This document shows positions 1-64,000 of a stretch of DNA of 64,000 nucleotides, piece by piece. The position numbers and the translations under genes are program-made. The notes beneath the pieces are model-generated. The model made no database searches and was not told where the DNA came from. It saw only the letters and a program-made list of their open reading frames with translations. Within the stretch, counting starts at the first letter, position 1. The number at the start of each line of letters is the position of its first letter. This DNA is from Halobacteriales archaeon YIM A00013 (lineage in GTDB: Archaea > Halobacteriota > Halobacteria > Halobacteriales > Haloarculaceae), in the NCBI GenBank assembly GCA_025041195.1, contig JAKCFM010000002.1, forward strand, positions 1 to 64,000. Direction: 5' to 3'.

Positions 1-1862
<1,862 letters not shown>

Positions 1863-1921
1863 CGTACTGGACTCGAGAACGGGTCCGGGCGCAAACTGGA
1901 TTGCACGTACGCGTTATACAC

Positions 1922-1965
1922 ACCGATCGTGGTCTTGGACTACGGTTCGATTCCGTAGATCGGCA
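1922..1965 (+). promoter_or_regulatory. tRNA-like processing element before 5S rRNA
   Basis: A perfect T-arm mimic (TACGG, loop TTCGATT, CCGTA) occupies 1941-1957. It is enclosed by an acceptor-like stem in which ACCGATC at 1922-1928 pairs with GATCGGC at 1958-1964 in six of seven positions. One unpaired base at 1965 acts as a discriminator, and the 5S gene starts at the very next base. There is no D-arm or anticodon arm, so this is not a tRNA gene. In Haloferax volcanii, tRNase Z is known to cut at a tRNA-like fold to make the 5S 5' end; the same role is inferred here. Confidence 0.75.
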
Positions 1966-2194
1966 TTAAGGCGGCCACAGCGGCGGGGCCAACTCCCGTA
2001 CCCATCCCGAACACGGAAGATAAGCCCGTCTGCGTTCCAGCGAGTACTGGAGTGCGAGAGCCTCTGGGAAAACTGACCCGCAAGGGTGGCCAAGTGCAGG
2101 TCGAGGTTTGCCAGCTATAGTACACGCAGGGTTCGTCCCGGTGGAATTAGCGAACAGACTGTCGACGCCTGTTACTGGTGGTTCGCCGCCTTTC
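1966..2194 (+). rRNA. 5S ribosomal RNA with a large internal insertion
   Basis: The 5' part from 1966 to about 2072 matches the haloarchaeal 5S pattern (ttaaggcggcc, cccgtacccatcccgaacac, gagcctctgggaa). The expected 3' strand of the terminal helix does not follow at once. It appears about 108 nt later as ggttcgccgcctt at 2180-2192, where GCCGCCTT (2185-2192) pairs perfectly with AAGGCGGC (1968-1975). The intervening segment, about 2074-2179, is an insertion. H. morrhuae 5S rRNA is known to be 231 nt long because of a 108-nt insert, which predicts an end at 2196; the 3' end is uncertain by a few bases. Confidence 0.92.
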
Positions 2195-2222
2195 CATTCA
2201 TACTTCATTCATAACTCGCCGT

Positions 2223-2253
2223 GAGCAACAGCTGTGTTGCTCGGGGCTGTTTT
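2223..2253 (+). terminator. probable rRNA operon terminator hairpin
   Basis: GAGCAAC at 2223-2229 pairs with GTTGCTC at 2236-2242 around a six-base loop, followed by a short T-run at 2250-2253, about 30 bp after the 5S gene. No tRNA-Cys, common after haloarchaeal 5S genes, is seen here. Termination is inferred. Confidence 0.45.
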
Positions 2254-2437
2254 CAGTTCGGGGAGCCACTGCAACATCGACGTATCGTCGATACTGGAAC
2301 TGCTTCCACCATTTCCACTGCCTATGCATTGCAGGCGTTCGGTGCGGAACAACTGGTATATGTGATCGTGTAGCGGCTCAAAATTCACGATTCAGATCGG
2401 AATGGCGTTCATACCAGCCAACGCGGTTGGTGGCCGC

Positions 2438-4147
2438 CTATTTTTCGATCACTTTGTTTTCGAGCACCAGACAATCGAGACCCATACCGTAAAAATCCTT
2501 GATGGCCTCGGCTGGCGTCATAACGATCGGCTCCGCGTGATCGTTGAACGAGGTGTTCAACAACATAGGAACGCCGGTAATCGCTTCGAATTCTTTGAGT
2601 AGTGTGTGATAGCGTGGGTTCTGTTCGTTTCGAACCGTCTGCGGGCGTGTCGTCCCATCGGTAGGGTGGACCACCGCAGCCATCTCGTCTTGCTTTTCTG
2701 GCTTCACGTTCGCAGTCGTGATCATGAACGGAGCTGACCGCCCTGATTCGAGATACTCCTCTGCAGCTGATTCGAGTATCGAGGGGGCAAATGGCCGCCA
2801 TCCCTCGCGGTGTTTAACGAACTCGTTGACTCGATCCCGGGAGTCGGCCGTTCGTGGATCTGCGAGAATGCTCCGATTACCAAGCGCTCGCGGACCGAGT
2901 TCGAGTCGACCCTGAAACCAGCCGACGAGCGCGCCGTCGGCAATCTGTTCGGCAACATAGCGTTCGAGGTCGGCGGGTTCGTAGTAGTCGATCTTGTTTT
3001 CAGAAAGTCGCTCGGCGATCTCGTCGATTGAAAACGACGGGCCGAGATAGATGTTCTCTAGTGGATCGATCTCCTCCGGTGGGTAATCCAGCCAGCCAGC
3101 TCCCAGTGCGAGTCCAGCATCATGCGCAGCCGGTTGAATGAACACGTCGTCTACCAGCGCGGATTCGATGACTCGCTGATTGACTTTACAGTTGAGCGCA
3201 ACGCCACCCGCGAGTGCTACGTTTGACGTTTCGAGTTCGCTACAGTGGTTTTCGACGATATCCACAACCGTCTCTTCGAGGAGCGACTGTGCCGTGAAAG
3301 CAAGATCCTTCTCCCACTGTGTGAACTCACCACCCTCAGTTCTGCGTGGACGATCAAACAGCGCTTCGAGCTGTTCGATTCCCGGATCGGTCCCCCACTG
3401 TTTTGTCAAATGAGTAACGTCGTAGTCAACACCAGTGTCGATCACATCACGAAGTGCCGATTCGATCTCGGGATTTGGGTTTCCGTAGGGGGCCAGGCCC
3501 ATCACCTTTCCTTCGCCGTTCGACATCCAGTAGCCGAGATACTCCGTGATGATCCCGAAAAACAATCCAAGACTGTTCGGATGTTCGTATGTCTGTATGC
3601 GTTCGAGTCCGTCTCTCGTTCCTCGCCAGACGACTGTCGAATCGTACTCGCCTTTTGCATCGATCGTGAGAACGAGTGCCTCATCGAATGGAGCGGGATG
3701 AAACGCACTCGCAGCGTGGCAGGCGTGGTGGGGTTTCGTCTCAATCTGTGGAACTGAGCCATCAAATTTCGCGAGTTCGTTTTCAATCTGCTGTGTTGGA
3801 TATAACTTCCCGCGAATTTGTGTGATGACAGTTTCTTCGAGCGATGCCAGTCGTTTCGGCCAGCTATCAGCAGTGAGCGCCGTCTGGATGTAATGTGGGA
3901 GGATGTTCGTTTGAAGCGATGGATCGTATGGGAGGATGATTCTATCGAGGGCTCCCATAGATAGCTCTCCGTAGTCGAGACAGGCCTCGATTGCATTGTG
4001 CGGAAACGTATCCACAGCGTGCTTCTGCCGAGTGATGCGTTCTTCTTCGACCGCAAAGCAGAGATCACCGTCTCGAAAGAGGGCAGCGCTTGGGTCGTGT
4101 TGGCCATAGAGACCAATAGCTGGTTTAAATGTTAGCGTATACGTCAT
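2438..4147 (-). CDS. NodU/CmcH-family carbamoyltransferase
   Basis: This 569-residue protein has the full length and motif set of the NodU/CmcH/TobZ carbamoyltransferases. These make carbamoyl-adenylate from carbamoyl phosphate and ATP and pass the carbamoyl group to a hydroxyl of a sugar or antibiotic. The Kae1-like N-terminal domain holds the metal-binding HHACHAASAF at 140-149 and TIDAKGE at about 161-167. The nucleotide-binding GGVALNCKVN is at 314-323 and the C-terminal GRLELGPRALGNRSI at 413-427. Initiation is at ATG 4147 with a hydrophobic strand next. It stands alone, convergent with the rRNA operon; the acceptor cannot be told. Haloarchaea often carry such genes in glycan or metabolite islands, and a MATE exporter lies upstream in the opposite direction. 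Confidence 0.92.
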   Translation of the reverse strand: MTYTLTFKPAIGLYGQHDPSAALFRDGDLCFAVEEERITRQKHAVDTFPHNAIEACLDYGELSMGALDRIILPYDPSLQTNILPHYIQTALTADSWPKRLASLEETVITQIRGKLYPTQQIENELAKFDGSVPQIETKPHHACHAASAFHPAPFDEALVLTIDAKGEYDSTVVWRGTRDGLERIQTYEHPNSLGLFFGIITEYLGYWMSNGEGKVMGLAPYGNPNPEIESALRDVIDTGVDYDVTHLTKQWGTDPGIEQLEALFDRPRRTEGGEFTQWEKDLAFTAQSLLEETVVDIVENHCSELETSNVALAGGVALNCKVNQRVIESALVDDVFIQPAAHDAGLALGAGWLDYPPEEIDPLENIYLGPSFSIDEIAERLSENKIDYYEPADLERYVAEQIADGALVGWFQGRLELGPRALGNRSILADPRTADSRDRVNEFVKHREGWRPFAPSILESAAEEYLESGRSAPFMITTANVKPEKQDEMAAVVHPTDGTTRPQTVRNEQNPRYHTLLKEFEAITGVPMLLNTSFNDHAEPIVMTPAEAIKDFYGMGLDCLVLENKVIEK

Positions 4148-4670
4148 TGATTGGTATCGTTCACCGTTTCTCCATGCAAATTACTCGATGATACGGATTT
4201 GATCTGACGGTTAATCTGATACAAACAGTAGCCATTACTGCTAGCGCTGTTTGGGAGATGTCCAGTGGAGCAGTTTTGACACTGGTGTTCATTGTATCGA
4301 TGCCGTTCCTACACCGTTGATAAATACAGGTGGGAAATCGCGATGGTATCGATATTCCTGCTCAACTCGTTCGTTACAGGCCTTGGTCTTCATGTAATAC
4401 GATATGGTACTCGAATAGGTGACCGAACGTAAATGCAACTATCTAATCTGTTACTTGGAGAAACCACTTACAATATGAAATTGATCACACAATATATAAA
4501 CATCTTGATATAATGTGTTGGATACAATCTATATCACACGCTGGAAGAATCGAATTATCCTGTTACTGAGCAGTAGCCACGCCTATCGAGGCATGGCTAT
4601 CACCAGCCTATAATTTAATACACGAAGTTTACTGTGCTGTGTTACATTAAGTAACTGGAAATACAATGGT
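4148..4670. other. AT-rich intergenic region between divergent genes
   Basis: This 523-bp spacer holds the promoters of the carbamoyltransferase (leftward) and the MATE exporter (rightward). It is markedly AT-rich from about 4430 to 4660. A short leftward frame near 4300-4420 reads protein-like but is only about 34 codons from its ATG and is not recognisable. No RNA gene or repeat was seen. Confidence 0.5.
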
Positions 4671-6167
4671 ATGCCAATGGGCTCTGACGATGACACGACA
4701 GTTCGACAGCGCGTTCAGACGCTCTTGTTACTCTTTCCGGCGGCACTCGGGAGACTTGGTTTGGTAGAGCACACGCGGGGTAAAGAAGCATTTGAGCTAG
4801 CGCTGCCTGTAATGGTTACAGGGACGGTTCGGACCGTCTTACGAACGGCTGATTTTTTCATGGTCGGTCTTGCACTCCCGGCTGCGGCACTGGCAGGGCT
4901 GGAATTTGCGTTTCAGTATTACTTTGTCGGATTTGGACTGGCGCTGGCCGTCTCCAGTGGAACAATCAGCGTCGTGGCCCGGCTCAAAGGTGCAGGACGC
5001 CATCACCGTGCAAATGTCGCCATCAAGCAGTCATTGTGGTTGTCAGTGCTCATTTCAATTCCGCTCGTGGGAATTGCACAGACGTTCTCCGAACCCCTCA
5101 TTGGCCTTTTGACGAACGATTCAGCAGCCATTACGCAGGGTGCAATTTATCTTCGAATCGTCACATATGCCCTACTGTTCCGGTTCTGGTCGATGATTGC
5201 CGCGAGGGCGCTCCAGGGGAGCGGAGATACACAAACACCGATGTACGTTAATCTGATCACTGTACCCACGAATATCGGGTTGAATGCGGTTCTCATATTC
5301 GGGTTCGGTCCATTTCCTCGGCTGGGAATCGCTGGTGCTGCGTGGGGGACGATGATTGCCGAAACGATATCGGCAATCATTTTCTTCTATTTGCTCGTTG
5401 GTGGTGAGTACGACGTCCGTCTTCGGCTCGGTGGCAGACAGTGGGATACGGCGTTGGCCAGAGACATCCTTTCAGTCAGTGCGCCGCTGGCCGGGAGTCG
5501 GTTGGTGGGAACGTTCGGACGGTTTCCATTTCTGTTCGTTCTTGCAATCCTCGGGACGCCGGTTGTCGCGGCTTACTCGATCGGTCGACGCGTCATTATG
5601 CTCGCAATGATGCCTGCCTGGGGCTATTCAACAGCTTCAAGCACCCTCGTTGGACAGGCTCTCGGGAGCGGTGAGGAGGCAAAAGCAACTGCCTACGGAT
5701 GGGATACCACCAGAATTGCGCTGGTGACACAGTTTTTGATTGCGGTAGTGATGGCGGTGATTGCTGGCCCAATTGCGGCCCTGTTCAATACGAAGGCACC
5801 GGGGCTCACCGTTGGTTTTATCCGCGTGTTTGCGCTGTCCGTCGGTGGGTTTAGCGTTGCGCGGACGATGCAGGGCGCCCTTCGAGGTTCCGGCGATACG
5901 TCCTGGCCGTTCTATGGAAAGCTGCTCGGGCTATCTGCGCGTCTCTCGGTCGTGTCACTTGCGCTGCCGGTCGGGATAGTGCTGCGAGTGGGCAACTTCT
6001 CGATTGCTCCTGGGATCGGTGCTGAAATTACAGCGGTTTTTGTGGCTATTCTTCTTGATTTTTATATTCAGGCGATGGTGAATCTCGTCCGATTTTGGAG
6101 TGGCAAATGGCAAGTCATTGCTCACCGAACTGGTGTCGGTATTGCCGACGGTGATTCGTCCCGGTAG
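4671..6167 (+). CDS. MATE family efflux transporter
   Basis: This 498-residue protein is almost entirely hydrophobic with about 12 membrane spans in two similar halves, as in MATE (multi-antimicrobial extrusion) carriers that expel drugs or metabolites in exchange for Na+ or H+. Recognisable family segments are FELALPVMV near residue 45, ALQGSGDTQTPMY near 180 and the matching second-half repeat MQGALRGSGDTSWPFY near 404. The paired GSGDT motifs are typical. A short hydrophilic N-terminus precedes the first span. Substrate is not predictable. Start ATG 4671 is the first in frame. Confidence 0.93.
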   Translation: MPMGSDDDTTVRQRVQTLLLLFPAALGRLGLVEHTRGKEAFELALPVMVTGTVRTVLRTADFFMVGLALPAAALAGLEFAFQYYFVGFGLALAVSSGTISVVARLKGAGRHHRANVAIKQSLWLSVLISIPLVGIAQTFSEPLIGLLTNDSAAITQGAIYLRIVTYALLFRFWSMIAARALQGSGDTQTPMYVNLITVPTNIGLNAVLIFGFGPFPRLGIAGAAWGTMIAETISAIIFFYLLVGGEYDVRLRLGGRQWDTALARDILSVSAPLAGSRLVGTFGRFPFLFVLAILGTPVVAAYSIGRRVIMLAMMPAWGYSTASSTLVGQALGSGEEAKATAYGWDTTRIALVTQFLIAVVMAVIAGPIAALFNTKAPGLTVGFIRVFALSVGGFSVARTMQGALRGSGDTSWPFYGKLLGLSARLSVVSLALPVGIVLRVGNFSIAPGIGAEITAVFVAILLDFYIQAMVNLVRFWSGKWQVIAHRTGVGIADGDSSR

Positions 6168-6246
6168 TCCGGTAAAACTGGCGCTTTAACTGGTTGTGAA
6201 TCGTACTCCGCCCGACTTCGAGTGAGCAATGATGGGTTGCGTGTCC

Positions 6247-7083
6247 CTACTGAACGATTGCAGACTGAAAATCATCATCGGCACACTGACGAATTACCTC
6301 CCGAACCACTTCGGCTGTATCTGTGGTGGTACCGTAGATGACAGAATCAGCGTACGGACTAATTTGGCGGGTCACGTCGACGAGGCGGTCGACCCTGACG
6401 TTCGATGCCGATAACTGAACTGTGAGTGGGATATCGAGTGCGTCGAGTTCGCGGGCAAATCCGCGTGCCAGTGATTCCACCCAGTACGTCGTTTCATAGC
6501 TAATTGAGCAGAGTGGAACGACAAACCCATCAACAAGGGCTGCAAGTTCCTTCGGATCGAGGCCAGTCCGTCCGCGGAGGTTTCCCGGATACGGATCGGG
6601 GTAGGCTGTCACATATAACTCGTCAGTACAGTGCGATCTGACATCTCGGATGAACTGTGTGATCGTCCGTGCACGCCAGGCTTGCCAGTCGTCGATATCG
6701 CTCGCGTTAAATTTGCGCTCACAGCTTTCACACCGACAGAATTGGGTTCCTGGAAAGCCAGGAGTGGTGAGTCTGAGCGCGCCGACACCTCCGACTGTAC
6801 TGATCCGCTCTAGGAGTGTGGTTCGGTACGTTTCGTTAGTTGGACAGACCGTTCCCCAGTGGTGTCCTTCTGTCTCTGGTTCTGCCCGAGTGGTGTCGGC
6901 TGTTTGCGCTGCCAGAGAAGGGTCTGCTCGAACGGCGGCTGTGTCGCCCCAGCAAGCAACGGTGTTGATAACATTTTCGAGTGGTGGTCGCTTGTTGGCA
7001 CTCACGTCGTCAGTACTATAGTGGACAACAGCATCCGCAAACGCGTCCACGAGTGCTTTCTCGCTCGTGAGAATCCCGTACAT
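6247..7083 (-). CDS. conserved protein with CxCxxC motif, possible TIM-barrel hydrolase-like
   Basis: The 278-residue soluble protein has no signal peptide. Residues about 117-127 read FCRCESCERKF, a cysteine cluster also found in several glycoside-hydrolase-like TIM-barrel families, where it follows a strand and precedes a helix. Alternating strand/helix segments such as DELYVTAYPDPYPG and IPLTVQLSASN fit a barrel. No clear catalytic acid pair can be assigned, so enzymatic function is open. It is convergent with the MATE gene (79 bp between stops). Confidence 0.6.
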   Translation of the reverse strand: MYGILTSEKALVDAFADAVVHYSTDDVSANKRPPLENVINTVACWGDTAAVRADPSLAAQTADTTRAEPETEGHHWGTVCPTNETYRTTLLERISTVGGVGALRLTTPGFPGTQFCRCESCERKFNASDIDDWQAWRARTITQFIRDVRSHCTDELYVTAYPDPYPGNLRGRTGLDPKELAALVDGFVVPLCSISYETTYWVESLARGFARELDALDIPLTVQLSASNVRVDRLVDVTRQISPYADSVIYGTTTDTAEVVREVIRQCADDDFQSAIVQ

Positions 7084-7246
7084 GGTGTTCAGTAATCGGG
7101 GTTATAGTGATAAACGCTCGCTCACGTGACTGGATCAACAGTGGCCATCGTGGGTAAGAACAGTAGTGGAAGTGTATACTAGACGTGGATATCCAATAGC
7201 TATTTCAATCTTTTTATTAAATAAATCGTAATTTATTACACCAACG

Positions 7247-7810
7247 GTGACAGCTCTCCAAATACTCTCACAGAATTCATCCACACGTCAATTACAGATT
7301 CGAATGGTAATACTGATATTTCCCATTGTCATTGCCAATCTAGCGTTCGTTACTCTCGTTGTTGAGTTCGCCATCCCACTGTTCGTACTGGGATTACTAT
7401 TGATACCTGCTGATTTGTTCGTTGGGCTCCTCGAGAAGAGTTGGCTGATGGTCGGCCCCGTCACAGCGGTGTTCATGTTGTGGCAGTATCGGTATCTCTT
7501 CCGCGACGTTCTCGGGACGGAGATGGTACCAACGGATACCGGCCCTGTCGAAGCGCTCGAAGCTACGGTTACACGGCTGGCGGCACAGACTGCGATCGCG
7601 CCACCGTCAGTCGCCGTTATCGATTCACCCGTTCCCAACTGCTTCACCATTGGCCGACGATCGAACGCGACAATCGTGGTGAACACTGGACTCGTTCAGA
7701 CGCTTTCGGAAACAGAGAATCGACCGTCCCAGCACCTGCCGACGGCTATCCTTTCACATCCGTCGGTCGAATTGCGGCTGAACAAACTCCAGGAACTGGG
7801 CCAGGCGTAG
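7247..7810 (+). pseudogene. M48 (HtpX-like) membrane peptidase with catalytic core deleted
   Basis: The N-terminal half (residues 1-165) matches HtpX-like M48 proteases. It has two hydrophobic spans and a cytoplasmic segment with the typical NCFTIGRRSNATIVVNTGLVQTLSE. At that point family members continue with the zinc motif HEXXH and a second pair of membrane spans. Here the sequence jumps at about 7725-7745 to SHPSVELRLNKLQEL, the family's C-terminal signature. No HEXXH is present, and the protein is 187 residues instead of roughly 300. The most economical reading is an in-frame internal deletion, leaving a protein that cannot act as a protease. GTG 7247 is the start used. Confidence 0.75.
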
Positions 7811-8013
7811 CCGCGCAGCAGTCATCAGTCAAACCGGCGCAAGACCTACCGACTATTCAACCAGGTGATGACCGCACCGTCGATATAAACGATGGATGGA
7901 GCAGTGAGTCTGGCACCGCACCGTTGATCGAAAGTGATCAAAACGCACGGCTGGCGTCGGACCGTGCGACCGCGTATTCGGAATCGTCTGTGTTAGCCAC
8001 AGGAGAACTCCAG

Positions 8014-8502
8014 ATGAAAGCAGTGGTCGGCGCTGCCTTCGTCGTGGAGGGAGTTGGATCAACGATGAAGGCCGATTTGGAAGGCAGTTACAATGGTGCT
8101 ATAGAATCCACCGGATCAGGTGCAACGGTGGAAGCAACCGGCACATTCAAAATTGGTCCGTATTCGGCGGTTCAGTCGAGCACGGAGACGCAGACGGAAG
8201 ACGTTTCGACAGCAAGTGTCTCAGAAGTCCAGCTCTTCGATACAACCGTTAGTGGAACGACAGAAACCTTCGAAAATCCACAGGTGATCGGAACACTAAC
8301 CACAACAGTTCCTGACAGAACAACGTACATGGCTTGTTATGAGCTGGGTTTCAATTTAGATGCAGCACCACTCGGGAGTATGGCTATCGATTTCAGCCCT
8401 GAAGGACCTGATCTGGCATCATCGACAAATCAACAGGTCACACCGGCTGCACAACCTTCACCCGGAATGCACGCGATGCCACCCCGTATATACGTCAATT
8501 AG
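8014..8502 (+). CDS. hypothetical protein, possibly the remnant of a longer gene
   Basis: The open frame extends upstream past 7811 with protein-like composition, but no good start is visible there because that part overlaps the deleted M48 gene in another frame. The first ATG in the convincing part is 8014, giving 162 residues. The protein is rich in Thr, Ser, Val and Glu with short alternating strands (MKADLEGSYNGAIESTGS, EATGTFKIGPYSAVQS), suggesting a beta-structured domain. It has no signal peptide or cysteine motif. I do not recognise the family. It may have lost its N-terminus in the event that damaged M48. Confidence 0.45.
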   Translation: MKAVVGAAFVVEGVGSTMKADLEGSYNGAIESTGSGATVEATGTFKIGPYSAVQSSTETQTEDVSTASVSEVQLFDTTVSGTTETFENPQVIGTLTTTVPDRTTYMACYELGFNLDAAPLGSMAIDFSPEGPDLASSTNQQVTPAAQPSPGMHAMPPRIYVN

Positions 8503-8631
8503 TGTATATCGGAACCCATTCTTGGGCGAGTATCAGTAGCAGATACCTGGAGGAGCCGATGAGAAATCGTACTGCTGTCTGGTACAGTGATTGACCAGTA
8601 GTGATATTGTGTATTACGTCGGAGTATTCGT

Positions 8632-9078
8632 ATGCCAACAGCGGATCCCCGCGACTCTTCAGTCCCAGTCTGGCCTGCCTACGCGGCTGGCAGCTGGGCA
8701 CTGGTGTTCATACTCCCCCACTTGTACTGGGCGGTAGGTGGCACGATCGGATTAGCGGGTCGTTCGATGACGGGCACGTTATTACTGATCAATCTTCTTG
8801 CTATTCCCTTGCTATTCATCGCAATGGGGGTTGCATTCGGTACCGTCCATTCATGGGGGCAGATGATTCCCTCTCAGTTTCTCCGTGTGACTGTTTGGGG
8901 TGTGAGTGTGGTTCTGAGCGTGCGCGGTTTCGGTGGACTCATCCAACGATTTCTTCTTGGCGGACACAGTGGTGGGAGTTCACCTCTAAGCATGGTAGCT
9001 GATCCGTGGTTTGTCCTGGGTGGAATCTTGTTTGGGCTCACAGCTCGGGCCTTTTCGCACCAATTGCAGAGCTACTAA
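8632..9078 (+). CDS. small four-span membrane protein (DUF3995-like)
   Basis: The 148-residue protein has four hydrophobic segments (about 20-38, 47-68, 84-101 and 124-141). The segment WALVFILPHLYWAVGG near the N-terminus resembles the DUF3995 family of small integral membrane proteins of unknown function. There is no signal or catalytic motif. It stands alone between a doubtful gene and aIF-1A. Confidence 0.65.
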   Translation: MPTADPRDSSVPVWPAYAAGSWALVFILPHLYWAVGGTIGLAGRSMTGTLLLINLLAIPLLFIAMGVAFGTVHSWGQMIPSQFLRVTVWGVSVVLSVRGFGGLIQRFLLGGHSGGSSPLSMVADPWFVLGGILFGLTARAFSHQLQSY

Positions 9079-9253
9079 ACGATATCGTAACCATCCGAGG
9101 CAGAACGCTTCTGGTTGCACGGTGGTGTTCCTCGTGGAAACTGGTGTTCGACGCGTGTGTACCACCTTTTTCACCGATACGGATCGAATTGAGATGAATG
9201 CACAACGCGTTTGGATACCAACGACTTAACCGTGTCTACCTCCTACGGAAGCC

Positions 9254-9538
9254 GTGAGTAAGGAAGAAGAACGACCAAATCTCCGTATGCCCAACGAGAA
9301 TGAGTTATTCGCTGTTGTGACCGAGCATCTCGGTGGCAACCACGTTCGGGTCCGGTGTGAGGACAGTAAAACGAGGTTGGGACGAATCCCTGGGCGAATG
9401 AAATACCGCGTCTGGATCAGCGAGGAGGATGTCGTTCTCGTCGAACCATGGGACTGGCAGGATGAGAAAGCGACGATCGAGTGGCGATATACGGAGCAGA
9501 ATGCCGATCAACTCCGACTTGAGGGTCATATCGAGTGA
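9254..9538 (+). CDS. eif1A: archaeal translation initiation factor 1A (eIF-1A family)
   Basis: The 94-residue protein is a complete S1/OB-fold initiation factor 1A. Typical stretches are [20 protein letters not shown] and [26 protein letters not shown], the classic aIF-1A core. The factor binds the small ribosomal subunit A site and helps start-codon scanning. Initiation is at GTG 9254. Haloarchaea often have more than one copy, so this may be a paralogue rather than the only one. Confidence 0.95.
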
Positions 9539-9928
9539 CCTAGCGTTTTTATCAGGCTAACTGCCAGTGTGGCTGGGTGAGAGGACAGCAATGTCGTTCG
9601 AACGCGTTAGCTATGGCTATAATCGCTACATTGTTATCTACGCCTATAGGCCGTTCCAGGGCCGCATCTACTGGACTGAGTCTCTCTCCGCCTCGTAATA
9701 CTTCACCCACTATCGTACTCATCTTCTGAATATATAATAAAACACGCAAGTGGGGGATGATTCATATATACATATGATGAACCATAGACTCAACGGCAAG
9801 GCCTATGATTCAAGACACGGTATCGAGGAATTCCAATACTAATCGGGACGGGAAGGGGCTGAAGTGCCGTGCTCTTGTATCGGCCGTGGCCCTTCGCCTG
9901 CGAGTCCTAACGGAGAGCAAACGATAGC
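9539..9928. other. intergenic region with a doubtful short reading frame
   Basis: A leftward frame at 9552-9749 could encode 55-65 residues (starting MSTIVGEVLRGG) with plausible amino-acid use but no recognisable family. It is left uncalled. The remainder is AT-rich around 9720-9780 and probably carries the promoter of the reductase gene that follows. Confidence 0.35.
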
Positions 9929-10489
9929 ATGGGAGCAGTTGTTGTCGCCATGTCGATGTCACTCGATGGAATTATCGGTGGATCAGACGTCGATACCGAA
10001 CAGTTGCTTCACGAGTGGTTTTTCGAACCGTCCGAACGGAATGCCGAATACATCGATGAGTTACGAACCGCAATCGGAGCGGTTGTGATGGGTAGACGAA
10101 CGTATGAGGAGGGAGCCAGCGTGGACGGTTTCGTCGACAACCCGTATCCAATCGACCACTTCGTCCTCTCTCACGATGTCCCCGAGACAACTGCCGCCGG
10201 CGAGACCTCCTTTACGTTCGTTACTGCGGGTATCGAGAGTGCAGTCGAACAGGCATCTGGAGCGGCTGATACTGGTGTTGTCTGCATCATGGGTGGCGCA
10301 GAGACGGTTCAGCAGCATCTAGAGGCAGGACTAGTTGATAAACTGTGGATCCATCTCGTTCCAGTTCTGCTGGGGGATGAAATCCGACTGTTTGATACGG
10401 TCAATCCCACCCATATCGAACTGGAACCCACGAATGTCGTTGCGACACCAGCTGTCACGCATCTTCAGTTCGCCGTCGTTGGAAGATAG
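9929..10489 (+). CDS. dihydrofolate reductase / RibD C-terminal family protein
   Basis: The 186-residue single-domain protein shows the RibD_C/DHFR-like fold: SMSLDGIIGG near residue 10, VVMGRRTYEEG around 50-60, and the nucleotide-binding CIMGGAETVQQHLEAGLVDKL at about 116-136. Such stand-alone proteins are NADPH-dependent reductases of uncertain substrate, often called dihydrofolate reductase family. Its role may be pteridine or flavin related or detoxification. No operon partner. Confidence 0.88.
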   Translation: MGAVVVAMSMSLDGIIGGSDVDTEQLLHEWFFEPSERNAEYIDELRTAIGAVVMGRRTYEEGASVDGFVDNPYPIDHFVLSHDVPETTAAGETSFTFVTAGIESAVEQASGAADTGVVCIMGGAETVQQHLEAGLVDKLWIHLVPVLLGDEIRLFDTVNPTHIELEPTNVVATPAVTHLQFAVVGR

Positions 10490-10680
10490 TTCATGAAGTC
10501 ATGTCCGTCGCTTCTTTGGTCTTTGTTGTGACCACTTCGTAAGGCAATGATTCCTGTGTCCACTCGGAATGATATACTGTGTGAATCACTACCGAGAGCG
10601 GTGAAATAATTGCAAGTTGCGCTTCGGTGAACCATCCTCGGCCGAGAAACGAACCGAGCGGTCGACCTCCCCTCGTCTGC

Positions 10681-12231
10681 TCATGCTGTTGGATCGAACT
10701 GGCGGATGAGCACGCCGATGAATAGCGCATTAGTCACCACACCGATCATGAGATAGCCGAGTATCGTCTGGAAGGGAACCCCTGAGACCCCACTGACGAG
10801 TGCTTTGAACGGCCAATAGACGGGATCAAGCCCAGCGAGAAATTGGTACGGCTCGGGAATTATCAAGATTGCAAATATTGGGATCATGATTGAGAACCCC
10901 ACGAATTTGCCGATTGCAAGTCCCTCGACGGTATTGTCGGCAAAATTCGAAATTAACAAAATCGTTCCGATCGCCCAGAGCGATCCAACCGCTGCGGCCG
11001 AGACCATGACAGCAGGCGGAACGGCAACTAATCCAATCACAGGGATCACCAGTACCATTGAAATGAAACTCAGCGCCACCATCGAGATCGCCCGGTAGGC
11101 GATATATCCCCGGCCAGTTAATGGGGTTGACCACAGGGCTTCGAGGACTGCTTCTTCTTTTTCCTCAAGCACGAGCAGCCCGGTCATAAATCCGAACGTG
11201 AGTGGTGGTGTGAACGCGAAAAAGGCCATAATCAACGGATAGTAGGGGATGAGATCGAAGCCAGGCGCGAGCCAGGACGCAATAACTGGAACAAATAGAC
11301 GGACGAGAACGGCATAGAAAAACGGGAGGATGAAGATATACGTGAGCAATGGATCACGAAACCAGTTGCGCAGGTCTGATATGACGAGCATACCAACGGG
11401 ACCGAATCGTCGCCCCTCGAACCAACGCGTCAGCTCCGGGACTGAGACGAAACTTCCCCCACCGCCACCGACTTCGACGCCGTGGACGATGTGACGTTTG
11501 AACGCTCGATCAGCAAGCACGCCTGCAAGGCCAATCCAGACGAGGAGATAGCCGATCGAGTAGATGAGTTCGAGGCCGGTGATGGGTGTTCCAACCTCGA
11601 ATGCGCCTCCGAGAAGCAACAGTGTCGCTTTCGTGGGAATCAGGTACAACACCGGATGATCAATACCGATGAACCCCACCAGCGGGAACACAGTGGGCAA
11701 CAGATACAAAAGTGCGGTCAGCAGATACGCGTTGATCGTATCAAAACGAGCAACGGCGACGAAGCCGATCAACACGAACAGGACCGACGATAGCACCACG
11801 CCAAGCAAGAACAACATGACATCGAATTCGGGTCCAACAACGGCCACAATGAGGCTTGTAATCGTTGACAGGGCTGTGAGGGAGAGTACTTTCGAAACAA
11901 GATACTCCCGGCGTCCAAGCGGTGAAACGGTTAGTGCGTCCAGGACGCCATCACTTTTCTCAAACAGAACGAGGGCACCGATGAAAAACATGCCAAGAAA
12001 CACGGGATCACTGAACACTACCCAGGTGATGGCAATCGGCCGAACAGCGGTTGGAACTGCCAGGACGCCAGCCACGTACAGTGCCGTGATGATGGCATAA
12101 ACGGTGTACAGCCCGTACCGCATTTGTATCTGCATATCCCACCGAAGCATCGATCCGATTCGACGAAGTATTCCTGCGCGAACCCAGCCGTTCACGAGCT
12201 CTACCACTGCATTCGGAACAGTGCGACTCAT
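10681..12231 (-). CDS. ABC-2 type exporter permease
   Basis: The 516-residue membrane protein has roughly twelve hydrophobic segments in two halves, each preceded by an amphipathic stretch with the EExEExxEAL-type element (KSDGVLDALTVSPLGRREY near 90-108 and EEKEEAVLEALWSTPLTGRGY near 355-375). This is typical of fused ABC-2 permeases for drug or lipid export. ATG 12231 overlaps the stop of the ATPase gene (ATGA), so the two are translationally coupled. The divergent TetR gene beyond the ATPase probably controls both. Confidence 0.9.
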   Translation of the reverse strand: MSRTVPNAVVELVNGWVRAGILRRIGSMLRWDMQIQMRYGLYTVYAIITALYVAGVLAVPTAVRPIAITWVVFSDPVFLGMFFIGALVLFEKSDGVLDALTVSPLGRREYLVSKVLSLTALSTITSLIVAVVGPEFDVMLFLLGVVLSSVLFVLIGFVAVARFDTINAYLLTALLYLLPTVFPLVGFIGIDHPVLYLIPTKATLLLLGGAFEVGTPITGLELIYSIGYLLVWIGLAGVLADRAFKRHIVHGVEVGGGGGSFVSVPELTRWFEGRRFGPVGMLVISDLRNWFRDPLLTYIFILPFFYAVLVRLFVPVIASWLAPGFDLIPYYPLIMAFFAFTPPLTFGFMTGLLVLEEKEEAVLEALWSTPLTGRGYIAYRAISMVALSFISMVLVIPVIGLVAVPPAVMVSAAAVGSLWAIGTILLISNFADNTVEGLAIGKFVGFSIMIPIFAILIIPEPYQFLAGLDPVYWPFKALVSGVSGVPFQTILGYLMIGVVTNALFIGVLIRQFDPTA

Positions 12232-13139
12232 TGGAGTGCCTCTCCAGTAACCGCAATGAACACATCCTCCAGGGTTGCCTCTTCAGTATGGATCGTTTCG
12301 ATGTCACCTGAGGCAAGCAGCGTTTCAAAGGCCGTATTCTCACTGAGAGTATCGAGGTCGAACGTCTGTGATTCGACCCGATCCTCGCCCTGCATCTCAA
12401 CTCGGACACGACGCTTTCCGTGAGCTCGCTTGAGGGAAGTGGGTTCGTCGATCACTGGTAACTTCCCGTCGATCATGAACCCCACTCGATCACACAATTG
12501 ATCTGCGACAGTCATGTTGTGGGTAGTGATAAATACGGTTTTTCCGGCTGACTGTAAATCGAGCACGATGTTTTTGATATTGCGTGCATTCACTGGATCG
12601 AGACCGTTGGTTGGCTCATCGAGAAATAGCACATCGGGGTCGTGCAACAGGGCTCGGGCAACGTTGAGTCGGCCCTTCATTCCTTTCGAGTAGTCGTTAA
12701 CTTTCTCAGTGGCGTCGTCGTCGAGTCCGACGAGCTCTAGGACCACCATTGGGTCTCGGATTTCGCTCTCGAAAAGTGCACCAAACAGTTCGAGATTTTC
12801 CTTCCCAGTTAGTTTCAGATAGTGGTTTGGTGACTCTGCAGAAATTCCAATCCGCTCGTAGTACGCCCCAGTTTGCTGGGAGACTTCTCCGCCGAGCACG
12901 GCAGCATGGCCCGTATAATCATCGAGCAGTCCTGTTAGCACTTTCTGCGTTGTGCTCTTGCCGGCGCCACTCGGCCCGAGAAACCCGAAAATCTCTCCCT
13001 CGAAAACGCGAAAGGAGATCTCTTCAACCGCGGGTACAGCACTCCCCGGATAGTTGTACGTGAGGTCTACTACGTCGATAACGGTGGTTTGCGCAGCATC
13101 TGGGGGTTCTGTATCCGGACCATCGCGATCGCGAGTCAT
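12228..13139 (-). CDS. ABC exporter ATP-binding protein
   Basis: The 303-residue ATPase has Walker A GPSGAGKST near residue 57, a variant signature YSKGMKGRLNVARAL near 150 in place of LSGGQ, and Walker B VLFLDEPTNGLD near 170. The C-terminal extension after about 225 is typical of DrrA/CcmA-like exporter ATPases. It pairs with the downstream permease by a 4-bp overlap. The YSKGMK signature is common in this subfamily and is not a defect. Cargo unknown; drug or lipid export is the usual role. Confidence 0.93.
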   Translation of the reverse strand: MTRDRDGPDTEPPDAAQTTVIDVVDLTYNYPGSAVPAVEEISFRVFEGEIFGFLGPSGAGKSTTQKVLTGLLDDYTGHAAVLGGEVSQQTGAYYERIGISAESPNHYLKLTGKENLELFGALFESEIRDPMVVLELVGLDDDATEKVNDYSKGMKGRLNVARALLHDPDVLFLDEPTNGLDPVNARNIKNIVLDLQSAGKTVFITTHNMTVADQLCDRVGFMIDGKLPVIDEPTSLKRAHGKRRVRVEMQGEDRVESQTFDLDTLSENTAFETLLASGDIETIHTEEATLEDVFIAVTGEALQ

Positions 13140-13280
13140 CGTCGGACTCCCATCACTGAACGCGGCTCGAAATCAACGACGATCTCGCGCCCTTTTGCGG
13201 AGGTTGGTATTTGCTTCGGAACCATATTCATCCCTTGACTCTATAACTAAATATCTTTTTTGGTCATGAAGTCATAAATG

Positions 13281-13297
13281 ATAACCGATCTGGTTAT
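13281..13297. promoter_or_regulatory. inverted repeat, candidate TetR operator
   Basis: ATAACC at 13281-13286 and GGTTAT at 13292-13297 form a perfect 6-bp inverted repeat with a 5-bp centre. It lies 26-42 bp upstream of the TetR start and inside the spacer shared with the divergent ABC exporter operon. The position suits repression of the TetR gene itself and perhaps of the exporter. Binding is inferred. Confidence 0.45.
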
Positions 13298-13322
13298 GTA
13301 GTTACGGATGGAGTAGAACAAT

Positions 13323-13970
13323 ATGCGCGGTTTCAGCGACGAGGAACGTGAACGGATCCGAGAGCAACTCATCCGGTCAGGTCGCGAACTACTGCTTACC
13401 TATGGCCCACAGAAGACCACTGTCAAGGATATCACAAACGAAGTCGGAATTGCCAAACCCACATTCTATCAATTCTTTGATGCCAAAGCTGATATTTATC
13501 TGCTGATCCTCCAGCGGGAGTTGGATGGGTTCGTCGAGCGGGTTCGGTCGGAACTGGATGGGGTGGCAGACGCTCAAATGGGATTGGAACGATTGTTCTG
13601 GTGCTATGCTGAGCTCGCCGACGAGAACCCGATCATCCAGCAAATGGTTATACAGAACAATCACCAGGATTTCTTCCGCACCGTCTCAACAACAACACTT
13701 GAAACGGTCCAACAGGAAGAAATGACAAAGCTTGCAGTACTCATCGAAGACCTGAAGCGAATGAGTGATGGTCCACTGCAAGATATCGACGTGGCCACTG
13801 TACTGAGTCTCATGGCAGGGACGATTGGGTTGCTTGCCGTTCACAAAGACGACTTCAAGGAATACGAGGCAGAACTCGCAGAGTACGACGAAGGAATGTA
13901 TACACAGTTACAGAATGTTCTCATTTCGTCGCTGGCTCGAGGCCTAACAATCGCAGAACCAGACGACTGA
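13323..13970 (+). CDS. TetR/AcrR family transcriptional regulator
   Basis: The 215-residue protein has the TetR N-terminal helix-turn-helix at about residues 10-60, with TVKDITNEVGIAKPTFYQFF as the recognition region. An all-helical ligand-binding and dimerisation domain follows. It is transcribed away from the ABC exporter genes across a 183-bp spacer with an inverted repeat, the usual layout for a drug-responsive repressor controlling its neighbour. Ligand unknown. Confidence 0.92.
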   Translation: MRGFSDEERERIREQLIRSGRELLLTYGPQKTTVKDITNEVGIAKPTFYQFFDAKADIYLLILQRELDGFVERVRSELDGVADAQMGLERLFWCYAELADENPIIQQMVIQNNHQDFFRTVSTTTLETVQQEEMTKLAVLIEDLKRMSDGPLQDIDVATVLSLMAGTIGLLAVHKDDFKEYEAELAEYDEGMYTQLQNVLISSLARGLTIAEPDD

Positions 13971-14250
13971 TACAGCTGGCTCACTCCTACAGCGTATCCT
14001 ATTATTGAATTCTTCGTTTCTGGATATCATCGCAGTCCATGCTGGATTCACTCTGCCCCGATTTCGTGGAAGATCTCCGGGAACGCTCGTCAGGTACTGC
14101 CTGGAGAAAGCCTATCTTATCTGAGGAGTTTGCGTGGTTTCCGGTTCCAGGACAAGGGAGCATAGAGGTGGGGATATTATATTCACCTGACACTGTGGTT
14201 GGCGCACTAATTTTTTGACGTCTGCCTGCGAACACCATTGTATCCAGACC

Positions 14251-14616
14251 ATGACCGAACGTCCATCTGAGAGCGGCCGATCTTGGCTTCGCCTGCTTCT
14301 CATCCTCATTGCAGTCCTCCTGGCGCTGCCAATTGTTCTTATGCTTCTACTGCTGCCGATGGGAATGATGGGCTGGGGTGGTGGTCCCGGCTCAGGAATG
14401 ATACTGTCGCCGCTATTGGCAATCGGAATGCTGGGTGTATTTTTCATCATTCTCCTTGGTGGAGGCGTTGTCCTCTATCGAGCAGTTACGGAGGGTTCAC
14501 TCAGTGGTACTGATCGTGCGCTCGAAGAACTCCGTCTATCGTACGCTCGTGGGGAACTCTCGCAGGAAGAATTCGAGCAGCGACGAAACGATCTCGAACG
14601 GACAGAGCGCCCCTGA
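14251..14616 (+). CDS. SHOCT-domain small membrane protein
   Basis: From ATG 14251 the protein has 121 residues: a short polar N-terminus, two hydrophobic spans (about 11-35 and 47-73) and a C-terminal SHOCT motif (ALEELRLSYARGELSQEEF near 88-106). SHOCT is a short helical oligomerisation tail found in many haloarchaeal membrane proteins of unknown function. An upstream TTG at 14215 is in frame but would put polar residues before the span, so the ATG is preferred. The 280 bp before it hold nothing recognisable. Confidence 0.82.
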   Translation: MTERPSESGRSWLRLLLILIAVLLALPIVLMLLLLPMGMMGWGGGPGSGMILSPLLAIGMLGVFFIILLGGGVVLYRAVTEGSLSGTDRALEELRLSYARGELSQEEFEQRRNDLERTERP

Positions 14617-14782
14617 CGCGCTATTTATTGGCTCCTATGGACGATTCTTGGCTTCAATCTTTTGGAGATGCTTTGAAGCTATGGCTGGCGCAGAGTCAAG
14701 ATCGGCAGCGACCTCCCTGAAACCCCACGGTGGTGTCATATCTACAGTACAACTATGACCTCGTACCGCTTTATTCGGATTT

Positions 14783-17700
14783 TCATCTTTCGTCAATCAG
14801 TGTTGCCCGACGATTCAAGAACTGTTGGTGTTCCACTTCATGGCCAGTTCGCTTTGCTATTTCGATCCCTTCTTCGCACAAATCAATTGCTTCCTGATAG
14901 GAACCTCGCTGCTCGCGTTTATCAATATATTTGGATATTCTATCCATTTCGTAAGATATCGTCCCATTTTCGTTAATGACCGAGATTGCAGCTTCGAAGT
15001 GGTTCTCAGCGGCTGCTTGATTACCACGTTTTTTGGCAATCCTTCCGAGCGTGGCTAATGTACGGATCTTTCTCCTGTAGAGACTGTTGTAACCAAGATC
15101 TTGATATATTTTCAACTCTTTTTCGTATGTATCCGTAGCCACTCCCCAATCCCCACGAAATTCTGCGATACCACCAAGTATTGCTAATGTACTAGCCTCG
15201 CCTTGACGGTTACCAACCGCTCGATAGATGGCTATCATTTTCTCGAAATATCCCATAGCCGCCAAGTGATCTCCGCGCCTTCGAGCTTCGTGGCCAAGAT
15301 CCCCGACATTTTCTAGCATTATTTTATCGTTTTCACCTATGTCTTGCCAGAGTGTGTGAATCTCCGAGTGGTACTCCGAAGCGGCTGTTTGGTCACCACG
15401 TTCGGAAGCAAGATCCCTAAGGGTGGCTAGACTTTGCCGTATACCACGCCGATTCCCCATCTCTCGGCTGATCCTGAGTGAATCCTTAAAATATTTCTCG
15501 GCGGCTTCAACGTCGCCACGTTCCTCCGTAACCTCCCCGAGATTGGTGAGATATTGCGCAATGGAATGGTGATCTTCACTTTCTTTGGCGATTGTGAGTG
15601 CTCGCTGGTGGTAGCTGGTGGCAGACTCTTGGTCCCCACGCTTGCGGGCGACCGCTCCCAGGTTTGTGAGACAGTGTGCAATCCTGTTTTTATCACCCCT
15701 TTCTCGTTCGATGGAGAGTGCCCGCTCGTGGTAGTTGCGGGCAGCTTCGAGGGTACCATCCGTATTATTGGGTTTCCCACTGTCGTTGTATCTTCGTGCT
15801 CGCTTATACGCGATAATTCCAAGATTGGTGAGACACCGAGCGATGCATTGTGGATGGTCCTTTTGACGTTCTTTTTTGAGGATTTCTGTTTGATATTCGT
15901 GTGCGATCTCCGGCTTCCACCGATTGCAAAAGAGTAGATCGAGATCGATCTGATTTCTACAGTAACTATCCGGTAAATGTACTGATCGTGACAGTGGCGG
16001 TTGATTCTCGTAGAACTCGCTGGCGGTCGCCAAATCACCGCAGATCCAAGCAATTTCCAATTTACTGTTGAACGTTGACAACCGGCTTTTCTGAGACGCT
16101 TCTAACTCTTTGTCTAGTGTCTCGATCAACTCCTCGATTTTGTCGAGTTCTGACTGTGCATCAGCAAACGCTTCACGATAAAGATGACCAAATCCACGAG
16201 CAATATGCCACTGTATTCTAATGGCCATAGAGCAGGAATCCGGGAGCCGAATGGAGCAGGTTTTCGGTGTTCCGTATACTGCTCCGAGACTGGGAGATAT
16301 CGTTCCAATGGCGGCAATTCTGCAGACGATGTGGTTGGCGATTGATTCGGAACCGTCCATTTCAGAACTAATAATTGGAAGATCGGTTCGCGTCCATCGA
16401 CGGCTATTCTCACTGCAGGAATTTGTTTCGGTATGTCGAAATAGAGCATCGATACACCGTTCGAACCGATCGATTACGGTCTGTCTATCTGAAATCTCCA
16501 GCATTCGTTCGAGATACAGCACAGACCACAGTGGATGCGGAATTTGCAGTCCTTCGCTGGTCGATTCAAGAATCAATCTATCGAGGAGATCAATTGAACG
16601 CTCGATGGATCTGTGGTCGTGGTGATCGTCGACCAGAGCGTATACGAATGTATTTTCGATCGGAAGGTTTGCTGCGTTCAGAATGTTAATCATCAGCGTA
16701 ACCGTCTGGAGGCAGCCATCCTCTTCTGTGCATTGTTCGACGGCAGTATAGACCTGATCAACATCGGCGTGTACCGGAGAGTCAAAACCCGCAACGTTCA
16801 GTTCTGGCTCGACCAGTAGGGATACCACCGGCAAAAATCCATCACTGTTGCTTTTACATATTTCTTGATACATCTGTCCCCCAGTGAAATCTAACGTTGT
16901 GCCGCTAAGCGCTTGGTATTTATCGAGTGCTCGTTGGCACTCCCGCTCGTCGAGAGTAGGAATTTCAACGGTTCCAAACTGATCGCGTTGTCGCTTCAGT
17001 CCAGAATGATCCATAACATGTGTATTAGTGTACCACTTACGCTCTGTGCTGGTAAGAAGACCCCCGACGTTTCCCGCCGTATCTGTAGCATTGAGCATCT
17101 CAAATATCGTGCTGGCATCTCGCTTTGAGGCGTCCTCGATGACAATCAATAGCTCATTCTCAACAGAGTGACAGGCTTTGGTGAGCAAATCTAGCTTCTC
17201 GAATAATGGCACAGGCCTGTCACGATACAGTACTATCCCTCGATCACAGTTGTCGTACCACTGACAAGCAACCTGTTTACAGATGGTGCCCTTTCCAGTG
17301 CCATCCTCTCCGAGTACCACCAGATTCTCACCTGCAGTGAGCCGCGTGAGTATCTCTTCAGCCACGATTCGACGGTCACCGCCAGTTTTCATTGCTGGAC
17401 GTTCTCGCAAAAGTGAATAGTCTGCATTGACCTCTGTGAGAGAAACCCCCGTTCGCCAGGCTGTTTCGGGAGTTCTTGGCGTTTGACGTTCAAAGTAGAG
17501 CGTATCGATTCGGTCGAATCCAGCATGCCGCAAGGTGGATGTCGCCTTTTGGGTCAATTCTTGATGGATTACTGTCAATCGATCATCTAGCTCAGTCACA
17601 GCGGTACGCAGCTCGGTTTCGAATACATCTTCTAACGCCGTCCCGATGACGCGATCAGCGAATGTGCGAAGCGTCGTCTGATAGGCTTTCGTTACGGTAG

Positions 17701-18052
17701 CTTCAACCGTATCTCGCCAGTTCGGTGTACTGTCGAAATCTGTAACCATCTCTATCGCATCCACAAATCGAACGATAGCTTCTCGTTCGTTCGCGAATGT
17801 TTGCGGTTCAGTATCGGATTTTTCGGCAGTCTCTGACCGATGTATCTCAATATAATCGACTGCATCCGTGATGGTATCCGTGCGGACTCGGTTGATATTC
17901 TCCGATATTCCTACTGTGAATGCAGTGGTCATCTCTTCGATCGCTGTCGACAATCGCTCATCCGTTAGCGATTTTCCAACATTCTCGACACCGGCTTCCC
18001 TACCAGTAGCTAGTCCACTTGCAATGAAATAAATAACAAATGATTCGATCAT
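14783..18052 (-). CDS. STAND-type P-loop NTPase with C-terminal TPR array
   Basis: Using ATG 18052, the protein has 1089 residues. The N-terminus is a hydrophobic stretch (about 1-15) followed by a helical region to about 220 of no known family. A P-loop NTPase module follows: Walker A GEDGTGKGT at about 248-256 and a hydrophobic Walker B ending in IEDA near 300-308. About 700 residues of helical repeats come next, the last 400 being clear TPRs of about 40 residues (for example CLTNLGAVARKRGD, YLTNLGEVTEERGD). This is the STAND signal-transduction ATPase layout, in which the repeats sense a ligand and the NTPase oligomerises. The NTPase flank (AWRTGVSLTEVNADY) matches the 1224-residue protein at 45085-48759, so the two are paralogues. 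The effector is unclear; the N-terminal hydrophobic piece may tether it to the membrane. A frame start further up, near 18115, is less likely. Confidence 0.85.
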   Translation of the reverse strand: MIESFVIYFIASGLATGREAGVENVGKSLTDERLSTAIEEMTTAFTVGISENINRVRTDTITDAVDYIEIHRSETAEKSDTEPQTFANEREAIVRFVDAIEMVTDFDSTPNWRDTVEATVTKAYQTTLRTFADRVIGTALEDVFETELRTAVTELDDRLTVIHQELTQKATSTLRHAGFDRIDTLYFERQTPRTPETAWRTGVSLTEVNADYSLLRERPAMKTGGDRRIVAEEILTRLTAGENLVVLGEDGTGKGTICKQVACQWYDNCDRGIVLYRDRPVPLFEKLDLLTKACHSVENELLIVIEDASKRDASTIFEMLNATDTAGNVGGLLTSTERKWYTNTHVMDHSGLKRQRDQFGTVEIPTLDERECQRALDKYQALSGTTLDFTGGQMYQEICKSNSDGFLPVVSLLVEPELNVAGFDSPVHADVDQVYTAVEQCTEEDGCLQTVTLMINILNAANLPIENTFVYALVDDHHDHRSIERSIDLLDRLILESTSEGLQIPHPLWSVLYLERMLEISDRQTVIDRFERCIDALFRHTETNSCSENSRRWTRTDLPIISSEMDGSESIANHIVCRIAAIGTISPSLGAVYGTPKTCSIRLPDSCSMAIRIQWHIARGFGHLYREAFADAQSELDKIEELIETLDKELEASQKSRLSTFNSKLEIAWICGDLATASEFYENQPPLSRSVHLPDSYCRNQIDLDLLFCNRWKPEIAHEYQTEILKKERQKDHPQCIARCLTNLGIIAYKRARRYNDSGKPNNTDGTLEAARNYHERALSIERERGDKNRIAHCLTNLGAVARKRGDQESATSYHQRALTIAKESEDHHSIAQYLTNLGEVTEERGDVEAAEKYFKDSLRISREMGNRRGIRQSLATLRDLASERGDQTAASEYHSEIHTLWQDIGENDKIMLENVGDLGHEARRRGDHLAAMGYFEKMIAIYRAVGNRQGEASTLAILGGIAEFRGDWGVATDTYEKELKIYQDLGYNSLYRRKIRTLATLGRIAKKRGNQAAAENHFEAAISVINENGTISYEMDRISKYIDKREQRGSYQEAIDLCEEGIEIAKRTGHEVEHQQFLNRRATLIDER

Positions 18053-18229
18053 TTGAATATAGATACACATGCAATATATATGTGTGTTGCCGGACACTGC
18101 TGGAAATTGGCCCAACCGTGTGTATTATATATGTATTCTCAGGATATTAGGACAGTAGAAAAATGTTCTATTCTAGATCACAGATTGAAAGAACCGCATC
18201 AACGTGTGGCTGGATGTCAACGTTGTAAC

Positions 18230-20077
18230 TCACTGAGTAGGTGGGATATCGACGATACCGATTGTCCACAGATCCTCCGTCGAGTCTTGTGCCCTGACGC
18301 CATCGACCGCACAACGCCATCCCTTCTCTGGACCTCGCCACCATGGATCGAACGTGTGCATTCCGTTGTTCGCCCAACCGGAGCCAAATTCGTGCAACAC
18401 TGGCGATCCTGACACTTCCCTATCAGCGTACGTGGTCGGGGACAGCTCGGTAACCTCATAGCAACGGATGGCGTCGCCGTAGTTTTCGACGCAGTCCTGG
18501 AAGTAGAGATACAGCCGTCCGTCAATGACGATCGGTCTCCCACCTTGTCGACCTGCGCGTAGCCGATTGGACACGACAGGATTCTGTGCATGTGGTGTCC
18601 ATCCTTCGCGTTCGAGGTCGGTGGAATGATACACCATTACGTTATCGTATCCCCGGTCAGTGAACAGCCACCATCGCCCGTTGTACCGTACGAACGTCGG
18701 ATCGTGCGCGTAGTATCCGTCCTCGATGGTGTTTCCAATGTGTGTCCATTTGGTGGGGAAATCCTGCGCTTTGTACAGTTCCACCCTCCGTCCGGTCGGT
18801 GGACACATATAGTATTCTCCATGATACTTCCAGACGAGTGGGAAGGACGTGTGGTACTGCTTCGTGAGGACGACCTGATTGTACGTCCAGTTTCGTCCAT
18901 CCGGACTGGTAGCGTGCCCAATTGGTGCATCTGGGCGCCGGTTTTCGTTGAGTATTTCGAAGAACATGTGCCATGTTCCGTCCTCGACGAACATGAACGG
19001 ATCCGCAACGTAGTCCACATCTCCGTAATCAGTCACATCACTCGCTCGCAACACGGGTGTTGCAGCAGATGGGTGGAAATTACTTCCCGTCGGTGGTTGC
19101 ACGGAGGGTGGTGCGTGGGGTGTTTGTGGAATCGTGTCTCCCGAGTGCGGTGCGGTAGTATCGGTTGTGGCCTCCAGAACAAGATATCCTACCTGTTCGT
19201 TTACATGGTACATCTCGCTGTCCAGGCTTCGTTCTTCTTCGACCTTCACCGTGACGCTCGTTGACGTTAGATTCCGGTGACGGAGACCAGCAGTATTTGA
19301 ACCCTTGAACGACTGCATCGCAGCGAGGAACACAGGGTTCGAGTAGGTGGTTTCGAAGGAGAGTTGGCTCCAATGGTTATCGAGGTCCATTTGGCCGGCT
19401 TCGAATGCCATCCCATTCAGTGTACCAGCACCCGGTTCGATGGCAATGTAGCCGATCGACTCCGTACGGTGGTATCCCCCAGTTTTTTCTTCTTCCTGCA
19501 ATCTCACTGCAAACCCATCAGTCGTAACGTCACTAACTCGAGTGACAATTGCTTGCGCCCCCTGAACGGTTTCAGATTGACAGAATACGAGGGGGGTAGT
19601 GTCGAACGTTTGATCGAATGAAACTGACCTCCACGTGTGGTCGGTAACTGTCCGACCGACCTCGACAGCGCTACCACCATCAAGCTCGTACGTTCCTGGC
19701 TCAATCGCTACACTCCCAACGGTTTCGTCATAATGAATCCTATTTAGATAAAGCCACTCCTCAATGCGGGCATCGAACTGATCACTGGAGACGTTTCGAA
19801 GTCGGATGTGACAGGGATCACTACCAGCAAACGACGGGGCCATCGCGATAACGACTGGTGAGTCGTATTGGTTCCCGAGGGTGTAGGTTTGCCATGGATC
19901 GTCGACCGTGATCGGACGCGCTGTGGCAGGCACTTTGGTCGTTGCTCTCGCAGGCTGTGTGGTAGTGGAACTTGTTTGTGCCTTCGCCCCGCCGACACCG
20001 GCTAGCATTCCTGTGGTTCCAATGGTTTTGAGAATGGAACGTCTCCCAATCGATGAATCAATATGATCGTCTTTCAT
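18230..20077 (-). CDS. Tat-secreted lectin-like repeat / five-blade propeller protein
   Basis: The 615-residue protein begins with a Tat signal (GRRSILKTIG at 11-20, hydrophobic region to about 33). Residues about 60-305 hold three copies of an ~80-residue beta unit with recurring IGYIAIEPG-type and WxxVSFxxxF-type segments, reminiscent of H-type lectin-like domains. After a Pro/Thr linker, residues about 340-610 form a GH43-like five-blade propeller (YVADPFMFVEDGTWHMFFE, IGHATSPDGRNWTYN, YYMCPPTGRRVELYKA, HDPTFVRYNGRWWLFTD). This resembles the domain attached to plant inositolphosphorylceramide glycosyltransferases and some bacterial polysaccharide proteins. Glycan binding is likely; hydrolysis is not proven. 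It lies upstream of the STAND gene on the same strand (177-bp gap). Confidence 0.75.
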   Translation of the reverse strand: MKDDHIDSSIGRRSILKTIGTTGMLAGVGGAKAQTSSTTTQPARATTKVPATARPITVDDPWQTYTLGNQYDSPVVIAMAPSFAGSDPCHIRLRNVSSDQFDARIEEWLYLNRIHYDETVGSVAIEPGTYELDGGSAVEVGRTVTDHTWRSVSFDQTFDTTPLVFCQSETVQGAQAIVTRVSDVTTDGFAVRLQEEEKTGGYHRTESIGYIAIEPGAGTLNGMAFEAGQMDLDNHWSQLSFETTYSNPVFLAAMQSFKGSNTAGLRHRNLTSTSVTVKVEEERSLDSEMYHVNEQVGYLVLEATTDTTAPHSGDTIPQTPHAPPSVQPPTGSNFHPSAATPVLRASDVTDYGDVDYVADPFMFVEDGTWHMFFEILNENRRPDAPIGHATSPDGRNWTYNQVVLTKQYHTSFPLVWKYHGEYYMCPPTGRRVELYKAQDFPTKWTHIGNTIEDGYYAHDPTFVRYNGRWWLFTDRGYDNVMVYHSTDLEREGWTPHAQNPVVSNRLRAGRQGGRPIVIDGRLYLYFQDCVENYGDAIRCYEVTELSPTTYADREVSGSPVLHEFGSGWANNGMHTFDPWWRGPEKGWRCAVDGVRAQDSTEDLWTIGIVDIPPTQ

Positions 20078-20360
20078 AATTATAAAATTTTTATAGTTTG
20101 TTTGTGTTGTCTGTGGGAAATCTCTTAGAGGGTATCCAAATCGACCTACTATGTCGGACCAATCCCATATGTAGAAATACCTTTAGAGGAGAATTAACAT
20201 TAATCTGTTGGTTATATCACGACTGATTACCAATTAAATTCTTATACTTTCCACTTACTTATTATTTGAATATGTGTTCCTTTGATCAAAACATACTGTG
20301 CAGCGGTGACTGAATGATCGTGCGTACTTCCTTCAGATAGCAGTGTTTTGGGACCTTCTC
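20078..20360. other. AT-rich intergenic region
   Basis: It probably contains the promoter of the leftward lectin-like gene (AT-rich at 20080-20100) and nothing else recognisable. The 20170-20270 part is strongly AT-rich. Confidence 0.4.
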
Positions 20361-20439
20361 AGTGGTTGGTCTCGACGATATCGACCGTTCCGAATTCGCG
20401 CTCAGCCGCCGTAAACAACCGCTTGACATCGCCTTCCTT

Positions 20440-20852
20440 CCGTTTATCCCCTGGACGATGATAGCGTCCCCGCCGATAGTTTCGATCGTGTTGCGGACTG
20501 CCACCTGTATCCTCGTTGGAGTGGTAATTGATGATGACTGCTGTCTTGTCAGCGGCGAGCCGCTCGGCTGGGGTCTGGTCGCAGTGAGTTCTGCTGTCGG
20601 TGCGATTGGGGCGACGGTCGCATCAGTGTCATCGCGCGTTATGCCGAGCACCCAAGTCGAATGTTCACAATCGTCGCCGTGATCGTGTTGATTCTCTCGT
20701 ACGTGAACCCCCTTACTCCCGCGCTCAGCGGCGCTCCCGTGGTCGTCTACGCAATGTTAGGGCTGATGCACGTGACATCAGCGATTACCCTCACCTGGCT
20801 GTTGCGACAACCGCGGACCCGCTCGGACGATAAAGCGGAGGTTCCACAATGA
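20440..20852 (+). pseudogene. frameshifted small membrane protein (DUF6069-like)
   Basis: Two reading frames together give a small multi-span membrane protein. Frame one supplies SVVLR-like and GLVAVSSAVGAIGATVAS up to about 20625. The other frame, from about 20625, supplies IARYAEHPSRMFTIVAVIV followed by two more hydrophobic spans and LMHVTSAITLTWLLRQPR, ending at 20852. The joined product looks like the DUF6069 family, whose members have an RxxxxPxRxFT-type element before the third span and an LMHxxxA element in the fourth. A single frameshift near 20620-20630 breaks it; the upstream part may have further damage. No intact start is evident. Confidence 0.55.
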
Positions 20853-21095
20853 GCAGTGCGATGGCCCACAACCGCTGGGCCATCAGTGAGTAGACGTGTC
20901 CACCGCGAACCACACAACCTGTATCCCGAATGTAGCCGTCTGCGTCACCCAGTCAAACACCAGGTCCGATTATTCGATATTTCGAATCCAGCCCTCCACC
21001 GTAAGGCATTGATGTACGTTCGAGGTGAGACCGAAGCGAACGGTACGGTAAACCACTAGCAACCACACGTCAATCGTGGGTGTCCTTCTATGGAA

Positions 21096-21836
21096 TCAGA
21101 TACCACCGTAGTCCTTTGGAATGGCCTCCCCAGCAGTGACGTTCTGACCGTCAGTACCTGGGATTGACAGATGGCTTTGATTTCGTTCGATGGTGAAATG
21201 CAGATGTGGTGCAGTGGAGTTTCCAGTGTCACCCATCCCACCAATTTGTTGGCCTCTCGTGACACTCTGGCCTTCAACAACGTCGAAGCTATTGAGGTGA
21301 CAGTACATCGTTTGATATCCATTTCCGTGTCCAAGCTTAAGGTAGTTGCCACAACCACCAGACTCGAAAGCTCTCCTGTCGACGACACCATCAGCGGCAG
21401 CGTATATGGGTGTTCCGACGATGGCATTATTTCCGAAGTCGACCGCATAGTGGCCTGGACGAGCCCCGTATGGTGATGTGATATATCCTGTAATTGGCCA
21501 CGTAAAGTCAGCACCACCATCACCGCCGCCGCCACTGCTCGTGAGATAGCGTTCCACAGACCAGCCCCAGATATCGTCTGCGAGCCAGTGGATGCCCCAC
21601 CATGTGTAGCCGTCCTTTGTCACCGGCCCGTTCATGATCTCGCCAGCGGTGCCGGGCGACATCGTTGCGAGGACTTCCGAGTCGAGACCGGGCCGATGGC
21701 GCGTGTTCAACCCAGTCGTTGGTTCAACGCGCTCGTCCATCGTAAAGGCACTCGCCGAACCACTCAATATCGATGGAATTGCGATCGTTGCCGTTGCAGT
21801 ACGCAGTAGTCGTCGCCGTGTGAAGTCACGTGTCAT
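21096..21836 (-). CDS. Tat-secreted SH3-M23 peptidoglycan endopeptidase
   Basis: The 246-residue protein starts with a Tat signal (TRRRLLRTA at 6-14; cleavage near SASA). Next is a bacterial-type SH3 domain at about 36-98 (TTGLNTRHRPG to GWSVERYL), then a Gly-rich linker and an M23 (LytM/lysostaphin-like) domain at about 112-240. The zinc and catalytic residues are all present: H129 and D133 in GHYAVDFG, H180 in MYCH, and the HLH at 211-213. M23 enzymes cut peptide cross-links of murein, which archaea lack. The SH3 stretch is nearly identical in DNA to the one in the next gene upstream, whose stop is only 44 bp away on the same strand, so the two are likely co-transcribed. Confidence 0.93.
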   Translation of the reverse strand: MTRDFTRRRLLRTATATIAIPSILSGSASAFTMDERVEPTTGLNTRHRPGLDSEVLATMSPGTAGEIMNGPVTKDGYTWWGIHWLADDIWGWSVERYLTSSGGGGDGGADFTWPITGYITSPYGARPGHYAVDFGNNAIVGTPIYAAADGVVDRRAFESGGCGNYLKLGHGNGYQTMYCHLNSFDVVEGQSVTRGQQIGGMGDTGNSTAPHLHFTIERNQSHLSIPGTDGQNVTAGEAIPKDYGGI

Positions 21837-21879
21837 CTGTCTGTTGTTGGTTGTTTGGATTGGTGCGTCCTATCGGGCA

Positions 21880-22608
21880 TTATGAATGGGTGAGATAGCG
21901 TTCCACCGACCAGCCCCAGATGTTGTCTGCGAGCCAATGGATGCCCCACCATGTGTAGCCGTCCTTTGTCACCGGCCCGTTCATGATCTCGCCAGCGGTG
22001 CCGGACGCCATCGTAGCTAGGACTTCCGAGTCGAGACCAGGACGATGTCGTGTGTTCAGTCCGGTCGTTGGCTCAACACGATCTCCGTCCGAGAAGCTAC
22101 CACCATCACCTCCACCACCATACCGATCCCGGTAGACGGCGGCTGTGTCTTTGACATGCTCTACATACGACCAGCTGTGGTTGTAGGAATACAGCGCATC
22201 GTCCCAGTTTCCGGGTGCACCGGATGCAGTGAGATAATTAGCTGCTCCTGGGATGGCATCTCGGTAATCACAGATTCTCTTAACGCCGTCATTGTTGCCA
22301 TCTACTCCGTATGCTTCCCACGTCGAAGGAATAAATTGCATGGGCCCCCGCGCTCCCGCGGAGGACTCAGCACACCCGTCCGTGTACTGGCCGTGGTGTG
22401 TCTCAACCCACCCAATACCCGCGAGATAGGCCCAATCTAGGCCCCAGTTATTCCCCGTCCGACGGTATAGATCCAGATAATTCGAGGGAATGTCTCCGGT
22501 AGCATCTGCCTTTGCCGTGTCTGTTGCTACTGAGATTGCTCCTGCTACACCCATACTCATTCCTGCAATGCTCTTCAGAACCGATCGACGTTTTAGTGAG
22601 TCTTTCAT
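21880..22608 (-). CDS. Tat-secreted SLT lytic transglycosylase with SH3 domain
   Basis: The 242-residue protein has a Tat signal (KRRSVLKSIAG at 6-16). A soluble lytic transglycosylase domain at about 38-163 has catalytic Glu69 in GIGWVETHHG, GARGPMQFIPSTW at 85-97 and the YN element of YSYNHSW near 140. This enzyme class cleaves the MurNAc-GlcNAc bond of peptidoglycan non-hydrolytically. After a Gly-rich linker, a C-terminal SH3 domain (about 177-239) matches that of the M23 protein almost base for base. The domain order is reversed relative to M23 (enzyme-SH3 here, SH3-enzyme there). A TATA-like AT-rich element lies about 45 bp upstream (22650-22660). Confidence 0.93.
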   Translation of the reverse strand: MKDSLKRRSVLKSIAGMSMGVAGAISVATDTAKADATGDIPSNYLDLYRRTGNNWGLDWAYLAGIGWVETHHGQYTDGCAESSAGARGPMQFIPSTWEAYGVDGNNDGVKRICDYRDAIPGAANYLTASGAPGNWDDALYSYNHSWSYVEHVKDTAAVYRDRYGGGGDGGSFSDGDRVEPTTGLNTRHRPGLDSEVLATMASGTAGEIMNGPVTKDGYTWWGIHWLADNIWGWSVERYLTHS

Positions 22609-23071
22609 TTGTTAGCGCCTTTGTTTCTCGATCTCTGCCTTTCCCTTCGTTTATTTATTGGTGAAACGTTTGACAGCCACATTTAATGGATGCTATGTGT
22701 ATTGGCCCATTATTTTGTCCTTTTTCTTTACCGATCTATATCACCTGTATTCGACGACAATCCAATCAATCATAAATTACTAGCACTAGTGAATGATGAT
22801 TTACTATAGTTTTAATACACCATCTAAAATTTGAATATCAGTTTATGGATTGTCTATATTTAGATATAAGTACTATATGGAATAGATCTATATTGTGAAT
22901 AGAGAATGGTTACCAATTAATTTTTATTTCTCTCTTGCTCTTCGTTATATGCTAAAATTCTTGAGGCCGACCCCTCCGATATGTCGTTTCGAAGCCTGAA
23001 CTCCAACAGGGAGTGCCAGCGAGCGATAGGTCGCCTCAACAGGATTTCAGAATAGGACTATCCCTTGTTGC
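22609..23071. other. AT-rich gene-free region
   Basis: It contains the promoter of the transglycosylase/M23 pair and a long AT-rich tract at 22780-22950. A 24-codon frame at 22981-23055 is not recognisable. No tRNA, repeat or insertion-sequence end could be identified. Confidence 0.4.
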
Positions 23072-23194
23072 GTGCTCGATGATGATAAAGGCCCGAATGA
23101 GAGACGTTCGTGTGGTTTTAACAGTTATTCTTTTAAATATAGAACCATATTCCCATACAAAATCAGGCAGCGTCCGACAAATGTTTGTTTAATA

Positions 23195-23392
23195 TCGTAT
23201 ATCACAACAAACGATGATGTTGAACTATACTACGAAATACATGGCAAGGGTACTCCAATCGTGTTCATCACTGCGTGGCCAAGCACGTTGGAACTCTTCG
23301 ATAAACGTACCTGCCCTCATGGAGTACCGTCAAATAATATTCGTTCCGACGCCTGGTTTTCATACCATATTCTAATCGAAATTTCGGCCTGA
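23195..23392 (+). pseudogene. remnant of an alpha/beta hydrolase gene
   Basis: The frame reads TTNDDVELYYEIHGKGTPIV followed by FITAWPSTLELFDKR. This matches the start of haloperoxidase/epoxide-hydrolase-like alpha/beta hydrolases (xxDGVxLYYExHGxGxPVVFxHGWP). After about 50 residues similarity fades and the frame stops at 23392. The nucleophile Ser, acid and His of the family are absent. It is only the N-terminal tip of a gene. Confidence 0.6.
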
Positions 23393-23782
23393 CCTTGGAC
23401 CACCCGACGCTGTTTTGTGATTACTGTGTGTTGACCTCGGACCAGTGGGTTCACCGTGGACCAGCTCTAGATATCCTGGACCGGTCTTTCAGCCTCATCC
23501 AGTCAATTAACTGAACAGAAAATCCCTGAAGCGGAGAGTAACGTGCTTTACACCGTTCTCGCTGTTCAGTTCTTCAGCGACGAGAGGGCCGGTGCTCGAC
23601 TCCCTACTCCAACAAAATAGATCGACTGCTGTGATCGCTAGTTGAGGTCTCTACCTGCCCGCGCAGCGCGGCAGTCATCCCGGTACCATCGACTATATTT
23701 ACCTGCCGACAGAGTATTAGATGAGTCTAATCCTATCATTTGCCATATCATATTATATATCGACAAGACACGTGTATACAGT
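23393..23782. other. gene-free region
   Basis: No convincing gene. The part 23530-23650 has coding-like composition on both strands but no identifiable family. The last 80 bp are AT-rich and likely hold the glycosyltransferase promoter. Confidence 0.35.
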
Positions 23783-24685
23783 ATGGCGAGCGTAATCGTC
23801 CCCTCAGTACGATGGACTCCAGAGATGGATTCGCTTCTCACTGGGCTTCGAGACGGTGATGAATTTCTGATCGTCTGTGATTCTGAGGGTGATCCCGTAA
23901 TGACTGACAGTCCATCAGAGGCAACTATCATCGCCGCAGGTGATCCTGATGGCTGTTCGGGGAAGGCACACGCATTGGCCACAGGCATGGAACACGCAAC
24001 GGATGAGATTATCGTCTGGTCCGATGGTGATGACGACCGAACAAGTGATGCTGACTGGCTCGAACGATTAGCAGCCCATGCGAACGCCGATGGTGCAGCG
24101 ACGGAAGTTCCTGTATTCGTAGGGGGTGGTGTTTGGCCCCTCTTCGAACCAGTATTCATGCTCAGTGCGACGTACGATATACTATCCGGAAGTCATGTCT
24201 GGGGTGGTGGTGTCGCTTTTGATCGGACTGAAATCGACGAAGTGCAATTTCTTCGAGAGTTGCGACAGACTGTCGGGAACGATTCTCTGCTTACCGAATA
24301 TCTCGATACGCCGTGGGTTGACCGAGACCACGTTCGAGAGGTAGAGGAATCCGGGGATATCCGCGACACCTACCACCGAGTGGTTCGCTGGATCAAGCCA
24401 GGATATCTCTATTACCCGTTCCGGTTTACTGCGGGTATCGTCGTCTTTTTTGCTATTGCACTCGCTGCACTTTACTTTCCGATAGCAGGATTTACGCTTA
24501 CCACACTAATTGGAATGTGGACGTATCGGGCGGCAGGAACCCGTCGTTTATCGGTCGTCCTCTCGTATCCATCGTTCGTTTTGTTGCCTGTTCTACTCAC
24601 TCTCGGAGCAGTCGCGCCATCGTTCCGATGGGGCAATCGGGAATACAGGTGGCACGGGAAGTTCGACGTGACAGTTCATTCGTGA
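23783..24685 (+). CDS. family 2 glycosyltransferase (ceramide glucosyltransferase-like)
   Basis: From ATG 23783 the protein has 300 residues. The N-terminal GT-A domain shows ASVIVPSVRW, GCSGKAHALATGMEHA (about 58-73) and VWSDGDDDR (about 79-87, a D-rich metal site). A further element, HVWGGGVAFDR, is followed by LLTEYLDTPW. Three or four hydrophobic spans close the chain (about 213-275). The pattern resembles HpnI/ceramide glucosyltransferase GT2 enzymes, which glycosylate a membrane lipid. In-frame codons upstream of 23783 lack protein character. It sits among secreted enzymes but shares no operon with them. Confidence 0.82.
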   Translation: MASVIVPSVRWTPEMDSLLTGLRDGDEFLIVCDSEGDPVMTDSPSEATIIAAGDPDGCSGKAHALATGMEHATDEIIVWSDGDDDRTSDADWLERLAAHANADGAATEVPVFVGGGVWPLFEPVFMLSATYDILSGSHVWGGGVAFDRTEIDEVQFLRELRQTVGNDSLLTEYLDTPWVDRDHVREVEESGDIRDTYHRVVRWIKPGYLYYPFRFTAGIVVFFAIALAALYFPIAGFTLTTLIGMWTYRAAGTRRLSVVLSYPSFVLLPVLLTLGAVAPSFRWGNREYRWHGKFDVTVHS

Positions 24686-24802
24686 GGCCACATATTTCGA
24701 ACATCTCTCATCAGCGATATGAGGATATCAGACGTGTGCAGATGAAATTTGGTTCCGTCCATGAAGGAAAATGGTTGTCAATTGAATTCGCCAATATGTG
24801 GC

Positions 24803-24979
24803 ATGGACTGGACTCAAACACGTGGGTGGGGGCTATACGTAGTCTTACTCGGTATCGTCTCACTTGGTTCGATTCTATACACTGAATCCACACCACGCAT
24901 GGTGTTTCTTGCTGTACTTGGTCTCAGCTTCGTATATCACGGAGTGTCGATGGCCCGCTCCGGGTCGTACACACCATAG
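24803..24979 (+). CDS. small two-span membrane protein
   Basis: A 58-residue protein from ATG 24803 with two hydrophobic segments (about 7-23 and 30-47) separated by a short polar loop, ending SMARSGSYTP. A TTG at 24749 would add 18 polar residues and is less likely. No family recognised; such small proteins are common in haloarchaea. Confidence 0.5.
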   Translation: MDWTQTRGWGLYVVLLGIVSLGSILYTESTPRMVFLAVLGLSFVYHGVSMARSGSYTP

Positions 24980-25959
24980 TACCAGAGAAAATGTGCCCCT
25001 AACCGGTACTGGCAACCGAGAATGGTAGCTACATTGCCGCCAGAACTTAAAATAATTGATAAGAACATAAAATCCTATTGGATGTACTATTAACTGATAA
25101 TTATTAATGGCACATCCAGGAGAGTCGGCTGTCCCGAAAATACATGCGTTGAGGGAGAAGGGGTTGCGTAGGGGGAGTGCAAAATAGCATTCGTGGGCTA
25201 TCCCAACGATCGACCAGCTCTTATCGACGGACTGGGATTCGAAGTCGTTCCGACGATCTGGTGGACACATCTGGGGACCGGATTGGGAACCAGACAACAC
25301 GCATGCTGGGGAACCATTCGCTCATTCTGTATCCAGTAGGACCGTTATTACACAGTTGCCATGTCTCTGAACGTCGTCGAAATGGCGGTATAGCCAGAAA
25401 TCACGGTTGGAATCTGTGAATTTGCTGTATGATACCGATCCACTTTGCCCATTTTTGCCCATTTGAATTCTGCTCTCGTGAACGAAGTGAGATCCTAGAC
25501 CGATGGTTGGTATTCTCCCGTGATTGAGGTCTGATGTTACATACGTATTGCTGTAATTGACATAATAATTATATAAATATTCATTTTTCGTTCATGGTTG
25601 ATGAATGACGGTCGTATCGAAGGAGAACGCTATGGTGCTTGTACTTCCATCGAAACAATCGGATGCGTAGATGAACGTCTATCACAGTTCACATCGGTGA
25701 AAAATTATAACAACAATCCCACATTTTTGGAAACTATTATATGGTGAGAATATTCCATATTATACGGACTCACAGAGGTTTCCGAACACAGCACACGACA
25801 GGAATAGTTCCGCCATGGCGATCATCGCGACGTGAGTCGGGTAGGCATTGATCATGTTCATGCCGTTAAAGCCACGAATCATGGCATATCGCCGGTGACG
25901 AGAGACATCGATAGTGACCCTGTGACACACAACAGCACACAACGACGGACACATAACAC
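24980..25959. other. gene-free region of about 980 bp before the chitinase
   Basis: The segment alternates AT-rich tracts (25030-25110, 25540-25600, 25690-25770) with short coding-like pieces. At 25200-25340 a rightward frame reads protein-like but lacks a start. At 25760-25954 a leftward frame of up to 64 codons (VAMIAMAELFLSCAVFGN near its end) could be the tail of a decayed gene, perhaps a transposase. None can be named. The last 40 bp precede the chitinase ATG without an obvious TATA box. Confidence 0.35.
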
Positions 25960-27393
25960 ATGAACTTCACACGACGCAATGTATTACGGAAGGTATCGGC
26001 ACTTTCAGTTTTGCCCCTCGGCACGAGCGGTCTCGCGGCGGCAGCAGACTGTAGTGAAATCGCACAGTGGCAGTCAGACGTTTCCTATACGGATGGTGAT
26101 CGGGTCAGCTACAACGACGCCCTCTGGGAGGCTCAGTGGTGGACTCGGGCCAACGAGCCCGACACCGAAGACAGCGTCTGGCAACAGCTCGGCGACTGTA
26201 ATGGTAATGGCGGTGGTGGTGGAAACGAGTCTCCGGAGGCATCGTTCACCTTCTCACCCTCTCTGCCCACTCCAGATCAACAGGTGTCGTTCGACGCTTC
26301 GGGATCGTCGGATCCCGATGGTACTATCAGCAGCTACGAGTGGGATTTCACGGACAACGGGGCCGTCGACGCCACAGGTTCGTCAGTTACCCATAGCTAC
26401 GATTCACCTGGCGACTACACTGTGACGGTGACTGTCACCGACGATACGGGTGCCACTACGTCGAGTTCGTCCACCGTCACCGTTCAAACTGATGGTGGCG
26501 GTGGTGGAACACCCAGCGAGTCAGTGTTTGCGCCCTACGATCACATGACGACGAAGCCAGAAACCACCCTCGTCGATCACTATCAACAGGCCGGTAACGA
26601 CGCCGTGACGGCAGCGTTCATCCTCTCAGATGGCAATGGCAATGCGGCCTGGGACGGCAGTCCAGACATGCGTGTCGGGGAGGCCGGCCTGGGGTCAGAA
26701 ATTCAGGCGTATCAGGACCAGGGCGGCACTGTTATCATCTCCTTTGGTGGAGCGGTCGGAACGATGATCGCACAGGATACGACCGATATCGCCTCCATCA
26801 AAACGGAGTACCAGAGTGTCACCGACACCTACGGCGTCACGCATCTCGATTTCGACATCGAGTCTGTCGATGAGGCTGCCGTCGACCGGCGTAATCAGGC
26901 GCTCGCCGAACTCCAGGCAGAGAATCCAGCAGTGAAGGTTTCATACACCTTGCGCTGTCGGACAACCGGTCTCACCAACCATGGACAGTATATCGTCGAA
27001 AACGCGAAGTCACACGGCGTCGATATCGAGTTCGTTAACGTAATGACGATGAACTATGGGTGGGTTCCACCGAATGCGAGTACGATCAAGGACTCGGCCA
27101 ACGGTACGCACTCGGATCTGACGTCAATCTTCCCGAACAAATCCGCTACAGAAATCTGGAACATGGTCGGTCTCACGCCGATGATTGGTGTCAACAACGT
27201 GGGTGGCAGTCACGGATTGGCAGACGCACAGGAAGTTGCGTCGTTCGTCCAGAACAAGGGCATCGGTCTCGTATCGTTCTGGTCGCTCGACCGAGACAAC
27301 GGCGGTTGTCCGGACGGTTCCGTCTCAGCTACGTGTAGTGGGATCTCACAGGATCCGTACGCATTCTCACAAATTTACAATCAGGTTCAGTAG
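25960..27393 (+). CDS. Tat-secreted GH18 chitinase with CBM5/12 and PKD domains
   Basis: The 477-residue protein has a Tat signal (FTRRNVLRKVSAL at 3-15). A chitin-binding CBM5/12 module at about 31-80 has the aromatic pattern ALWEAQWWTRANEP. A PKD domain at about 92-176 contains DPDGTISSYEWDF. A GH18 barrel covers about 188-477, with catalytic motif LDFDIE at 296-301, Glu301 as proton donor and VMTMNYGW near 361. Domain order and length match haloarchaeal and bacterial secreted chitinases. Substrate is chitin or chitin-like GlcNAc polymers outside the cell. Confidence 0.95.
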   Translation: MNFTRRNVLRKVSALSVLPLGTSGLAAAADCSEIAQWQSDVSYTDGDRVSYNDALWEAQWWTRANEPDTEDSVWQQLGDCNGNGGGGGNESPEASFTFSPSLPTPDQQVSFDASGSSDPDGTISSYEWDFTDNGAVDATGSSVTHSYDSPGDYTVTVTVTDDTGATTSSSSTVTVQTDGGGGGTPSESVFAPYDHMTTKPETTLVDHYQQAGNDAVTAAFILSDGNGNAAWDGSPDMRVGEAGLGSEIQAYQDQGGTVIISFGGAVGTMIAQDTTDIASIKTEYQSVTDTYGVTHLDFDIESVDEAAVDRRNQALAELQAENPAVKVSYTLRCRTTGLTNHGQYIVENAKSHGVDIEFVNVMTMNYGWVPPNASTIKDSANGTHSDLTSIFPNKSATEIWNMVGLTPMIGVNNVGGSHGLADAQEVASFVQNKGIGLVSFWSLDRDNGGCPDGSVSATCSGISQDPYAFSQIYNQVQ

Positions 27394-27567
27394 CCCACGA
27401 GTGTAGATTTTCCCGGAACACATAGAATTAGCGCCGTCCCATCGCTTGAACGGTTGCTCTTTTGCTACCAGGTGTAAGATAGCGCTCATCGGAGTCTGGC
27501 TTGCTTGACGTTTCTAGCTCCCGAGAATAACCATATCATCTAATGTCGGTGGTCGCCCTACCCGTGA

Positions 27568-28170
27568 ATGAGAATGTCCAGCAAACAAATCCTGATGATT
27601 GTCGGGGATTACGGTGAAGACTACGAAATTATGGTGCCATTCCAGGCGCTCGAAGCTGTCGGCCACGATGTTCATGCTGTCTGTCCCGAAAAGGATGCCG
27701 GTGAAACCGTCAAAACCGCGATTCACGACTTTCGCGGGGACCAGACGTATCTCGAAGAACGTGGGCACGACTTCGAATTGACCCATGGATTCGACTCCGT
27801 GGATCCGATGGACTACGACGCTCTGGTCGTTCCCGGTGGTCGTGCGCCGGAGTATCTCCGCGGATACGATGGAGTGCTTGAGGCTGTCCGGCATTTCTTT
27901 AGCACTGATAAGCCGGTCGCTACGCTCTGTCATGGGCCCCAAATCCTTGCAGCTGCGGATGTTCTCGACGGATACGAGATGACGTCCTACCCAGCCGTTC
28001 AGCCTGAAGTCGAAGCTGCTGGATGTACCTGGGTCGACGAAGTCACCACCGACCGTAATCTCGTGACAGCACAGGCCTGGCCTGACCACTCGGAGTGGCT
28101 CGCCCAGTTTCTCGATCTTCTCGGCACGAAGATTGAGCACGGATCCGTAGACAGTACAACGGACGGTTGA
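27568..28170 (+). CDS. DJ-1/PfpI family protein
   Basis: The 200-residue cytoplasmic protein has the class I glutamine-amidotransferase-like fold of DJ-1/PfpI. YEIMVPFQALEAVGHDV lies near the N-terminus, DALVVPGGRAPEYLR at about 84-98 and the nucleophile elbow ATLCHGPQIL at about 118-127 with Cys121. Members act as proteases, deglycases or chaperones; the exact activity is not predictable. A second ATG at 27574 is an equally good start. Confidence 0.9.
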   Translation: MRMSSKQILMIVGDYGEDYEIMVPFQALEAVGHDVHAVCPEKDAGETVKTAIHDFRGDQTYLEERGHDFELTHGFDSVDPMDYDALVVPGGRAPEYLRGYDGVLEAVRHFFSTDKPVATLCHGPQILAAADVLDGYEMTSYPAVQPEVEAAGCTWVDEVTTDRNLVTAQAWPDHSEWLAQFLDLLGTKIEHGSVDSTTDG

Positions 28171-28824
28171 ATGCTGGATGCGGAAAATCGACCATTTTCT
28201 TGCAGTAGCAGACATGCGTCACCGTGTGCCGAAGTACATACACATCCAGGTCTTGATTTGCCTGTCTAACAATGTATTTCTGTAAATTTTTATCTGGTAT
28301 GGGTTCCTATTGGAAATGATTTTCATGTCTCCAAAATGAGTAGTGATCCATTCACATCGATCATCTATGATAGTGCCAAATCGATTATGGGACAGTTAAC
28401 AAGTTACACATAGATCTTTGTCACAAAAACTCACGACCGATATCGATTTATTACACAGCCCAACCATGCTCTTCTCGTCGGACAGTAAGCGATACACTGG
28501 GGACACGAAGCATTTGATCATCCTACACCCCATCATGCATTTATTATCGCAGTTGAACACCACGATTTTGAATGGATCGAGTACAATCTCCAACTACATA
28601 TAATAAATGATAGCATCGAGGGACTGGATAGAACACGTCCAGCACCGGAAGATTGGACTGATTTTTTGAACGGGGTGTTATTGACGTGGCAGAGTTAGAC
28701 CCATATGACGGTCTGCTGGCAGCGATGCATGCTGCTGGTTTATATAAACGGGAATGTGCTACCTGTATAATGGCCATATCGCAAAAAAATGTTCTCGGAA
28801 ACGTCTCTGAGTGGTGACTTTCAG
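28171..28824. other. gene-free region downstream of PfpI and subtilase genes
   Basis: This spacer lies between convergent genes, so no promoter is required. Short rightward protein-like stretches (near 28515-28590 and AELDPYDGLLAAMHAAGLYK near 28690-28750) are interrupted by stops and look like gene fragments. They could not be assigned. Confidence 0.35.
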
Positions 28825-29961
28825 TCAGGAACTCAGACCAAGTGCAGCCGCGATGTCGAGCAACCCGGCACCCTGTTCGGTACTGGCCAACCCGATATCT
28901 TCTGCAGTGTCTGTGAGCTGTTGGCGTGCCTCCGTATTCGAATAGCCCTGAGCCATCAGCTGCCCGCCAGCACCAGCGACGTGTGGGCACGACATTGACG
29001 TGCCACTGAGCGTTTCATACCCTCCGTTGGTGTATGTCGAATAAATGTCTGCACCGGGCGCTGCCAGTTCGACCTCGGATCCGGTTGATGAAAACGAAGC
29101 GAGGCCGTCGGAGTCGTTCGTTGCGCTCACCGCAATGCACTCCGGTTCCGCTGCTGGATATCCCACACAGTCTGTACATGGTCCGCTGTTTCCAGCGGCA
29201 GCAACCAGGAGCACTCCCTTCCCGTATGCGTACTCACAGGCATCTTCGACCACTGCCGATTTGCTACCACCCAAACTGAGGCTTCCAACGTCCCAGCCCT
29301 GGTCGGCCACGTATTCGATGCCTGCTGCGACATCCGAGTACGATCCACTGCCACGCTTGTCCAACACTTTGACGGCGTGCAGCGTTGCCTCCGTGCTCAC
29401 GCCAACGACACCCTCGGTGTTATCGACTGCGTCAGCCGTGCCAGCACAGTGGGTCCCGTGGCCATTGTCGTCATCCCAGTCGTACGCACACCTGCCCTTA
29501 CAGCTGACCATAGCGACGCCTGAACCCAGATTCGACTGGAGGTCTGGATGGTCACTGTCAATACCGCTGTCGATGATGGCGATGTCTGCTCCGCTTCCAG
29601 TGTAGCCGCTGTCGTGAGCAACGTCTGCGTCAACGCGGTCGATTCCCCACGGGGTCGACTGGGAAAACGCGTGCAGTTGACCGTTCGGCTCGATATAGCG
29701 GACATCAGAACGTTGCTGTAAGCCATTAAGCGCCTGCTTTGGGACTCGGAGCGTTACAGCATCGAATGAAAAGTCTCGGACTTTCGCTGTGGCAGCTCGC
29801 TCAGCTGCGACACGCCCTGCAGTGTTTTTGAATCCGATGTTTACTTCTATCTCGGTGGTTGGATGTGCAGTGGCGAGTCCACCCGCAGCCACGAGCGCTG
29901 TGGTCCCCCCCATTGTCTGGAGTAGCTGTCTCCTCGTTAGTTCACTGTTTGCCATTCGCAT
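28825..29961 (-). CDS. Tat-secreted subtilisin-like serine protease (halolysin type)
   Basis: From ATG 29961 the protein has 378 residues. It carries a Tat signal (LTRRQLLQTMGG), an inhibitor I9-like propeptide (about 38-95) and an S8 domain to the end. The catalytic triad is complete: Asp in AIIDSGIDSDHPD, His in GHGTHCAGT and Ser in GTSMSCPHVAGAG. Haloarchaeal halolysins usually have an extra C-terminal domain; here the chain ends just after the catalytic domain. ATGs at 29976 and 29955 are alternatives. A TATA-like tract at 29986-29999 favours 29961 or 29955. It probably degrades extracellular protein. Confidence 0.93.
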   Translation of the reverse strand: MRMANSELTRRQLLQTMGGTTALVAAGGLATAHPTTEIEVNIGFKNTAGRVAAERAATAKVRDFSFDAVTLRVPKQALNGLQQRSDVRYIEPNGQLHAFSQSTPWGIDRVDADVAHDSGYTGSGADIAIIDSGIDSDHPDLQSNLGSGVAMVSCKGRCAYDWDDDNGHGTHCAGTADAVDNTEGVVGVSTEATLHAVKVLDKRGSGSYSDVAAGIEYVADQGWDVGSLSLGGSKSAVVEDACEYAYGKGVLLVAAAGNSGPCTDCVGYPAAEPECIAVSATNDSDGLASFSSTGSEVELAAPGADIYSTYTNGGYETLSGTSMSCPHVAGAGGQLMAQGYSNTEARQQLTDTAEDIGLASTEQGAGLLDIAAALGLSS

Positions 29962-30264
29962 ACCCAACCCAAACATATTATTGGGTTATATTATACTTAT
30001 TGGATAATATATTATAATATTGGTAATTAGACATGAAGAGGTGTTTTCATATGATTATAGGTATGGGGATAGCCATTGTTGGCTATACAGAGACCTCTGT
30101 CCCAACCAATATCATCGTTCACGGCTTGGGTGCAACCTCGGTGACAATCGACGACGGAAGCGAGCCTTGAGACTGCGACGGCGGCAGGGGTCCCGTAACA
30201 GGGCACGATATCGGGATTGCTGAGCGAAAATAGCCACACATTCGAGCCGTACTGGCACCGATTC

Positions 30265-32817
30265 CTACTGATGCTTGTTGAGGTATTTTCCGGCCGACCA
30301 TCCCCAGATATTATCATCTAGCCAGTGGACTCCCCACCATGTGTAGCCATCTTTGTGCACCGGACCATTCATAATCTCACCGACCGTTCCTGGTGTCATC
30401 GTTTTCAGTACGCGTGAGTTCGTACCGGAGCGATGGCGAGTGTTCAGATTGACCGTTGCGGTCACTCGATCTCCATCACTGAACTGTTGGCCCGAACTCC
30501 CAGTGTTGTCGTTACTGCCCCCGCCAGTTCCACCCCCACCATCACTGGACTTGAGATATTTCCCAGCTGACCACCCATGAACGCCGCTGTTATTCCATCG
30601 GATCTTCCACCATGTGTACCCACCTTTCTGGATAGGGCCATCGGTGATCTTACCGGTCGCTCCGGGAGACATTGTTTTCAGTACGCGTGAGTTTGTGCCG
30701 GGGCGGTGTCGAGTGTTCAGAGTGACCGTCGTGGCCACTTGCTCTCCATCACTGAACTGTTTTCCTGAACTCCCGGTGTCGTCACCACTGTCATCGGTAC
30801 TCTCGTCACTGCCGTCGTTGTTGCCACTATCATCACCGTTGACGAGTGCCATGAATTTTCCCCAGTCCCACGTGGAACCTGGGTCAGTGTGGTCGTTCGG
30901 ACCACAGTCCGCTTCAGGGACCTGGTGATGGCCGATGATACCGCCACCGGAGGTTGCATCACACGGTGCAACGCCCGATGGGCGGCGTTTCGGGATATTA
31001 TACTGTTCACACAGGTTACGGACGATCGCGGCAGACTTCTGGTACATCGCATCGGTGAACGTCGTTTTCCCGACGTGACCCTCGTGTTCGATCCCGATTG
31101 AATGACCATTGTAGTTCTGCCCCCCTGCGTGCCACGCGACGTCCTCGTTGCGTACCATCTGGGTTGTGTGACCGTCGGCGTTGCGAATTACGTAGTGAGC
31201 GCTTACGTTCGAATTGGGATTCTTGAGCCAGCTAATCGATCCCGAGTAGCTCCCCTCCGTGACGTGGATCACGATCCAGTTGATCTTTTGTGCACCACGA
31301 GACGCACTCGTGTAATTGGTCGAATGCGCGGGATCCCATGCGTCTGCATCACTACTCGCATTGTCCCCGCCGCCACCGCTGCCATCACTGGGTTTGAGGT
31401 ACTTCTCGGCCGACCAGCCGTGGACAGAACTGTTCCACTGGACTTTCCACCACGTATAGCCATCTGCTTGCGTAGGCCCGGCAGTGACCTCCCCGACTGT
31501 TCCGGGTGTTACAGTATCACGGACGGCCGAATCAGTACCGGGGGTAGTTCTGGTGTTCAGATCGGCTGTTGATGCAACTTGATCACCATTGTCGAATCGA
31601 TCACCAGATTCATTGCTGTCATCACTGGGTTTGAGATACTTCTCGGCCGACCAGCCGTGGACAGAACTGTTCCATTGGACTTTCCACCACGTATAGCCGT
31701 CTGCTTGCGTTGGTCCATCGGTGACCGCTCCGACTGTTCCGGGTGTTACAGTATCACGGACGGCCGAATCAGTACCGGGGGTAGTTCTGGTGTTCAAATC
31801 GGCTGTTGAAGCAACCTGATCACCATGGCTGAACTGCCCACTAGATTCATCGCTGTCATCATCTTCGGTGTTGCTCGGTTCGTCAGTGGAGGGCAACGAT
31901 TCCGCTTGATACATCTCCTGGACAATGCGTTCTGAGAGCGCATCCATATATCCCGAATGGTCGTCTCCAACCTGGGACGTTACGTCGTGCTCCGTGTAGT
32001 TTGACGGCGGTCTGTTACCGCTCTCAATGCCGGACTCCCCGAGTGCCTGGTCGAACTCACCGACGTTGAACCATGTCAGGGCATCGTCCTCCCAGCTGTG
32101 GTAGTTGAACGTGTGTCCAACTTCGTGAACGAATGCTTTGTGTGATGTTGGATGCTCAGGAGTCGGTGTCTCATTGTCGATTGCGGCCGCAAGCATACTC
32201 ACAGTGTCGATTTTGTAGCCTTTGCTCTGCCAAGTCGGGCTTTCCCGAAGCGTCCGAAGTGCATACGTGACGACACGTGCTCCGAGCGAATGGCTTATAA
32301 GTCGGAGGATGCCATTCGGACAGGACTGTCGATACTCCAAGAGGAATCGGGCCAACTTTGGCCCGTTCTTTTCAGCAGCCGTTTGTGCCGGGTTGAAGGA
32401 TGTAAAATCCGTTCCCCCGATATCGGAGTCCCAACTGAATCCAACTACGTTGCCAGAGTATCCAGCCGAGTGCAACTTCTGATTGTAGTGGGCAATCTTG
32501 TCCATGGCCTTGGATTTTGCTTTGGCACCGGCTGCGTCTTTCTCCCAACCGTGGACGACGACGGTGAGTTCTGGGGCACAGCTACGACTGACACCGGGGA
32601 CGGTGCCACGTGTGTCGTAGTCAGTTTTCGTGTGACCATCCGTTAGCAAGATCTTTTCTCCGGTATACTGTCTCCCGTTCCACGTTTGTTTCTGCGCGAA
32701 GTGATCCCGTGTCGTGATAATCGGTATTTTAGGAGTTGATTTGCTCGTAACCGCACTTGATATGGTGGACATTGCAGTCACCGTGAGTCCGGTTTGAAGC
32801 AGCTGTCTCCGTTTCAT
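30265..32817 (-). CDS. Tat-secreted alpha/beta hydrolase-SH3x2-amidase-SH3x2 protein
   Basis: From ATG 32817 this protein has 850 residues and an unusual five-part plan. A Tat signal is at 1-25 (KRRQLLQTG). A lipase-like alpha/beta hydrolase covers about 35-300, with VVVHGW near 86 and nucleophile elbow SHSLGAR near 175-181. Two almost identical SH3 domains (about 330-396 and 407-476) form a 79-residue tandem repeat visible in DNA with a 237-bp period. An N-acetylmuramoyl-L-alanine amidase (Amidase_2/AmpD type) at about 510-655 has zinc ligand H518 in VIHVTEG, H630/H631 in GHHQVP and D645 in HTDPG. Two further SH3 domains follow (about 688-756 and 778-847), joined by acidic Gly/Ser linkers. 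Amidases cut the MurNAc-peptide bond of murein. The hydrolase domain is related to the secreted protein at 48964-49869. An upstream TTG at 32832 is less likely. Confidence 0.9.
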   Translation of the reverse strand: MKRRQLLQTGLTVTAMSTISSAVTSKSTPKIPIITTRDHFAQKQTWNGRQYTGEKILLTDGHTKTDYDTRGTVPGVSRSCAPELTVVVHGWEKDAAGAKAKSKAMDKIAHYNQKLHSAGYSGNVVGFSWDSDIGGTDFTSFNPAQTAAEKNGPKLARFLLEYRQSCPNGILRLISHSLGARVVTYALRTLRESPTWQSKGYKIDTVSMLAAAIDNETPTPEHPTSHKAFVHEVGHTFNYHSWEDDALTWFNVGEFDQALGESGIESGNRPPSNYTEHDVTSQVGDDHSGYMDALSERIVQEMYQAESLPSTDEPSNTEDDDSDESSGQFSHGDQVASTADLNTRTTPGTDSAVRDTVTPGTVGAVTDGPTQADGYTWWKVQWNSSVHGWSAEKYLKPSDDSNESGDRFDNGDQVASTADLNTRTTPGTDSAVRDTVTPGTVGEVTAGPTQADGYTWWKVQWNSSVHGWSAEKYLKPSDGSGGGGDNASSDADAWDPAHSTNYTSASRGAQKINWIVIHVTEGSYSGSISWLKNPNSNVSAHYVIRNADGHTTQMVRNEDVAWHAGGQNYNGHSIGIEHEGHVGKTTFTDAMYQKSAAIVRNLCEQYNIPKRRPSGVAPCDATSGGGIIGHHQVPEADCGPNDHTDPGSTWDWGKFMALVNGDDSGNNDGSDESTDDSGDDTGSSGKQFSDGEQVATTVTLNTRHRPGTNSRVLKTMSPGATGKITDGPIQKGGYTWWKIRWNNSGVHGWSAGKYLKSSDGGGGTGGGSNDNTGSSGQQFSDGDRVTATVNLNTRHRSGTNSRVLKTMTPGTVGEIMNGPVHKDGYTWWGVHWLDDNIWGWSAGKYLNKHQ

Positions 32818-32880
32818 ATCGTCTATAGACAATTGAGTGGTATATACTTCCTCTGGGAACAGAATATATATTTGACTATA

Positions 32881-33096
32881 TCATTGTGAAATAGGGGTTT
32901 TTGATATATCGACGCGGACGTATCGGTCGGCAGAGAATTTGACTACATAGCTCTTTTTAGTATGACAGTATGCCAGCCATCCCAGTCGACACGTCTTGGG
33001 CGGGTTGGGGATCTGGCTAGGGGCTTTGTACTCGTCGTATTCATAGAGGCCCCGGAACTCCCACTTGTGGCACCACGATGCCCCAGTTGGTTGCGG
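32881..33096 (-). pseudogene. possible gene fragment without a start codon
   Basis: A leftward open frame of about 71 codons has convincing protein composition (WCHKWEFRGLYEYDEYK, then PPKTCRLGWLAYCHTKK and a beta-like tail). It begins right after a stop at 33097-33099 and contains no ATG or GTG. The neighbouring frame upstream (TSFIAATNWGIVVPQ) may be its continuation, implying a frameshift. Family not recognised. The rest of the spacer 32833-33231 holds the promoters of the amidase and ligase genes. Confidence 0.3.
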
Positions 33097-33231
33097 CTAT
33101 GAATGAGGTTTGGAAGTGCCGAATTATATCTCGCTATCACTGTAGTCGATTTGATCGCATGCAGAATGCATTCTAAAGTATACTAATTATTAGTGTTAAG
33201 TGGATTCATAAACTACTCTGGTTTGTAGTAG

Positions 33232-34575
33232 ATGAATGCCAGTAATTCAATGTGGAATCCTGCGTTAGAGACGATGTCACGTGAAGATTGCAGGGAGTAT
33301 CAACTAAACAGACTGCAAGAGCAATTACAACATGCAAAAGACAACACCGAGTTTTATAACGAAAAATTATCGGATATCCGTCCAGAGAACATCACGACGA
33401 TGGAGATGGTGACGACCATCCCAACCACAACGAAATCTGAGATTCGAAACGCCCAACAGCTGGGTGATGGTTTGTACGGCAATCTTCTTGCAGTTGATAC
33501 GGAAGCAATCATCTCGTATCATCAGACATCTGGAACTACTGGAAGCCCGATTCGACAGAGTGACTCGCTCCGTGACTGGGAATGGTGGACTGACTGCTGG
33601 GCAACCGTGCTTTGGGCGCATGGGGTCCGTCCAGAGGATACCGTCTTTTTTCCGTTCTCCTATGGAGTCTTCGTAGCATTCTGGGCAGCTCACTCCGCTG
33701 CGAAACGAATCGGCGCCCAGGTTATCCCCGGTGGGGGGATGTCGTCAGTACAGCGTGTCGAAAAAATTGCCGACCTGAATCCCACGGTCGTCACTCTGAC
33801 GCCAACGTACGCCTTCCGACTCGCTGAGGTTGCTGCGCAAGAAGGGATCGATCTACGTGCGTCTGCAGTGGACACGATTATCTGTGCGGGTGAGCCGGGG
33901 GCAAGCGTAGCAAGCACGAAGAAGGCGTTAGAAGACCTCTGGGGGGCACAGGTGTACGATCATGCAGGAGCAACTGAAGCCGGTGCGTGGGGGTTTTCTT
34001 GCAGTAGTGATGATCTTGGCTTGCACGTCAACGAAGCCCGCTTTCTTGTTGAAGTCCTTGGTCCAGATGATGAGCCGGTGTCCCCGGGTTCCCTTGGTCG
34101 CCTTGTAGTCACACCGCTCAATCGTTATGCACAACCATACGTTCGCTTTGAACTCTCCGATCGGGTTCGGCTTTCTGAAAAGAATGAGTGTGAGTGTGGA
34201 CGGAGATACCGCTTCGTAGCGGGAGGTGTCCTGGGTAGGGAAGACGAATTCAAGACGGTTAATGGAACACTGCTGTCGCCCCGTACTGTCGAAGATATCG
34301 TTCACGGATTCGACGGCATACTGAATGAGTTTCACGTGCAGATCAAGGACCATCCAGAAAAAGACCTTGATACCATTGCCATTGCTGTTGAATCTGACCA
34401 GAACCACGATTACAGTACTCAACGCATTAGCAGGCAGTTACGCAAAGAGCTGCGACGGCACACCCACCTTACCTTCACTGTGAATGTGCGTCAATCCGGC
34501 ACCCTCGATAGAAACACACACAAAAGCAATCGATTTTCTGACCTTCGCCAACGGAGAGCCCAATATAGACAATGA
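33232..34575 (+). CDS. PaaK-like phenylacetate-CoA ligase / aryl adenylating enzyme
   Basis: The 447-residue protein belongs to the ANL superfamily in its PaaK branch. It has the P-loop-like TSGTTGSPIR at 99-108, the CAGEPG element near 218, YDHAGATEAGAWGF at 242-255 and a cysteine pair ECECGRRYR near 319. The C-terminal lid domain contains GREDEFKTVNGTLLSP near 335. Such enzymes adenylate an aromatic or acyl carboxylate and usually pass it to CoA. It is the first gene of a rightward operon with a small helical protein (ATGA overlap) and a UbiA prenyltransferase. With a chorismate lyase-like gene nearby, 4-hydroxybenzoate is a reasonable guess as substrate. Confidence 0.88.
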   Translation: MNASNSMWNPALETMSREDCREYQLNRLQEQLQHAKDNTEFYNEKLSDIRPENITTMEMVTTIPTTTKSEIRNAQQLGDGLYGNLLAVDTEAIISYHQTSGTTGSPIRQSDSLRDWEWWTDCWATVLWAHGVRPEDTVFFPFSYGVFVAFWAAHSAAKRIGAQVIPGGGMSSVQRVEKIADLNPTVVTLTPTYAFRLAEVAAQEGIDLRASAVDTIICAGEPGASVASTKKALEDLWGAQVYDHAGATEAGAWGFSCSSDDLGLHVNEARFLVEVLGPDDEPVSPGSLGRLVVTPLNRYAQPYVRFELSDRVRLSEKNECECGRRYRFVAGGVLGREDEFKTVNGTLLSPRTVEDIVHGFDGILNEFHVQIKDHPEKDLDTIAIAVESDQNHDYSTQRISRQLRKELRRHTHLTFTVNVRQSGTLDRNTHKSNRFSDLRQRRAQYRQ

Positions 34576-34787
34576 TTAGCGAAGAAAACACCCAAAAAAC
34601 TCCTGAAGAAACACTCAAAGAGATACGAACCCATACAGAAACGATTCGGGAAGAACTCACACAAATCGAGAACCTATCTGGGAGATGTCAAATTCCAGCA
34701 GTTGAGCGTACTACTCTGCAACTTCGCAGCGTTCTTCGGACCATGGAACTGCATATACCACCTTGTTTGGATGAGGGTGAAGAGTAA
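34572..34787 (+). CDS. small acidic helical protein, unknown function
   Basis: This 71-residue protein starts within the stop of the ligase gene (ATGA at 34572-34575), a strong sign that it is translated. It is Glu/Thr-rich and predicted helical, possibly a coiled coil (ETLKEIRTHTETIREELTQI), with two cysteines. No family recognised. Translational coupling suggests it assists the ligase, for example as a subunit. Confidence 0.6.
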   Translation: MISEENTQKTPEETLKEIRTHTETIREELTQIENLSGRCQIPAVERTTLQLRSVLRTMELHIPPCLDEGEE

Positions 34788-34943
34788 GCTTCGTAGGCAG
34801 ATACCCATTACAAAACGCAGATTTTTGGTGCTTGTACTGTTGCAGATAGCAATAAAAATGGTAGTGACGGTAATCACATCTTATCAGTTATTTTTACATC
34901 TCTAAATAAATTATAACTGTTCTCGGTAGGATCTATATAGCAT

Positions 34944-35903
34944 ATGGGAATTATACAAGACTGTGAGACCACACGGGCTAAGGCTTGGCTAATGGCCACC
35001 AGACCGATGACGCTCCCGGTGGGAGTGTCGCCAATTCTTATCGGCGCTGGGCTCGCGTTTCACCATGGTATCTTCGTGTTTGAGATTGCAGTGGCTTCAC
35101 TCGTGGCGAACTTACTCAATCAGCAGGGGACACATTTTGTAAATGACTATTATGATGCCATACGGGGAATCGATACCGATGAACGGGAGGGATTTGTACG
35201 CGTTACCCAGGCCGGACTTATTCCTACAGAGAATGTCAAGCGAGGGATAGTCGTAATCTACACCTTGATATTTCTAGCTGGAATCTATCCCGTTTACGTT
35301 GGTGGGATTCCAATGCTTGTGATGGGTATCGTGCTTGCAGTCGGTGGGTTTCTTTATGCGGGCCCCCCCTTGTATTTCGGAGATCTCGGTCTCGGCGATA
35401 GTACCATATTCTTAGGATTCGGAGTATTTCCTTCATGTGCCACGTACTACTTGATGGCAGTCGCAAATTCGGGGGTTGGACCGTTTCCCGTTGGACTACC
35501 CCCAGGAACTGTTCCACCTGTAGCGATCATCGCCAGTTTAGCAGCTGCAGGCTTTGCCACTGGCATGATGATAATAAATAATATTCGAGACTGTGAAACT
35601 GATGCAAACGCAGGAAAGCGTACGATTCCAGTTCGATTTGGGTATCAATTTACCCGTCTCGAATTCATCGTTGTGATCGGAGTGGTGTATCTCGCACCGA
35701 TCACACTTTGGCGTGTATACGGATTCGAACTGTGGATCCTTCTCCCCGTTCTGTCGCTTCCGTATGCAGCTATTGTCATATATAATGTATTGACCAACAC
35801 TGATAGTGCGTTAAATCGCACCCTGATCAGAGAAGGACATCTAACATCGTTGCATTCTATATTGTTCACCCTTGGATTGGTTATTCCACAATTTATTAGA
35901 TAG
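34944..35903 (+). CDS. UbiA superfamily prenyltransferase (MenA-like)
   Basis: The 319-residue integral membrane protein has about eight to nine spans and both Asp-rich motifs of the family. NDYYDAIRGIDTD is at 67-79 and NNIRDCETDANAGKRTIP at about 212-229. The GKRT ending of the second motif is typical of MenA (1,4-dihydroxy-2-naphthoate prenyltransferase). Such enzymes join an isoprenoid diphosphate to an aromatic ring at the membrane. Haloarchaea need a MenA for menaquinone. Whether this is that gene or a paralogue acting on a benzoate-derived ring cannot be decided here. It is 156 bp after the small helical protein and likely in its operon. Confidence 0.9.
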   Translation: MGIIQDCETTRAKAWLMATRPMTLPVGVSPILIGAGLAFHHGIFVFEIAVASLVANLLNQQGTHFVNDYYDAIRGIDTDEREGFVRVTQAGLIPTENVKRGIVVIYTLIFLAGIYPVYVGGIPMLVMGIVLAVGGFLYAGPPLYFGDLGLGDSTIFLGFGVFPSCATYYLMAVANSGVGPFPVGLPPGTVPPVAIIASLAAAGFATGMMIINNIRDCETDANAGKRTIPVRFGYQFTRLEFIVVIGVVYLAPITLWRVYGFELWILLPVLSLPYAAIVIYNVLTNTDSALNRTLIREGHLTSLHSILFTLGLVIPQFIR

Positions 35904-35940
35904 TTTATAATATAACGTAGGGTAAGTGTGGTAAAAGGGT

Positions 35941-35972
35941 TGGGGGAGTGGGTTTTTCACCCAAACTCCATC
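35941..35972. terminator. possible bidirectional terminator between convergent operons
   Basis: TGGGT and ACCCA around a TTTTC loop, flanked by gag and aactc, form a short hairpin at about 35949-35964. It lies in the 103-bp gap between the prenyltransferase and the convergent FAD monooxygenase. A terminator role is inferred from position. Confidence 0.35.
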
Positions 35973-36006
35973 TGTTGGTGGGCAATTGCTTTGTTACTCG
36001 TTTGTA

Positions 36007-37230
36007 TCAGTAGAACTGCGTGGCATCTGGATTTTTGCGAGGACCATACGGTGCGTCGTCGAGCCATTCGCCGGCTCCCTCCCAGCATCTGGCCAGTTTC
36101 GCAGCGGCAGTCTTCTTGATTTTCGTTGTTAAGCGATTACTCTGGAGGTGCTCAAGGGCTTTTCCAGCGGCATATTTGTTATACTCAGCTGCCTTCTTTC
36201 TTCGCGTCCCATATCGTTTGATTTCAGCCTCCGCAATCGAGGCAGTCTCTGCAGTAATGGCCACTGTGATGGCCGAGGCGGCCCCATCTGCGTCGGCGAT
36301 TCCCGAGTTCATTCCTCGTGCGCCAAATGGGGCGAATAAATGAGCGGCTTCACCTGCGAGCAAGATGCGTTGGTGAGCGTCGACAAAGGAGTCCGCTGTA
36401 ACTTGTTTGAACGTATACTGAGAAATCCAGGAAATACGGGATCGATATCGTTCTCCCAGGACAGTCGCTACCATTTCGCTTGCAATCTCTTCAGTTTCGA
36501 ATTTTGCTGGGTCGTCGGATTGGTTGCATTGGATGTCAACCCGCCACCCGCCCGTAAACGGAATAATCAAGACATTTCGTCCGCCAACACCTGGGTGACT
36601 ATAATGGAACACTCGCTCAACTTCCCGAGGATCTTCAGGTGTTTCTTCAACATCGATGACAATAAATGAATTTTCCGACGCTTCTCCTTGAAAATTTGCA
36701 TTAATCCCGTTACGAACTGTCGACCCAGCTCCATCAGCACCAACGAGATACTCTGTTCTCCATACGTCACCATCGACAGTTTGGACGCGAACACCATCCT
36801 GCTGTTGTTCTACGTGTTCAACTTCAGAACTCCAGTGTATGGTTCCGCCCTGGTGATTGAACGCCTCTCGAAGGATTGATTCGGTCATGCTCTGTGGAAG
36901 ACTCGTAAAATGCGGTAAATCACCAGCCCCTCCTGGATCAGAATACGTGCGTGAAAATATTTCGTTGCCGTGCCAAAGCGTTCGTCTGGTTGGCCATATG
37001 AGGCCTTTTTGAGCGATCTTCTGGCCTACTCCGGGATACATCTGCTCTAGCCGATGGAGCGTTGAGCCATGAATGTATATCGCACGGGTTCCGCTTCGGT
37101 TTCGATCCCTCGAATCTGCTTCAAGAATGATTGCCTCGACGCCCCGCGCACGAAGGGCAATCCCTGTTGCTAATCCGGTCGGACCGGCTCCGACGATGAG
37201 GACTGGTGCTGATTTGTTACTGGTACTCAT
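36007..37230 (-). CDS. FAD-dependent aromatic monooxygenase (PheA/UbiH type)
   Basis: The 407-residue flavoprotein shows the N-terminal Rossmann motif GAGPTGLATGIALRARG at 14-30, EYLVGADGAGSTVR (the DG motif) at about 160-173, and the second FAD motif LLAGEAAHLFAPFGARGMNSG at about 290-310. This is the class A (single-component) aromatic hydroxylase layout, which inserts one oxygen into a phenolic ring using NAD(P)H. It is last in a leftward operon after the chorismate lyase-like gene (30-bp gap). A ring hydroxylation step in the same pathway is inferred. Confidence 0.9.
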   Translation of the reverse strand: MSTSNKSAPVLIVGAGPTGLATGIALRARGVEAIILEADSRDRNRSGTRAIYIHGSTLHRLEQMYPGVGQKIAQKGLIWPTRRTLWHGNEIFSRTYSDPGGAGDLPHFTSLPQSMTESILREAFNHQGGTIHWSSEVEHVEQQQDGVRVQTVDGDVWRTEYLVGADGAGSTVRNGINANFQGEASENSFIVIDVEETPEDPREVERVFHYSHPGVGGRNVLIIPFTGGWRVDIQCNQSDDPAKFETEEIASEMVATVLGERYRSRISWISQYTFKQVTADSFVDAHQRILLAGEAAHLFAPFGARGMNSGIADADGAASAITVAITAETASIAEAEIKRYGTRRKKAAEYNKYAAGKALEHLQSNRLTTKIKKTAAAKLARCWEGAGEWLDDAPYGPRKNPDATQFY

Positions 37231-37260
37231 TGTAACTGATTGGAGGAGGGTAGAGATTGC

Positions 37261-37785
37261 TCACTCCCCAATGAACGTTTCAATTTTATCTTTTGGAAAA
37301 TACTCTACGATATTCATAATACTGGCCTTTTTGTGGTGGATACTGTACGTCCGCTTGAGTAGCTCACTGGTGTTTGCGGTAATGAACGACGGAAATTGCT
37401 CTTGTGTTGCTATGATATCGAAATCCATGAGCTCACGGAATGTCTCGAACCGCTCGTTCCAAAACATGGCACCGATACCAATCTCTTGCTCACGGAGCAT
37501 CGCCTCATATTGCGGATCAAGACTCTGTAAGTCAACCTCAGACGTTGCCCAAACCAATGGGTCAGGATCTACCGGGGATTCTAGCGCCACCCTGCGATAG
37601 AGCGTTTCTCCACGAATATGTCGAGCGAGAATAGTTACTGTGATTGGGTGGCCAGTGAGTGCCTCAAGCATACGTGTGACAGTTCCATCATGAGTAAGAA
37701 GGACGCGCTCAATTGGAGAGAACCTATTCTCATCGATTCGCATCTGTCGAGTATTGAATGACGTAACTGATTGTTTTGGTACCAT
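37261..37785 (-). CDS. chorismate lyase-like protein (DUF98/UbiC family)
   Basis: The 174-residue protein fits the DUF98 chorismate pyruvate-lyase family, which includes mycobacterial enzymes that release 4-hydroxybenzoate from chorismate. Family features are LTHDGTVTRMLEALTG (30-45), RRVALES (64-70), SEVDLQSLDPQYEAMLREQ (82-100), EIGIGAMF (101-108) and the C-terminal RTYSIHHKKASIMNIVEYF. It lies between the O-methyltransferase (120-bp gap) and the FAD monooxygenase on the same strand. Such genes are rare in haloarchaea as far as I know. The product would feed the ligase and prenyltransferase of the facing operon. Confidence 0.82.
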   Translation of the reverse strand: MVPKQSVTSFNTRQMRIDENRFSPIERVLLTHDGTVTRMLEALTGHPITVTILARHIRGETLYRRVALESPVDPDPLVWATSEVDLQSLDPQYEAMLREQEIGIGAMFWNERFETFRELMDFDIIATQEQFPSFITANTSELLKRTYSIHHKKASIMNIVEYFPKDKIETFIGE

Positions 37786-37905
37786 GGATCAACAGAATAC
37801 TCCGCGATACATATATTTACTTGCATATCTAAATATAGTGGAAAAACTAAATAGGACCTGAAGATGCTGATTTGTAATAGTACAGAAAATCAATTCGAAA
37901 TATAT

Positions 37906-38922
37906 TCAATTAGTGGTGGCATGGATGGCACCTAATAATTTGTTTTCTGAGAAATTAGTTTCTGTATGCTTCCATCCACTGCGGTTGAGGAGCGATTTGT
38001 ATTCATCCACGGTGCGTTCACGGCCATCTGCCCAGACAATCATCTGCATATCGTAGAGCGAACCGAAATGAGCCGGCTCTGCGTTGGGTATTACATGTTC
38101 AATCACGAGGAGCTGTGCATCATCTGGCGATTGCTCGCGTACTGTGGAAAGTAACTGGATAGCTTGGATATCACTCCAATCATGGATGATGTGCTTGAGT
38201 AGATACATATCAGCATGAGGAACCGCTTCGAACATGTCGCCACAAGCATATGAACAGCGATTAGCGACGCCGAATTCATTTGCTAGTTGGAGTGTGTCTG
38301 CTTCGAGAAGCGGGGATTGGTCGTATACAGTGCCTGTGAGTGATTGATACTCTGAGAGAAGCATACACAGCAGATAACCGTGACCACCACCAATATCACA
38401 GGCGTGACCTTCTTCTGCGATGGGCGAGGAAGATAACAACTGCCGAATTTCGGTGGCGTGCAGTCGTGAGTAACTTCTCATTCCATCGTTCACCATCATT
38501 GCAGTTTCGAGATTTGCTGCCAGGTACTCGAAAAGTGGCTGTCCAAACTCACGAACAAATGTATTTTGTTCACCATCTGCGATCAGTTCGGGGAGATGTT
38601 TCCAGAGGTCGTTACTTAACTCACTAGTCTCAAATAACAGATACTCAGTAATCGATTCTGTATGATCTTCGGAGAGATATTCACCTGTCGGCGTCAGCGA
38701 GTATCCCGCTTCAGATTCCGTGAGTACCCCTAGCGTTACAAGTGACCGGAGCAACCGATTGCCGTGATCAGGGTCAATATCCAACGCGTTTGTTATCTCT
38801 CTGCTATCTCTCGGCTCTGTTCCAACCGCTTCGAATACACCAACCCTGATTCCTACGCCGAGAATTCGCCCACGTGTAAGTCCAAATACTATCTCTCGGA
38901 TGTCTTCTTTTGCAGATTTCAT
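37906..38922 (-). CDS. SAM-dependent O-methyltransferase (Methyltransf_2 type)
   Basis: The 338-residue protein has the two-domain plan of small-molecule O-methyltransferases. An N-terminal winged-helix dimerisation domain (about 10-95, with ITNALDIDPDHGNRLLRSL) precedes a Rossmann SAM domain. The SAM domain has CDIGGGHGYLL near residue 174, LKHIIHDWSD at about 245 (HDW motif with the catalytic-type His) and LLVIEHVIP near 272. Relatives methylate phenolic hydroxyls of plant and bacterial metabolites or quinone precursors. It is the first gene of the leftward operon. The ring it acts on is probably the product of its neighbours. Confidence 0.9.
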   Translation of the reverse strand: MKSAKEDIREIVFGLTRGRILGVGIRVGVFEAVGTEPRDSREITNALDIDPDHGNRLLRSLVTLGVLTESEAGYSLTPTGEYLSEDHTESITEYLLFETSELSNDLWKHLPELIADGEQNTFVREFGQPLFEYLAANLETAMMVNDGMRSYSRLHATEIRQLLSSSPIAEEGHACDIGGGHGYLLCMLLSEYQSLTGTVYDQSPLLEADTLQLANEFGVANRCSYACGDMFEAVPHADMYLLKHIIHDWSDIQAIQLLSTVREQSPDDAQLLVIEHVIPNAEPAHFGSLYDMQMIVWADGRERTVDEYKSLLNRSGWKHTETNFSENKLLGAIHATTN

Positions 38923-39262
38923 GTGTTTGTATTACTATTTATATCCAAATTATATGGTATCGATGGCATTTAATCACCTTTCGCCAATGCACTAGATACG
39001 TGTTATATATGATATAGCTGTCCATCTTCGTCAATTCCAATTACTTCACAGTAATAATGTTATTGTGCAAATCAATTGATGTGGTGGGCGCTTGGTATGG
39101 GTGTGTAGACAGCGGACAGACGTATCTCGATGCTGGGACACCTTCTGACCTGCCATCGAATGTACGTCAACAGTCTCTTCAGTACGTTAGCTGATAGCTG
39201 GTTTTTTCGTTGCATCCAGGCCGATCCTGGCAACATCTACACCCCGTACCCCTCCTGATTAT
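38923..39262. other. divergent intergenic region
   Basis: It separates the O-methyltransferase operon (leftward) from the importer operon (rightward). AT-rich tracts at 38935-38965 and 39000-39060 are candidate promoters. Nothing coding is seen. Confidence 0.4.
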
Positions 39263-39313
39263 TAACTCTATACTACTAGATCATAGGTATTATTAGAATA
39301 GATCATAGAGTTA
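39263..39313. promoter_or_regulatory. inverted and direct repeats upstream of the importer operon
   Basis: TAACTCTAT at 39263-39271 and ATAGAGTTA at 39305-39313 form a perfect 9-bp inverted repeat with a 33-bp centre. Within it, AGATCATAG occurs twice in direct orientation (39278-39286 and 39300-39308). The cluster ends 9 bp before the ATG of the binding-protein gene, a plausible operator for a transport regulator. Function is inferred. Confidence 0.45.
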
Positions 39314-39322
39314 GTAACACTG

Positions 39323-40351
39323 ATGGTTCAAATCTCTCGCCGAAGACTGATCCAGGGAGCAAGTGTAACTATGGTTGCCACTACGGGAATCGCAGGGTGT
39401 CTTGGTCGAGGAGGTGGATCCCTCGATTCCGTGACAGTCGCGTACGTTCCAATTTATCCGAACATGCAACATTACGTGATGGAACAAGAGAACTATTATG
39501 AGGACATCCCAGCGGATATCATAGTAGAGCGATTCAGCTCTGGTCCTAGCGTCGTAACGGCGTTTGCCAGTGGGGATGTCGACGTTGCCCTCTTTGGAAT
39601 CACCCCTGCGATGGTTCTCGTCGACAAAGGCACCAACGCGGGTATTCTCGCAGCCAATTCGAAAAACGGATTCAGGATCATGTCCACAACCGAGCTCGTC
39701 GACCTCTATGAACAGGAGGGTCCGAACACGTTCGAGCGCTTTGAGAAAGAGCATGGCCGCAAGATACGATTCGGTGGCCCTCCGGCCGGAAGCGTTCCTG
39801 ATATTGTGCTTCGGTATTGGATGCAAGAGGATCTCGATGTTGGCGAGATGGATAGCGTCATCACCAAGGTGAAAGTCTCGCCGGCAATGGCGGTCCAGAC
39901 AATCCAATCGGGTGATATCGACGCGACGATCATCCAAGAGCCGTTCGCGACGGTGATCGAACAGGATAACGGCTACGGCGAGCTCTCCTGGTCTGGAAGT
40001 ATTCTCAAAAACCATCCGGTTACGGTGTTGTTCGCGAATCAGAAGGTAATCGATGACAGAGCGATTTCGCAGTCGCTAGTCGAACAACATATCTCGGCAA
40101 CCGAGTTCACGGCAGAATCACCGGATACGGCTGCTGGTCATGCCGCATCGGTGATCGGTTCGGGAGTGAGCGAGAATCTCGCTACAGAGGCTGTGGACTC
40201 TAGGGCGTCTGCGTTCACTTCGAATCCCCATCATATCACCGACCAGGCGGCGACGATGTGTAAATTCGTCGCCAACGTCGGGAACATCGAAGAACCGATC
40301 GCGACCGAGAATCTGTTCGCGTACGAATCCTACGACGCCATTCAGGGATGA
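39323..40351 (+). CDS. Tat lipoprotein, TauA/SsuA-like ABC substrate-binding protein
   Basis: The 342-residue protein has a Tat signal with three arginines (SRRRLIQGA) and a lipobox IAGC with Cys26, so it is anchored on the outside of the membrane. The rest fits the NMT1/TauA/SsuA fold: VAYVPIYPNMQHYVMEQE, FASGDVDVALFGITPAMV, GGPPAGSVPDIVLRYW and a second SGDIDATIIQEPFA. This family binds taurine, sulfonates, nitrate, pyrimidine precursors and others. The ligand cannot be told. ATGA overlap links it to the permease. Confidence 0.88.
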   Translation: MVQISRRRLIQGASVTMVATTGIAGCLGRGGGSLDSVTVAYVPIYPNMQHYVMEQENYYEDIPADIIVERFSSGPSVVTAFASGDVDVALFGITPAMVLVDKGTNAGILAANSKNGFRIMSTTELVDLYEQEGPNTFERFEKEHGRKIRFGGPPAGSVPDIVLRYWMQEDLDVGEMDSVITKVKVSPAMAVQTIQSGDIDATIIQEPFATVIEQDNGYGELSWSGSILKNHPVTVLFANQKVIDDRAISQSLVEQHISATEFTAESPDTAAGHAASVIGSGVSENLATEAVDSRASAFTSNPHHITDQAATMCKFVANVGNIEEPIATENLFAYESYDAIQG

Positions 40352-41190
40352 GAAAACAGACTACTACTAGCTCCCACACGATGGTCGCCAACACTTTAGA
40401 GGTGGACCTGCAGCGGTGTCTGCGCGGATTGGGTGGTCTCTTCGTGTTCTTGCTTGTCTGGTGGCTTGGCGCAATGGCGACCCAGCCGTCGTATCTGGTA
40501 CCTGGCCCCCTCGATTCGGGGCGCGCGTTTGTCGACCTGTTCGCAACCTCGACTGCGATTATCGTCCCCGTCCTAGGCAACCGACTAGTCCTACCGACCG
40601 GATTTGCACATCTCGTACAGACGTTGTTCCATTACGTTCCGGGACTTCTCCTCGGTGCCAGCTGTGGTATCGGGCTTGGGATAACGATGGGCTGGAACGG
40701 TGCACTCGATGACTGGTTGCGGCCGCTCGTCCGGATGCTTCGACCAATTCCGCCACTGGCGTGGATCGTCTTTGCGCTTGTCTGGTTCGGCATTCACCAT
40801 ACCGGTGCGGCGTTCATCGTCTTCGTCGGTGCGTTCTGGATCAATTTCTACGGCGCGTACAGTGGTGTCGAAGGCGTCCCAGGCAAGCTGACCGATGCTG
40901 CATCAACGCTAGGCGTAGAACGAGAGCTTTCAATGCTCAAACTCGTCGCGCTACCAAACGCCGCTCCCCAGTTATTGACAGGATTCCGGACGAGCATGGG
41001 TCGGTGCTGGATGATTGTCGTTGGAGCAGAACTGTTCGGTGCACCCGGTGTCGGCTATGAGATCATCAACGCCTCGAACAATCTCGCGATGGCGACTAGC
41101 GTCGCGTACATGTTTCTGATCAGCTTGGCATTCCTCTGTATGGACGTTGGATTCCGATTCTTCGAACGGAGGGTTCTTGCATGGCGCTGA
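40348..41190 (+). CDS. ABC importer permease, TauC/SsuC-like
   Basis: The 280-residue membrane protein has about six spans and the BPD_transp_1 core. The EAA-like loop reads AASTLGVERELSMLKLVALPNAAPQLLTGFR around 188-218. It starts inside the stop of the binding-protein gene and overlaps the ATPase gene by 10 bp, so all three are one transcription unit. Confidence 0.92.
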   Translation: MRKQTTTSSHTMVANTLEVDLQRCLRGLGGLFVFLLVWWLGAMATQPSYLVPGPLDSGRAFVDLFATSTAIIVPVLGNRLVLPTGFAHLVQTLFHYVPGLLLGASCGIGLGITMGWNGALDDWLRPLVRMLRPIPPLAWIVFALVWFGIHHTGAAFIVFVGAFWINFYGAYSGVEGVPGKLTDAASTLGVERELSMLKLVALPNAAPQLLTGFRTSMGRCWMIVVGAELFGAPGVGYEIINASNNLAMATSVAYMFLISLAFLCMDVGFRFFERRVLAWR

Positions 41191-41990
41191 ATTCGAGCTC
41201 ACCGTCCAATTGGGAGGGTAACGAGAAAATCAGCGCTCGGAATATCAGCAGATTCTATGGGTCAACCCGAGCACTCGCAGATGTTTCGTTTTCGGTTGCG
41301 GATGGCGAATTCTTCTGTGTGGTGGGTCCCTCGGGTTGTGGGAAGACCACGCTGTTACGTGCGATAGCTGGTCTCGAAGACGTAGATAGCGGCTCGGTTG
41401 TGATTGACGGGGTCCCAGTCACCAGTCCAGATCTGAATCGCGGAATGGTTTTTCAAGAGTACGCACTGTTTCCCTGGCGAACCGTCCGTGGAAACATCCG
41501 GTTTGGTCTCGACCGTCCCTCGTGTGAGTGTCCGGACTGCGAGACACGGGTTCAGGAGTTGGTCGACCTCGTTGGACTTGATGGCTCCGAGGACGCGTAT
41601 CCGAAGGAATTGTCCGGTGGTATGAAACAGCGTGTCGGGATAGCACGCGCGCTCGCCGTCGATCCGGAGATCCTGTTGATGGACGAACCCTTTGCTAGTG
41701 TAGATGCTCGAACACGTGACCGCCTGCATGCCGAATTGCTCGACATTTGGACCCAGACCGAACAGACCATCGTGTTCGTCACGCACGACATCAACGAAGC
41801 GGTGACGTTGGCCGATCGCGTGCTCATCATGGACGACGACCCTGGAACTGTCCAGTCTATGGTTACTGTCGATATTGACCGTCCACGCCAGCGGACAGCC
41901 CAAGCGTTCGTCGAATACGTCATTCAGGTCAGAGATGAGCTCGGCACATCGCATTCTGTTACCGAAGAACCGTTAATGAAGGATATTTGA
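41181..41990 (+). CDS. ABC importer ATPase, TauB/SsuB-like
   Basis: The 269-residue ATPase has Walker A GPSGCGKTT near residue 52, Q-loop MVFQEYALFPWRTV near 90, signature LSGGMKQRVGIARAL near 142, Walker B ILLMDEPFASVD near 164 and the switch His in VTHD. Two extra cysteines occur in CECPDCETRV near 114-123, an uncommon small insertion. It completes the TauABC-like importer. Confidence 0.93.
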   Translation: MALNSSSPSNWEGNEKISARNISRFYGSTRALADVSFSVADGEFFCVVGPSGCGKTTLLRAIAGLEDVDSGSVVIDGVPVTSPDLNRGMVFQEYALFPWRTVRGNIRFGLDRPSCECPDCETRVQELVDLVGLDGSEDAYPKELSGGMKQRVGIARALAVDPEILLMDEPFASVDARTRDRLHAELLDIWTQTEQTIVFVTHDINEAVTLADRVLIMDDDPGTVQSMVTVDIDRPRQRTAQAFVEYVIQVRDELGTSHSVTEEPLMKDI

Positions 41991-42008
41991 CATTAAAGAG
42001 TAATCAAT

Positions 42009-42035
42009 ATCTATAAAAATTTATTATCCATAGAT
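42009..42035. promoter_or_regulatory. promoter-like element before the ECF genes
   Basis: ATCTAT (42009-42014) and ATAGAT (42030-42035) are inverted around AT-rich DNA containing tataaaa (42012-42018), about 70 bp upstream of the CbiM-like ATG. It may be a TATA box for a separate promoter of the ECF genes. The evidence is weak. Confidence 0.3.
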
Positions 42036-42084
42036 GTCCAACAAGGTAAGATTATTATAATTGCATCCATATTTGTTAAAACGG

Positions 42085-42765
42085 ATGGCACACATTCACC
42101 TCGGAGAAGGGACATTCCCGCTGTGGGCACTGCTTTTCTGGACACTCCTTGGCGTTGGACTGATCGGTGCTGTGGTGTATCGGGTCCGGAAGGGAGGTAT
42201 CGAGACACACCAGATCGCTCTCGCGGGTATCGGCGCGGCCGCGAGTTTCGCGATCTTCCAGTTGAACATTCCCGTGTGGGGTGGCATCCACATGAACCTC
42301 ACCGGTCTCGTTGGGATCCTTGCCGGGCCGCTGCTCGGGGTACTCATCACGCTGGTCGTGAACATCTTCTCTACGGCGGTCGGACACGGTGCAATCGGTC
42401 TGCTCGGTGCGAATACGCTTGTCAACGCTACCGAAGCCATTGTCGCCTACTACGCGTTCAAAACGTTGCTAGGGATGGATTGGGACATTTTTCCAGCCAG
42501 CACAAGTGCGGCGACGCTTGGGCTCTCGGTAGGGGCCTTCCTGATGGGTGCGATCATCGTCATCAGTGGTGTGAACGGGAGCGCATTGCCTCGTGGTGAA
42601 CTGACGATAGCCGTCGCAGGTTTAGTTGGGCTCAATCTCGGTGTCGCCGTCATTGAGGGAATTCTCACTGGCTTTATCATTCGGTTTCTAGTCTCCGTTC
42701 GGCCCGACCTCATTGGGATCGTCGATCGTGGTACACGAGAAGAGACGACCGGGGTGACTGCTTGA
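42085..42765 (+). CDS. CbiM-like ECF transporter S-component
   Basis: From ATG 42085 the protein has 226 residues and about seven spans, with the CbiM/NikM pattern. Canonical CbiM starts MHIxDG and has a GTSGHL-type metal loop. Here the N-terminus reads MAHIHLGEG and the loop is NIPVWGGIHMNLTG, so both metal-contact sites are altered though His-rich. VGHGAIGLLGANTLVNA matches the family's later motif. CbiM proteins import Co2+ and NikM Ni2+. The changed motifs leave the substrate open. An in-frame TTG at 42061 is less likely. The next gene starts in its stop codon (TGATG). Confidence 0.82.
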   Translation: MAHIHLGEGTFPLWALLFWTLLGVGLIGAVVYRVRKGGIETHQIALAGIGAAASFAIFQLNIPVWGGIHMNLTGLVGILAGPLLGVLITLVVNIFSTAVGHGAIGLLGANTLVNATEAIVAYYAFKTLLGMDWDIFPASTSAATLGLSVGAFLMGAIIVISGVNGSALPRGELTIAVAGLVGLNLGVAVIEGILTGFIIRFLVSVRPDLIGIVDRGTREETTGVTA

Positions 42766-43088
42766 TGCAGCGATGGAAACAGTACGGCGGGCTCGCTGGC
42801 CTGTTTGCGGTTTGTCTTGCTGCTGGGTTGTGGGGCTTTCGCTCTACTGGCGGCGCACTCCCGTGGGCAAAGCGCTCCGCAAAGACACTCCACCGTGGCG
42901 TAAACGAAGGCGGCGGCGTGCTCATTGACTTCGGTCGCGGTATCGTTGTAGCTGGTCCGATCCGAAAGAACGGTATGATAATCGAGTTTGTTGCACTCGT
43001 TCTCTTGCTCGTTGTCCTCGGAGTCGGCATGTACGTCTACGCGGACCGCTACGGCGGTTTCGACGACGAGGAACACACAGCACCCTAA
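42765..43088 (+). CDS. CbiN/PDGLE-like small membrane component
   Basis: The 107-residue protein has two spans (about 8-24 and 68-86) joined by an extracellular loop (RSTGGALPWAKRSAKTLH), the topology of CbiN or PDGLE-domain proteins that support CbiM in metal uptake. It is coupled to the CbiM-like gene by overlapping stop and start. Identification rests on topology and gene order more than on sequence. Confidence 0.65.
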   Translation: MQRWKQYGGLAGLFAVCLAAGLWGFRSTGGALPWAKRSAKTLHRGVNEGGGVLIDFGRGIVVAGPIRKNGMIIEFVALVLLLVVLGVGMYVYADRYGGFDDEEHTAP

Positions 43089-43090
43089 TC

Positions 43091-43903
43091 GTGACGACAC
43101 TCTCGAATCACGTCCCGGACCCGCGACTCATCACGACCATTGCCGAGCGGCGGGACGGACTATTGCACCGCGTTAATCCTTGGACGAAGGTCGGTATCGG
43201 TGGCGCCCTCGTCATTGCCGTCACGGTGTTCGACCGGTTCGCGCTTCTGTCTGGACTGTACGGCGCCGTGCTGGTCGTGTATGGGCTCGGAAAATTACCC
43301 TTCCAACGGCTGGCTGGCTGGTATACACTTCCGATGCTGTTCATCATTTCTGTCGCCGGGCCGCTGGCGTTTCTTGAGCCAGGTACACCAATCGGTGGTG
43401 CGCTCTCGACATCGCAGGGTGAACTCTCGGTCACGTGGGCGGGACTCGTTCTTTTCTTGGAGCTCAGCTTTCGATCACTTACGGTCGTCACATTCACTTT
43501 GACAGCGTCGATGACCACAGAATACTCCGATATCGTGTATGTGGTCGGACGGCTGCTCCCCCGGCCACTCGATCAGATCGCGTTACTTACGTATCGGTTC
43601 ACGTTCGTCATGCTCGAGACACTCGAGAACCTAGTAAAAGCCGCACAATCCCGAGGTGCGAACTTCTCGGAGTTCTGGTCGAACAAGCGGCTGTACGCGA
43701 GAATCTTCGGTATGACAATGCTATCGGCAATTGAGAAATCCGAACGGCTCGTCAAGTCGATGGAGGCCCGCGGTTACAACGGTGACATTACACTGTACGG
43801 CGATGTCTCGGATCCACCGGCACACGAACTGGTCGTCGTCCTCGGCTCCTACGCTGTTGTTGTCGGCTACGCAACGTTCGTGGTTTATGGGGTGGGACTG
43901 TGA
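43091..43903 (+). CDS. CbiQ-like ECF transmembrane component (EcfT)
   Basis: The 270-residue protein begins at GTG 43091. It contains HRVNPWTKVG (about 26-35), the usual start of EcfT proteins. Four to five spans follow, and ARG motifs AAQSRGANFSEF and KSMEARGYNGD contact the ATPase. It couples CbiM to ATP hydrolysis. Confidence 0.9.
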   Translation: MTTLSNHVPDPRLITTIAERRDGLLHRVNPWTKVGIGGALVIAVTVFDRFALLSGLYGAVLVVYGLGKLPFQRLAGWYTLPMLFIISVAGPLAFLEPGTPIGGALSTSQGELSVTWAGLVLFLELSFRSLTVVTFTLTASMTTEYSDIVYVVGRLLPRPLDQIALLTYRFTFVMLETLENLVKAAQSRGANFSEFWSNKRLYARIFGMTMLSAIEKSERLVKSMEARGYNGDITLYGDVSDPPAHELVVVLGSYAVVVGYATFVVYGVGL

Positions 43904-44769
43904 GCCTGGACGAGGTACCGCTGGTCAATCTACGGTGTGAGGCGCACACGTATCCTGACGGAACGGTCGGGATACACGACATAGAGTTTAGCGTTTACCC
44001 GGACGAAGTCATCGCGCTCGTCGGTGGCAACGGAGCTGGGAAATCGACACTCCTCGAACATCTGAATGCGACACTCGTTCCCGGCGACGGCGAACTCGTA
44101 ATCGACGGCACGCAGATCACCGAGAACAATATATCATATGCTAGGGAAGAAGTTGGCATCGTTTTTCAGGATGCCGATATGCAACTCGTCGCACCTACGG
44201 TTCTTGATGATGTGATGTTCGGCCTCCAGAACTACGGCATCCCCGACGACGAATCGAAACAGCGCGCTCGTGAGGCGCTCGCAATTGTCGACGCAGGCCA
44301 CCTCGAAGACCAGATTCCCCACTACCTGAGCGGCGGGGAAAAACGCCTGGTCGGCATTGCTGGCGTGCTCGTCCTCGAGCCGAGCGTCGTCGTACTAGAT
44401 GAACCGCTCGCGGGCCTTGACCCTGAGCGCTCCCGACTGGTCACCGACCGGATTCGGCAGATTCACGAGAGGGGTATCAGTGTCGCCTTCTCGACTCACG
44501 ACCTCGACTTTGCTGCAACGGTCGCAGATCGTGTTTGCGTGATGGCTGACGGTACGATCGTTGAGTGCGGGACCCCCCGAGAGGTTTTCTACGACGACCC
44601 GTTGTTGGCGAAAGCGAATCTTCACCCGCCGAGTGCAGTTCGTGTGGCTCGTAATGCAGGGTTGGGAGCACAGCCAGTGACGGAAGCTCATCTTGTTGCA
44701 CTCCTCACGGGAGCTTGCAACTCGGAAACCGACCAGACATTACCACCAGATGGTAGCGAACACGTCTGA
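43900..44769 (+). CDS. CbiO-like ECF ATPase (EcfA)
   Basis: The 289-residue ATPase starts at GTG 43900 overlapping the previous stop (GTGA). It has Walker A GGNGAGKST near 42, Q-loop IVFQDADMQLVAPTV near 88 (the ECF-type QxPD-like form), signature LSGGEKRLVGIAGVL near 141, Walker B VVVLDEPLAGLD near 163 and switch STHDLDF. It ends the CbiMNQO-like operon. Confidence 0.93.
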   Translation: MSLDEVPLVNLRCEAHTYPDGTVGIHDIEFSVYPDEVIALVGGNGAGKSTLLEHLNATLVPGDGELVIDGTQITENNISYAREEVGIVFQDADMQLVAPTVLDDVMFGLQNYGIPDDESKQRAREALAIVDAGHLEDQIPHYLSGGEKRLVGIAGVLVLEPSVVVLDEPLAGLDPERSRLVTDRIRQIHERGISVAFSTHDLDFAATVADRVCVMADGTIVECGTPREVFYDDPLLAKANLHPPSAVRVARNAGLGAQPVTEAHLVALLTGACNSETDQTLPPDGSEHV

Positions 44770-45084
44770 CTCTCGAGATATCGCGAGTTGCTTTCGTAAC
44801 AAAAAGAGATCATTGCCTTACGGTACGCATAGGTAACCGTTATGACTGCCCTCGCGTAAACGGCTTTAGTATTCTGGTTTCATCTTGCAGTTCTGGCTCG
44901 AATAGGTCACCCCAGATTCCTCTAGTCCCAGTTTTTCTCGTCTGCTTGCTGTATTCGATCTGGCGATCATTCGATCCTCTAAATTTGAACTCGGATCCCA
45001 TTGTGTTCGATACTCACTCAAGACTTGATAATATCAAATTATTATCAAATACTCCATGATGATTAGCAGTCCCTTCGTGGAATA
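44770..45084. other. convergent intergenic region with a hairpin
   Basis: Between the ECF operon and the leftward giant regulator. It contains no gene. A perfect inverted repeat TTGATAATA (45025-45033) / TATTATCAA (45040-45048) with a 6-base loop lies just past the 3' end of the regulator gene and may be a terminator serving either strand. Confidence 0.5.
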
Positions 45085-48000
45085 CTAACGGACAGTGTCT
45101 GTACTGTCGTCCTCGCTATCGAGATGCGCAGTGAGTGTAGCATGATGCTCAGAAAGTGATTCACGTTGGTCGATAAACTCGACTTCATTGACGAGATTTG
45201 TTACTGCCTCGTAGTGCATGAGTGCTGACTCATCGTCTCCCAGAACCTCGTATATCTCGCCGAGTCGTTTCTGGACCTTGATCGTATCGCGTTGTGCGTC
45301 CATATCACTGTAGATTTCAACAGCTTTTACAAACCAGTCACGGGCTTGCTCGGTGTTGTCCACCTCACAGGCAAGGTCGCCTAAGACGACGAGAGTTTGA
45401 GCTTCTTCGTATCGATTATCAATTTCCCGACACAATGTCAGCGCCTCTATGAGATGTGTCTTTGCCTCGGTGAAGTTTCCCTGTTTTCGCGCGACCTGTC
45501 CGAGACAACGACGGACCCGAGCGCTGTTTTCAGTGTCTTCTATTTCGTGGGAGAGATCGAGGCTTCGTTGTACGTATTCCTCGGCTTGGGAAGGTTCATC
45601 ACGGAGAAGAGCGATCACTCCAAGTTCACACAGCCCTTGAGCCTTCAGCTTCTCCATACCGATCTCTTGTGCCAAGGTGAGTCCCTGCTTGCAGTACTTC
45701 TCGGCGCGGTCAAAGCTACCGCGCCGTCTCATGATGTACGTGAGATTGATTGATGAGTACGACATCATAATGGTATTGTCGAGACTTCGACTGATTTCAA
45801 TGCTCTGTGTTAGATACCGCTCTGCGCGATCGTAATCGCCATACAGACTAAATGTCCTCCCAAGATTGTTCAAGCATTTACTTTTCCACTTAGGTGGGGC
45901 TTCAATTTCACGGTAAATCTCAAGACTCTTCTCGAAGTATGCTACCGCCTGCTTGAGGTCGCCACGGCCGAACGCGATTGCACCGAGACCGTTGGTGCAG
46001 GATGCTTCTCCCAACCGGTAATCGATCTCGCGGAACTTGGCAAGAGCGGTCGTTGTCTGCTCCTGGGCCAACGTACTCTTGCCGTTCTCATTGGCGATCA
46101 GTCCGAGATAGCCGTGACTTTGGGCACGTACTTTCGTGAGCGACTCTGTCTTGGTCATCTCGGTAGCGAGAGCGAGGGACCGTTCGAGTTCGTTCTTTGC
46201 TTGGCGATGGTTACCAGTATAGAAATACATGCGGCCGCACAACTGCGCACACCTCGGGCGCATCACCGGCGAGCACGGGGTGGGACGCTCGAGACTTGTA
46301 CTGGTTGTCTCGAACAACGGAGCAAGTTCAGGGCGGTCTAACCCGAGTTGAAAGAGCTGTTCGATGGTTGTATCGACCCATTCGGTCGGCATACTGGCGA
46401 TTCGATCGATCGTCGGTGTATTACCATCCAGTAATTCCACGCACTTGTCACGTCGATCGGGATCAGCAGCCAGTTCCAGGAGCGCATTCAGACAGCGCTC
46501 GAATCGCTGGCATACCACGCGGGTGGTGTCGGTAACGTTGAGCACATGAGAAAGAAACAGCTCCGACCACGCCTCGTGAACTGCTCTGTAGGGAGCTGCG
46601 TCGGTGGTGTTGTCCTCCTCGAAGATGATCTGACCCTCAAGTGAAGAAAGCGTGTCGCGTACCGCTATGACCTCCTCCCCGGTCTCAGCTAGCGCGTACA
46701 CAAGGGCGGGCTTGACGCTCACTCCAGTTGCATTAAGAAGGTTCACTAGGATTCCCACATCGAGCGCGAGTTCGCTTTCTGTGTAGAGCGCTTTGTAGGT
46801 TCGATGGATCTCCTCTGTGAGTGTGGTGGGTGTTCGCAGTTCCTCTCTTGCGATCGGGTCGGCAGTGAGCGTAAGTCGATGCAACACGAAGAGAAGATCG
46901 CTGGGATGGCTCGTTTGTTCCTGTTCACACTGAGATTTGGTAGCAACGGCTGTTGAATCGTCTCGAAGCAGATACGAAGCGGAAGCATCAATCGCGCCGT
47001 CAGTCGTGTCTTTAAAGCGTTGAATGAGCCGTTCACACTCCTGTGTATCGAATGTAGGCATTGTGACTGTCTCGATACCTTCTGTGCGGTAAGCGCTAAG
47101 GCGCGCCTCCCGTGGAAATGCCGTTGGATCATCCCACTCACCCTTGCGGGAATCCACGAGGAACGTTACGCTTGGGTCCGCGCGGAACTCTTTCATTACC
47201 CGAAAGACTGTGTTCGCCTCGGCGCGCACGGCATCTTCAACAATCACGAGTGTATGGCCGTCAGTTGCGCGCAATTGCGCACTGAGGATGGCCGGTGACT
47301 CGAAGCTAACTCCATTGCCACTCTCGCGGTAGAACACTGCACCGTGCCCCTGCTCATACCAGCGGCACGCGACAGACTTACAGACAGTGCTTTTTCCGGA
47401 TCCTGGTGACCCGATTAGAGCGTGATCGGTACCCGTCGTAAGCAACGCTATTAGATCGTCAGTGAGGGACTGACGACTCTCGTCTGTCCGCCGTTCAATG
47501 GCGTAGCCGGCGTGGACATCAACGAGGTCAAACCCAGCCCGCCAAGCGATAGCCGAAGACTGCGCCGCTCGTTCAGCGAAATACTCGGCTGTTACCTTGA
47601 CGAACCCTTCAGCCTCACGTTCAACGCGCCCAGGATCAGCAATCGCCGAGAGAGCAACACCGCTTGTCGAACGGATCGCATCCTGCCAGTCGGTGGTCGT
47701 TTCGACTGCCCGCTCCTGGACGCGTTCATAATAATCCTCAGCCCACGCGAGCGCTACGTCTGTTTCAAGATGAAATGCCCCAACCATACGCTGATCACTA
47801 TAGACCAGAATTGAGCCAACTGATCCCGTTTCGGTCTCACCAAGGATGAGTCCAAACGGTGGTGTATCAGCAGTGAATGTCGTGATTGTTCCTGCCCCAG
47901 CGGCAGTCATCTCGGCAAACGGCCCAGGGAACTCGCTAGCCAGGCCAGCTGCGACGTCAGCGTCCGTGGTGAGTACAAAGACTGCCCCGTGGCGTACGAC

Positions 48001-48759
48001 TTGCTGGTGACAGACATCAATAAGCTGTGGGTTTGGGAGGGTCGGAAGTACTGCTCGGATCCGGCTGGCTGTATCAAGTCGATTGTGCACACCAGCGAGA
48101 AATTGATAGGGTGTCGCTGTGTCAGCTCGCTCACTGTCGGCTTGGGCCACCACTGCTGGCGGGAGAGCACACTCATCGGGGAGGTAAGCAAGCAGGTCCC
48201 GACCAGCAAGCAGTTCGGTGAGCGTTGCAAGCAGCGTGCGGTACCGGGTAGAAATCTGCTGCCCAATTGGTGTAGTTACATAGCCAGCCGAGATCCGCTG
48301 GATAAAACCGGCGCTTTCTAACGTGCGAACGGTCCAATCGACTGTTGAGCGAGCATAGGGGAGCTCCGCAACGAGGGTACGTTTATCACGTGGGGTCTGG
48401 GCGAACAAAAGGAGATCAAGGCGGTTGGCGACCAGTTCTAGTGCGTCCGCGCGCTCCTCATCGGCGCACCACAGGGGGGTATCTCCAGCTTCGTGGGCTG
48501 CCATGGCCGTGACGTCTCCCACAAACTCGTCGTAGACTGAGAGGACAAGTCTGGCAAATAGGGTTAGTGAATGGTGGTCTCCGTTGGTGGTGATCAGCCC
48601 CCATTCCTCGAATGCATTGAGTATTCGATAAATAGTTGACTGCGAGACTGATGTGTCTTCGGCGAGCGTCGCCGGATCGGTTGGTGACTCACTGAGCGTC
48701 GCCAGCACTGCATGGCGCTTGTAGAGGAGAGTGACGAGATCGGTGGCCGTTTTACTCAT
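45085..48759 (-). CDS. HTH-FilR1-STAND NTPase-TPR giant regulator
   Basis: The 1224-residue protein joins modules seldom seen together. An N-terminal winged helix (about 10-70, SVSQSTIYRILNAFEEWGL) is followed by a second winged helix (about 105-170, ARSTVDWTVRTLESAGFIQR). A haloarchaeal FilR1/DUF1724-like sensor domain covers about 215-350. A STAND-type P-loop NTPase has Walker A GSPGSGKST at 450-458 and Walker B HTLVIVEDA at 502-510, and a long TPR array runs from about 810 to 1190. The plan recalls bacterial AfsR/MalT regulators, where NTPase and TPRs gate DNA binding. The NTPase flank (AWRAGFDLVDVHAGY) is paralogous to the protein at 14783-18052. The promoter carries an inverted repeat next to its TATA box, hinting at self-control. 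A secreted hydrolase is divergently transcribed. Confidence 0.87.
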   Translation of the reverse strand: MSKTATDLVTLLYKRHAVLATLSESPTDPATLAEDTSVSQSTIYRILNAFEEWGLITTNGDHHSLTLFARLVLSVYDEFVGDVTAMAAHEAGDTPLWCADEERADALELVANRLDLLLFAQTPRDKRTLVAELPYARSTVDWTVRTLESAGFIQRISAGYVTTPIGQQISTRYRTLLATLTELLAGRDLLAYLPDECALPPAVVAQADSERADTATPYQFLAGVHNRLDTASRIRAVLPTLPNPQLIDVCHQQVVRHGAVFVLTTDADVAAGLASEFPGPFAEMTAAGAGTITTFTADTPPFGLILGETETGSVGSILVYSDQRMVGAFHLETDVALAWAEDYYERVQERAVETTTDWQDAIRSTSGVALSAIADPGRVEREAEGFVKVTAEYFAERAAQSSAIAWRAGFDLVDVHAGYAIERRTDESRQSLTDDLIALLTTGTDHALIGSPGSGKSTVCKSVACRWYEQGHGAVFYRESGNGVSFESPAILSAQLRATDGHTLVIVEDAVRAEANTVFRVMKEFRADPSVTFLVDSRKGEWDDPTAFPREARLSAYRTEGIETVTMPTFDTQECERLIQRFKDTTDGAIDASASYLLRDDSTAVATKSQCEQEQTSHPSDLLFVLHRLTLTADPIAREELRTPTTLTEEIHRTYKALYTESELALDVGILVNLLNATGVSVKPALVYALAETGEEVIAVRDTLSSLEGQIIFEEDNTTDAAPYRAVHEAWSELFLSHVLNVTDTTRVVCQRFERCLNALLELAADPDRRDKCVELLDGNTPTIDRIASMPTEWVDTTIEQLFQLGLDRPELAPLFETTSTSLERPTPCSPVMRPRCAQLCGRMYFYTGNHRQAKNELERSLALATEMTKTESLTKVRAQSHGYLGLIANENGKSTLAQEQTTTALAKFREIDYRLGEASCTNGLGAIAFGRGDLKQAVAYFEKSLEIYREIEAPPKWKSKCLNNLGRTFSLYGDYDRAERYLTQSIEISRSLDNTIMMSYSSINLTYIMRRRGSFDRAEKYCKQGLTLAQEIGMEKLKAQGLCELGVIALLRDEPSQAEEYVQRSLDLSHEIEDTENSARVRRCLGQVARKQGNFTEAKTHLIEALTLCREIDNRYEEAQTLVVLGDLACEVDNTEQARDWFVKAVEIYSDMDAQRDTIKVQKRLGEIYEVLGDDESALMHYEAVTNLVNEVEFIDQRESLSEHHATLTAHLDSEDDSTDTVR

Positions 48760-48781
48760 TTGTTAGCGATAACTGTACTAT

Positions 48782-48806
48782 ATGATTGACTGGCAATCAT
48801 TTTATA
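48782..48806 (-). promoter_or_regulatory. TATA box with adjacent 7-bp inverted repeat
   Basis: On the minus strand a TATAAA element (48801-48806) lies 42 bp before the regulator's ATG at 48759. Directly downstream of it, ATGATTG (48782-48788) and CAATCAT (48794-48800) form a perfect 7-bp inverted repeat around actgg. An operator between TATA box and transcription start is the usual place for an archaeal repressor. The gene product's own winged helices are candidates to bind it. Confidence 0.5.
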
Positions 48807-48963
48807 CCTTCCCATAAATGTCATATAGGGGCACCAATTGCTGAGGCGTCCTATCGTCTGCCTCCAGAATGTTTATATATCATAGGTGATTTATGAATAA
48901 TTTATCATCCGATTACCTAACTATAATTCCGCGATTGATATCGTTTGTGGTGCAACAAATCAC

Positions 48964-49869
48964 ATGACAACCGACAAGACAGCGAAAGCGAACGAATCGA
49001 ATCAATCGGAGTCTCAGTCGCTCAGCCGACGAAGACTGCTGAAAGGAGCGGTATCGGCAGCCGTTGGTCTGACTGGGATATCGGCAATTGGTGAGGCAGA
49101 AGCCGCTTGTGGCTGCGAGGGCTACTACGACGACATCGGAGCGGACTGCTACTATCCGCCAGCACCGGGCTGGTTCGGCTATCTTGGCATGTCGGATGGA
49201 GATATCCACAATTTTCCGTGGGGTACTACCAATGTCGTCGTCTTTATACACGGATTCCGAACCCGACGACCGAATGCACTCAAATACGGATACGAAGTCT
49301 GGAATAAACTCCGGGATTCAGGGTACGGAGGAGATTCCTTCTCGTTCCTCTGGGACTCCAAAAGCCAACCGTGGCACTGGAACCAAGCAAAAGCTAACGC
49401 TAACGAGGCAGGAATCTGGCTCGCAGAATGGATGGTGAATACTGGGTTTATTTCGTACGGGAATTTCCGCATACATTTTGTCTGTCATTCTCTCGGTGCG
49501 AGGGTTGCGATGGAATGTCTCAGACACCTCCATTTGGGCTACAATATGAACAATGCTGTCGACACAGTCCATCTCCTCGGTGGTGCAGTGCACGACAGGG
49601 CAATCGGTGGGTACTACCGCGAAGATATCGAAACCAGTTGCTATGAGCTACACAACTGGCATAGCGCAAACGACAAGGTCCTCAGGATTGCCTTCCGGGG
49701 TGCCGAGGGAGGCCGCTGGGCTGTTGGGTGGCGTGGCATCGCATCTGGCCCCGTCCCATACAACCATTACGAACACGATCATACATTCGAGATCAACAAG
49801 CACTGCCAGTATATGGACTATCACACAGGGGTCGTCGACAATATCGCCGCTGTTCCGACATTTTGGTAG
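48964..49869 (+). CDS. Tat-secreted alpha/beta hydrolase (lipase/DUF900-like)
   Basis: The 301-residue protein has a long Tat signal (SLSRRRLLKGA at about 19-29, hydrophobic to about 44). A Cys-rich segment follows (ACGCEGYYDDIGADCYY), then an alpha/beta hydrolase with VVVFIHGF near 93, FSFLWDS near 121 and nucleophile elbow CHSLGARV near 175. A C-terminal His in the DYH context is a plausible triad member. It resembles the hydrolase domain of the amidase at 30265-32817 (shared LWDS/SWDS, NEAG/EKNG and HSLGARV spacing). Ester or lipid hydrolysis outside the cell is likely. It is transcribed divergently from the giant regulator. Confidence 0.82.
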   Translation: MTTDKTAKANESNQSESQSLSRRRLLKGAVSAAVGLTGISAIGEAEAACGCEGYYDDIGADCYYPPAPGWFGYLGMSDGDIHNFPWGTTNVVVFIHGFRTRRPNALKYGYEVWNKLRDSGYGGDSFSFLWDSKSQPWHWNQAKANANEAGIWLAEWMVNTGFISYGNFRIHFVCHSLGARVAMECLRHLHLGYNMNNAVDTVHLLGGAVHDRAIGGYYREDIETSCYELHNWHSANDKVLRIAFRGAEGGRWAVGWRGIASGPVPYNHYEHDHTFEINKHCQYMDYHTGVVDNIAAVPTFW

Positions 49870-50549
49870 CGGTATACCACACTGACAGTGGATATCGGAC
49901 CGTGATGGATTGAACTTCAATGAATGATGGTTTTATTCTGAAAATCACAAAGCAGCGTCCTAGTGATGTGGGATTCTCGTGATCTAGCATTCTCATGTTG
50001 GATCTGCTTATCTGTCCGATCCGGTAGCGGTGGACCAAGCATTGACGCTCGATGCGGCGCGCTCCCTTCGAGACGAGGAGGGATTTCGCTTGACGCTGCT
50101 GCAGAGGTAATCGATAGCGACTATATTGATGTACCACTCCCGGAAGAGCGTGGACGCTTCACCACAGATCTTTCTCCAGCAACGTACTTCAAGTGCGAGT
50201 AGACACCATCACCGTGGAAAATATCGAAAATTTGCTTGTAAACGCGGTGACTGCCACGGTTTCTCAACAAGAGGGTTGGGCTGTGTCACCAACAGCTACA
50301 GACCTCGGGTCGCTTACTGGTGGTGACCGTGTGGCTACAGATATCTCTCTTTCCTACGTTACGGGTGGCGAATACACTGTTTCCGTTCCCCACGCTTCGG
50401 AGGAGGGGATGGTTCTCCACTTCTAATTGCTATAATGTAACACTAGCAGTCGATATTTATCTGCAACTATTGGTAACTTCAAAAAATACCACCCGCGTTC
50501 ACACGGAAGGAGATTGGCCTGCCCATCACACCGAATTACTTAAACTATA
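49870..50549. other. region with two doubtful overlapping short frames
   Basis: A rightward frame to 50202 (tail GGISLDAAAEVIDSDYIDVP) and a second from GTG 50193 to 50426 (77 residues, ending with short beta-like strands) overlap like an operon pair. Neither matches a family I know, and both look like remains of larger genes. AT-rich DNA at 50430-50550 probably holds the promoter of the SPFH gene. Confidence 0.35.
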
Positions 50550-51269
50550 ATGATGACTTCATATGGTATGCTTTCCTTGCCATTACAGTCCGGTGGTTTT
50601 GGTGTAGTTGAGTTAGTCGTCCTTCTCATACTCATCGTCGTAGTGTATCAGTCCGTCGAGATTGTTCCGGCGCACGAAAAGTATGTGCTCACCGTGTTCA
50701 ATGAGTACCGGAAGCTGCTCAAGCCCGGTGTCAATTTCGTTTTACCGTTCGTCTCATCGACATATCCGATCGACATGCGGACGCAGACACTCGATATTGC
50801 TCCCCAGGAGGTGATCACTCGGGATAATTCCCCTGTGACGGTGGATGCGATCGTCTACTACAAGGTGATAGACGCGGAGAAGGTGTATCTTGAAGTTGGT
50901 GATATCGAGCGAGCAGTGTCCCACCTCTCCCAGACGACGCTTCGGATCGTGTTCGGCGACATAGATCTCGACGATGCGCTCGACGGAATGCCGAGCAAGC
51001 GGCGAGAGATCAACAAGGAGTTCCGCAACGAGCTGGACGAAGGCACCGACGAGTTGGGTCTCCGCGTCGAGTTCGCCGAAGTTCGCGAGGTGGTTGAGGG
51101 GTCTTCCCTTGACCCCGCCAAAGAGAACGCGGAAGCCATACCGACGGCTCACCTCCAGACAGATCTACTGGCAGTCATCGAAGGTGGATATGTTGCGGAG
51201 AACGAGGAGCTTGAGCAGAAGCTTATCGCCCACTTTAATCATCTTAAGCGCGAGGAGGACGACTTGTGA
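50550..51269 (+). CDS. SPFH/band 7 protein (stomatin-like), C-terminally atypical
   Basis: The 239-residue protein has one N-terminal membrane span (about 18-36) and an SPFH domain (about 40-180): QSVEIVPAHEKYVLTVFNEYRK, LPFVSSTYPIDMRTQTLDI and TRDNSPVTVDAIVYYKV. After the conserved strand LGLRVEFAEVREV, relatives continue with a long Ala/Glu-rich coiled coil (EQQTSAERRRRA type). Here that coil is missing and replaced by a short tail (AHLQTDLLAVIEGGYV onward). Stomatins scaffold membrane patches and proteases. Loss of the coil should impair oligomerisation, so this may be a deletion product. Confidence 0.85.
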   Translation: MMTSYGMLSLPLQSGGFGVVELVVLLILIVVVYQSVEIVPAHEKYVLTVFNEYRKLLKPGVNFVLPFVSSTYPIDMRTQTLDIAPQEVITRDNSPVTVDAIVYYKVIDAEKVYLEVGDIERAVSHLSQTTLRIVFGDIDLDDALDGMPSKRREINKEFRNELDEGTDELGLRVEFAEVREVVEGSSLDPAKENAEAIPTAHLQTDLLAVIEGGYVAENEELEQKLIAHFNHLKREEDDL

Positions 51270-51411
51270 CCCAACACTCCGTCGGTGTGGAAACGCGAAC
51301 GGGAGTCCGGTAGCCAACGCTTCACCAGATTCTCGAATACATAGCGACCGTCGAGGCTATCGAAGTCGTAGGAGTGTCCGAACTCGATTACCCCGCTCAC
51401 AATCAGCATTG

Positions 51412-52179
51412 CTATTTACTACGTGCTCGGTGGATGGCTTCTTCCATTTCGCCACGCCATGGCTCACCATGCCCCGGTAACAGCGTGACCTCACCGAGTG
51501 ATTCGAGCTGATCGAGTGACTCAAAGGCCTGCTCCGTATTATTGTTGAACATAGACATAATCTGTGGTCCACGAGTAGTACCTGTCTTGAGATCAACGGT
51601 AGCGAGTGCATCACCACAGAAGAGGACGTTTCGATCCGGTAGATACAGCGCGCATGAGCCAGTAGAGTGGCCCGGAACGTGAATCACCTGTAGTTCTACC
51701 GGCAGTTCGAGGTCAGTTCCAGTCCCAAACGATCCAACTGATGGTAGCGGCGATGGGGTTCCCCCACTGCGACTAAATTCGATTAACAGTCGGATTACGG
51801 CTGGTCGCCAGAGATTCCGAACTAGCTCTATCATATTTTCCTCACCATCCCCTTCAACCAGTGCTACATCCGCCGTATGCACAAGTACGGGAACATTGGC
51901 GGTCTGTTGCAATTGATTCGCAAAGCCAATATGGTCTCCATGACCGTGTGTCAGTACCAGTGCTGCAATGTTTTCAAGACTGTATCCGAGCCCATCCAGA
52001 CCGTCTAACAGCTGTTCCCAATGGTTTGGAAGACCTGCATCAATAACAATTAGTTCACCCTCAGCCTCGACGACGTACCAATTGACACGGTTCGTTCCAA
52101 ATCGATAGACACCGGGTGCGACGTCTGAGTCAGCTTCCTTTTCTTGTCTTTCATAGGTTGGGGCATCCCTGCTGGTCAT
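51412..52179 (-). CDS. metallo-beta-lactamase fold hydrolase
   Basis: The 255-residue soluble protein has the MBL signature LTHGHGDHIG at about 82-91, a later ligand His in HVPGHSTG, an Asp in LFCGDAL and a final His in LPGHGEPW. All metal ligands for a dinuclear zinc site are present. It is of the glyoxalase II/SoxH-like general group; substrate unknown. It stands alone, convergent with the SPFH gene. Confidence 0.92.
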   Translation of the reverse strand: MTSRDAPTYERQEKEADSDVAPGVYRFGTNRVNWYVVEAEGELIVIDAGLPNHWEQLLDGLDGLGYSLENIAALVLTHGHGDHIGFANQLQQTANVPVLVHTADVALVEGDGEENMIELVRNLWRPAVIRLLIEFSRSGGTPSPLPSVGSFGTGTDLELPVELQVIHVPGHSTGSCALYLPDRNVLFCGDALATVDLKTGTTRGPQIMSMFNNNTEQAFESLDQLESLGEVTLLPGHGEPWRGEMEEAIHRARSK

Positions 52180-52203
52180 ATTACTTCCAAACGCTGACCA
52201 TAA

Positions 52204-52629
52204 ATGAATGTAATGCTAATATATGAGCGTATTTATATACGACCATTTTCAATCATGGTGGTGAGAACGCGTTGTTATGCCCGGCGAAGACGTTTCGAGC
52301 ACGATGGGTTCGAAATCAAGGACAGTGCGCACGTTCTGTACTGTGTAGGGCAGAGGTCGATAGACGAAAACGATACACCCAGTCATCCCGATGATATGCG
52401 ACCTCAAACCGTTACAATGATGGAGATTATCGAAACGATCCGTGCCACTGCTAGCTTCAGTCTGAACGATGTCGTCCAAATCGAGTGTATCACCTTTGAC
52501 GTCGATCTACTCTTCGTGAACTGGGGCGTGATGACCGACGGCTTCGATCGGCCAGGCAGTACGCTACTAGGCATAGATCGTTTAGCTTTCCCAGAATTAC
52601 TGGTGGAAATAGCAACGTCGGTGCAATAA
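52204..52629 (+). CDS. hypothetical protein, doubtful
   Basis: A frame of up to 141 codons; the likely start is ATG 52255 (124 residues). The C-terminal two thirds (QTVTMMEIIETIRATASF, VNWGVMTDGFDRPG) have protein-like composition. No family recognised and no operon partner. It could be a diverged or decayed haloarchaeal regulator fragment. Confidence 0.35.
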   Translation: MNVMLIYERIYIRPFSIMVVRTRCYARRRRFEHDGFEIKDSAHVLYCVGQRSIDENDTPSHPDDMRPQTVTMMEIIETIRATASFSLNDVVQIECITFDVDLLFVNWGVMTDGFDRPGSTLLGIDRLAFPELLVEIATSVQ

Positions 52630-52847
52630 CGTGCGAGTGTTCATCGCAAGTGCGGCTGGCGACCTCGGTTGACGACTCGTCTCACAGTATGTGTGTAATG
52701 GACACACCGTTGTCGGATTGGATCAGGTCGTAGCATCGTGGAGCGAAGGGGCGTTTCTCGTGTAAGCCACTCCTGATTCCCGTGTGGTTGAACTATCGGT
52801 TGCAATCCGCAAAGCGCCGCGTAGCGTTTCATCACGGTCGCTTGTTT

Positions 52848-53753
52848 TTATAGGTCCATGAGCTGTGCGGCTAGCGTTCGCAGTTCGGGTTCTTCGTCGA
52901 CTGCTGCCAGCCAATGGTCGGGAAATGCGCTCGCTCCGAATCGCGCGCCAGCGATGGCCCCTGTGACAGCACCAATCGTATCCGTATCACCACCGCGATT
53001 CACACTCCGTACGATCGCTTGCTCACCGTTTTCTGCCCGAAGGCCATCGTAGAGTGCCGTCTGGAGGGTATGAATCACGTATCCTGATGTCGGGAGTGTT
53101 CTCGGTTCGTTTCCGCGAGCAACGGGCTCGAGTGCCGTAACGAGTTCCTCGGGAGCCTCTGGCTTGATGTAGTCGAGGGCCGTCATGAGCGGGTCCGAGT
53201 TCCCTCGCAGTACTGCTGCGAGTGTGAGGTTCACCACTGCACACCCGTTGGTACACCGTGGATCAGCGTGTGTAATTTCGGACGAGTGGCGACTCACCCG
53301 GACGAGATGGGACGGATCATCCGGATACGCAACTGCAAGTGGTGGGCAGCGCATCACACTCCCATTGCCGGCATTGCTTCCCTCAGCACTGGCCTCCCAG
53401 ACCTCACGACCGGCAACGTCCCATCTTGCCCCCTGCTGTAGCTGTTGCAGCGAGAGGCGTGTCATAGCACCGATATCAAACGGTTCAGTGTCGTACCACT
53501 GAACGAAGCGGTCCGCGATGTCCGCGGGCTCGAAGTCCGACCGTGTTGCCAAACTCCGAGCGATACAGAGCGCCTGGTCTGTGTCGTCAGTGACTGTCCC
53601 TGCCGGTTTCTCCCACGTTCCATGGCCGACCATCTCACGAAGGGTGCCATACTCAGATTCGATTTCAGCGGCTGATTTGAACTCAACTGGCCGCCCGAGT
53701 GCATCGCCACACGCGAGGCCGAGAAGGACGCCCTCAGCTCGATCTTTGTCCAT
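52848..53753 (-). CDS. ADP-ribosylglycohydrolase (DraG/ARH family)
   Basis: The 301-residue protein starts DRAEGVLLGLACGDALGRPVE, the typical ARH N-terminus. It has the first metal motif VTDDTDQA at 54-61, NAGNGSVMRCPPLAVAYP near 127-144 and the second metal motif NRGGDTDTIGAVTGAIAGA near 252-270. All di-Mg2+ ligands appear present. The enzyme removes ADP-ribose from proteins or small molecules. No transferase partner is visible nearby. Confidence 0.94.
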   Translation of the reverse strand: MDKDRAEGVLLGLACGDALGRPVEFKSAAEIESEYGTLREMVGHGTWEKPAGTVTDDTDQALCIARSLATRSDFEPADIADRFVQWYDTEPFDIGAMTRLSLQQLQQGARWDVAGREVWEASAEGSNAGNGSVMRCPPLAVAYPDDPSHLVRVSRHSSEITHADPRCTNGCAVVNLTLAAVLRGNSDPLMTALDYIKPEAPEELVTALEPVARGNEPRTLPTSGYVIHTLQTALYDGLRAENGEQAIVRSVNRGGDTDTIGAVTGAIAGARFGASAFPDHWLAAVDEEPELRTLAAQLMDL

Positions 53754-54938
53754 ACGTCATTGCACAGCTCCAGTTGAGAAAAGATGATCTGTTGTTTCGG
53801 TAATAATTGCATTCAATAGCCGTGAGAAATAATGATACATTACGGCATCTATAGCCGAGTACTTTTTATTTCAATATGGTCACAACCCACAGACCGAAAT
53901 ATGAATTCAACCGGTTTACTATGCACAGTTGCGCCCTCGACATCGTCGGAATATCTGTTAGCTATTGGCAATCTCTTCCGCAAAGCTGGTAGTGGTATCT
54001 ATACCAATTACTACTCGTCTGCTTTCACACTTTGATTTACCGCCCCAGTACAACCACACCTTGTGCTCCGATAACATCGAATGATGAGGTGGGCTAGACA
54101 TTTACCTGTGGAGAAGCGCTTTGGACTCTTGTGAGCAATGCGTTTAAGAAACTGACTGAGATGATGACCACCTGTAGCTCCACCACAGTGGTTCGTTCAG
54201 AGTATGACCGCTCGATGAATTACACACGTACTATTGTAACGGCCCCGGTGATTGAATCTCTCCACCGCTATATATTACGCTCCGATAATATAGGAAATAG
54301 AGTAATATCTGCCATAGAATAAATTTTCGTGTTCTGGTTACGGAAACCACCCACACGAGAGCACTCACAGGAGATGATGGAAAACAATTTTTTCACTTAC
54401 CAATATGGAATAAGGAGTACGCGCAACGAACGATCGAACCGCACACACTCACACTGAGAGACGAAATCGACACGTCGGAGTTGAGGATAGCTCGATGCTC
54501 CCCCGTGCAGCCTCTGGTATCAGACCTGAAGATATTGACCGTGTAGGAAGTACTGACTGGCGAACGCAGTTACAAAACGACGATAGACGTGATTGAGCCG
54601 ATGGGTAACGAATATCAGGCGTATTTGCTCCGAACCGACGAGTACGCAGTTGTATCGTCCGCTGCAACTGTTCCTCTACCGACTCAGGTCAAAACAGCAC
54701 CACCGACCGTAGCACGGATTGCTGAAATCGTGATTCTCCGCAATGCTACGATATGGACTCAGCAATGCGAATACGTGCGGTAGAACCGACAGGCTGGCGA
54801 ACACCGTCTCTGAATCGATCTTCGATGAATTGGTGCGCTGTTGAGCAATCGTTACGTGAGAGGATCATTCTCCCAATTTATCCATTATTTTGCGGCAATA
54901 GATATATTTATATGTTGAAGAATACACGTCGGTATTGC
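53754..54938. other. gene-free region of nearly 1.2 kb
   Basis: I see no gene. Short frames at 54131-54322 and 54589-54783 have no recognisable family, and composition drifts between AT-rich and balanced. The last 80 bp (54880-54920, AT-rich with tatatttatat) likely hold the promoter of the GH43 gene. It may be the site of past deletions. Confidence 0.4.
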
Positions 54939-56462
54939 ATGACAGAGAATCACGATCATAGTGGTATACAGCGACGTACTATCTTGAAGGCAATTGGTGC
55001 CGGAGCAGTCGGAGCAACTGGGATCCTGGGTGCGAGCGGAACGGCAGCAGCGGTGGGGTACAGCAACCCGCAGTACGAGCCACACTTTCCGGACCCGACT
55101 ATTTACAACGATGATGGAACGTACTACGCCTACGGGACGAATATGGACAGAAATGACGGGAGCAACGATTCCCAGGAGCTGCTTGTCCCGATCCTCTCCT
55201 CTACGGATCTGATGAACTGGACCTACGAGGGTGAGGCGTTCACCGCACGGCCTGGGTGGGTCTACGGGTCGATCTGGGCGCCTGATATCCACCACTACAA
55301 CGGTCAATGGGTGATGTTCTACTCGCTACGCCCACGAAATGGCGGCGAGTTTGGCATCGGGCTGGCGACATCGGATTCTCCGACAGGGCCGTTTACCGAT
55401 CACGGGCGGGTCATCGGCGACAGCGATCACGCAAACGGTGGGACCATCGACGCGTACTTTGTCGAGCACAACGACACCCCATATCTGTTCTTCGGGAGCT
55501 TTCATGGGATCTATCTGATAGCGCTCACGCAAGATCTGCAAAGTTGGCATCCGTCGTCGTACACGCAGGTTGCCGGCAACGCCTACGAAGGGGCAATTCA
55601 CTTCGAAGCGAACGGCTATCAGTATCTCATGGTCTCAACGGGTGGGTGTTGTGATGGTCTGGCGAGCACCTACGAGTACGAAGTTGGCCGGTCGACATCC
55701 TTCTTCGGGCCCTACACCAACCAGAACGGAACGGACCTGCTGAACCGCAACGCGAACAACAAGGGAGTACCGGTGCTAACGGGCAACCGGCGGTTTCCGG
55801 GGCCGGGTCACGGCGACGTGATCAGATATGACGACGGCTCACTCTGGACGGTGTATCACGCCTACGACGCCCAGGACGGTGGCTGGGTCGATGGAGTCCC
55901 GCGGCGCGTACTGCTGATGGATCGGATCGAGTGGGAGAACGACTGGCCAGTGATTGGGTGTACCAACACGCCGACTGAGACGGCGCAGGCACCCGGTAGT
56001 GCCAGTAACTGCACTGGTCCGGTGTCTGGTCCCCTTACCGAGGACACCTACCGCATCACGAACGTCAACAGTTCGAAACTGCTGGAGGTCGCGAACGCTG
56101 GCACGGAAAACGGAAATAACGTCCAGCAGTACGCGGACACTGGCTGTACGTGCCAGCAGTGGACCCTCTCACAGAACAGGGACGGTACCTACCACATCAT
56201 CAATGCTAACAGCGGGCTGTATATGGAAGTGGTAGACGCCGAGTATGGCGACGGTGCAACCGTCCAGCAGTTCGAACGTTCCGGACACCCCTGCCAGCGC
56301 TGGACCGTCATCGACAACGGCGATGGCACCTTCCGGCTGGAGGCCGAACACAGCGGACTGGTTGCCGATGTCTACAACGCACAGACGTCCGACGGGGCGA
56401 ATGTGATTCAGTGGAGCTACTGGGGTGGTGATAACCAGAAATGGACTTTCGAGCCAGTGTAG
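54939..56462 (+). CDS. Tat-secreted GH43 glycosidase with ricin-type lectin domain
   Basis: From ATG 54939 the protein has 507 residues. A Tat signal (QRRTILKAIG at 11-20) precedes a GH43 five-blade propeller to about 350. The family's three acids are found: Asp52 in FPDPTI (base), Asp171 in TIDAYF and Glu217 in AYEGAIHF (acid). A C-terminal ricin-B-like lectin (CBM13) at about 365-507 shows repeated QQW-type motifs (QQWTLSQN, QRWTVID, QKWTFEPV). GH43 enzymes are arabinanases, arabinofuranosidases or xylosidases. Upstream in-frame codons to 54753 lack signal features. It is convergent with the GH39-like gene. Confidence 0.92.
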   Translation: MTENHDHSGIQRRTILKAIGAGAVGATGILGASGTAAAVGYSNPQYEPHFPDPTIYNDDGTYYAYGTNMDRNDGSNDSQELLVPILSSTDLMNWTYEGEAFTARPGWVYGSIWAPDIHHYNGQWVMFYSLRPRNGGEFGIGLATSDSPTGPFTDHGRVIGDSDHANGGTIDAYFVEHNDTPYLFFGSFHGIYLIALTQDLQSWHPSSYTQVAGNAYEGAIHFEANGYQYLMVSTGGCCDGLASTYEYEVGRSTSFFGPYTNQNGTDLLNRNANNKGVPVLTGNRRFPGPGHGDVIRYDDGSLWTVYHAYDAQDGGWVDGVPRRVLLMDRIEWENDWPVIGCTNTPTETAQAPGSASNCTGPVSGPLTEDTYRITNVNSSKLLEVANAGTENGNNVQQYADTGCTCQQWTLSQNRDGTYHIINANSGLYMEVVDAEYGDGATVQQFERSGHPCQRWTVIDNGDGTFRLEAEHSGLVADVYNAQTSDGANVIQWSYWGGDNQKWTFEPV

Positions 56463-56504
56463 CGCGCTTCAATCATCCATAAATACGAAGCCCTCCACTG
56501 ACGT

Positions 56505-58328
56505 TTAGGCTGCGATGAACTGCCAGCGCTGCTGGGATTCGCTCCGGTCGATCCATTGGTGGACGGTGGCCCCATCATTCGTTGCACCCCCTGCGACGTC
56601 CAGAACTCTGCCGCTGTGGACCGCTTCGAGTCGATACTCACCGCTTGCCGTCTCTTCGACGTACCACTCCTGATTTTCTGCACCCGTGGCTGCCCACTGG
56701 TGAACGTCTGCACCATTGGCCGTTGATATCGCTTCAACGTCGAGGAATTTGCCACTGTTGACGTTCTCGAAGGTGTAGACGTTGTCACGAACGTTCGTCG
56801 CGATCCATCGCTGGTTGTCGCCACCCCACCATTCCCACTGCTGGACAGTCGCGCCGTCCGACGTGGCGGACCCGTTGACGTCGGCGACCTTGCCGCTGTG
56901 CGTTGCTTGCATGCGGTAGACTCCGTCCGCGATGGGGGCTGACGCCTGGGTTACTGTGATGACGTACGCGTCCGTTGCCCGGTTCCAGGGGAGTGTCACT
57001 GTGTGGTCAGTTCCGGAGACGTTCGTGATGTAGTCCTGCGCTACCAGCGGTGCGCCGAGCCGCGACTGGTCCGGTGACCGTTCGACCTTCACCCGTATCT
57101 TGTTCGACCCAATCTGGTCGACGTTCTGGAGTGTCACGTCGATATCGCCCGTGATGCCGTTGTTGCCCACGATGATACGGGACTGCGTACTGAGTGGATT
57201 CAGATTCGCGATCGAGTCGATGTTTGAACTACGCGCCGTCGAGACCATGGAACCAGTCATCTGTCCGTAGCGACAGTAGAGCCACCAACGACCGGTCGGC
57301 TGGGTCCCGTCTTCCGTGAGTGTCCCCGCGAGGGCTCCCGCATCACAACAGTGATCCCAGTTAGCAAGCGACGCCCACTCGACGCCCGACTTTTCGACCC
57401 GACACAGATCCCACGCAGTGTATCCGGGGCTCTGGTTGTTGGCCGGGACGTACTCATTGATCTGGAGCGAAACGTCCGTGAGTCCGCGGTCGGCCAAGAG
57501 GCCCCGAATGTCGTCCGCTGCGTCGACGGCATCGTCACCGGTCTGGAGATCATGCCAGTTGAGAATTTCCGGTTCCGTTCCGGTGTTTATCGTCATGTCG
57601 AGCCAGTCTTCCATCACACCCCGATCGTAATGGGTAACGCCCGGTCCGTTGATGCGTGCGTTCGGATCAAGCGATCGGAGTAGATTGACGCCGCGTTCCC
57701 ACATCTCATAGTACTGTGACGTAGAGCGTGGCCAGAACATATCAAGATCTGGCTCGTTCCAGATCTCGTATTGGATCACGCTCCGATCCATCCCGGCAGC
57801 AGTGACGTCGCTGACGATCTGTTGGACGAACGATTCGTAACTACTCCAGTCACCGTTATCGCCCGGGAACGGATCGTCCCCTGTGACGGTGACGGAGTCC
57901 GCTCCCCATAGATCGTTGAACTTGATGAAGTACTCGGCGTCGATGTTCGGCTGTGTCACCCGGATGTAGTGGTTCTCGACCATGTTCCACCTGGTGTCGT
58001 AGCCGCTTTGACCGCCGTTGGCCCAGCCACCGCCGCTGAGACGTGCTCCCCCGCCGCCGAACAGCCCCGGATTCAGTGGCTCAATCCAGGTATCTGCTGG
58101 CGTCGACCCGTCAGCTGTGATTCCGTACAGCGTTCCCGAAGCCCTGTGGCTTACTGGTTCATCTGTCGCTCCGAAGTTGACGGTGACTGACTGCGTGGCC
58201 CCCTCGGCGGTAGCGGCCAGTGCTGGGAGGATGAAACCCGAGGCCCCCACCACAGTACCCGATTTCAGGAGTGTCCGTCTGCTAATGGTACTATCGACGA
58301 GTTTGGAGTTATTCTCCATGAATTCCAT
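56505..58328 (-). CDS. Tat-secreted clan GH-A glycosidase (GH39-like) with ricin-type lectin
   Basis: From ATG 58328 the protein has 607 residues. It has a Tat signal (SRRTLLKSG at 16-24) and a TIM-barrel glycosidase with acid/base Glu192 in YEIWNEPD and nucleophile Glu292 in QINEYV, spaced as in clan GH-A. A beta domain (about 370-445) follows, then a ricin-B lectin (about 455-607, with QRWIATN, QEWYVEE and QRWQFIAA). GH39 (beta-xylosidase/iduronidase) is the best guess; GH30 or GH5 relatives remain possible. The lectin is related to that of the GH43 protein; the two genes end 43 bp apart. ATG 58319 is an alternative start. Confidence 0.85.
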   Translation of the reverse strand: MEFMENNSKLVDSTISRRTLLKSGTVVGASGFILPALAATAEGATQSVTVNFGATDEPVSHRASGTLYGITADGSTPADTWIEPLNPGLFGGGGARLSGGGWANGGQSGYDTRWNMVENHYIRVTQPNIDAEYFIKFNDLWGADSVTVTGDDPFPGDNGDWSSYESFVQQIVSDVTAAGMDRSVIQYEIWNEPDLDMFWPRSTSQYYEMWERGVNLLRSLDPNARINGPGVTHYDRGVMEDWLDMTINTGTEPEILNWHDLQTGDDAVDAADDIRGLLADRGLTDVSLQINEYVPANNQSPGYTAWDLCRVEKSGVEWASLANWDHCCDAGALAGTLTEDGTQPTGRWWLYCRYGQMTGSMVSTARSSNIDSIANLNPLSTQSRIIVGNNGITGDIDVTLQNVDQIGSNKIRVKVERSPDQSRLGAPLVAQDYITNVSGTDHTVTLPWNRATDAYVITVTQASAPIADGVYRMQATHSGKVADVNGSATSDGATVQQWEWWGGDNQRWIATNVRDNVYTFENVNSGKFLDVEAISTANGADVHQWAATGAENQEWYVEETASGEYRLEAVHSGRVLDVAGGATNDGATVHQWIDRSESQQRWQFIAA

Positions 58329-58620
58329 CTTGTATATTGGAAACAATTAGCATATAATTATTTTGCATGGAATATGATAGGATCGGGGAGTGTGGTTCAA
58401 CCGACGTTGTAGCCAAAGTGCTGCTACGAGGTCACAGTCGGTACGCAGAGCGACCGCGAAGGATTTACCGTTCTGCCGAGCAGGGTGTCAAGCCCGCCCT
58501 GGACGGATTGTGGCAGCGAATATCGTCGAAAATGGGCGTCCTCAGACGCCGATGGGCTGGCACGATCTACGTTCGCTCGGTGTCGTCGAAGATAGTCTCC
58601 TAGTCGGTTCGGTGGCGTTG

Positions 58621-59589
58621 TTAGGCCCAGTAGGCATCCCCGGGCGCCTCCTGAAAGACGGCTCGATGGAGCAGGTCGACGGCCTTTTCGAGCCCTTCGT
58701 TTGGACTTGCAAGCGCGTCCTCGTGCTCGATCGAGAGCACGCCGTCGTAGCCAACCATTCTGAGCGCCGAGACGATCTCTTTCCAGTGTGATTCGTCATG
58801 TCCGTAGCCAACCGACCGAAACAGCCACGACCGATTCGAACTGTCGTCGTAGGGCGTCGTATCGAGCACACCGCCTGTACGGGCGTTCGCCTCGTACACC
58901 TTGGTGTCCTTCGCGTGGAAATGGTGGATCGCGTTGCGATAGCCAAGCAACCGGATCGCCTCGATCACGTCTATTCCCTGCCAGTAGAGGTGTGACGGAT
59001 CGAAGTTGGCACCGATCCGATCGGAGGTCATCTCTCGCAGTTTCACCATCCCGTGGGGTTCGTACACGAGCATATTCGGGTGCATTTCGATGGCAATATC
59101 CACATCGTGGTCGTCAGCGAACGACCCGAGCTCCGACCAGTACGGAATTGCCACCTCCTCCCACTGGTAGTCCTGGGCTTCTAGATGTTCGTCCGGCCAC
59201 GGTGCCGTAATCCAGTTTGGTGTTTCGTCGTTCGGCCCTCCTCCTGGTAGTCCTGAGAACCCGGTGACGGTGTCGACGTCGAGCTGCTCCGCCAATCGGA
59301 TCGCGTCACGGAGTTGCGTATCGTCCCGAGCCGCGCGTTCGTCGTCGGGATGGATCGGGTTGTTGTGCGTTGCGAGCGCGGATATATCCATTCCGTACTT
59401 TTCGAGCAACGCGTGGAGCTCAGCCTGCGCCCCCGCGTCGTCGAGATACGTATCTACTGGGAGGTGATCGTCTCCGACAAACCCGCCACAGGCGAGTTCG
59501 ACGGCTTCAACGCCAATACCATCCAGATAGCCAAGGGCGTCTTCGAGAGATTCGTTACCGAGTAGTACTGTTAATACTCCGACTTGCAT
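58621..59589 (-). CDS. sugar phosphate isomerase/epimerase family protein
   Basis: From ATG 59589 the protein has 322 residues and the xylose-isomerase-like TIM barrel. Segments include GIGVEAVELACGG, MDISALATHNNPIHPDD, DVDIAIEMHPNMLVY (metal Glu and His), IGANFDPSHLYWQGID and a final GVLSIEHED. Family members isomerise or epimerise sugars or inositols. It is upstream of the GH39-like gene on the same strand (about 290-bp gap) and opposite the sugar transporter genes, so a role in pentose or uronate breakdown is inferred. Confidence 0.88.
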   Translation of the reverse strand: MQVGVLTVLLGNESLEDALGYLDGIGVEAVELACGGFVGDDHLPVDTYLDDAGAQAELHALLEKYGMDISALATHNNPIHPDDERAARDDTQLRDAIRLAEQLDVDTVTGFSGLPGGGPNDETPNWITAPWPDEHLEAQDYQWEEVAIPYWSELGSFADDHDVDIAIEMHPNMLVYEPHGMVKLREMTSDRIGANFDPSHLYWQGIDVIEAIRLLGYRNAIHHFHAKDTKVYEANARTGGVLDTTPYDDSSNRSWLFRSVGYGHDESHWKEIVSALRMVGYDGVLSIEHEDALASPNEGLEKAVDLLHRAVFQEAPGDAYWA

Positions 59590-59726
59590 ACGAACAATCA
59601 TAATTATTCTTCTGATATAATTCTTTGTCTTATCTAATCAAAGAAGTATCTATCTTGGAACGTAGAGAGTAACCGAACCCGGTTAGTAGCGGGGAGTGAA
59701 GCTCTTCAGGCAATAAGCAATCGAAG

Positions 59727-59957
59727 ATTTCTGGTGACGTACGCAAGATTGGACGTCTTGCGTGCCAGCCAGAAATGGGATATTTTTGGTGACGTACGCA
59801 AGATTGGACGTCTTGCGTGCCAGCCAGAAATGGGATATTTTTGGTGACGTACGCAAGATTGGACGTCTTGCGTGCCAGCCAGAAATGGGATATTTTTGGT
59901 GACGTACGCAAGATTGGACGTCTTGCGTGCCAGCCAGAAATCAAAGATTTCTGGTGA
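59727..59957. repeat. 55-bp tandem repeat array of nested palindromes
   Basis: Four units start at 59736, 59791, 59846 and 59901 with an exact 55-bp period and near-identical sequence; the last is cut off after ccagaaat. Each unit carries ACGCAAGA and TCTTGCGT as an 8-bp inverted repeat around ttggacg. Flanking tttctgg / ccagaaa pairs extend or link the hairpins. Because 55 is not a multiple of 3, reading frames through it rotate and are not genes. There are no unique spacers, so this is not a CRISPR array. It lies in the divergent spacer (59602-60113) of the isomerase and sugar-transporter genes. Confidence 0.9.
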
Positions 59958-60113
59958 TGGCACCGAGCCAACTAGATCGTAGCCCTGGGGATTCACCACT
60001 CTCTACACTGTGAGACGCAATCCATGATATCTACCAATTCAATAACCAAAAATTATTTATGGGTGTGATACGCCCTACTGTGTATGTGTCACGGTAACGA
60101 GACTGATTGACCA

Positions 60114-61544
60114 ATGACGGGAGCAAGCGACATAACCATTCCCCGGCGAGATTTCATCAAAGCAACCGGCGCTACGGGTGTTGCAGCCGGGTTAGCAGGT
60201 TGCAGTGCCATCAGTGGAGAGCGAAACAACGGAACCACACTAAAGTTTATCACGAGTAATGATTGGATAGCGAATGAGGATGTACTGGTTGATGCGCTGT
60301 ATGACGCGGGAATGCCCGACCATATCACCATCGACTCGATGTCCATGGGGAGGACCACAGACACTGCACAGGCCAAATACCGAATGTGGCTTTCTGCAGG
60401 TGAGGAAACCCCAGATGTGTTTTTGATAGATTCGGGCTGGACGAAACCATTTATCACCCGTGATTTGATTCTCAATCTTTCGACCGTATTCTCAAATGAC
60501 GTTCAAGAGACTGTACGGAATGAGTACGCTGAAAAAAGCGTGAGTACGGCTGTCGGCTCCGATGGTGATCTGTACGCATTACCACTGTTTCCCGACGTGC
60601 CAACCATTCAGTATCGAAAGGATTTGGCCCAAAAAGCGGGCTACGATCTCGAACAACACGCTACCGATCCGATGTCGTGGAAGGAATTCTCCCACGCCAT
60701 CACAGACATCTATGAGCAAAACGACATCGAATACGGGTTCAACTGGCAGGCCGCCGCTTCTGAACAGTTGTCCTGCTGTGTATTCAATGAATACCTCTCC
60801 AGCTGGGGGGGTGCGTACTTCGGAAATCCTGAGACGAATCTCTATCAGAATATCGGCGATCGACCCATTACCGTCGCCGAAGATCCGGTTCTGCAGTCGC
60901 TTCGGATGGCGCGTACGTTCATCCACGGAACGGATGATCCGCATTCACTCGATGATTTTGCCGGCGGTATCTCACCGGCGTCAGTGCTCCAGTGGACGAT
61001 TGAACCCTCCCGGAGACCGTTCACGAGCGGGAATGCCGTCGCGCTCCGCAACTGGCCGTATTCGATCGCGATCGGTGGTGCCGAAAGCGAGCTTGGAACG
61101 AAGATGGGCGTCATGCCAATGCCGTATGGTGTGACGCCTGATACGGCAAAACACCCTCTCACGGGTGGTTCGATCGCTGCGCTCGGTGGCTGGCACCTGG
61201 CAGTAAATCCGAATTCGCCACGAAAGGATGCAGCCCTCGAATTCCTTACAGCCACGATGAAAGACGAGTTCCAGCTCGCAATGTTCGAAGCCGTCGGCTG
61301 GCTACCACCCAAACCCGAGCTACTCACGACGAAAACAGCGCGGCAAGTACCAGTTATGGGACGGTACGTCGATCAACTGCGGTTCGCTACACAGCATTCG
61401 CTCGCACGGCCCGTCACCGTCCTGTGGCCACAGGAGTCGGACCAGATTTCACAAGCAGCGAACGCTGCATTGGCTACCACCGCACCGAAACAAGCGATGA
61501 AGCGTCTCAAGAACTCCTTGCAAGCGCTTGAGGAGAGCGTTTAA
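60114..61544 (+). CDS. Tat lipoprotein, sugar ABC transporter binding protein (CUT1)
   Basis: The 476-residue protein has a Tat signal (IPRRDFIKATG) and lipobox LAGC with Cys30. The rest is a family 1 solute-binding protein: LKFITSNDWIANEDV, YRMWLSAGEETPDVFLIDSG and GSDGDLYALPLFPDVPTIQYRKD, which are typical of trehalose/maltose/oligosaccharide binders. It precedes two permeases and an ATPase. Neighbouring glycosidases suggest oligosaccharides from xylan or arabinan as ligand. Confidence 0.92.
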   Translation: MTGASDITIPRRDFIKATGATGVAAGLAGCSAISGERNNGTTLKFITSNDWIANEDVLVDALYDAGMPDHITIDSMSMGRTTDTAQAKYRMWLSAGEETPDVFLIDSGWTKPFITRDLILNLSTVFSNDVQETVRNEYAEKSVSTAVGSDGDLYALPLFPDVPTIQYRKDLAQKAGYDLEQHATDPMSWKEFSHAITDIYEQNDIEYGFNWQAAASEQLSCCVFNEYLSSWGGAYFGNPETNLYQNIGDRPITVAEDPVLQSLRMARTFIHGTDDPHSLDDFAGGISPASVLQWTIEPSRRPFTSGNAVALRNWPYSIAIGGAESELGTKMGVMPMPYGVTPDTAKHPLTGGSIAALGGWHLAVNPNSPRKDAALEFLTATMKDEFQLAMFEAVGWLPPKPELLTTKTARQVPVMGRYVDQLRFATQHSLARPVTVLWPQESDQISQAANAALATTAPKQAMKRLKNSLQALEESV

Positions 61545-61551
61545 CCCAATC

Positions 61552-62535
61552 ATGTCAACAACAAATCGTGCAATCTGGCGCAGGCTGTACGACAAACCAC
61601 TGTCAGCCATATTGAATCGCATAGAACGTTTGAATGATGTACAGTTCGCCTATCTACTGTTGCTACCGAGCGTGCTCCTACTCGGAACGATGGCGCTCTG
61701 GCCGCTTCTTGCCACGTTCGAGATGTCGCTACACGCGGACGACCTTTTTGCCGCGGGAGGCATCGGGCAGTTCGTCGGGTTCAAGCAGTATATGGGCATT
61801 CTGAGTGGCCAGGCAGACGATCTCCTTCCCCGACCGTTCTTCGATCTCAATCAACCATTCACCAGCGCGCTTACAGTGACGCTGCTCTTTACGGTAATCG
61901 CTGTTGCAATCGAGACAGTCCTTGGCTTCGGACAAGCGCTCATCTTGAACAAGTCATTCCGGGGCCGACGTTGGGTCAGAGTCGCGCTCATATTCCCGTG
62001 GGCAGTTCCAATCGTGATTCAGGGGATGATCTTTCTCCTCATGTTTCAGCCGAGTATTGGATTTGCGGTCGAGCCGCTGCAACAGCTGGGTGTGATTTCA
62101 TCAGCACCGCTGTCCGACAGCGCATCTGTACTCTTCATCGTCATAATTGCTGACGTGTGGAAGGAATCAGCGTTCATGGCGTTGCTCATCCTCGCTGGAC
62201 TCCAGAGTATCGATCGAGATCTGTATAAGGTCGGAGACGTCGTTGGGGCATCAAAATGGCAACAGTTCAAAACGATAACGTTCCCGCTCGTTCTGCCGGC
62301 CGTGTTGGTTGCCCTGCTCTTTCGAACGATCGCAGCGATGAAGGTGTACGGTCAGGTGGAGACGATTTCCAACTGCAACACGCTCCCAACCATGTCGTGT
62401 TTGGTTGTTTCGACGTTCAATATGGGTAGATACGCGTCGGCTGCGACCATTGCATTCATCACTGCAGCGATTATCGGGGTCGTACTCAGTGTGTATATCG
62501 TGCAGTTCGCGCGGATGGACCGGGGAGGCCTGTAA
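61552..62535 (+). CDS. sugar ABC permease, MalF/UgpA type
   Basis: The 327-residue protein has about six spans and the BPD_transp_1 domain. The EAA loop reads YKVGDVVGASKWQQFKTITFPLVLPAVL near 225-252. ATG 61552 is 7 bp after the binding-protein stop. An in-frame start at 61528 would overlap that gene and is less likely. The next permease starts 2 bp after its stop. Confidence 0.93.
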   Translation: MSTTNRAIWRRLYDKPLSAILNRIERLNDVQFAYLLLLPSVLLLGTMALWPLLATFEMSLHADDLFAAGGIGQFVGFKQYMGILSGQADDLLPRPFFDLNQPFTSALTVTLLFTVIAVAIETVLGFGQALILNKSFRGRRWVRVALIFPWAVPIVIQGMIFLLMFQPSIGFAVEPLQQLGVISSAPLSDSASVLFIVIIADVWKESAFMALLILAGLQSIDRDLYKVGDVVGASKWQQFKTITFPLVLPAVLVALLFRTIAAMKVYGQVETISNCNTLPTMSCLVVSTFNMGRYASAATIAFITAAIIGVVLSVYIVQFARMDRGGL

Positions 62536-62537
62536 CC

Positions 62538-63467
62538 ATGAGCCAACAGCCCACATCAGATCAACGGACTGAAACCAATCGAGTCGAGGATGTAGCACAG
62601 CGAATGATCCAGCGGCCACAGTCCGTGTACCGCATTCTGTTTTACGTTGCGACTGGGTTTTTCCTGGTCATTGCGCTTTTCCCGATCTATTGGCTCACAA
62701 TCTTGGCCCTGACACCGAGCGAACAGATAACGAATCTCGGTCTGTTGCCGAACGGGTTCAATCCTGGCGCATTCATACGAGTGTTCGAACTGGTACCGTT
62801 CCACCTCTACATGCTGAATAGCATCCTGCTCGCCACGATGGCAACGATAATCGTGTTGCTAGTCGGGAGTCTTGCTGGCTACGCATTCGGTCGATTCGAC
62901 TTTCCAGGACGGACGGTAATTCTACTGGGAGTGCTGGTAATATCGTATTTTCCATCTGTTACGTTTTTCATTCCACTGTTTCAGTTATTCACCGGCAATG
63001 TGTCCGTGCTGGGAGTTTCGTCGCCAGAGTTGTTCAACACAGCAGGAGCCGTTTCGCTCCCACTCAGTGCACTGACGTTACCACTGGCGATCTACTTCCT
63101 GGCAACGTTCTATCGACAGATCCCGGACGGTCTGGAGGATGCGGCGAGAGTCGAAGGATCGACCCGAATCGGCGCGCTATTCAAGGTGATCATGCCCCTT
63201 TCGGCTCCCGGCGTCGCAACGATTGCTGTGGTGACGTTCATTATCACCTACAATGAGTTCTTCTTCTCGTATCTGATGGTTGAAGGGATGGCGAATCAGT
63301 GGGCTCCGATCGTTCACGGCCTGTTTCGGTTTCAGAATGCGAGACATGTCTTCTATAATCTCATAGCGGCTGCGAGTATCATTGGTGTAATTCCAATGGC
63401 TATCTTGGTGGCAGTAGCACAAAACAAGATCGTCAGTGGATTAACTAGCGGCGCGCTCAAAGAGTAA
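62538..63467 (+). CDS. sugar ABC permease, MalG/UgpE type
   Basis: The 309-residue partner permease has about six spans. Its EAA loop reads DGLEDAARVEGSTRIGALFKVIMPLSAPG at about 196-224. Together with the MalF-like subunit it forms the channel of a CUT1 importer. Confidence 0.94.
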   Translation: MSQQPTSDQRTETNRVEDVAQRMIQRPQSVYRILFYVATGFFLVIALFPIYWLTILALTPSEQITNLGLLPNGFNPGAFIRVFELVPFHLYMLNSILLATMATIIVLLVGSLAGYAFGRFDFPGRTVILLGVLVISYFPSVTFFIPLFQLFTGNVSVLGVSSPELFNTAGAVSLPLSALTLPLAIYFLATFYRQIPDGLEDAARVEGSTRIGALFKVIMPLSAPGVATIAVVTFIITYNEFFFSYLMVEGMANQWAPIVHGLFRFQNARHVFYNLIAAASIIGVIPMAILVAVAQNKIVSGLTSGALKE

Positions 63468-63489
63468 CTCAATAACAAGGTGAATACAA

Positions 63490-64000
63490 ATGGGTAATGT
63501 TCAACTCACGAACGTAACGAAACGATACAGCGACCTCCTGGCCGTCGATGGAATGGACCTCGATGTCAAGGATGGAGAGTTCATGACGTTTGTTGGTCCC
63601 TCCGGCTGTGGGAAATCAACCACGCTGGAGATGGTGGCGGGCCTCACCAAGCCGAGCAACGGCACGATTGAAATCGACGGAAGCGATGTGACTGATCTTC
63701 CACCGAAGGATCGAGGTATCGCGATGGTCTTTCAGAACATCGCGTTGTTCCCGCACATGGATGTCTATGATAACATCAGCTATGGACTCAACGTGCGCAA
63801 CGTCGACAAAGAAACAAAGGATGAGCAAGTCGATCGGGCGGCCGAAATCCTTCAGCTCGATGGGATGTTGGAGCGAATGCCAAGCGAGCTTTCGGGGGGA
63901 CAACGCCAGCGCGTAGGGATCGGACGGGCGATTGTTCGCAATCCTGCTGTCTTCTTGATGGACGAACCGCTCGCAAATCTCGATGCAAAACTCCGTATGC
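63490..64000 (+). CDS. sugar ABC transporter ATPase, MalK/UgpC type (right edge truncated)
   Basis: The frame from ATG 63490 is open to the window edge (about 170 codons). It encodes [20 protein letters not shown], Walker [11 protein letters not shown]-loop [19 protein letters not shown], signature [15 protein letters not shown], Walker [13 protein letters not shown] and the D-loop start AKLRM. The C-terminal OB-like regulatory domain expected of MalK lies outside the window. It begins 22 bp after the permease stop and completes the importer. Confidence 0.95.

Follow-up and report, generated by a model that had tools for sequence, protein, structure and literature searches.

A haloarchaeal gene cluster that may direct the synthesis of a prenylated one-ring quinol from chorismate

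To our knowledge, archaea of the class Halobacteria make only menaquinone, that is, naphthoquinones. For cyanobacterial plastoquinone, 4-hydroxybenzoate comes from a chorismate lyase, and a UbiA-type enzyme acts on this compound directly, with hydroxylation coming later. In mycobacteria, the chorismate lyase Rv2949c and activation of 4-hydroxybenzoate instead serve phenolic glycolipids, the product being extended by polyketide synthases. A methyl-plastoquinone is described for Nitrospira (PMC12324825). Among haloarchaea, an NIH shift turns 4-hydroxybenzoate into gentisate in Haloarcula sp. D1 (Fairley et al. 2002, cited in PMC3572157).

The locus described here lies in a 64,000-nucleotide stretch of Halobacteriales archaeon YIM A00013 (the window) and may share elements with each of these systems. 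Its prenyltransferase (MenA2) shares family and motifs with MenA of menaquinone synthesis, and is likewise predicted to act by decarboxylative prenylation, on a para-quinol that bears an ortho carboxyl group and was formed as a CoA thioester. However, MenA2 forms its own clade, has changes at acceptor-side residues, and is linked to enzymes of the 4-hydroxybenzoate/gentisate type, not to menD/B/C. Its predicted substrate has one ring: gentisate is the one-ring analogue of 1,4-dihydroxy-2-naphthoate (DHNA), the substrate of MenA. The predicted product would fall in the same prenylated benzoquinone class as plastoquinone and the Nitrospira compound and, as for plastoquinone, would originate with a chorismate lyase, but ring hydroxylation is predicted to precede prenylation, and the host, an archaeon, has menaquinone as well. 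With the Haloarcula route it would share the flavin monooxygenase (FMO) family (judged by gene context), CoA activation and a gentisyl-CoA/gentisate intermediate; in contrast, gentisate dioxygenase is lacking here, 4-hydroxybenzoate would come from chorismate, and gentisate would be prenylated rather than cleaved. The pairing of a PF01947 lyase with an adenylating enzyme for 4-hydroxybenzoate recalls the mycobacterial system, although a prenyltransferase is linked here, whereas polyketide synthases extend the product there.

Gene content and conservation

The original prediction placed five named enzyme genes in two convergent runs, and all five are uninterrupted ORFs at the positions given (Table 1), with Pfam assignments above curated cut-offs. 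The observation is thus confirmed, but a sixth ORF, encoding a 71-aa protein, was missed. The forward run consists of the PaaK-type ligase, the 71-aa ORF and MenA2, and the reverse run of the O-methyltransferase, DUF98 and FMO genes, with 103 bp between the stop codons of MenA2 and FMO.

Table 1. Genes of the cluster, with positions in the window
Gene product	Position	Strand	Basis	Predicted role
PaaK-type ligase (447 aa)	33232-34575	+	PF00501 AMP-binding + PF14535 AMP-binding_C_2	Predicted 4-hydroxybenzoate:CoA ligase
Small protein (71 aa)	34572-34787	+	Conservation	Unassigned; possibly PaaK partner
MenA2 (319 aa)	34944-35903	+	UbiA Pfam, TIGR00751	Predicted decarboxylative gentisate prenyltransferase
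Class A flavin monooxygenase, FMO (407 aa)	36007-37230	-	PF01494 FAD_binding_3	Predicted 4-hydroxybenzoyl-CoA 1-hydroxylase
DUF98 chorismate pyruvate-lyase-like protein (174 aa)	37261-37785	-	PF01947 Rv2949c-like	Predicted source of 4-hydroxybenzoate
SAM O-methyltransferase (338 aa)	37906-38922	-	PF00891 Methyltransf_2 + PF08100 Dimerisation	Genus-specific tailoring enzyme

Synteny with Actinarchaeum halophilum YIM 93972 extends over the whole cluster, the five enzymes being 82-92% identical there; dN/dS ranges from 0.10 to 0.21 among the enzymes and reaches 0.47 in the 71-aa ORF. A plasmid of Halorussus caseinilyticus carries the core (ligase, 71-aa protein, MenA2, FMO and DUF98) in unchanged order between unrelated flanks. 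MenA2 occurs in 2 of 391 genomes class-wide, plus Halorussus, every time accompanied by DUF98 and FMO. A scan of genome contigs with MenA2 returned YIM 93972 only, megablast of the cluster against plasmids gave no match, and the carriers are three genomes only. Given the synteny, the dN/dS values and the recurrence in a second genus, the cluster is more than a chance arrangement.

The O-methyltransferase (127 bits to PF00891; 91% identical in YIM 93972) was originally listed with the other enzymes. It is present here and in YIM 93972 but, because it is missing from the H. caseinilyticus cluster, it lies outside the conserved core. Neither a dedicated prenyl-diphosphate synthase nor a C-methyltransferase belongs to the cluster. 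We weighed the ABC/ECF transporter genes at 39323-44769 as a further part and dropped them, as they do not accompany the Halorussus cluster. A tie to the hyphae and spore formation of the genus was unsupported: of the 7 genomes of the genus only 2 have DUF98, and Halorussus carries the cluster as well.

A possible route from chorismate

In the route we propose, the DUF98 protein would convert chorismate to 4-hydroxybenzoate with loss of pyruvate, and the PaaK-type ligase would form 4-hydroxybenzoyl-CoA, perhaps aided by the 71-aa protein. FMO would then hydroxylate C1 while the thioester migrates (NIH shift), giving gentisyl-CoA, from which an unlinked thioesterase would release gentisate (2,5-dihydroxybenzoate). 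MenA2 would exchange the carboxyl group for a polyprenyl chain, yielding 2-polyprenyl-1,4-benzoquinol, and the O-methyltransferase may cap or decorate the ring in two Halocatena/Actinarchaeum species. We infer each reaction and the order of steps from the genes, as well as the length of the prenyl chain, for which MK-8 leads one to expect C40, the site of methylation and a role as redox-active lipid, antioxidant or signal. We put the chance that this explanation holds, with a chorismate-derived prenylated one-ring quinol built along menaquinone and not ubiquinone lines, at about even. The boldest reading, in which a neofunctionalised MenA working through gentisate gives archaea a new prenylquinone beside menaquinone (2-polyprenyl-1,4-benzoquinol, in some species O-methylated), is more tentative and falls somewhat short of that.

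If true, an archaeal group known only for menaquinone would have a new route to a quinone-like lipid, a further prenylated benzoquinone pathway put together from a hydroxylase of the degradation type and a second enzyme of the menaquinone type. The gentisate-based benzoquinol would be an added redox-active lipid, probably of higher potential. Counting against the proposal, the quinones published for YIM 93972, itself a carrier of the cluster, are MK-8 and MK-8(H2) only (PMC10067837). On the same side stand the small number of carrier genomes, the missing prenyl-diphosphate synthase and C-methyltransferase, the thioesterase result given below and the dependence of the DUF98 assignment on a Pfam family. 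Of the novel quinone suggested originally, the quinone profile disfavours an abundant respiratory form, and a separate prenylated aromatic retains support. Literature searches on gentisate prenylation by MenA homologues and on archaeal prenyl-benzoquinones found nothing relevant among the papers covered.

Hydroxylase, lyase and ligase

Homologues of FMO at 55-63% identity occur in about 65 haloarchaea. At 14 of the 21 loci examined, a gentisate 1,2-dioxygenase lies no more than 10 kb from the homologue, and the neighbours of these FMO relatives are gentisate dioxygenase, 4HBT thioesterase, CoA ligase and FAH. The nearest relatives of FMO sit in catabolic clusters leading from 4-hydroxybenzoate to gentisate, and its ancestry is in the gentisate pathway. 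Against the Ubi-OHase model TIGR01988 it reaches 94 bits (E 6e-27; cut-off 225), which does not place it with the UbiH/F/I hydroxylases, and the methyltransferase is of the Methyltransf_2 type rather than UbiG/UbiE. MenA2 exceeds the TIGR00751 cut-off (124.5 bits against 102.15) and its E values are 5e-36 and 5e-73 with MenA models, compared with 1e-5 or weaker with 4-hydroxybenzoate/UbiA models. By these NCBIfam profile scores it is not a 4-hydroxybenzoate prenyltransferase of the UbiA/COQ2 type, so that of the UbiA/MenA assignment made earlier only the MenA half stands.

An order of steps like that of ubiquinone, in which MenA2 prenylates 4-hydroxybenzoate with the carboxyl kept, FMO hydroxylation and O-methylation follow, and the PaaK-type enzyme serves elsewhere, has in its favour that the enzyme classes match ubiquinone synthesis and that FMO does match TIGR01988. 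We nevertheless consider it unlikely: both the MenA2 profile scores and the gentisate-pathway kinship of FMO speak against it, the CoA ligase is left without a place, and no ubiquinone-like compounds are among the published YIM 93972 quinones (PMC10067837). Because the relatives of FMO belong to the gentisate pathway and not to UbiH/F, decarboxylative, menaquinone-like chemistry on gentisate is the likelier sequence. The ubiquinone-like label first given to the cluster thus fits the benzene ring but not the logic of the pathway.

The DUF98 protein is a predicted chorismate pyruvate-lyase giving 4-hydroxybenzoate on the basis of its Pfam family (60.8 bits to PF01947; gathering score 22). It scores 32 bits against the cyanobacterial chorismate lyase equivalog, short of the cut-off of 175, and matches the solved archaeal DUF98 protein 2nwi weakly (E 4e-6). 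Arg, Gly and Glu positions are invariant across six family members; a single-sequence structure model was unusable (pLDDT 36).

The ligase falls so far under the cut-offs of the PaaK equivalogs (243 of 700 bits and 194 of 646 bits) that it is probably not a phenylacetate ligase, and a PaaK-family enzyme with another substrate is likely. It is 69% identical in the Halorussus cluster. In three other haloarchaea, copies 53-56% identical adjoin DUF98 without MenA2 and FMO, a linkage that fits the lyase product being the ligase substrate. The ATG of the 71-aa ORF overlaps the PaaK stop codon, and its product (no Pfam match) is 70% identical in YIM 93972 and 50% identical over 58 aa in Halorussus. 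An IPAxExNAxxxRxVxxxL motif is common to this protein and to ORFs downstream of PaaK in the same three haloarchaea. The 71-aa protein is possibly a partner of PaaK.

Those three modules of DUF98, PaaK and a small ORF also adjoin a GNAT acetyltransferase, suggesting conjugation. This would suit a phenolic or meroterpenoid metabolite, for which the PaaK-type enzyme forms a 4-hydroxybenzoate amide or ester (BagE/FevW- or flexirubin-like) that is then prenylated; the ligase is weakly similar to BagE/FevW and FlxY (NCBIfam), and the O-methyltransferase suits a tailoring role. However, the MenA2 clusters are without an amine-forming partner enzyme or acyltransferase, their ligase retains the C-terminal domain of CoA ligases, and the relatives of FMO occur in CoA-thioester contexts. 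We judge this reading as improbable as the ubiquinone-like one.

MenA2 and the chromosomal MenA

A search for a second menA, suggested with the original prediction, found a chromosomal menD-menB-menA-menC on contig C1, starting at 1517997; MenA2 is on C2, unlinked to men genes. MenA2 is therefore an extra copy, and its being the sole menA is ruled out. The linkage of lyase and monooxygenase to the prenyltransferase, also checked in relatives, is kept beside MenA2 in Halorussus. Together, the chromosomal men cluster and this linkage support the idea of linked genes serving a prenylated aromatic that derives from chorismate and is distinct from menaquinone.

MenA2 is a clade apart from MenA (SH-aLRT 100). 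Residues R20, N67, D68, D71, Y138, D216, D220 and K225 are retained in 33 of 33 sequences (30 haloarchaeal MenAs and three MenA2), so that MenA2 keeps both Asp-rich motifs, the UbiA-family Tyr, and the prenyl-diphosphate and Mg residues. Seven replacements (Q22M, N64H, T139A, G141P, P144Y, Y147D and Q171M) are fixed in all three MenA2, at positions nearly invariant in the 30 MenAs and, for several, conserved in UBIAD1 too. These residues lie on the acceptor side. Such changes argue against MenA2 being an additional prenyltransferase of menaquinone synthesis, serving a different chain length or isomer and lying beside an aromatic cluster by chance, as does its linkage to DUF98 and FMO across genera. 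Its score over the TIGR00751 cut-off would agree with that reading, and the MK-8(H2) isomer of YIM 93972 is reportedly unlike that of H. pleomorpha (PMC10067837), but MenA does not saturate side chains; we rate this slightly below the two preceding alternatives.

An ordinary 4-hydroxybenzoate/gentisate catabolic cluster, as the catabolic FMO homologues and the CoA ligase might suggest, was dropped as very improbable: the search that found gentisate dioxygenase in five positive-control genomes, run identically, found none in any of the three MenA2 genomes, a chorismate lyase produces 4-hydroxybenzoate and does not consume it, and a membrane prenyltransferase serves no purpose in catabolism. A single test, run without a positive control, looked in the genome for a homologue of the gentisyl-CoA thioesterase of catabolism and found none, which leaves the release of CoA without an assigned gene.

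If the proposed gentisate route is correct, a handful of residues would turn a menaquinone enzyme to a one-ring substrate. The presence of MenA and MenA2 within one cell would then be a clean natural experiment, and the seven named residues and three species allow direct testing. Of these residues, T139 of MenA aligns with UBIAD1 T175 and AfUbiA S140, a position that adjoins the bond-forming site (PMC4106721). UBIAD1 N102 aligns not with N64 but with N67, which MenA2 retains.

A second MenA-type prenyltransferase in a rare cluster

The five enzyme genes originally predicted are intact, lie where they were placed, and each exceed the Pfam cut-off: a PaaK-type ligase and a MenA-type UbiA-family prenyltransferase (MenA2) on the forward strand, and a class A flavin monooxygenase (FMO), a PF01947 chorismate lyase-like protein (DUF98) and an O-methyltransferase on the reverse strand. 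A sixth ORF of 71 codons, overlapping the PaaK stop codon, is conserved in the congener Actinarchaeum halophilum YIM 93972 and in Halorussus. Between the congeners, the enzyme genes are under purifying selection (dN/dS 0.10–0.21), and the small ORF has a dN/dS of 0.47. GC content is ~48% in the cluster versus 52% in the window, which covers the initial 64 kb of contig C2 (745,770 bp) in a 3.73-Mb haloarchaeal genome.

The cluster is real, conserved, and rare. It recurs on the 844,905-bp chromosome 2 of YIM 93972. Class-wide, DUF98 was found in five of 391 genomes (2/146 in the family, these being two of the seven in the genus; 1/28 in the Halorussus family), and a MenA2-type prenyltransferase in two, the remaining listed matches being MenAs of at most ~50% identity. 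A tblastn search of plasmids located a third MenA2 (70% identity) in Halorussus caseinilyticus, where the ligase is followed by the 71-aa protein, a 300-aa protein that looks secreted, DoxX on the opposite strand, MenA2, and then convergent FMO and DUF98; the flanking genes are unrelated, and no O-methyltransferase was found at this plasmid cluster. The conserved core is thus ligase, 71-aa protein, MenA2, FMO, and DUF98. DoxX proteins can have quinone links, and the 300-aa protein has a twin-arginine-like start. A Natrinema zhouii plasmid encodes a further MenA-like protein, also divergent (43% identity) and unaccompanied by the other cluster genes.

Five UbiA-family genes are present in YIM A00013. 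One, on contig C1, sits between menB and menC with menD immediately upstream, which rules out the window copy as the sole menA; H. caseinilyticus also has its own chromosomal MenA. In YIM A00013, the window copy and this chromosomal menA share just 44% identity, yet the best-scoring models for MenA2 are MenA, not UbiA/COQ2. In a tree of 33 proteins, the three MenA2s form a separate, fully supported clade. All 33 retain a near-universal tyrosine and the Mg- and diphosphate-binding residues (roles taken from AfUbiA; PMC4106721). At seven positions that vary little or not at all among 30 haloarchaeal MenAs, all three MenA2s carry replacements (Q22M, N64H, T139A, G141P, P144Y, Y147D, and Q171M). 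T139 aligns with UBIAD1 T175 and AfUbiA S140, in a polar cluster at the site of new bond formation (PMC4106721). This pattern suggests that MenA2 kept the prenyl-transfer machinery and rebuilt an acceptor pocket, which, judging from the alignment, the seven positions would line.

Monooxygenase, lyase, and ligase

FMO homologs (55–63% identity) occur in ~65 of 391 genomes. A bicupin gentisate 1,2-dioxygenase lies within 10 kb at 14 of 21 distinct loci examined, many of which also carry genes for CoA ligase subunits, a 4HBT thioesterase, FAH, and IclR. The MenA2 loci showed none of these apart from a distant FAH-family member adjoining the Halorussus cluster. In a tree whose root is unsure because of a long outgroup branch, the FMOs of the three clusters fall outside the catabolic group (split support 95). 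These gentisate-linked loci, the reported route in Haloarcula sp. D1, which hydroxylates 4-hydroxybenzoate at C1 and shifts its carboxyl group to give gentisate (PMC3572157), and a gentisyl-CoA thioesterase known in Bacillus halodurans (PMC516016) make 4-hydroxybenzoyl-CoA 1-hydroxylase the best putative assignment for the family. It may instead hydroxylate salicyl-CoA or 3-hydroxybenzoyl-CoA, but the adjoining chorismate lyase favors 4-hydroxybenzoate. On a Streptomyces goshikiensis plasmid, a 46% identical flavin monooxygenase has as neighbors aminodeoxychorismate synthase, DAHP synthase, and AMP-binding proteins; this bacterial cluster probably makes a natural product derived from chorismate.

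DUF98 matches PF01947 well and a cyanobacterial lyase model weakly; its nearest solved relative, 2nwi, was deposited as a hypothetical protein. At loci in three other haloarchaea (L012–L014), where neither FMO nor MenA2 was found, DUF98 stands beside a ligase (53%–56% identical) and a related small ORF. This independent pairing supports the lyase product being the ligase substrate, and the modules point to another, unexplored use of 4-hydroxybenzoate.

A candidate gentisate route

Gentisate (2,5-dihydroxybenzoate) is a para-quinol with an ortho carboxylate, a pattern shared with 1,4-dihydroxy-2-naphthoate, where MenA recognizes it. Gentisate dioxygenase was absent from all three MenA2-bearing genomes; the same search was positive in all five controls, two of them of the same genus. 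Gentisate made there would therefore escape the usual cleavage route, and the adjoining MenA2 would be its obvious consumer, yielding 2-polyprenyl-1,4-benzoquinol, with O-methylation predicted in the two congeners.

Two observations count against this proposal. For YIM 93972, the quinones reported in the literature are MK-8 and MK-8(H2) (PMC10067837), which makes a main respiratory benzoquinone unlikely there; such an analysis would miss a product that is minor, formed only under some conditions, or O-methylated and so not a quinone. In addition, a genome search yielded no thioesterase assignable to the CoA-release step. We give the full mechanism, each catalytic step of which we infer, an even chance; the weaker claim, a dedicated chorismate-derived prenylated-aromatic pathway distinct from menaquinone, is very probable. 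The original analogy to ubiquinone synthesis is partly right, with a menaquinone-like gentisate route jointly accounting for the MenA type, ligase, and hydroxylase.

Neighboring genes

Coordinates of features in the window and at related loci
Sequence	Position	Feature
Window	14783-18115	Large protein, TPR repeats and STAND-like NTPase domain
Window	25960-27393	GH18/PKD/CBM protein
Window	28825-29976	Subtilisin-like protease
Window	30265-32832	855-aa protein, N-acetylmuramoyl-L-alanine amidase domain and SH3 repeats
Window	34572-34787	71-codon ORF
Window	39323-44769	NMT1-type ABC transporter (binding protein, permease, ATPase), then CbiM-CbiQ-CbiO-type ECF transporter genes
Window	45085-48759	Large protein, TPR repeats and STAND-like NTPase domain
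L096, H. caseinilyticus	10385-11284	300-aa protein
L096, H. caseinilyticus	11328-11696	DoxX-family membrane protein
L099, S. goshikiensis plasmid	9989-11137	Flavin monooxygenase
L100, N. zhouii plasmid	6028-6939	MenA-like protein
L012	9501-11843	DUF98, PaaK-type ligase, small ORF; by GNAT acetyltransferase gene
L013	6873-10539	As L012
L014	9291-12996	As L012

The transporter genes are conserved in YIM 93972 and do not adjoin the Halorussus cluster. The amidase-domain protein, encoded here in an archaeon, is 92% conserved in YIM 93972; together with the neighboring protease and GH18/PKD/CBM protein, it is possibly one of a set of secreted enzymes directed against bacteria.
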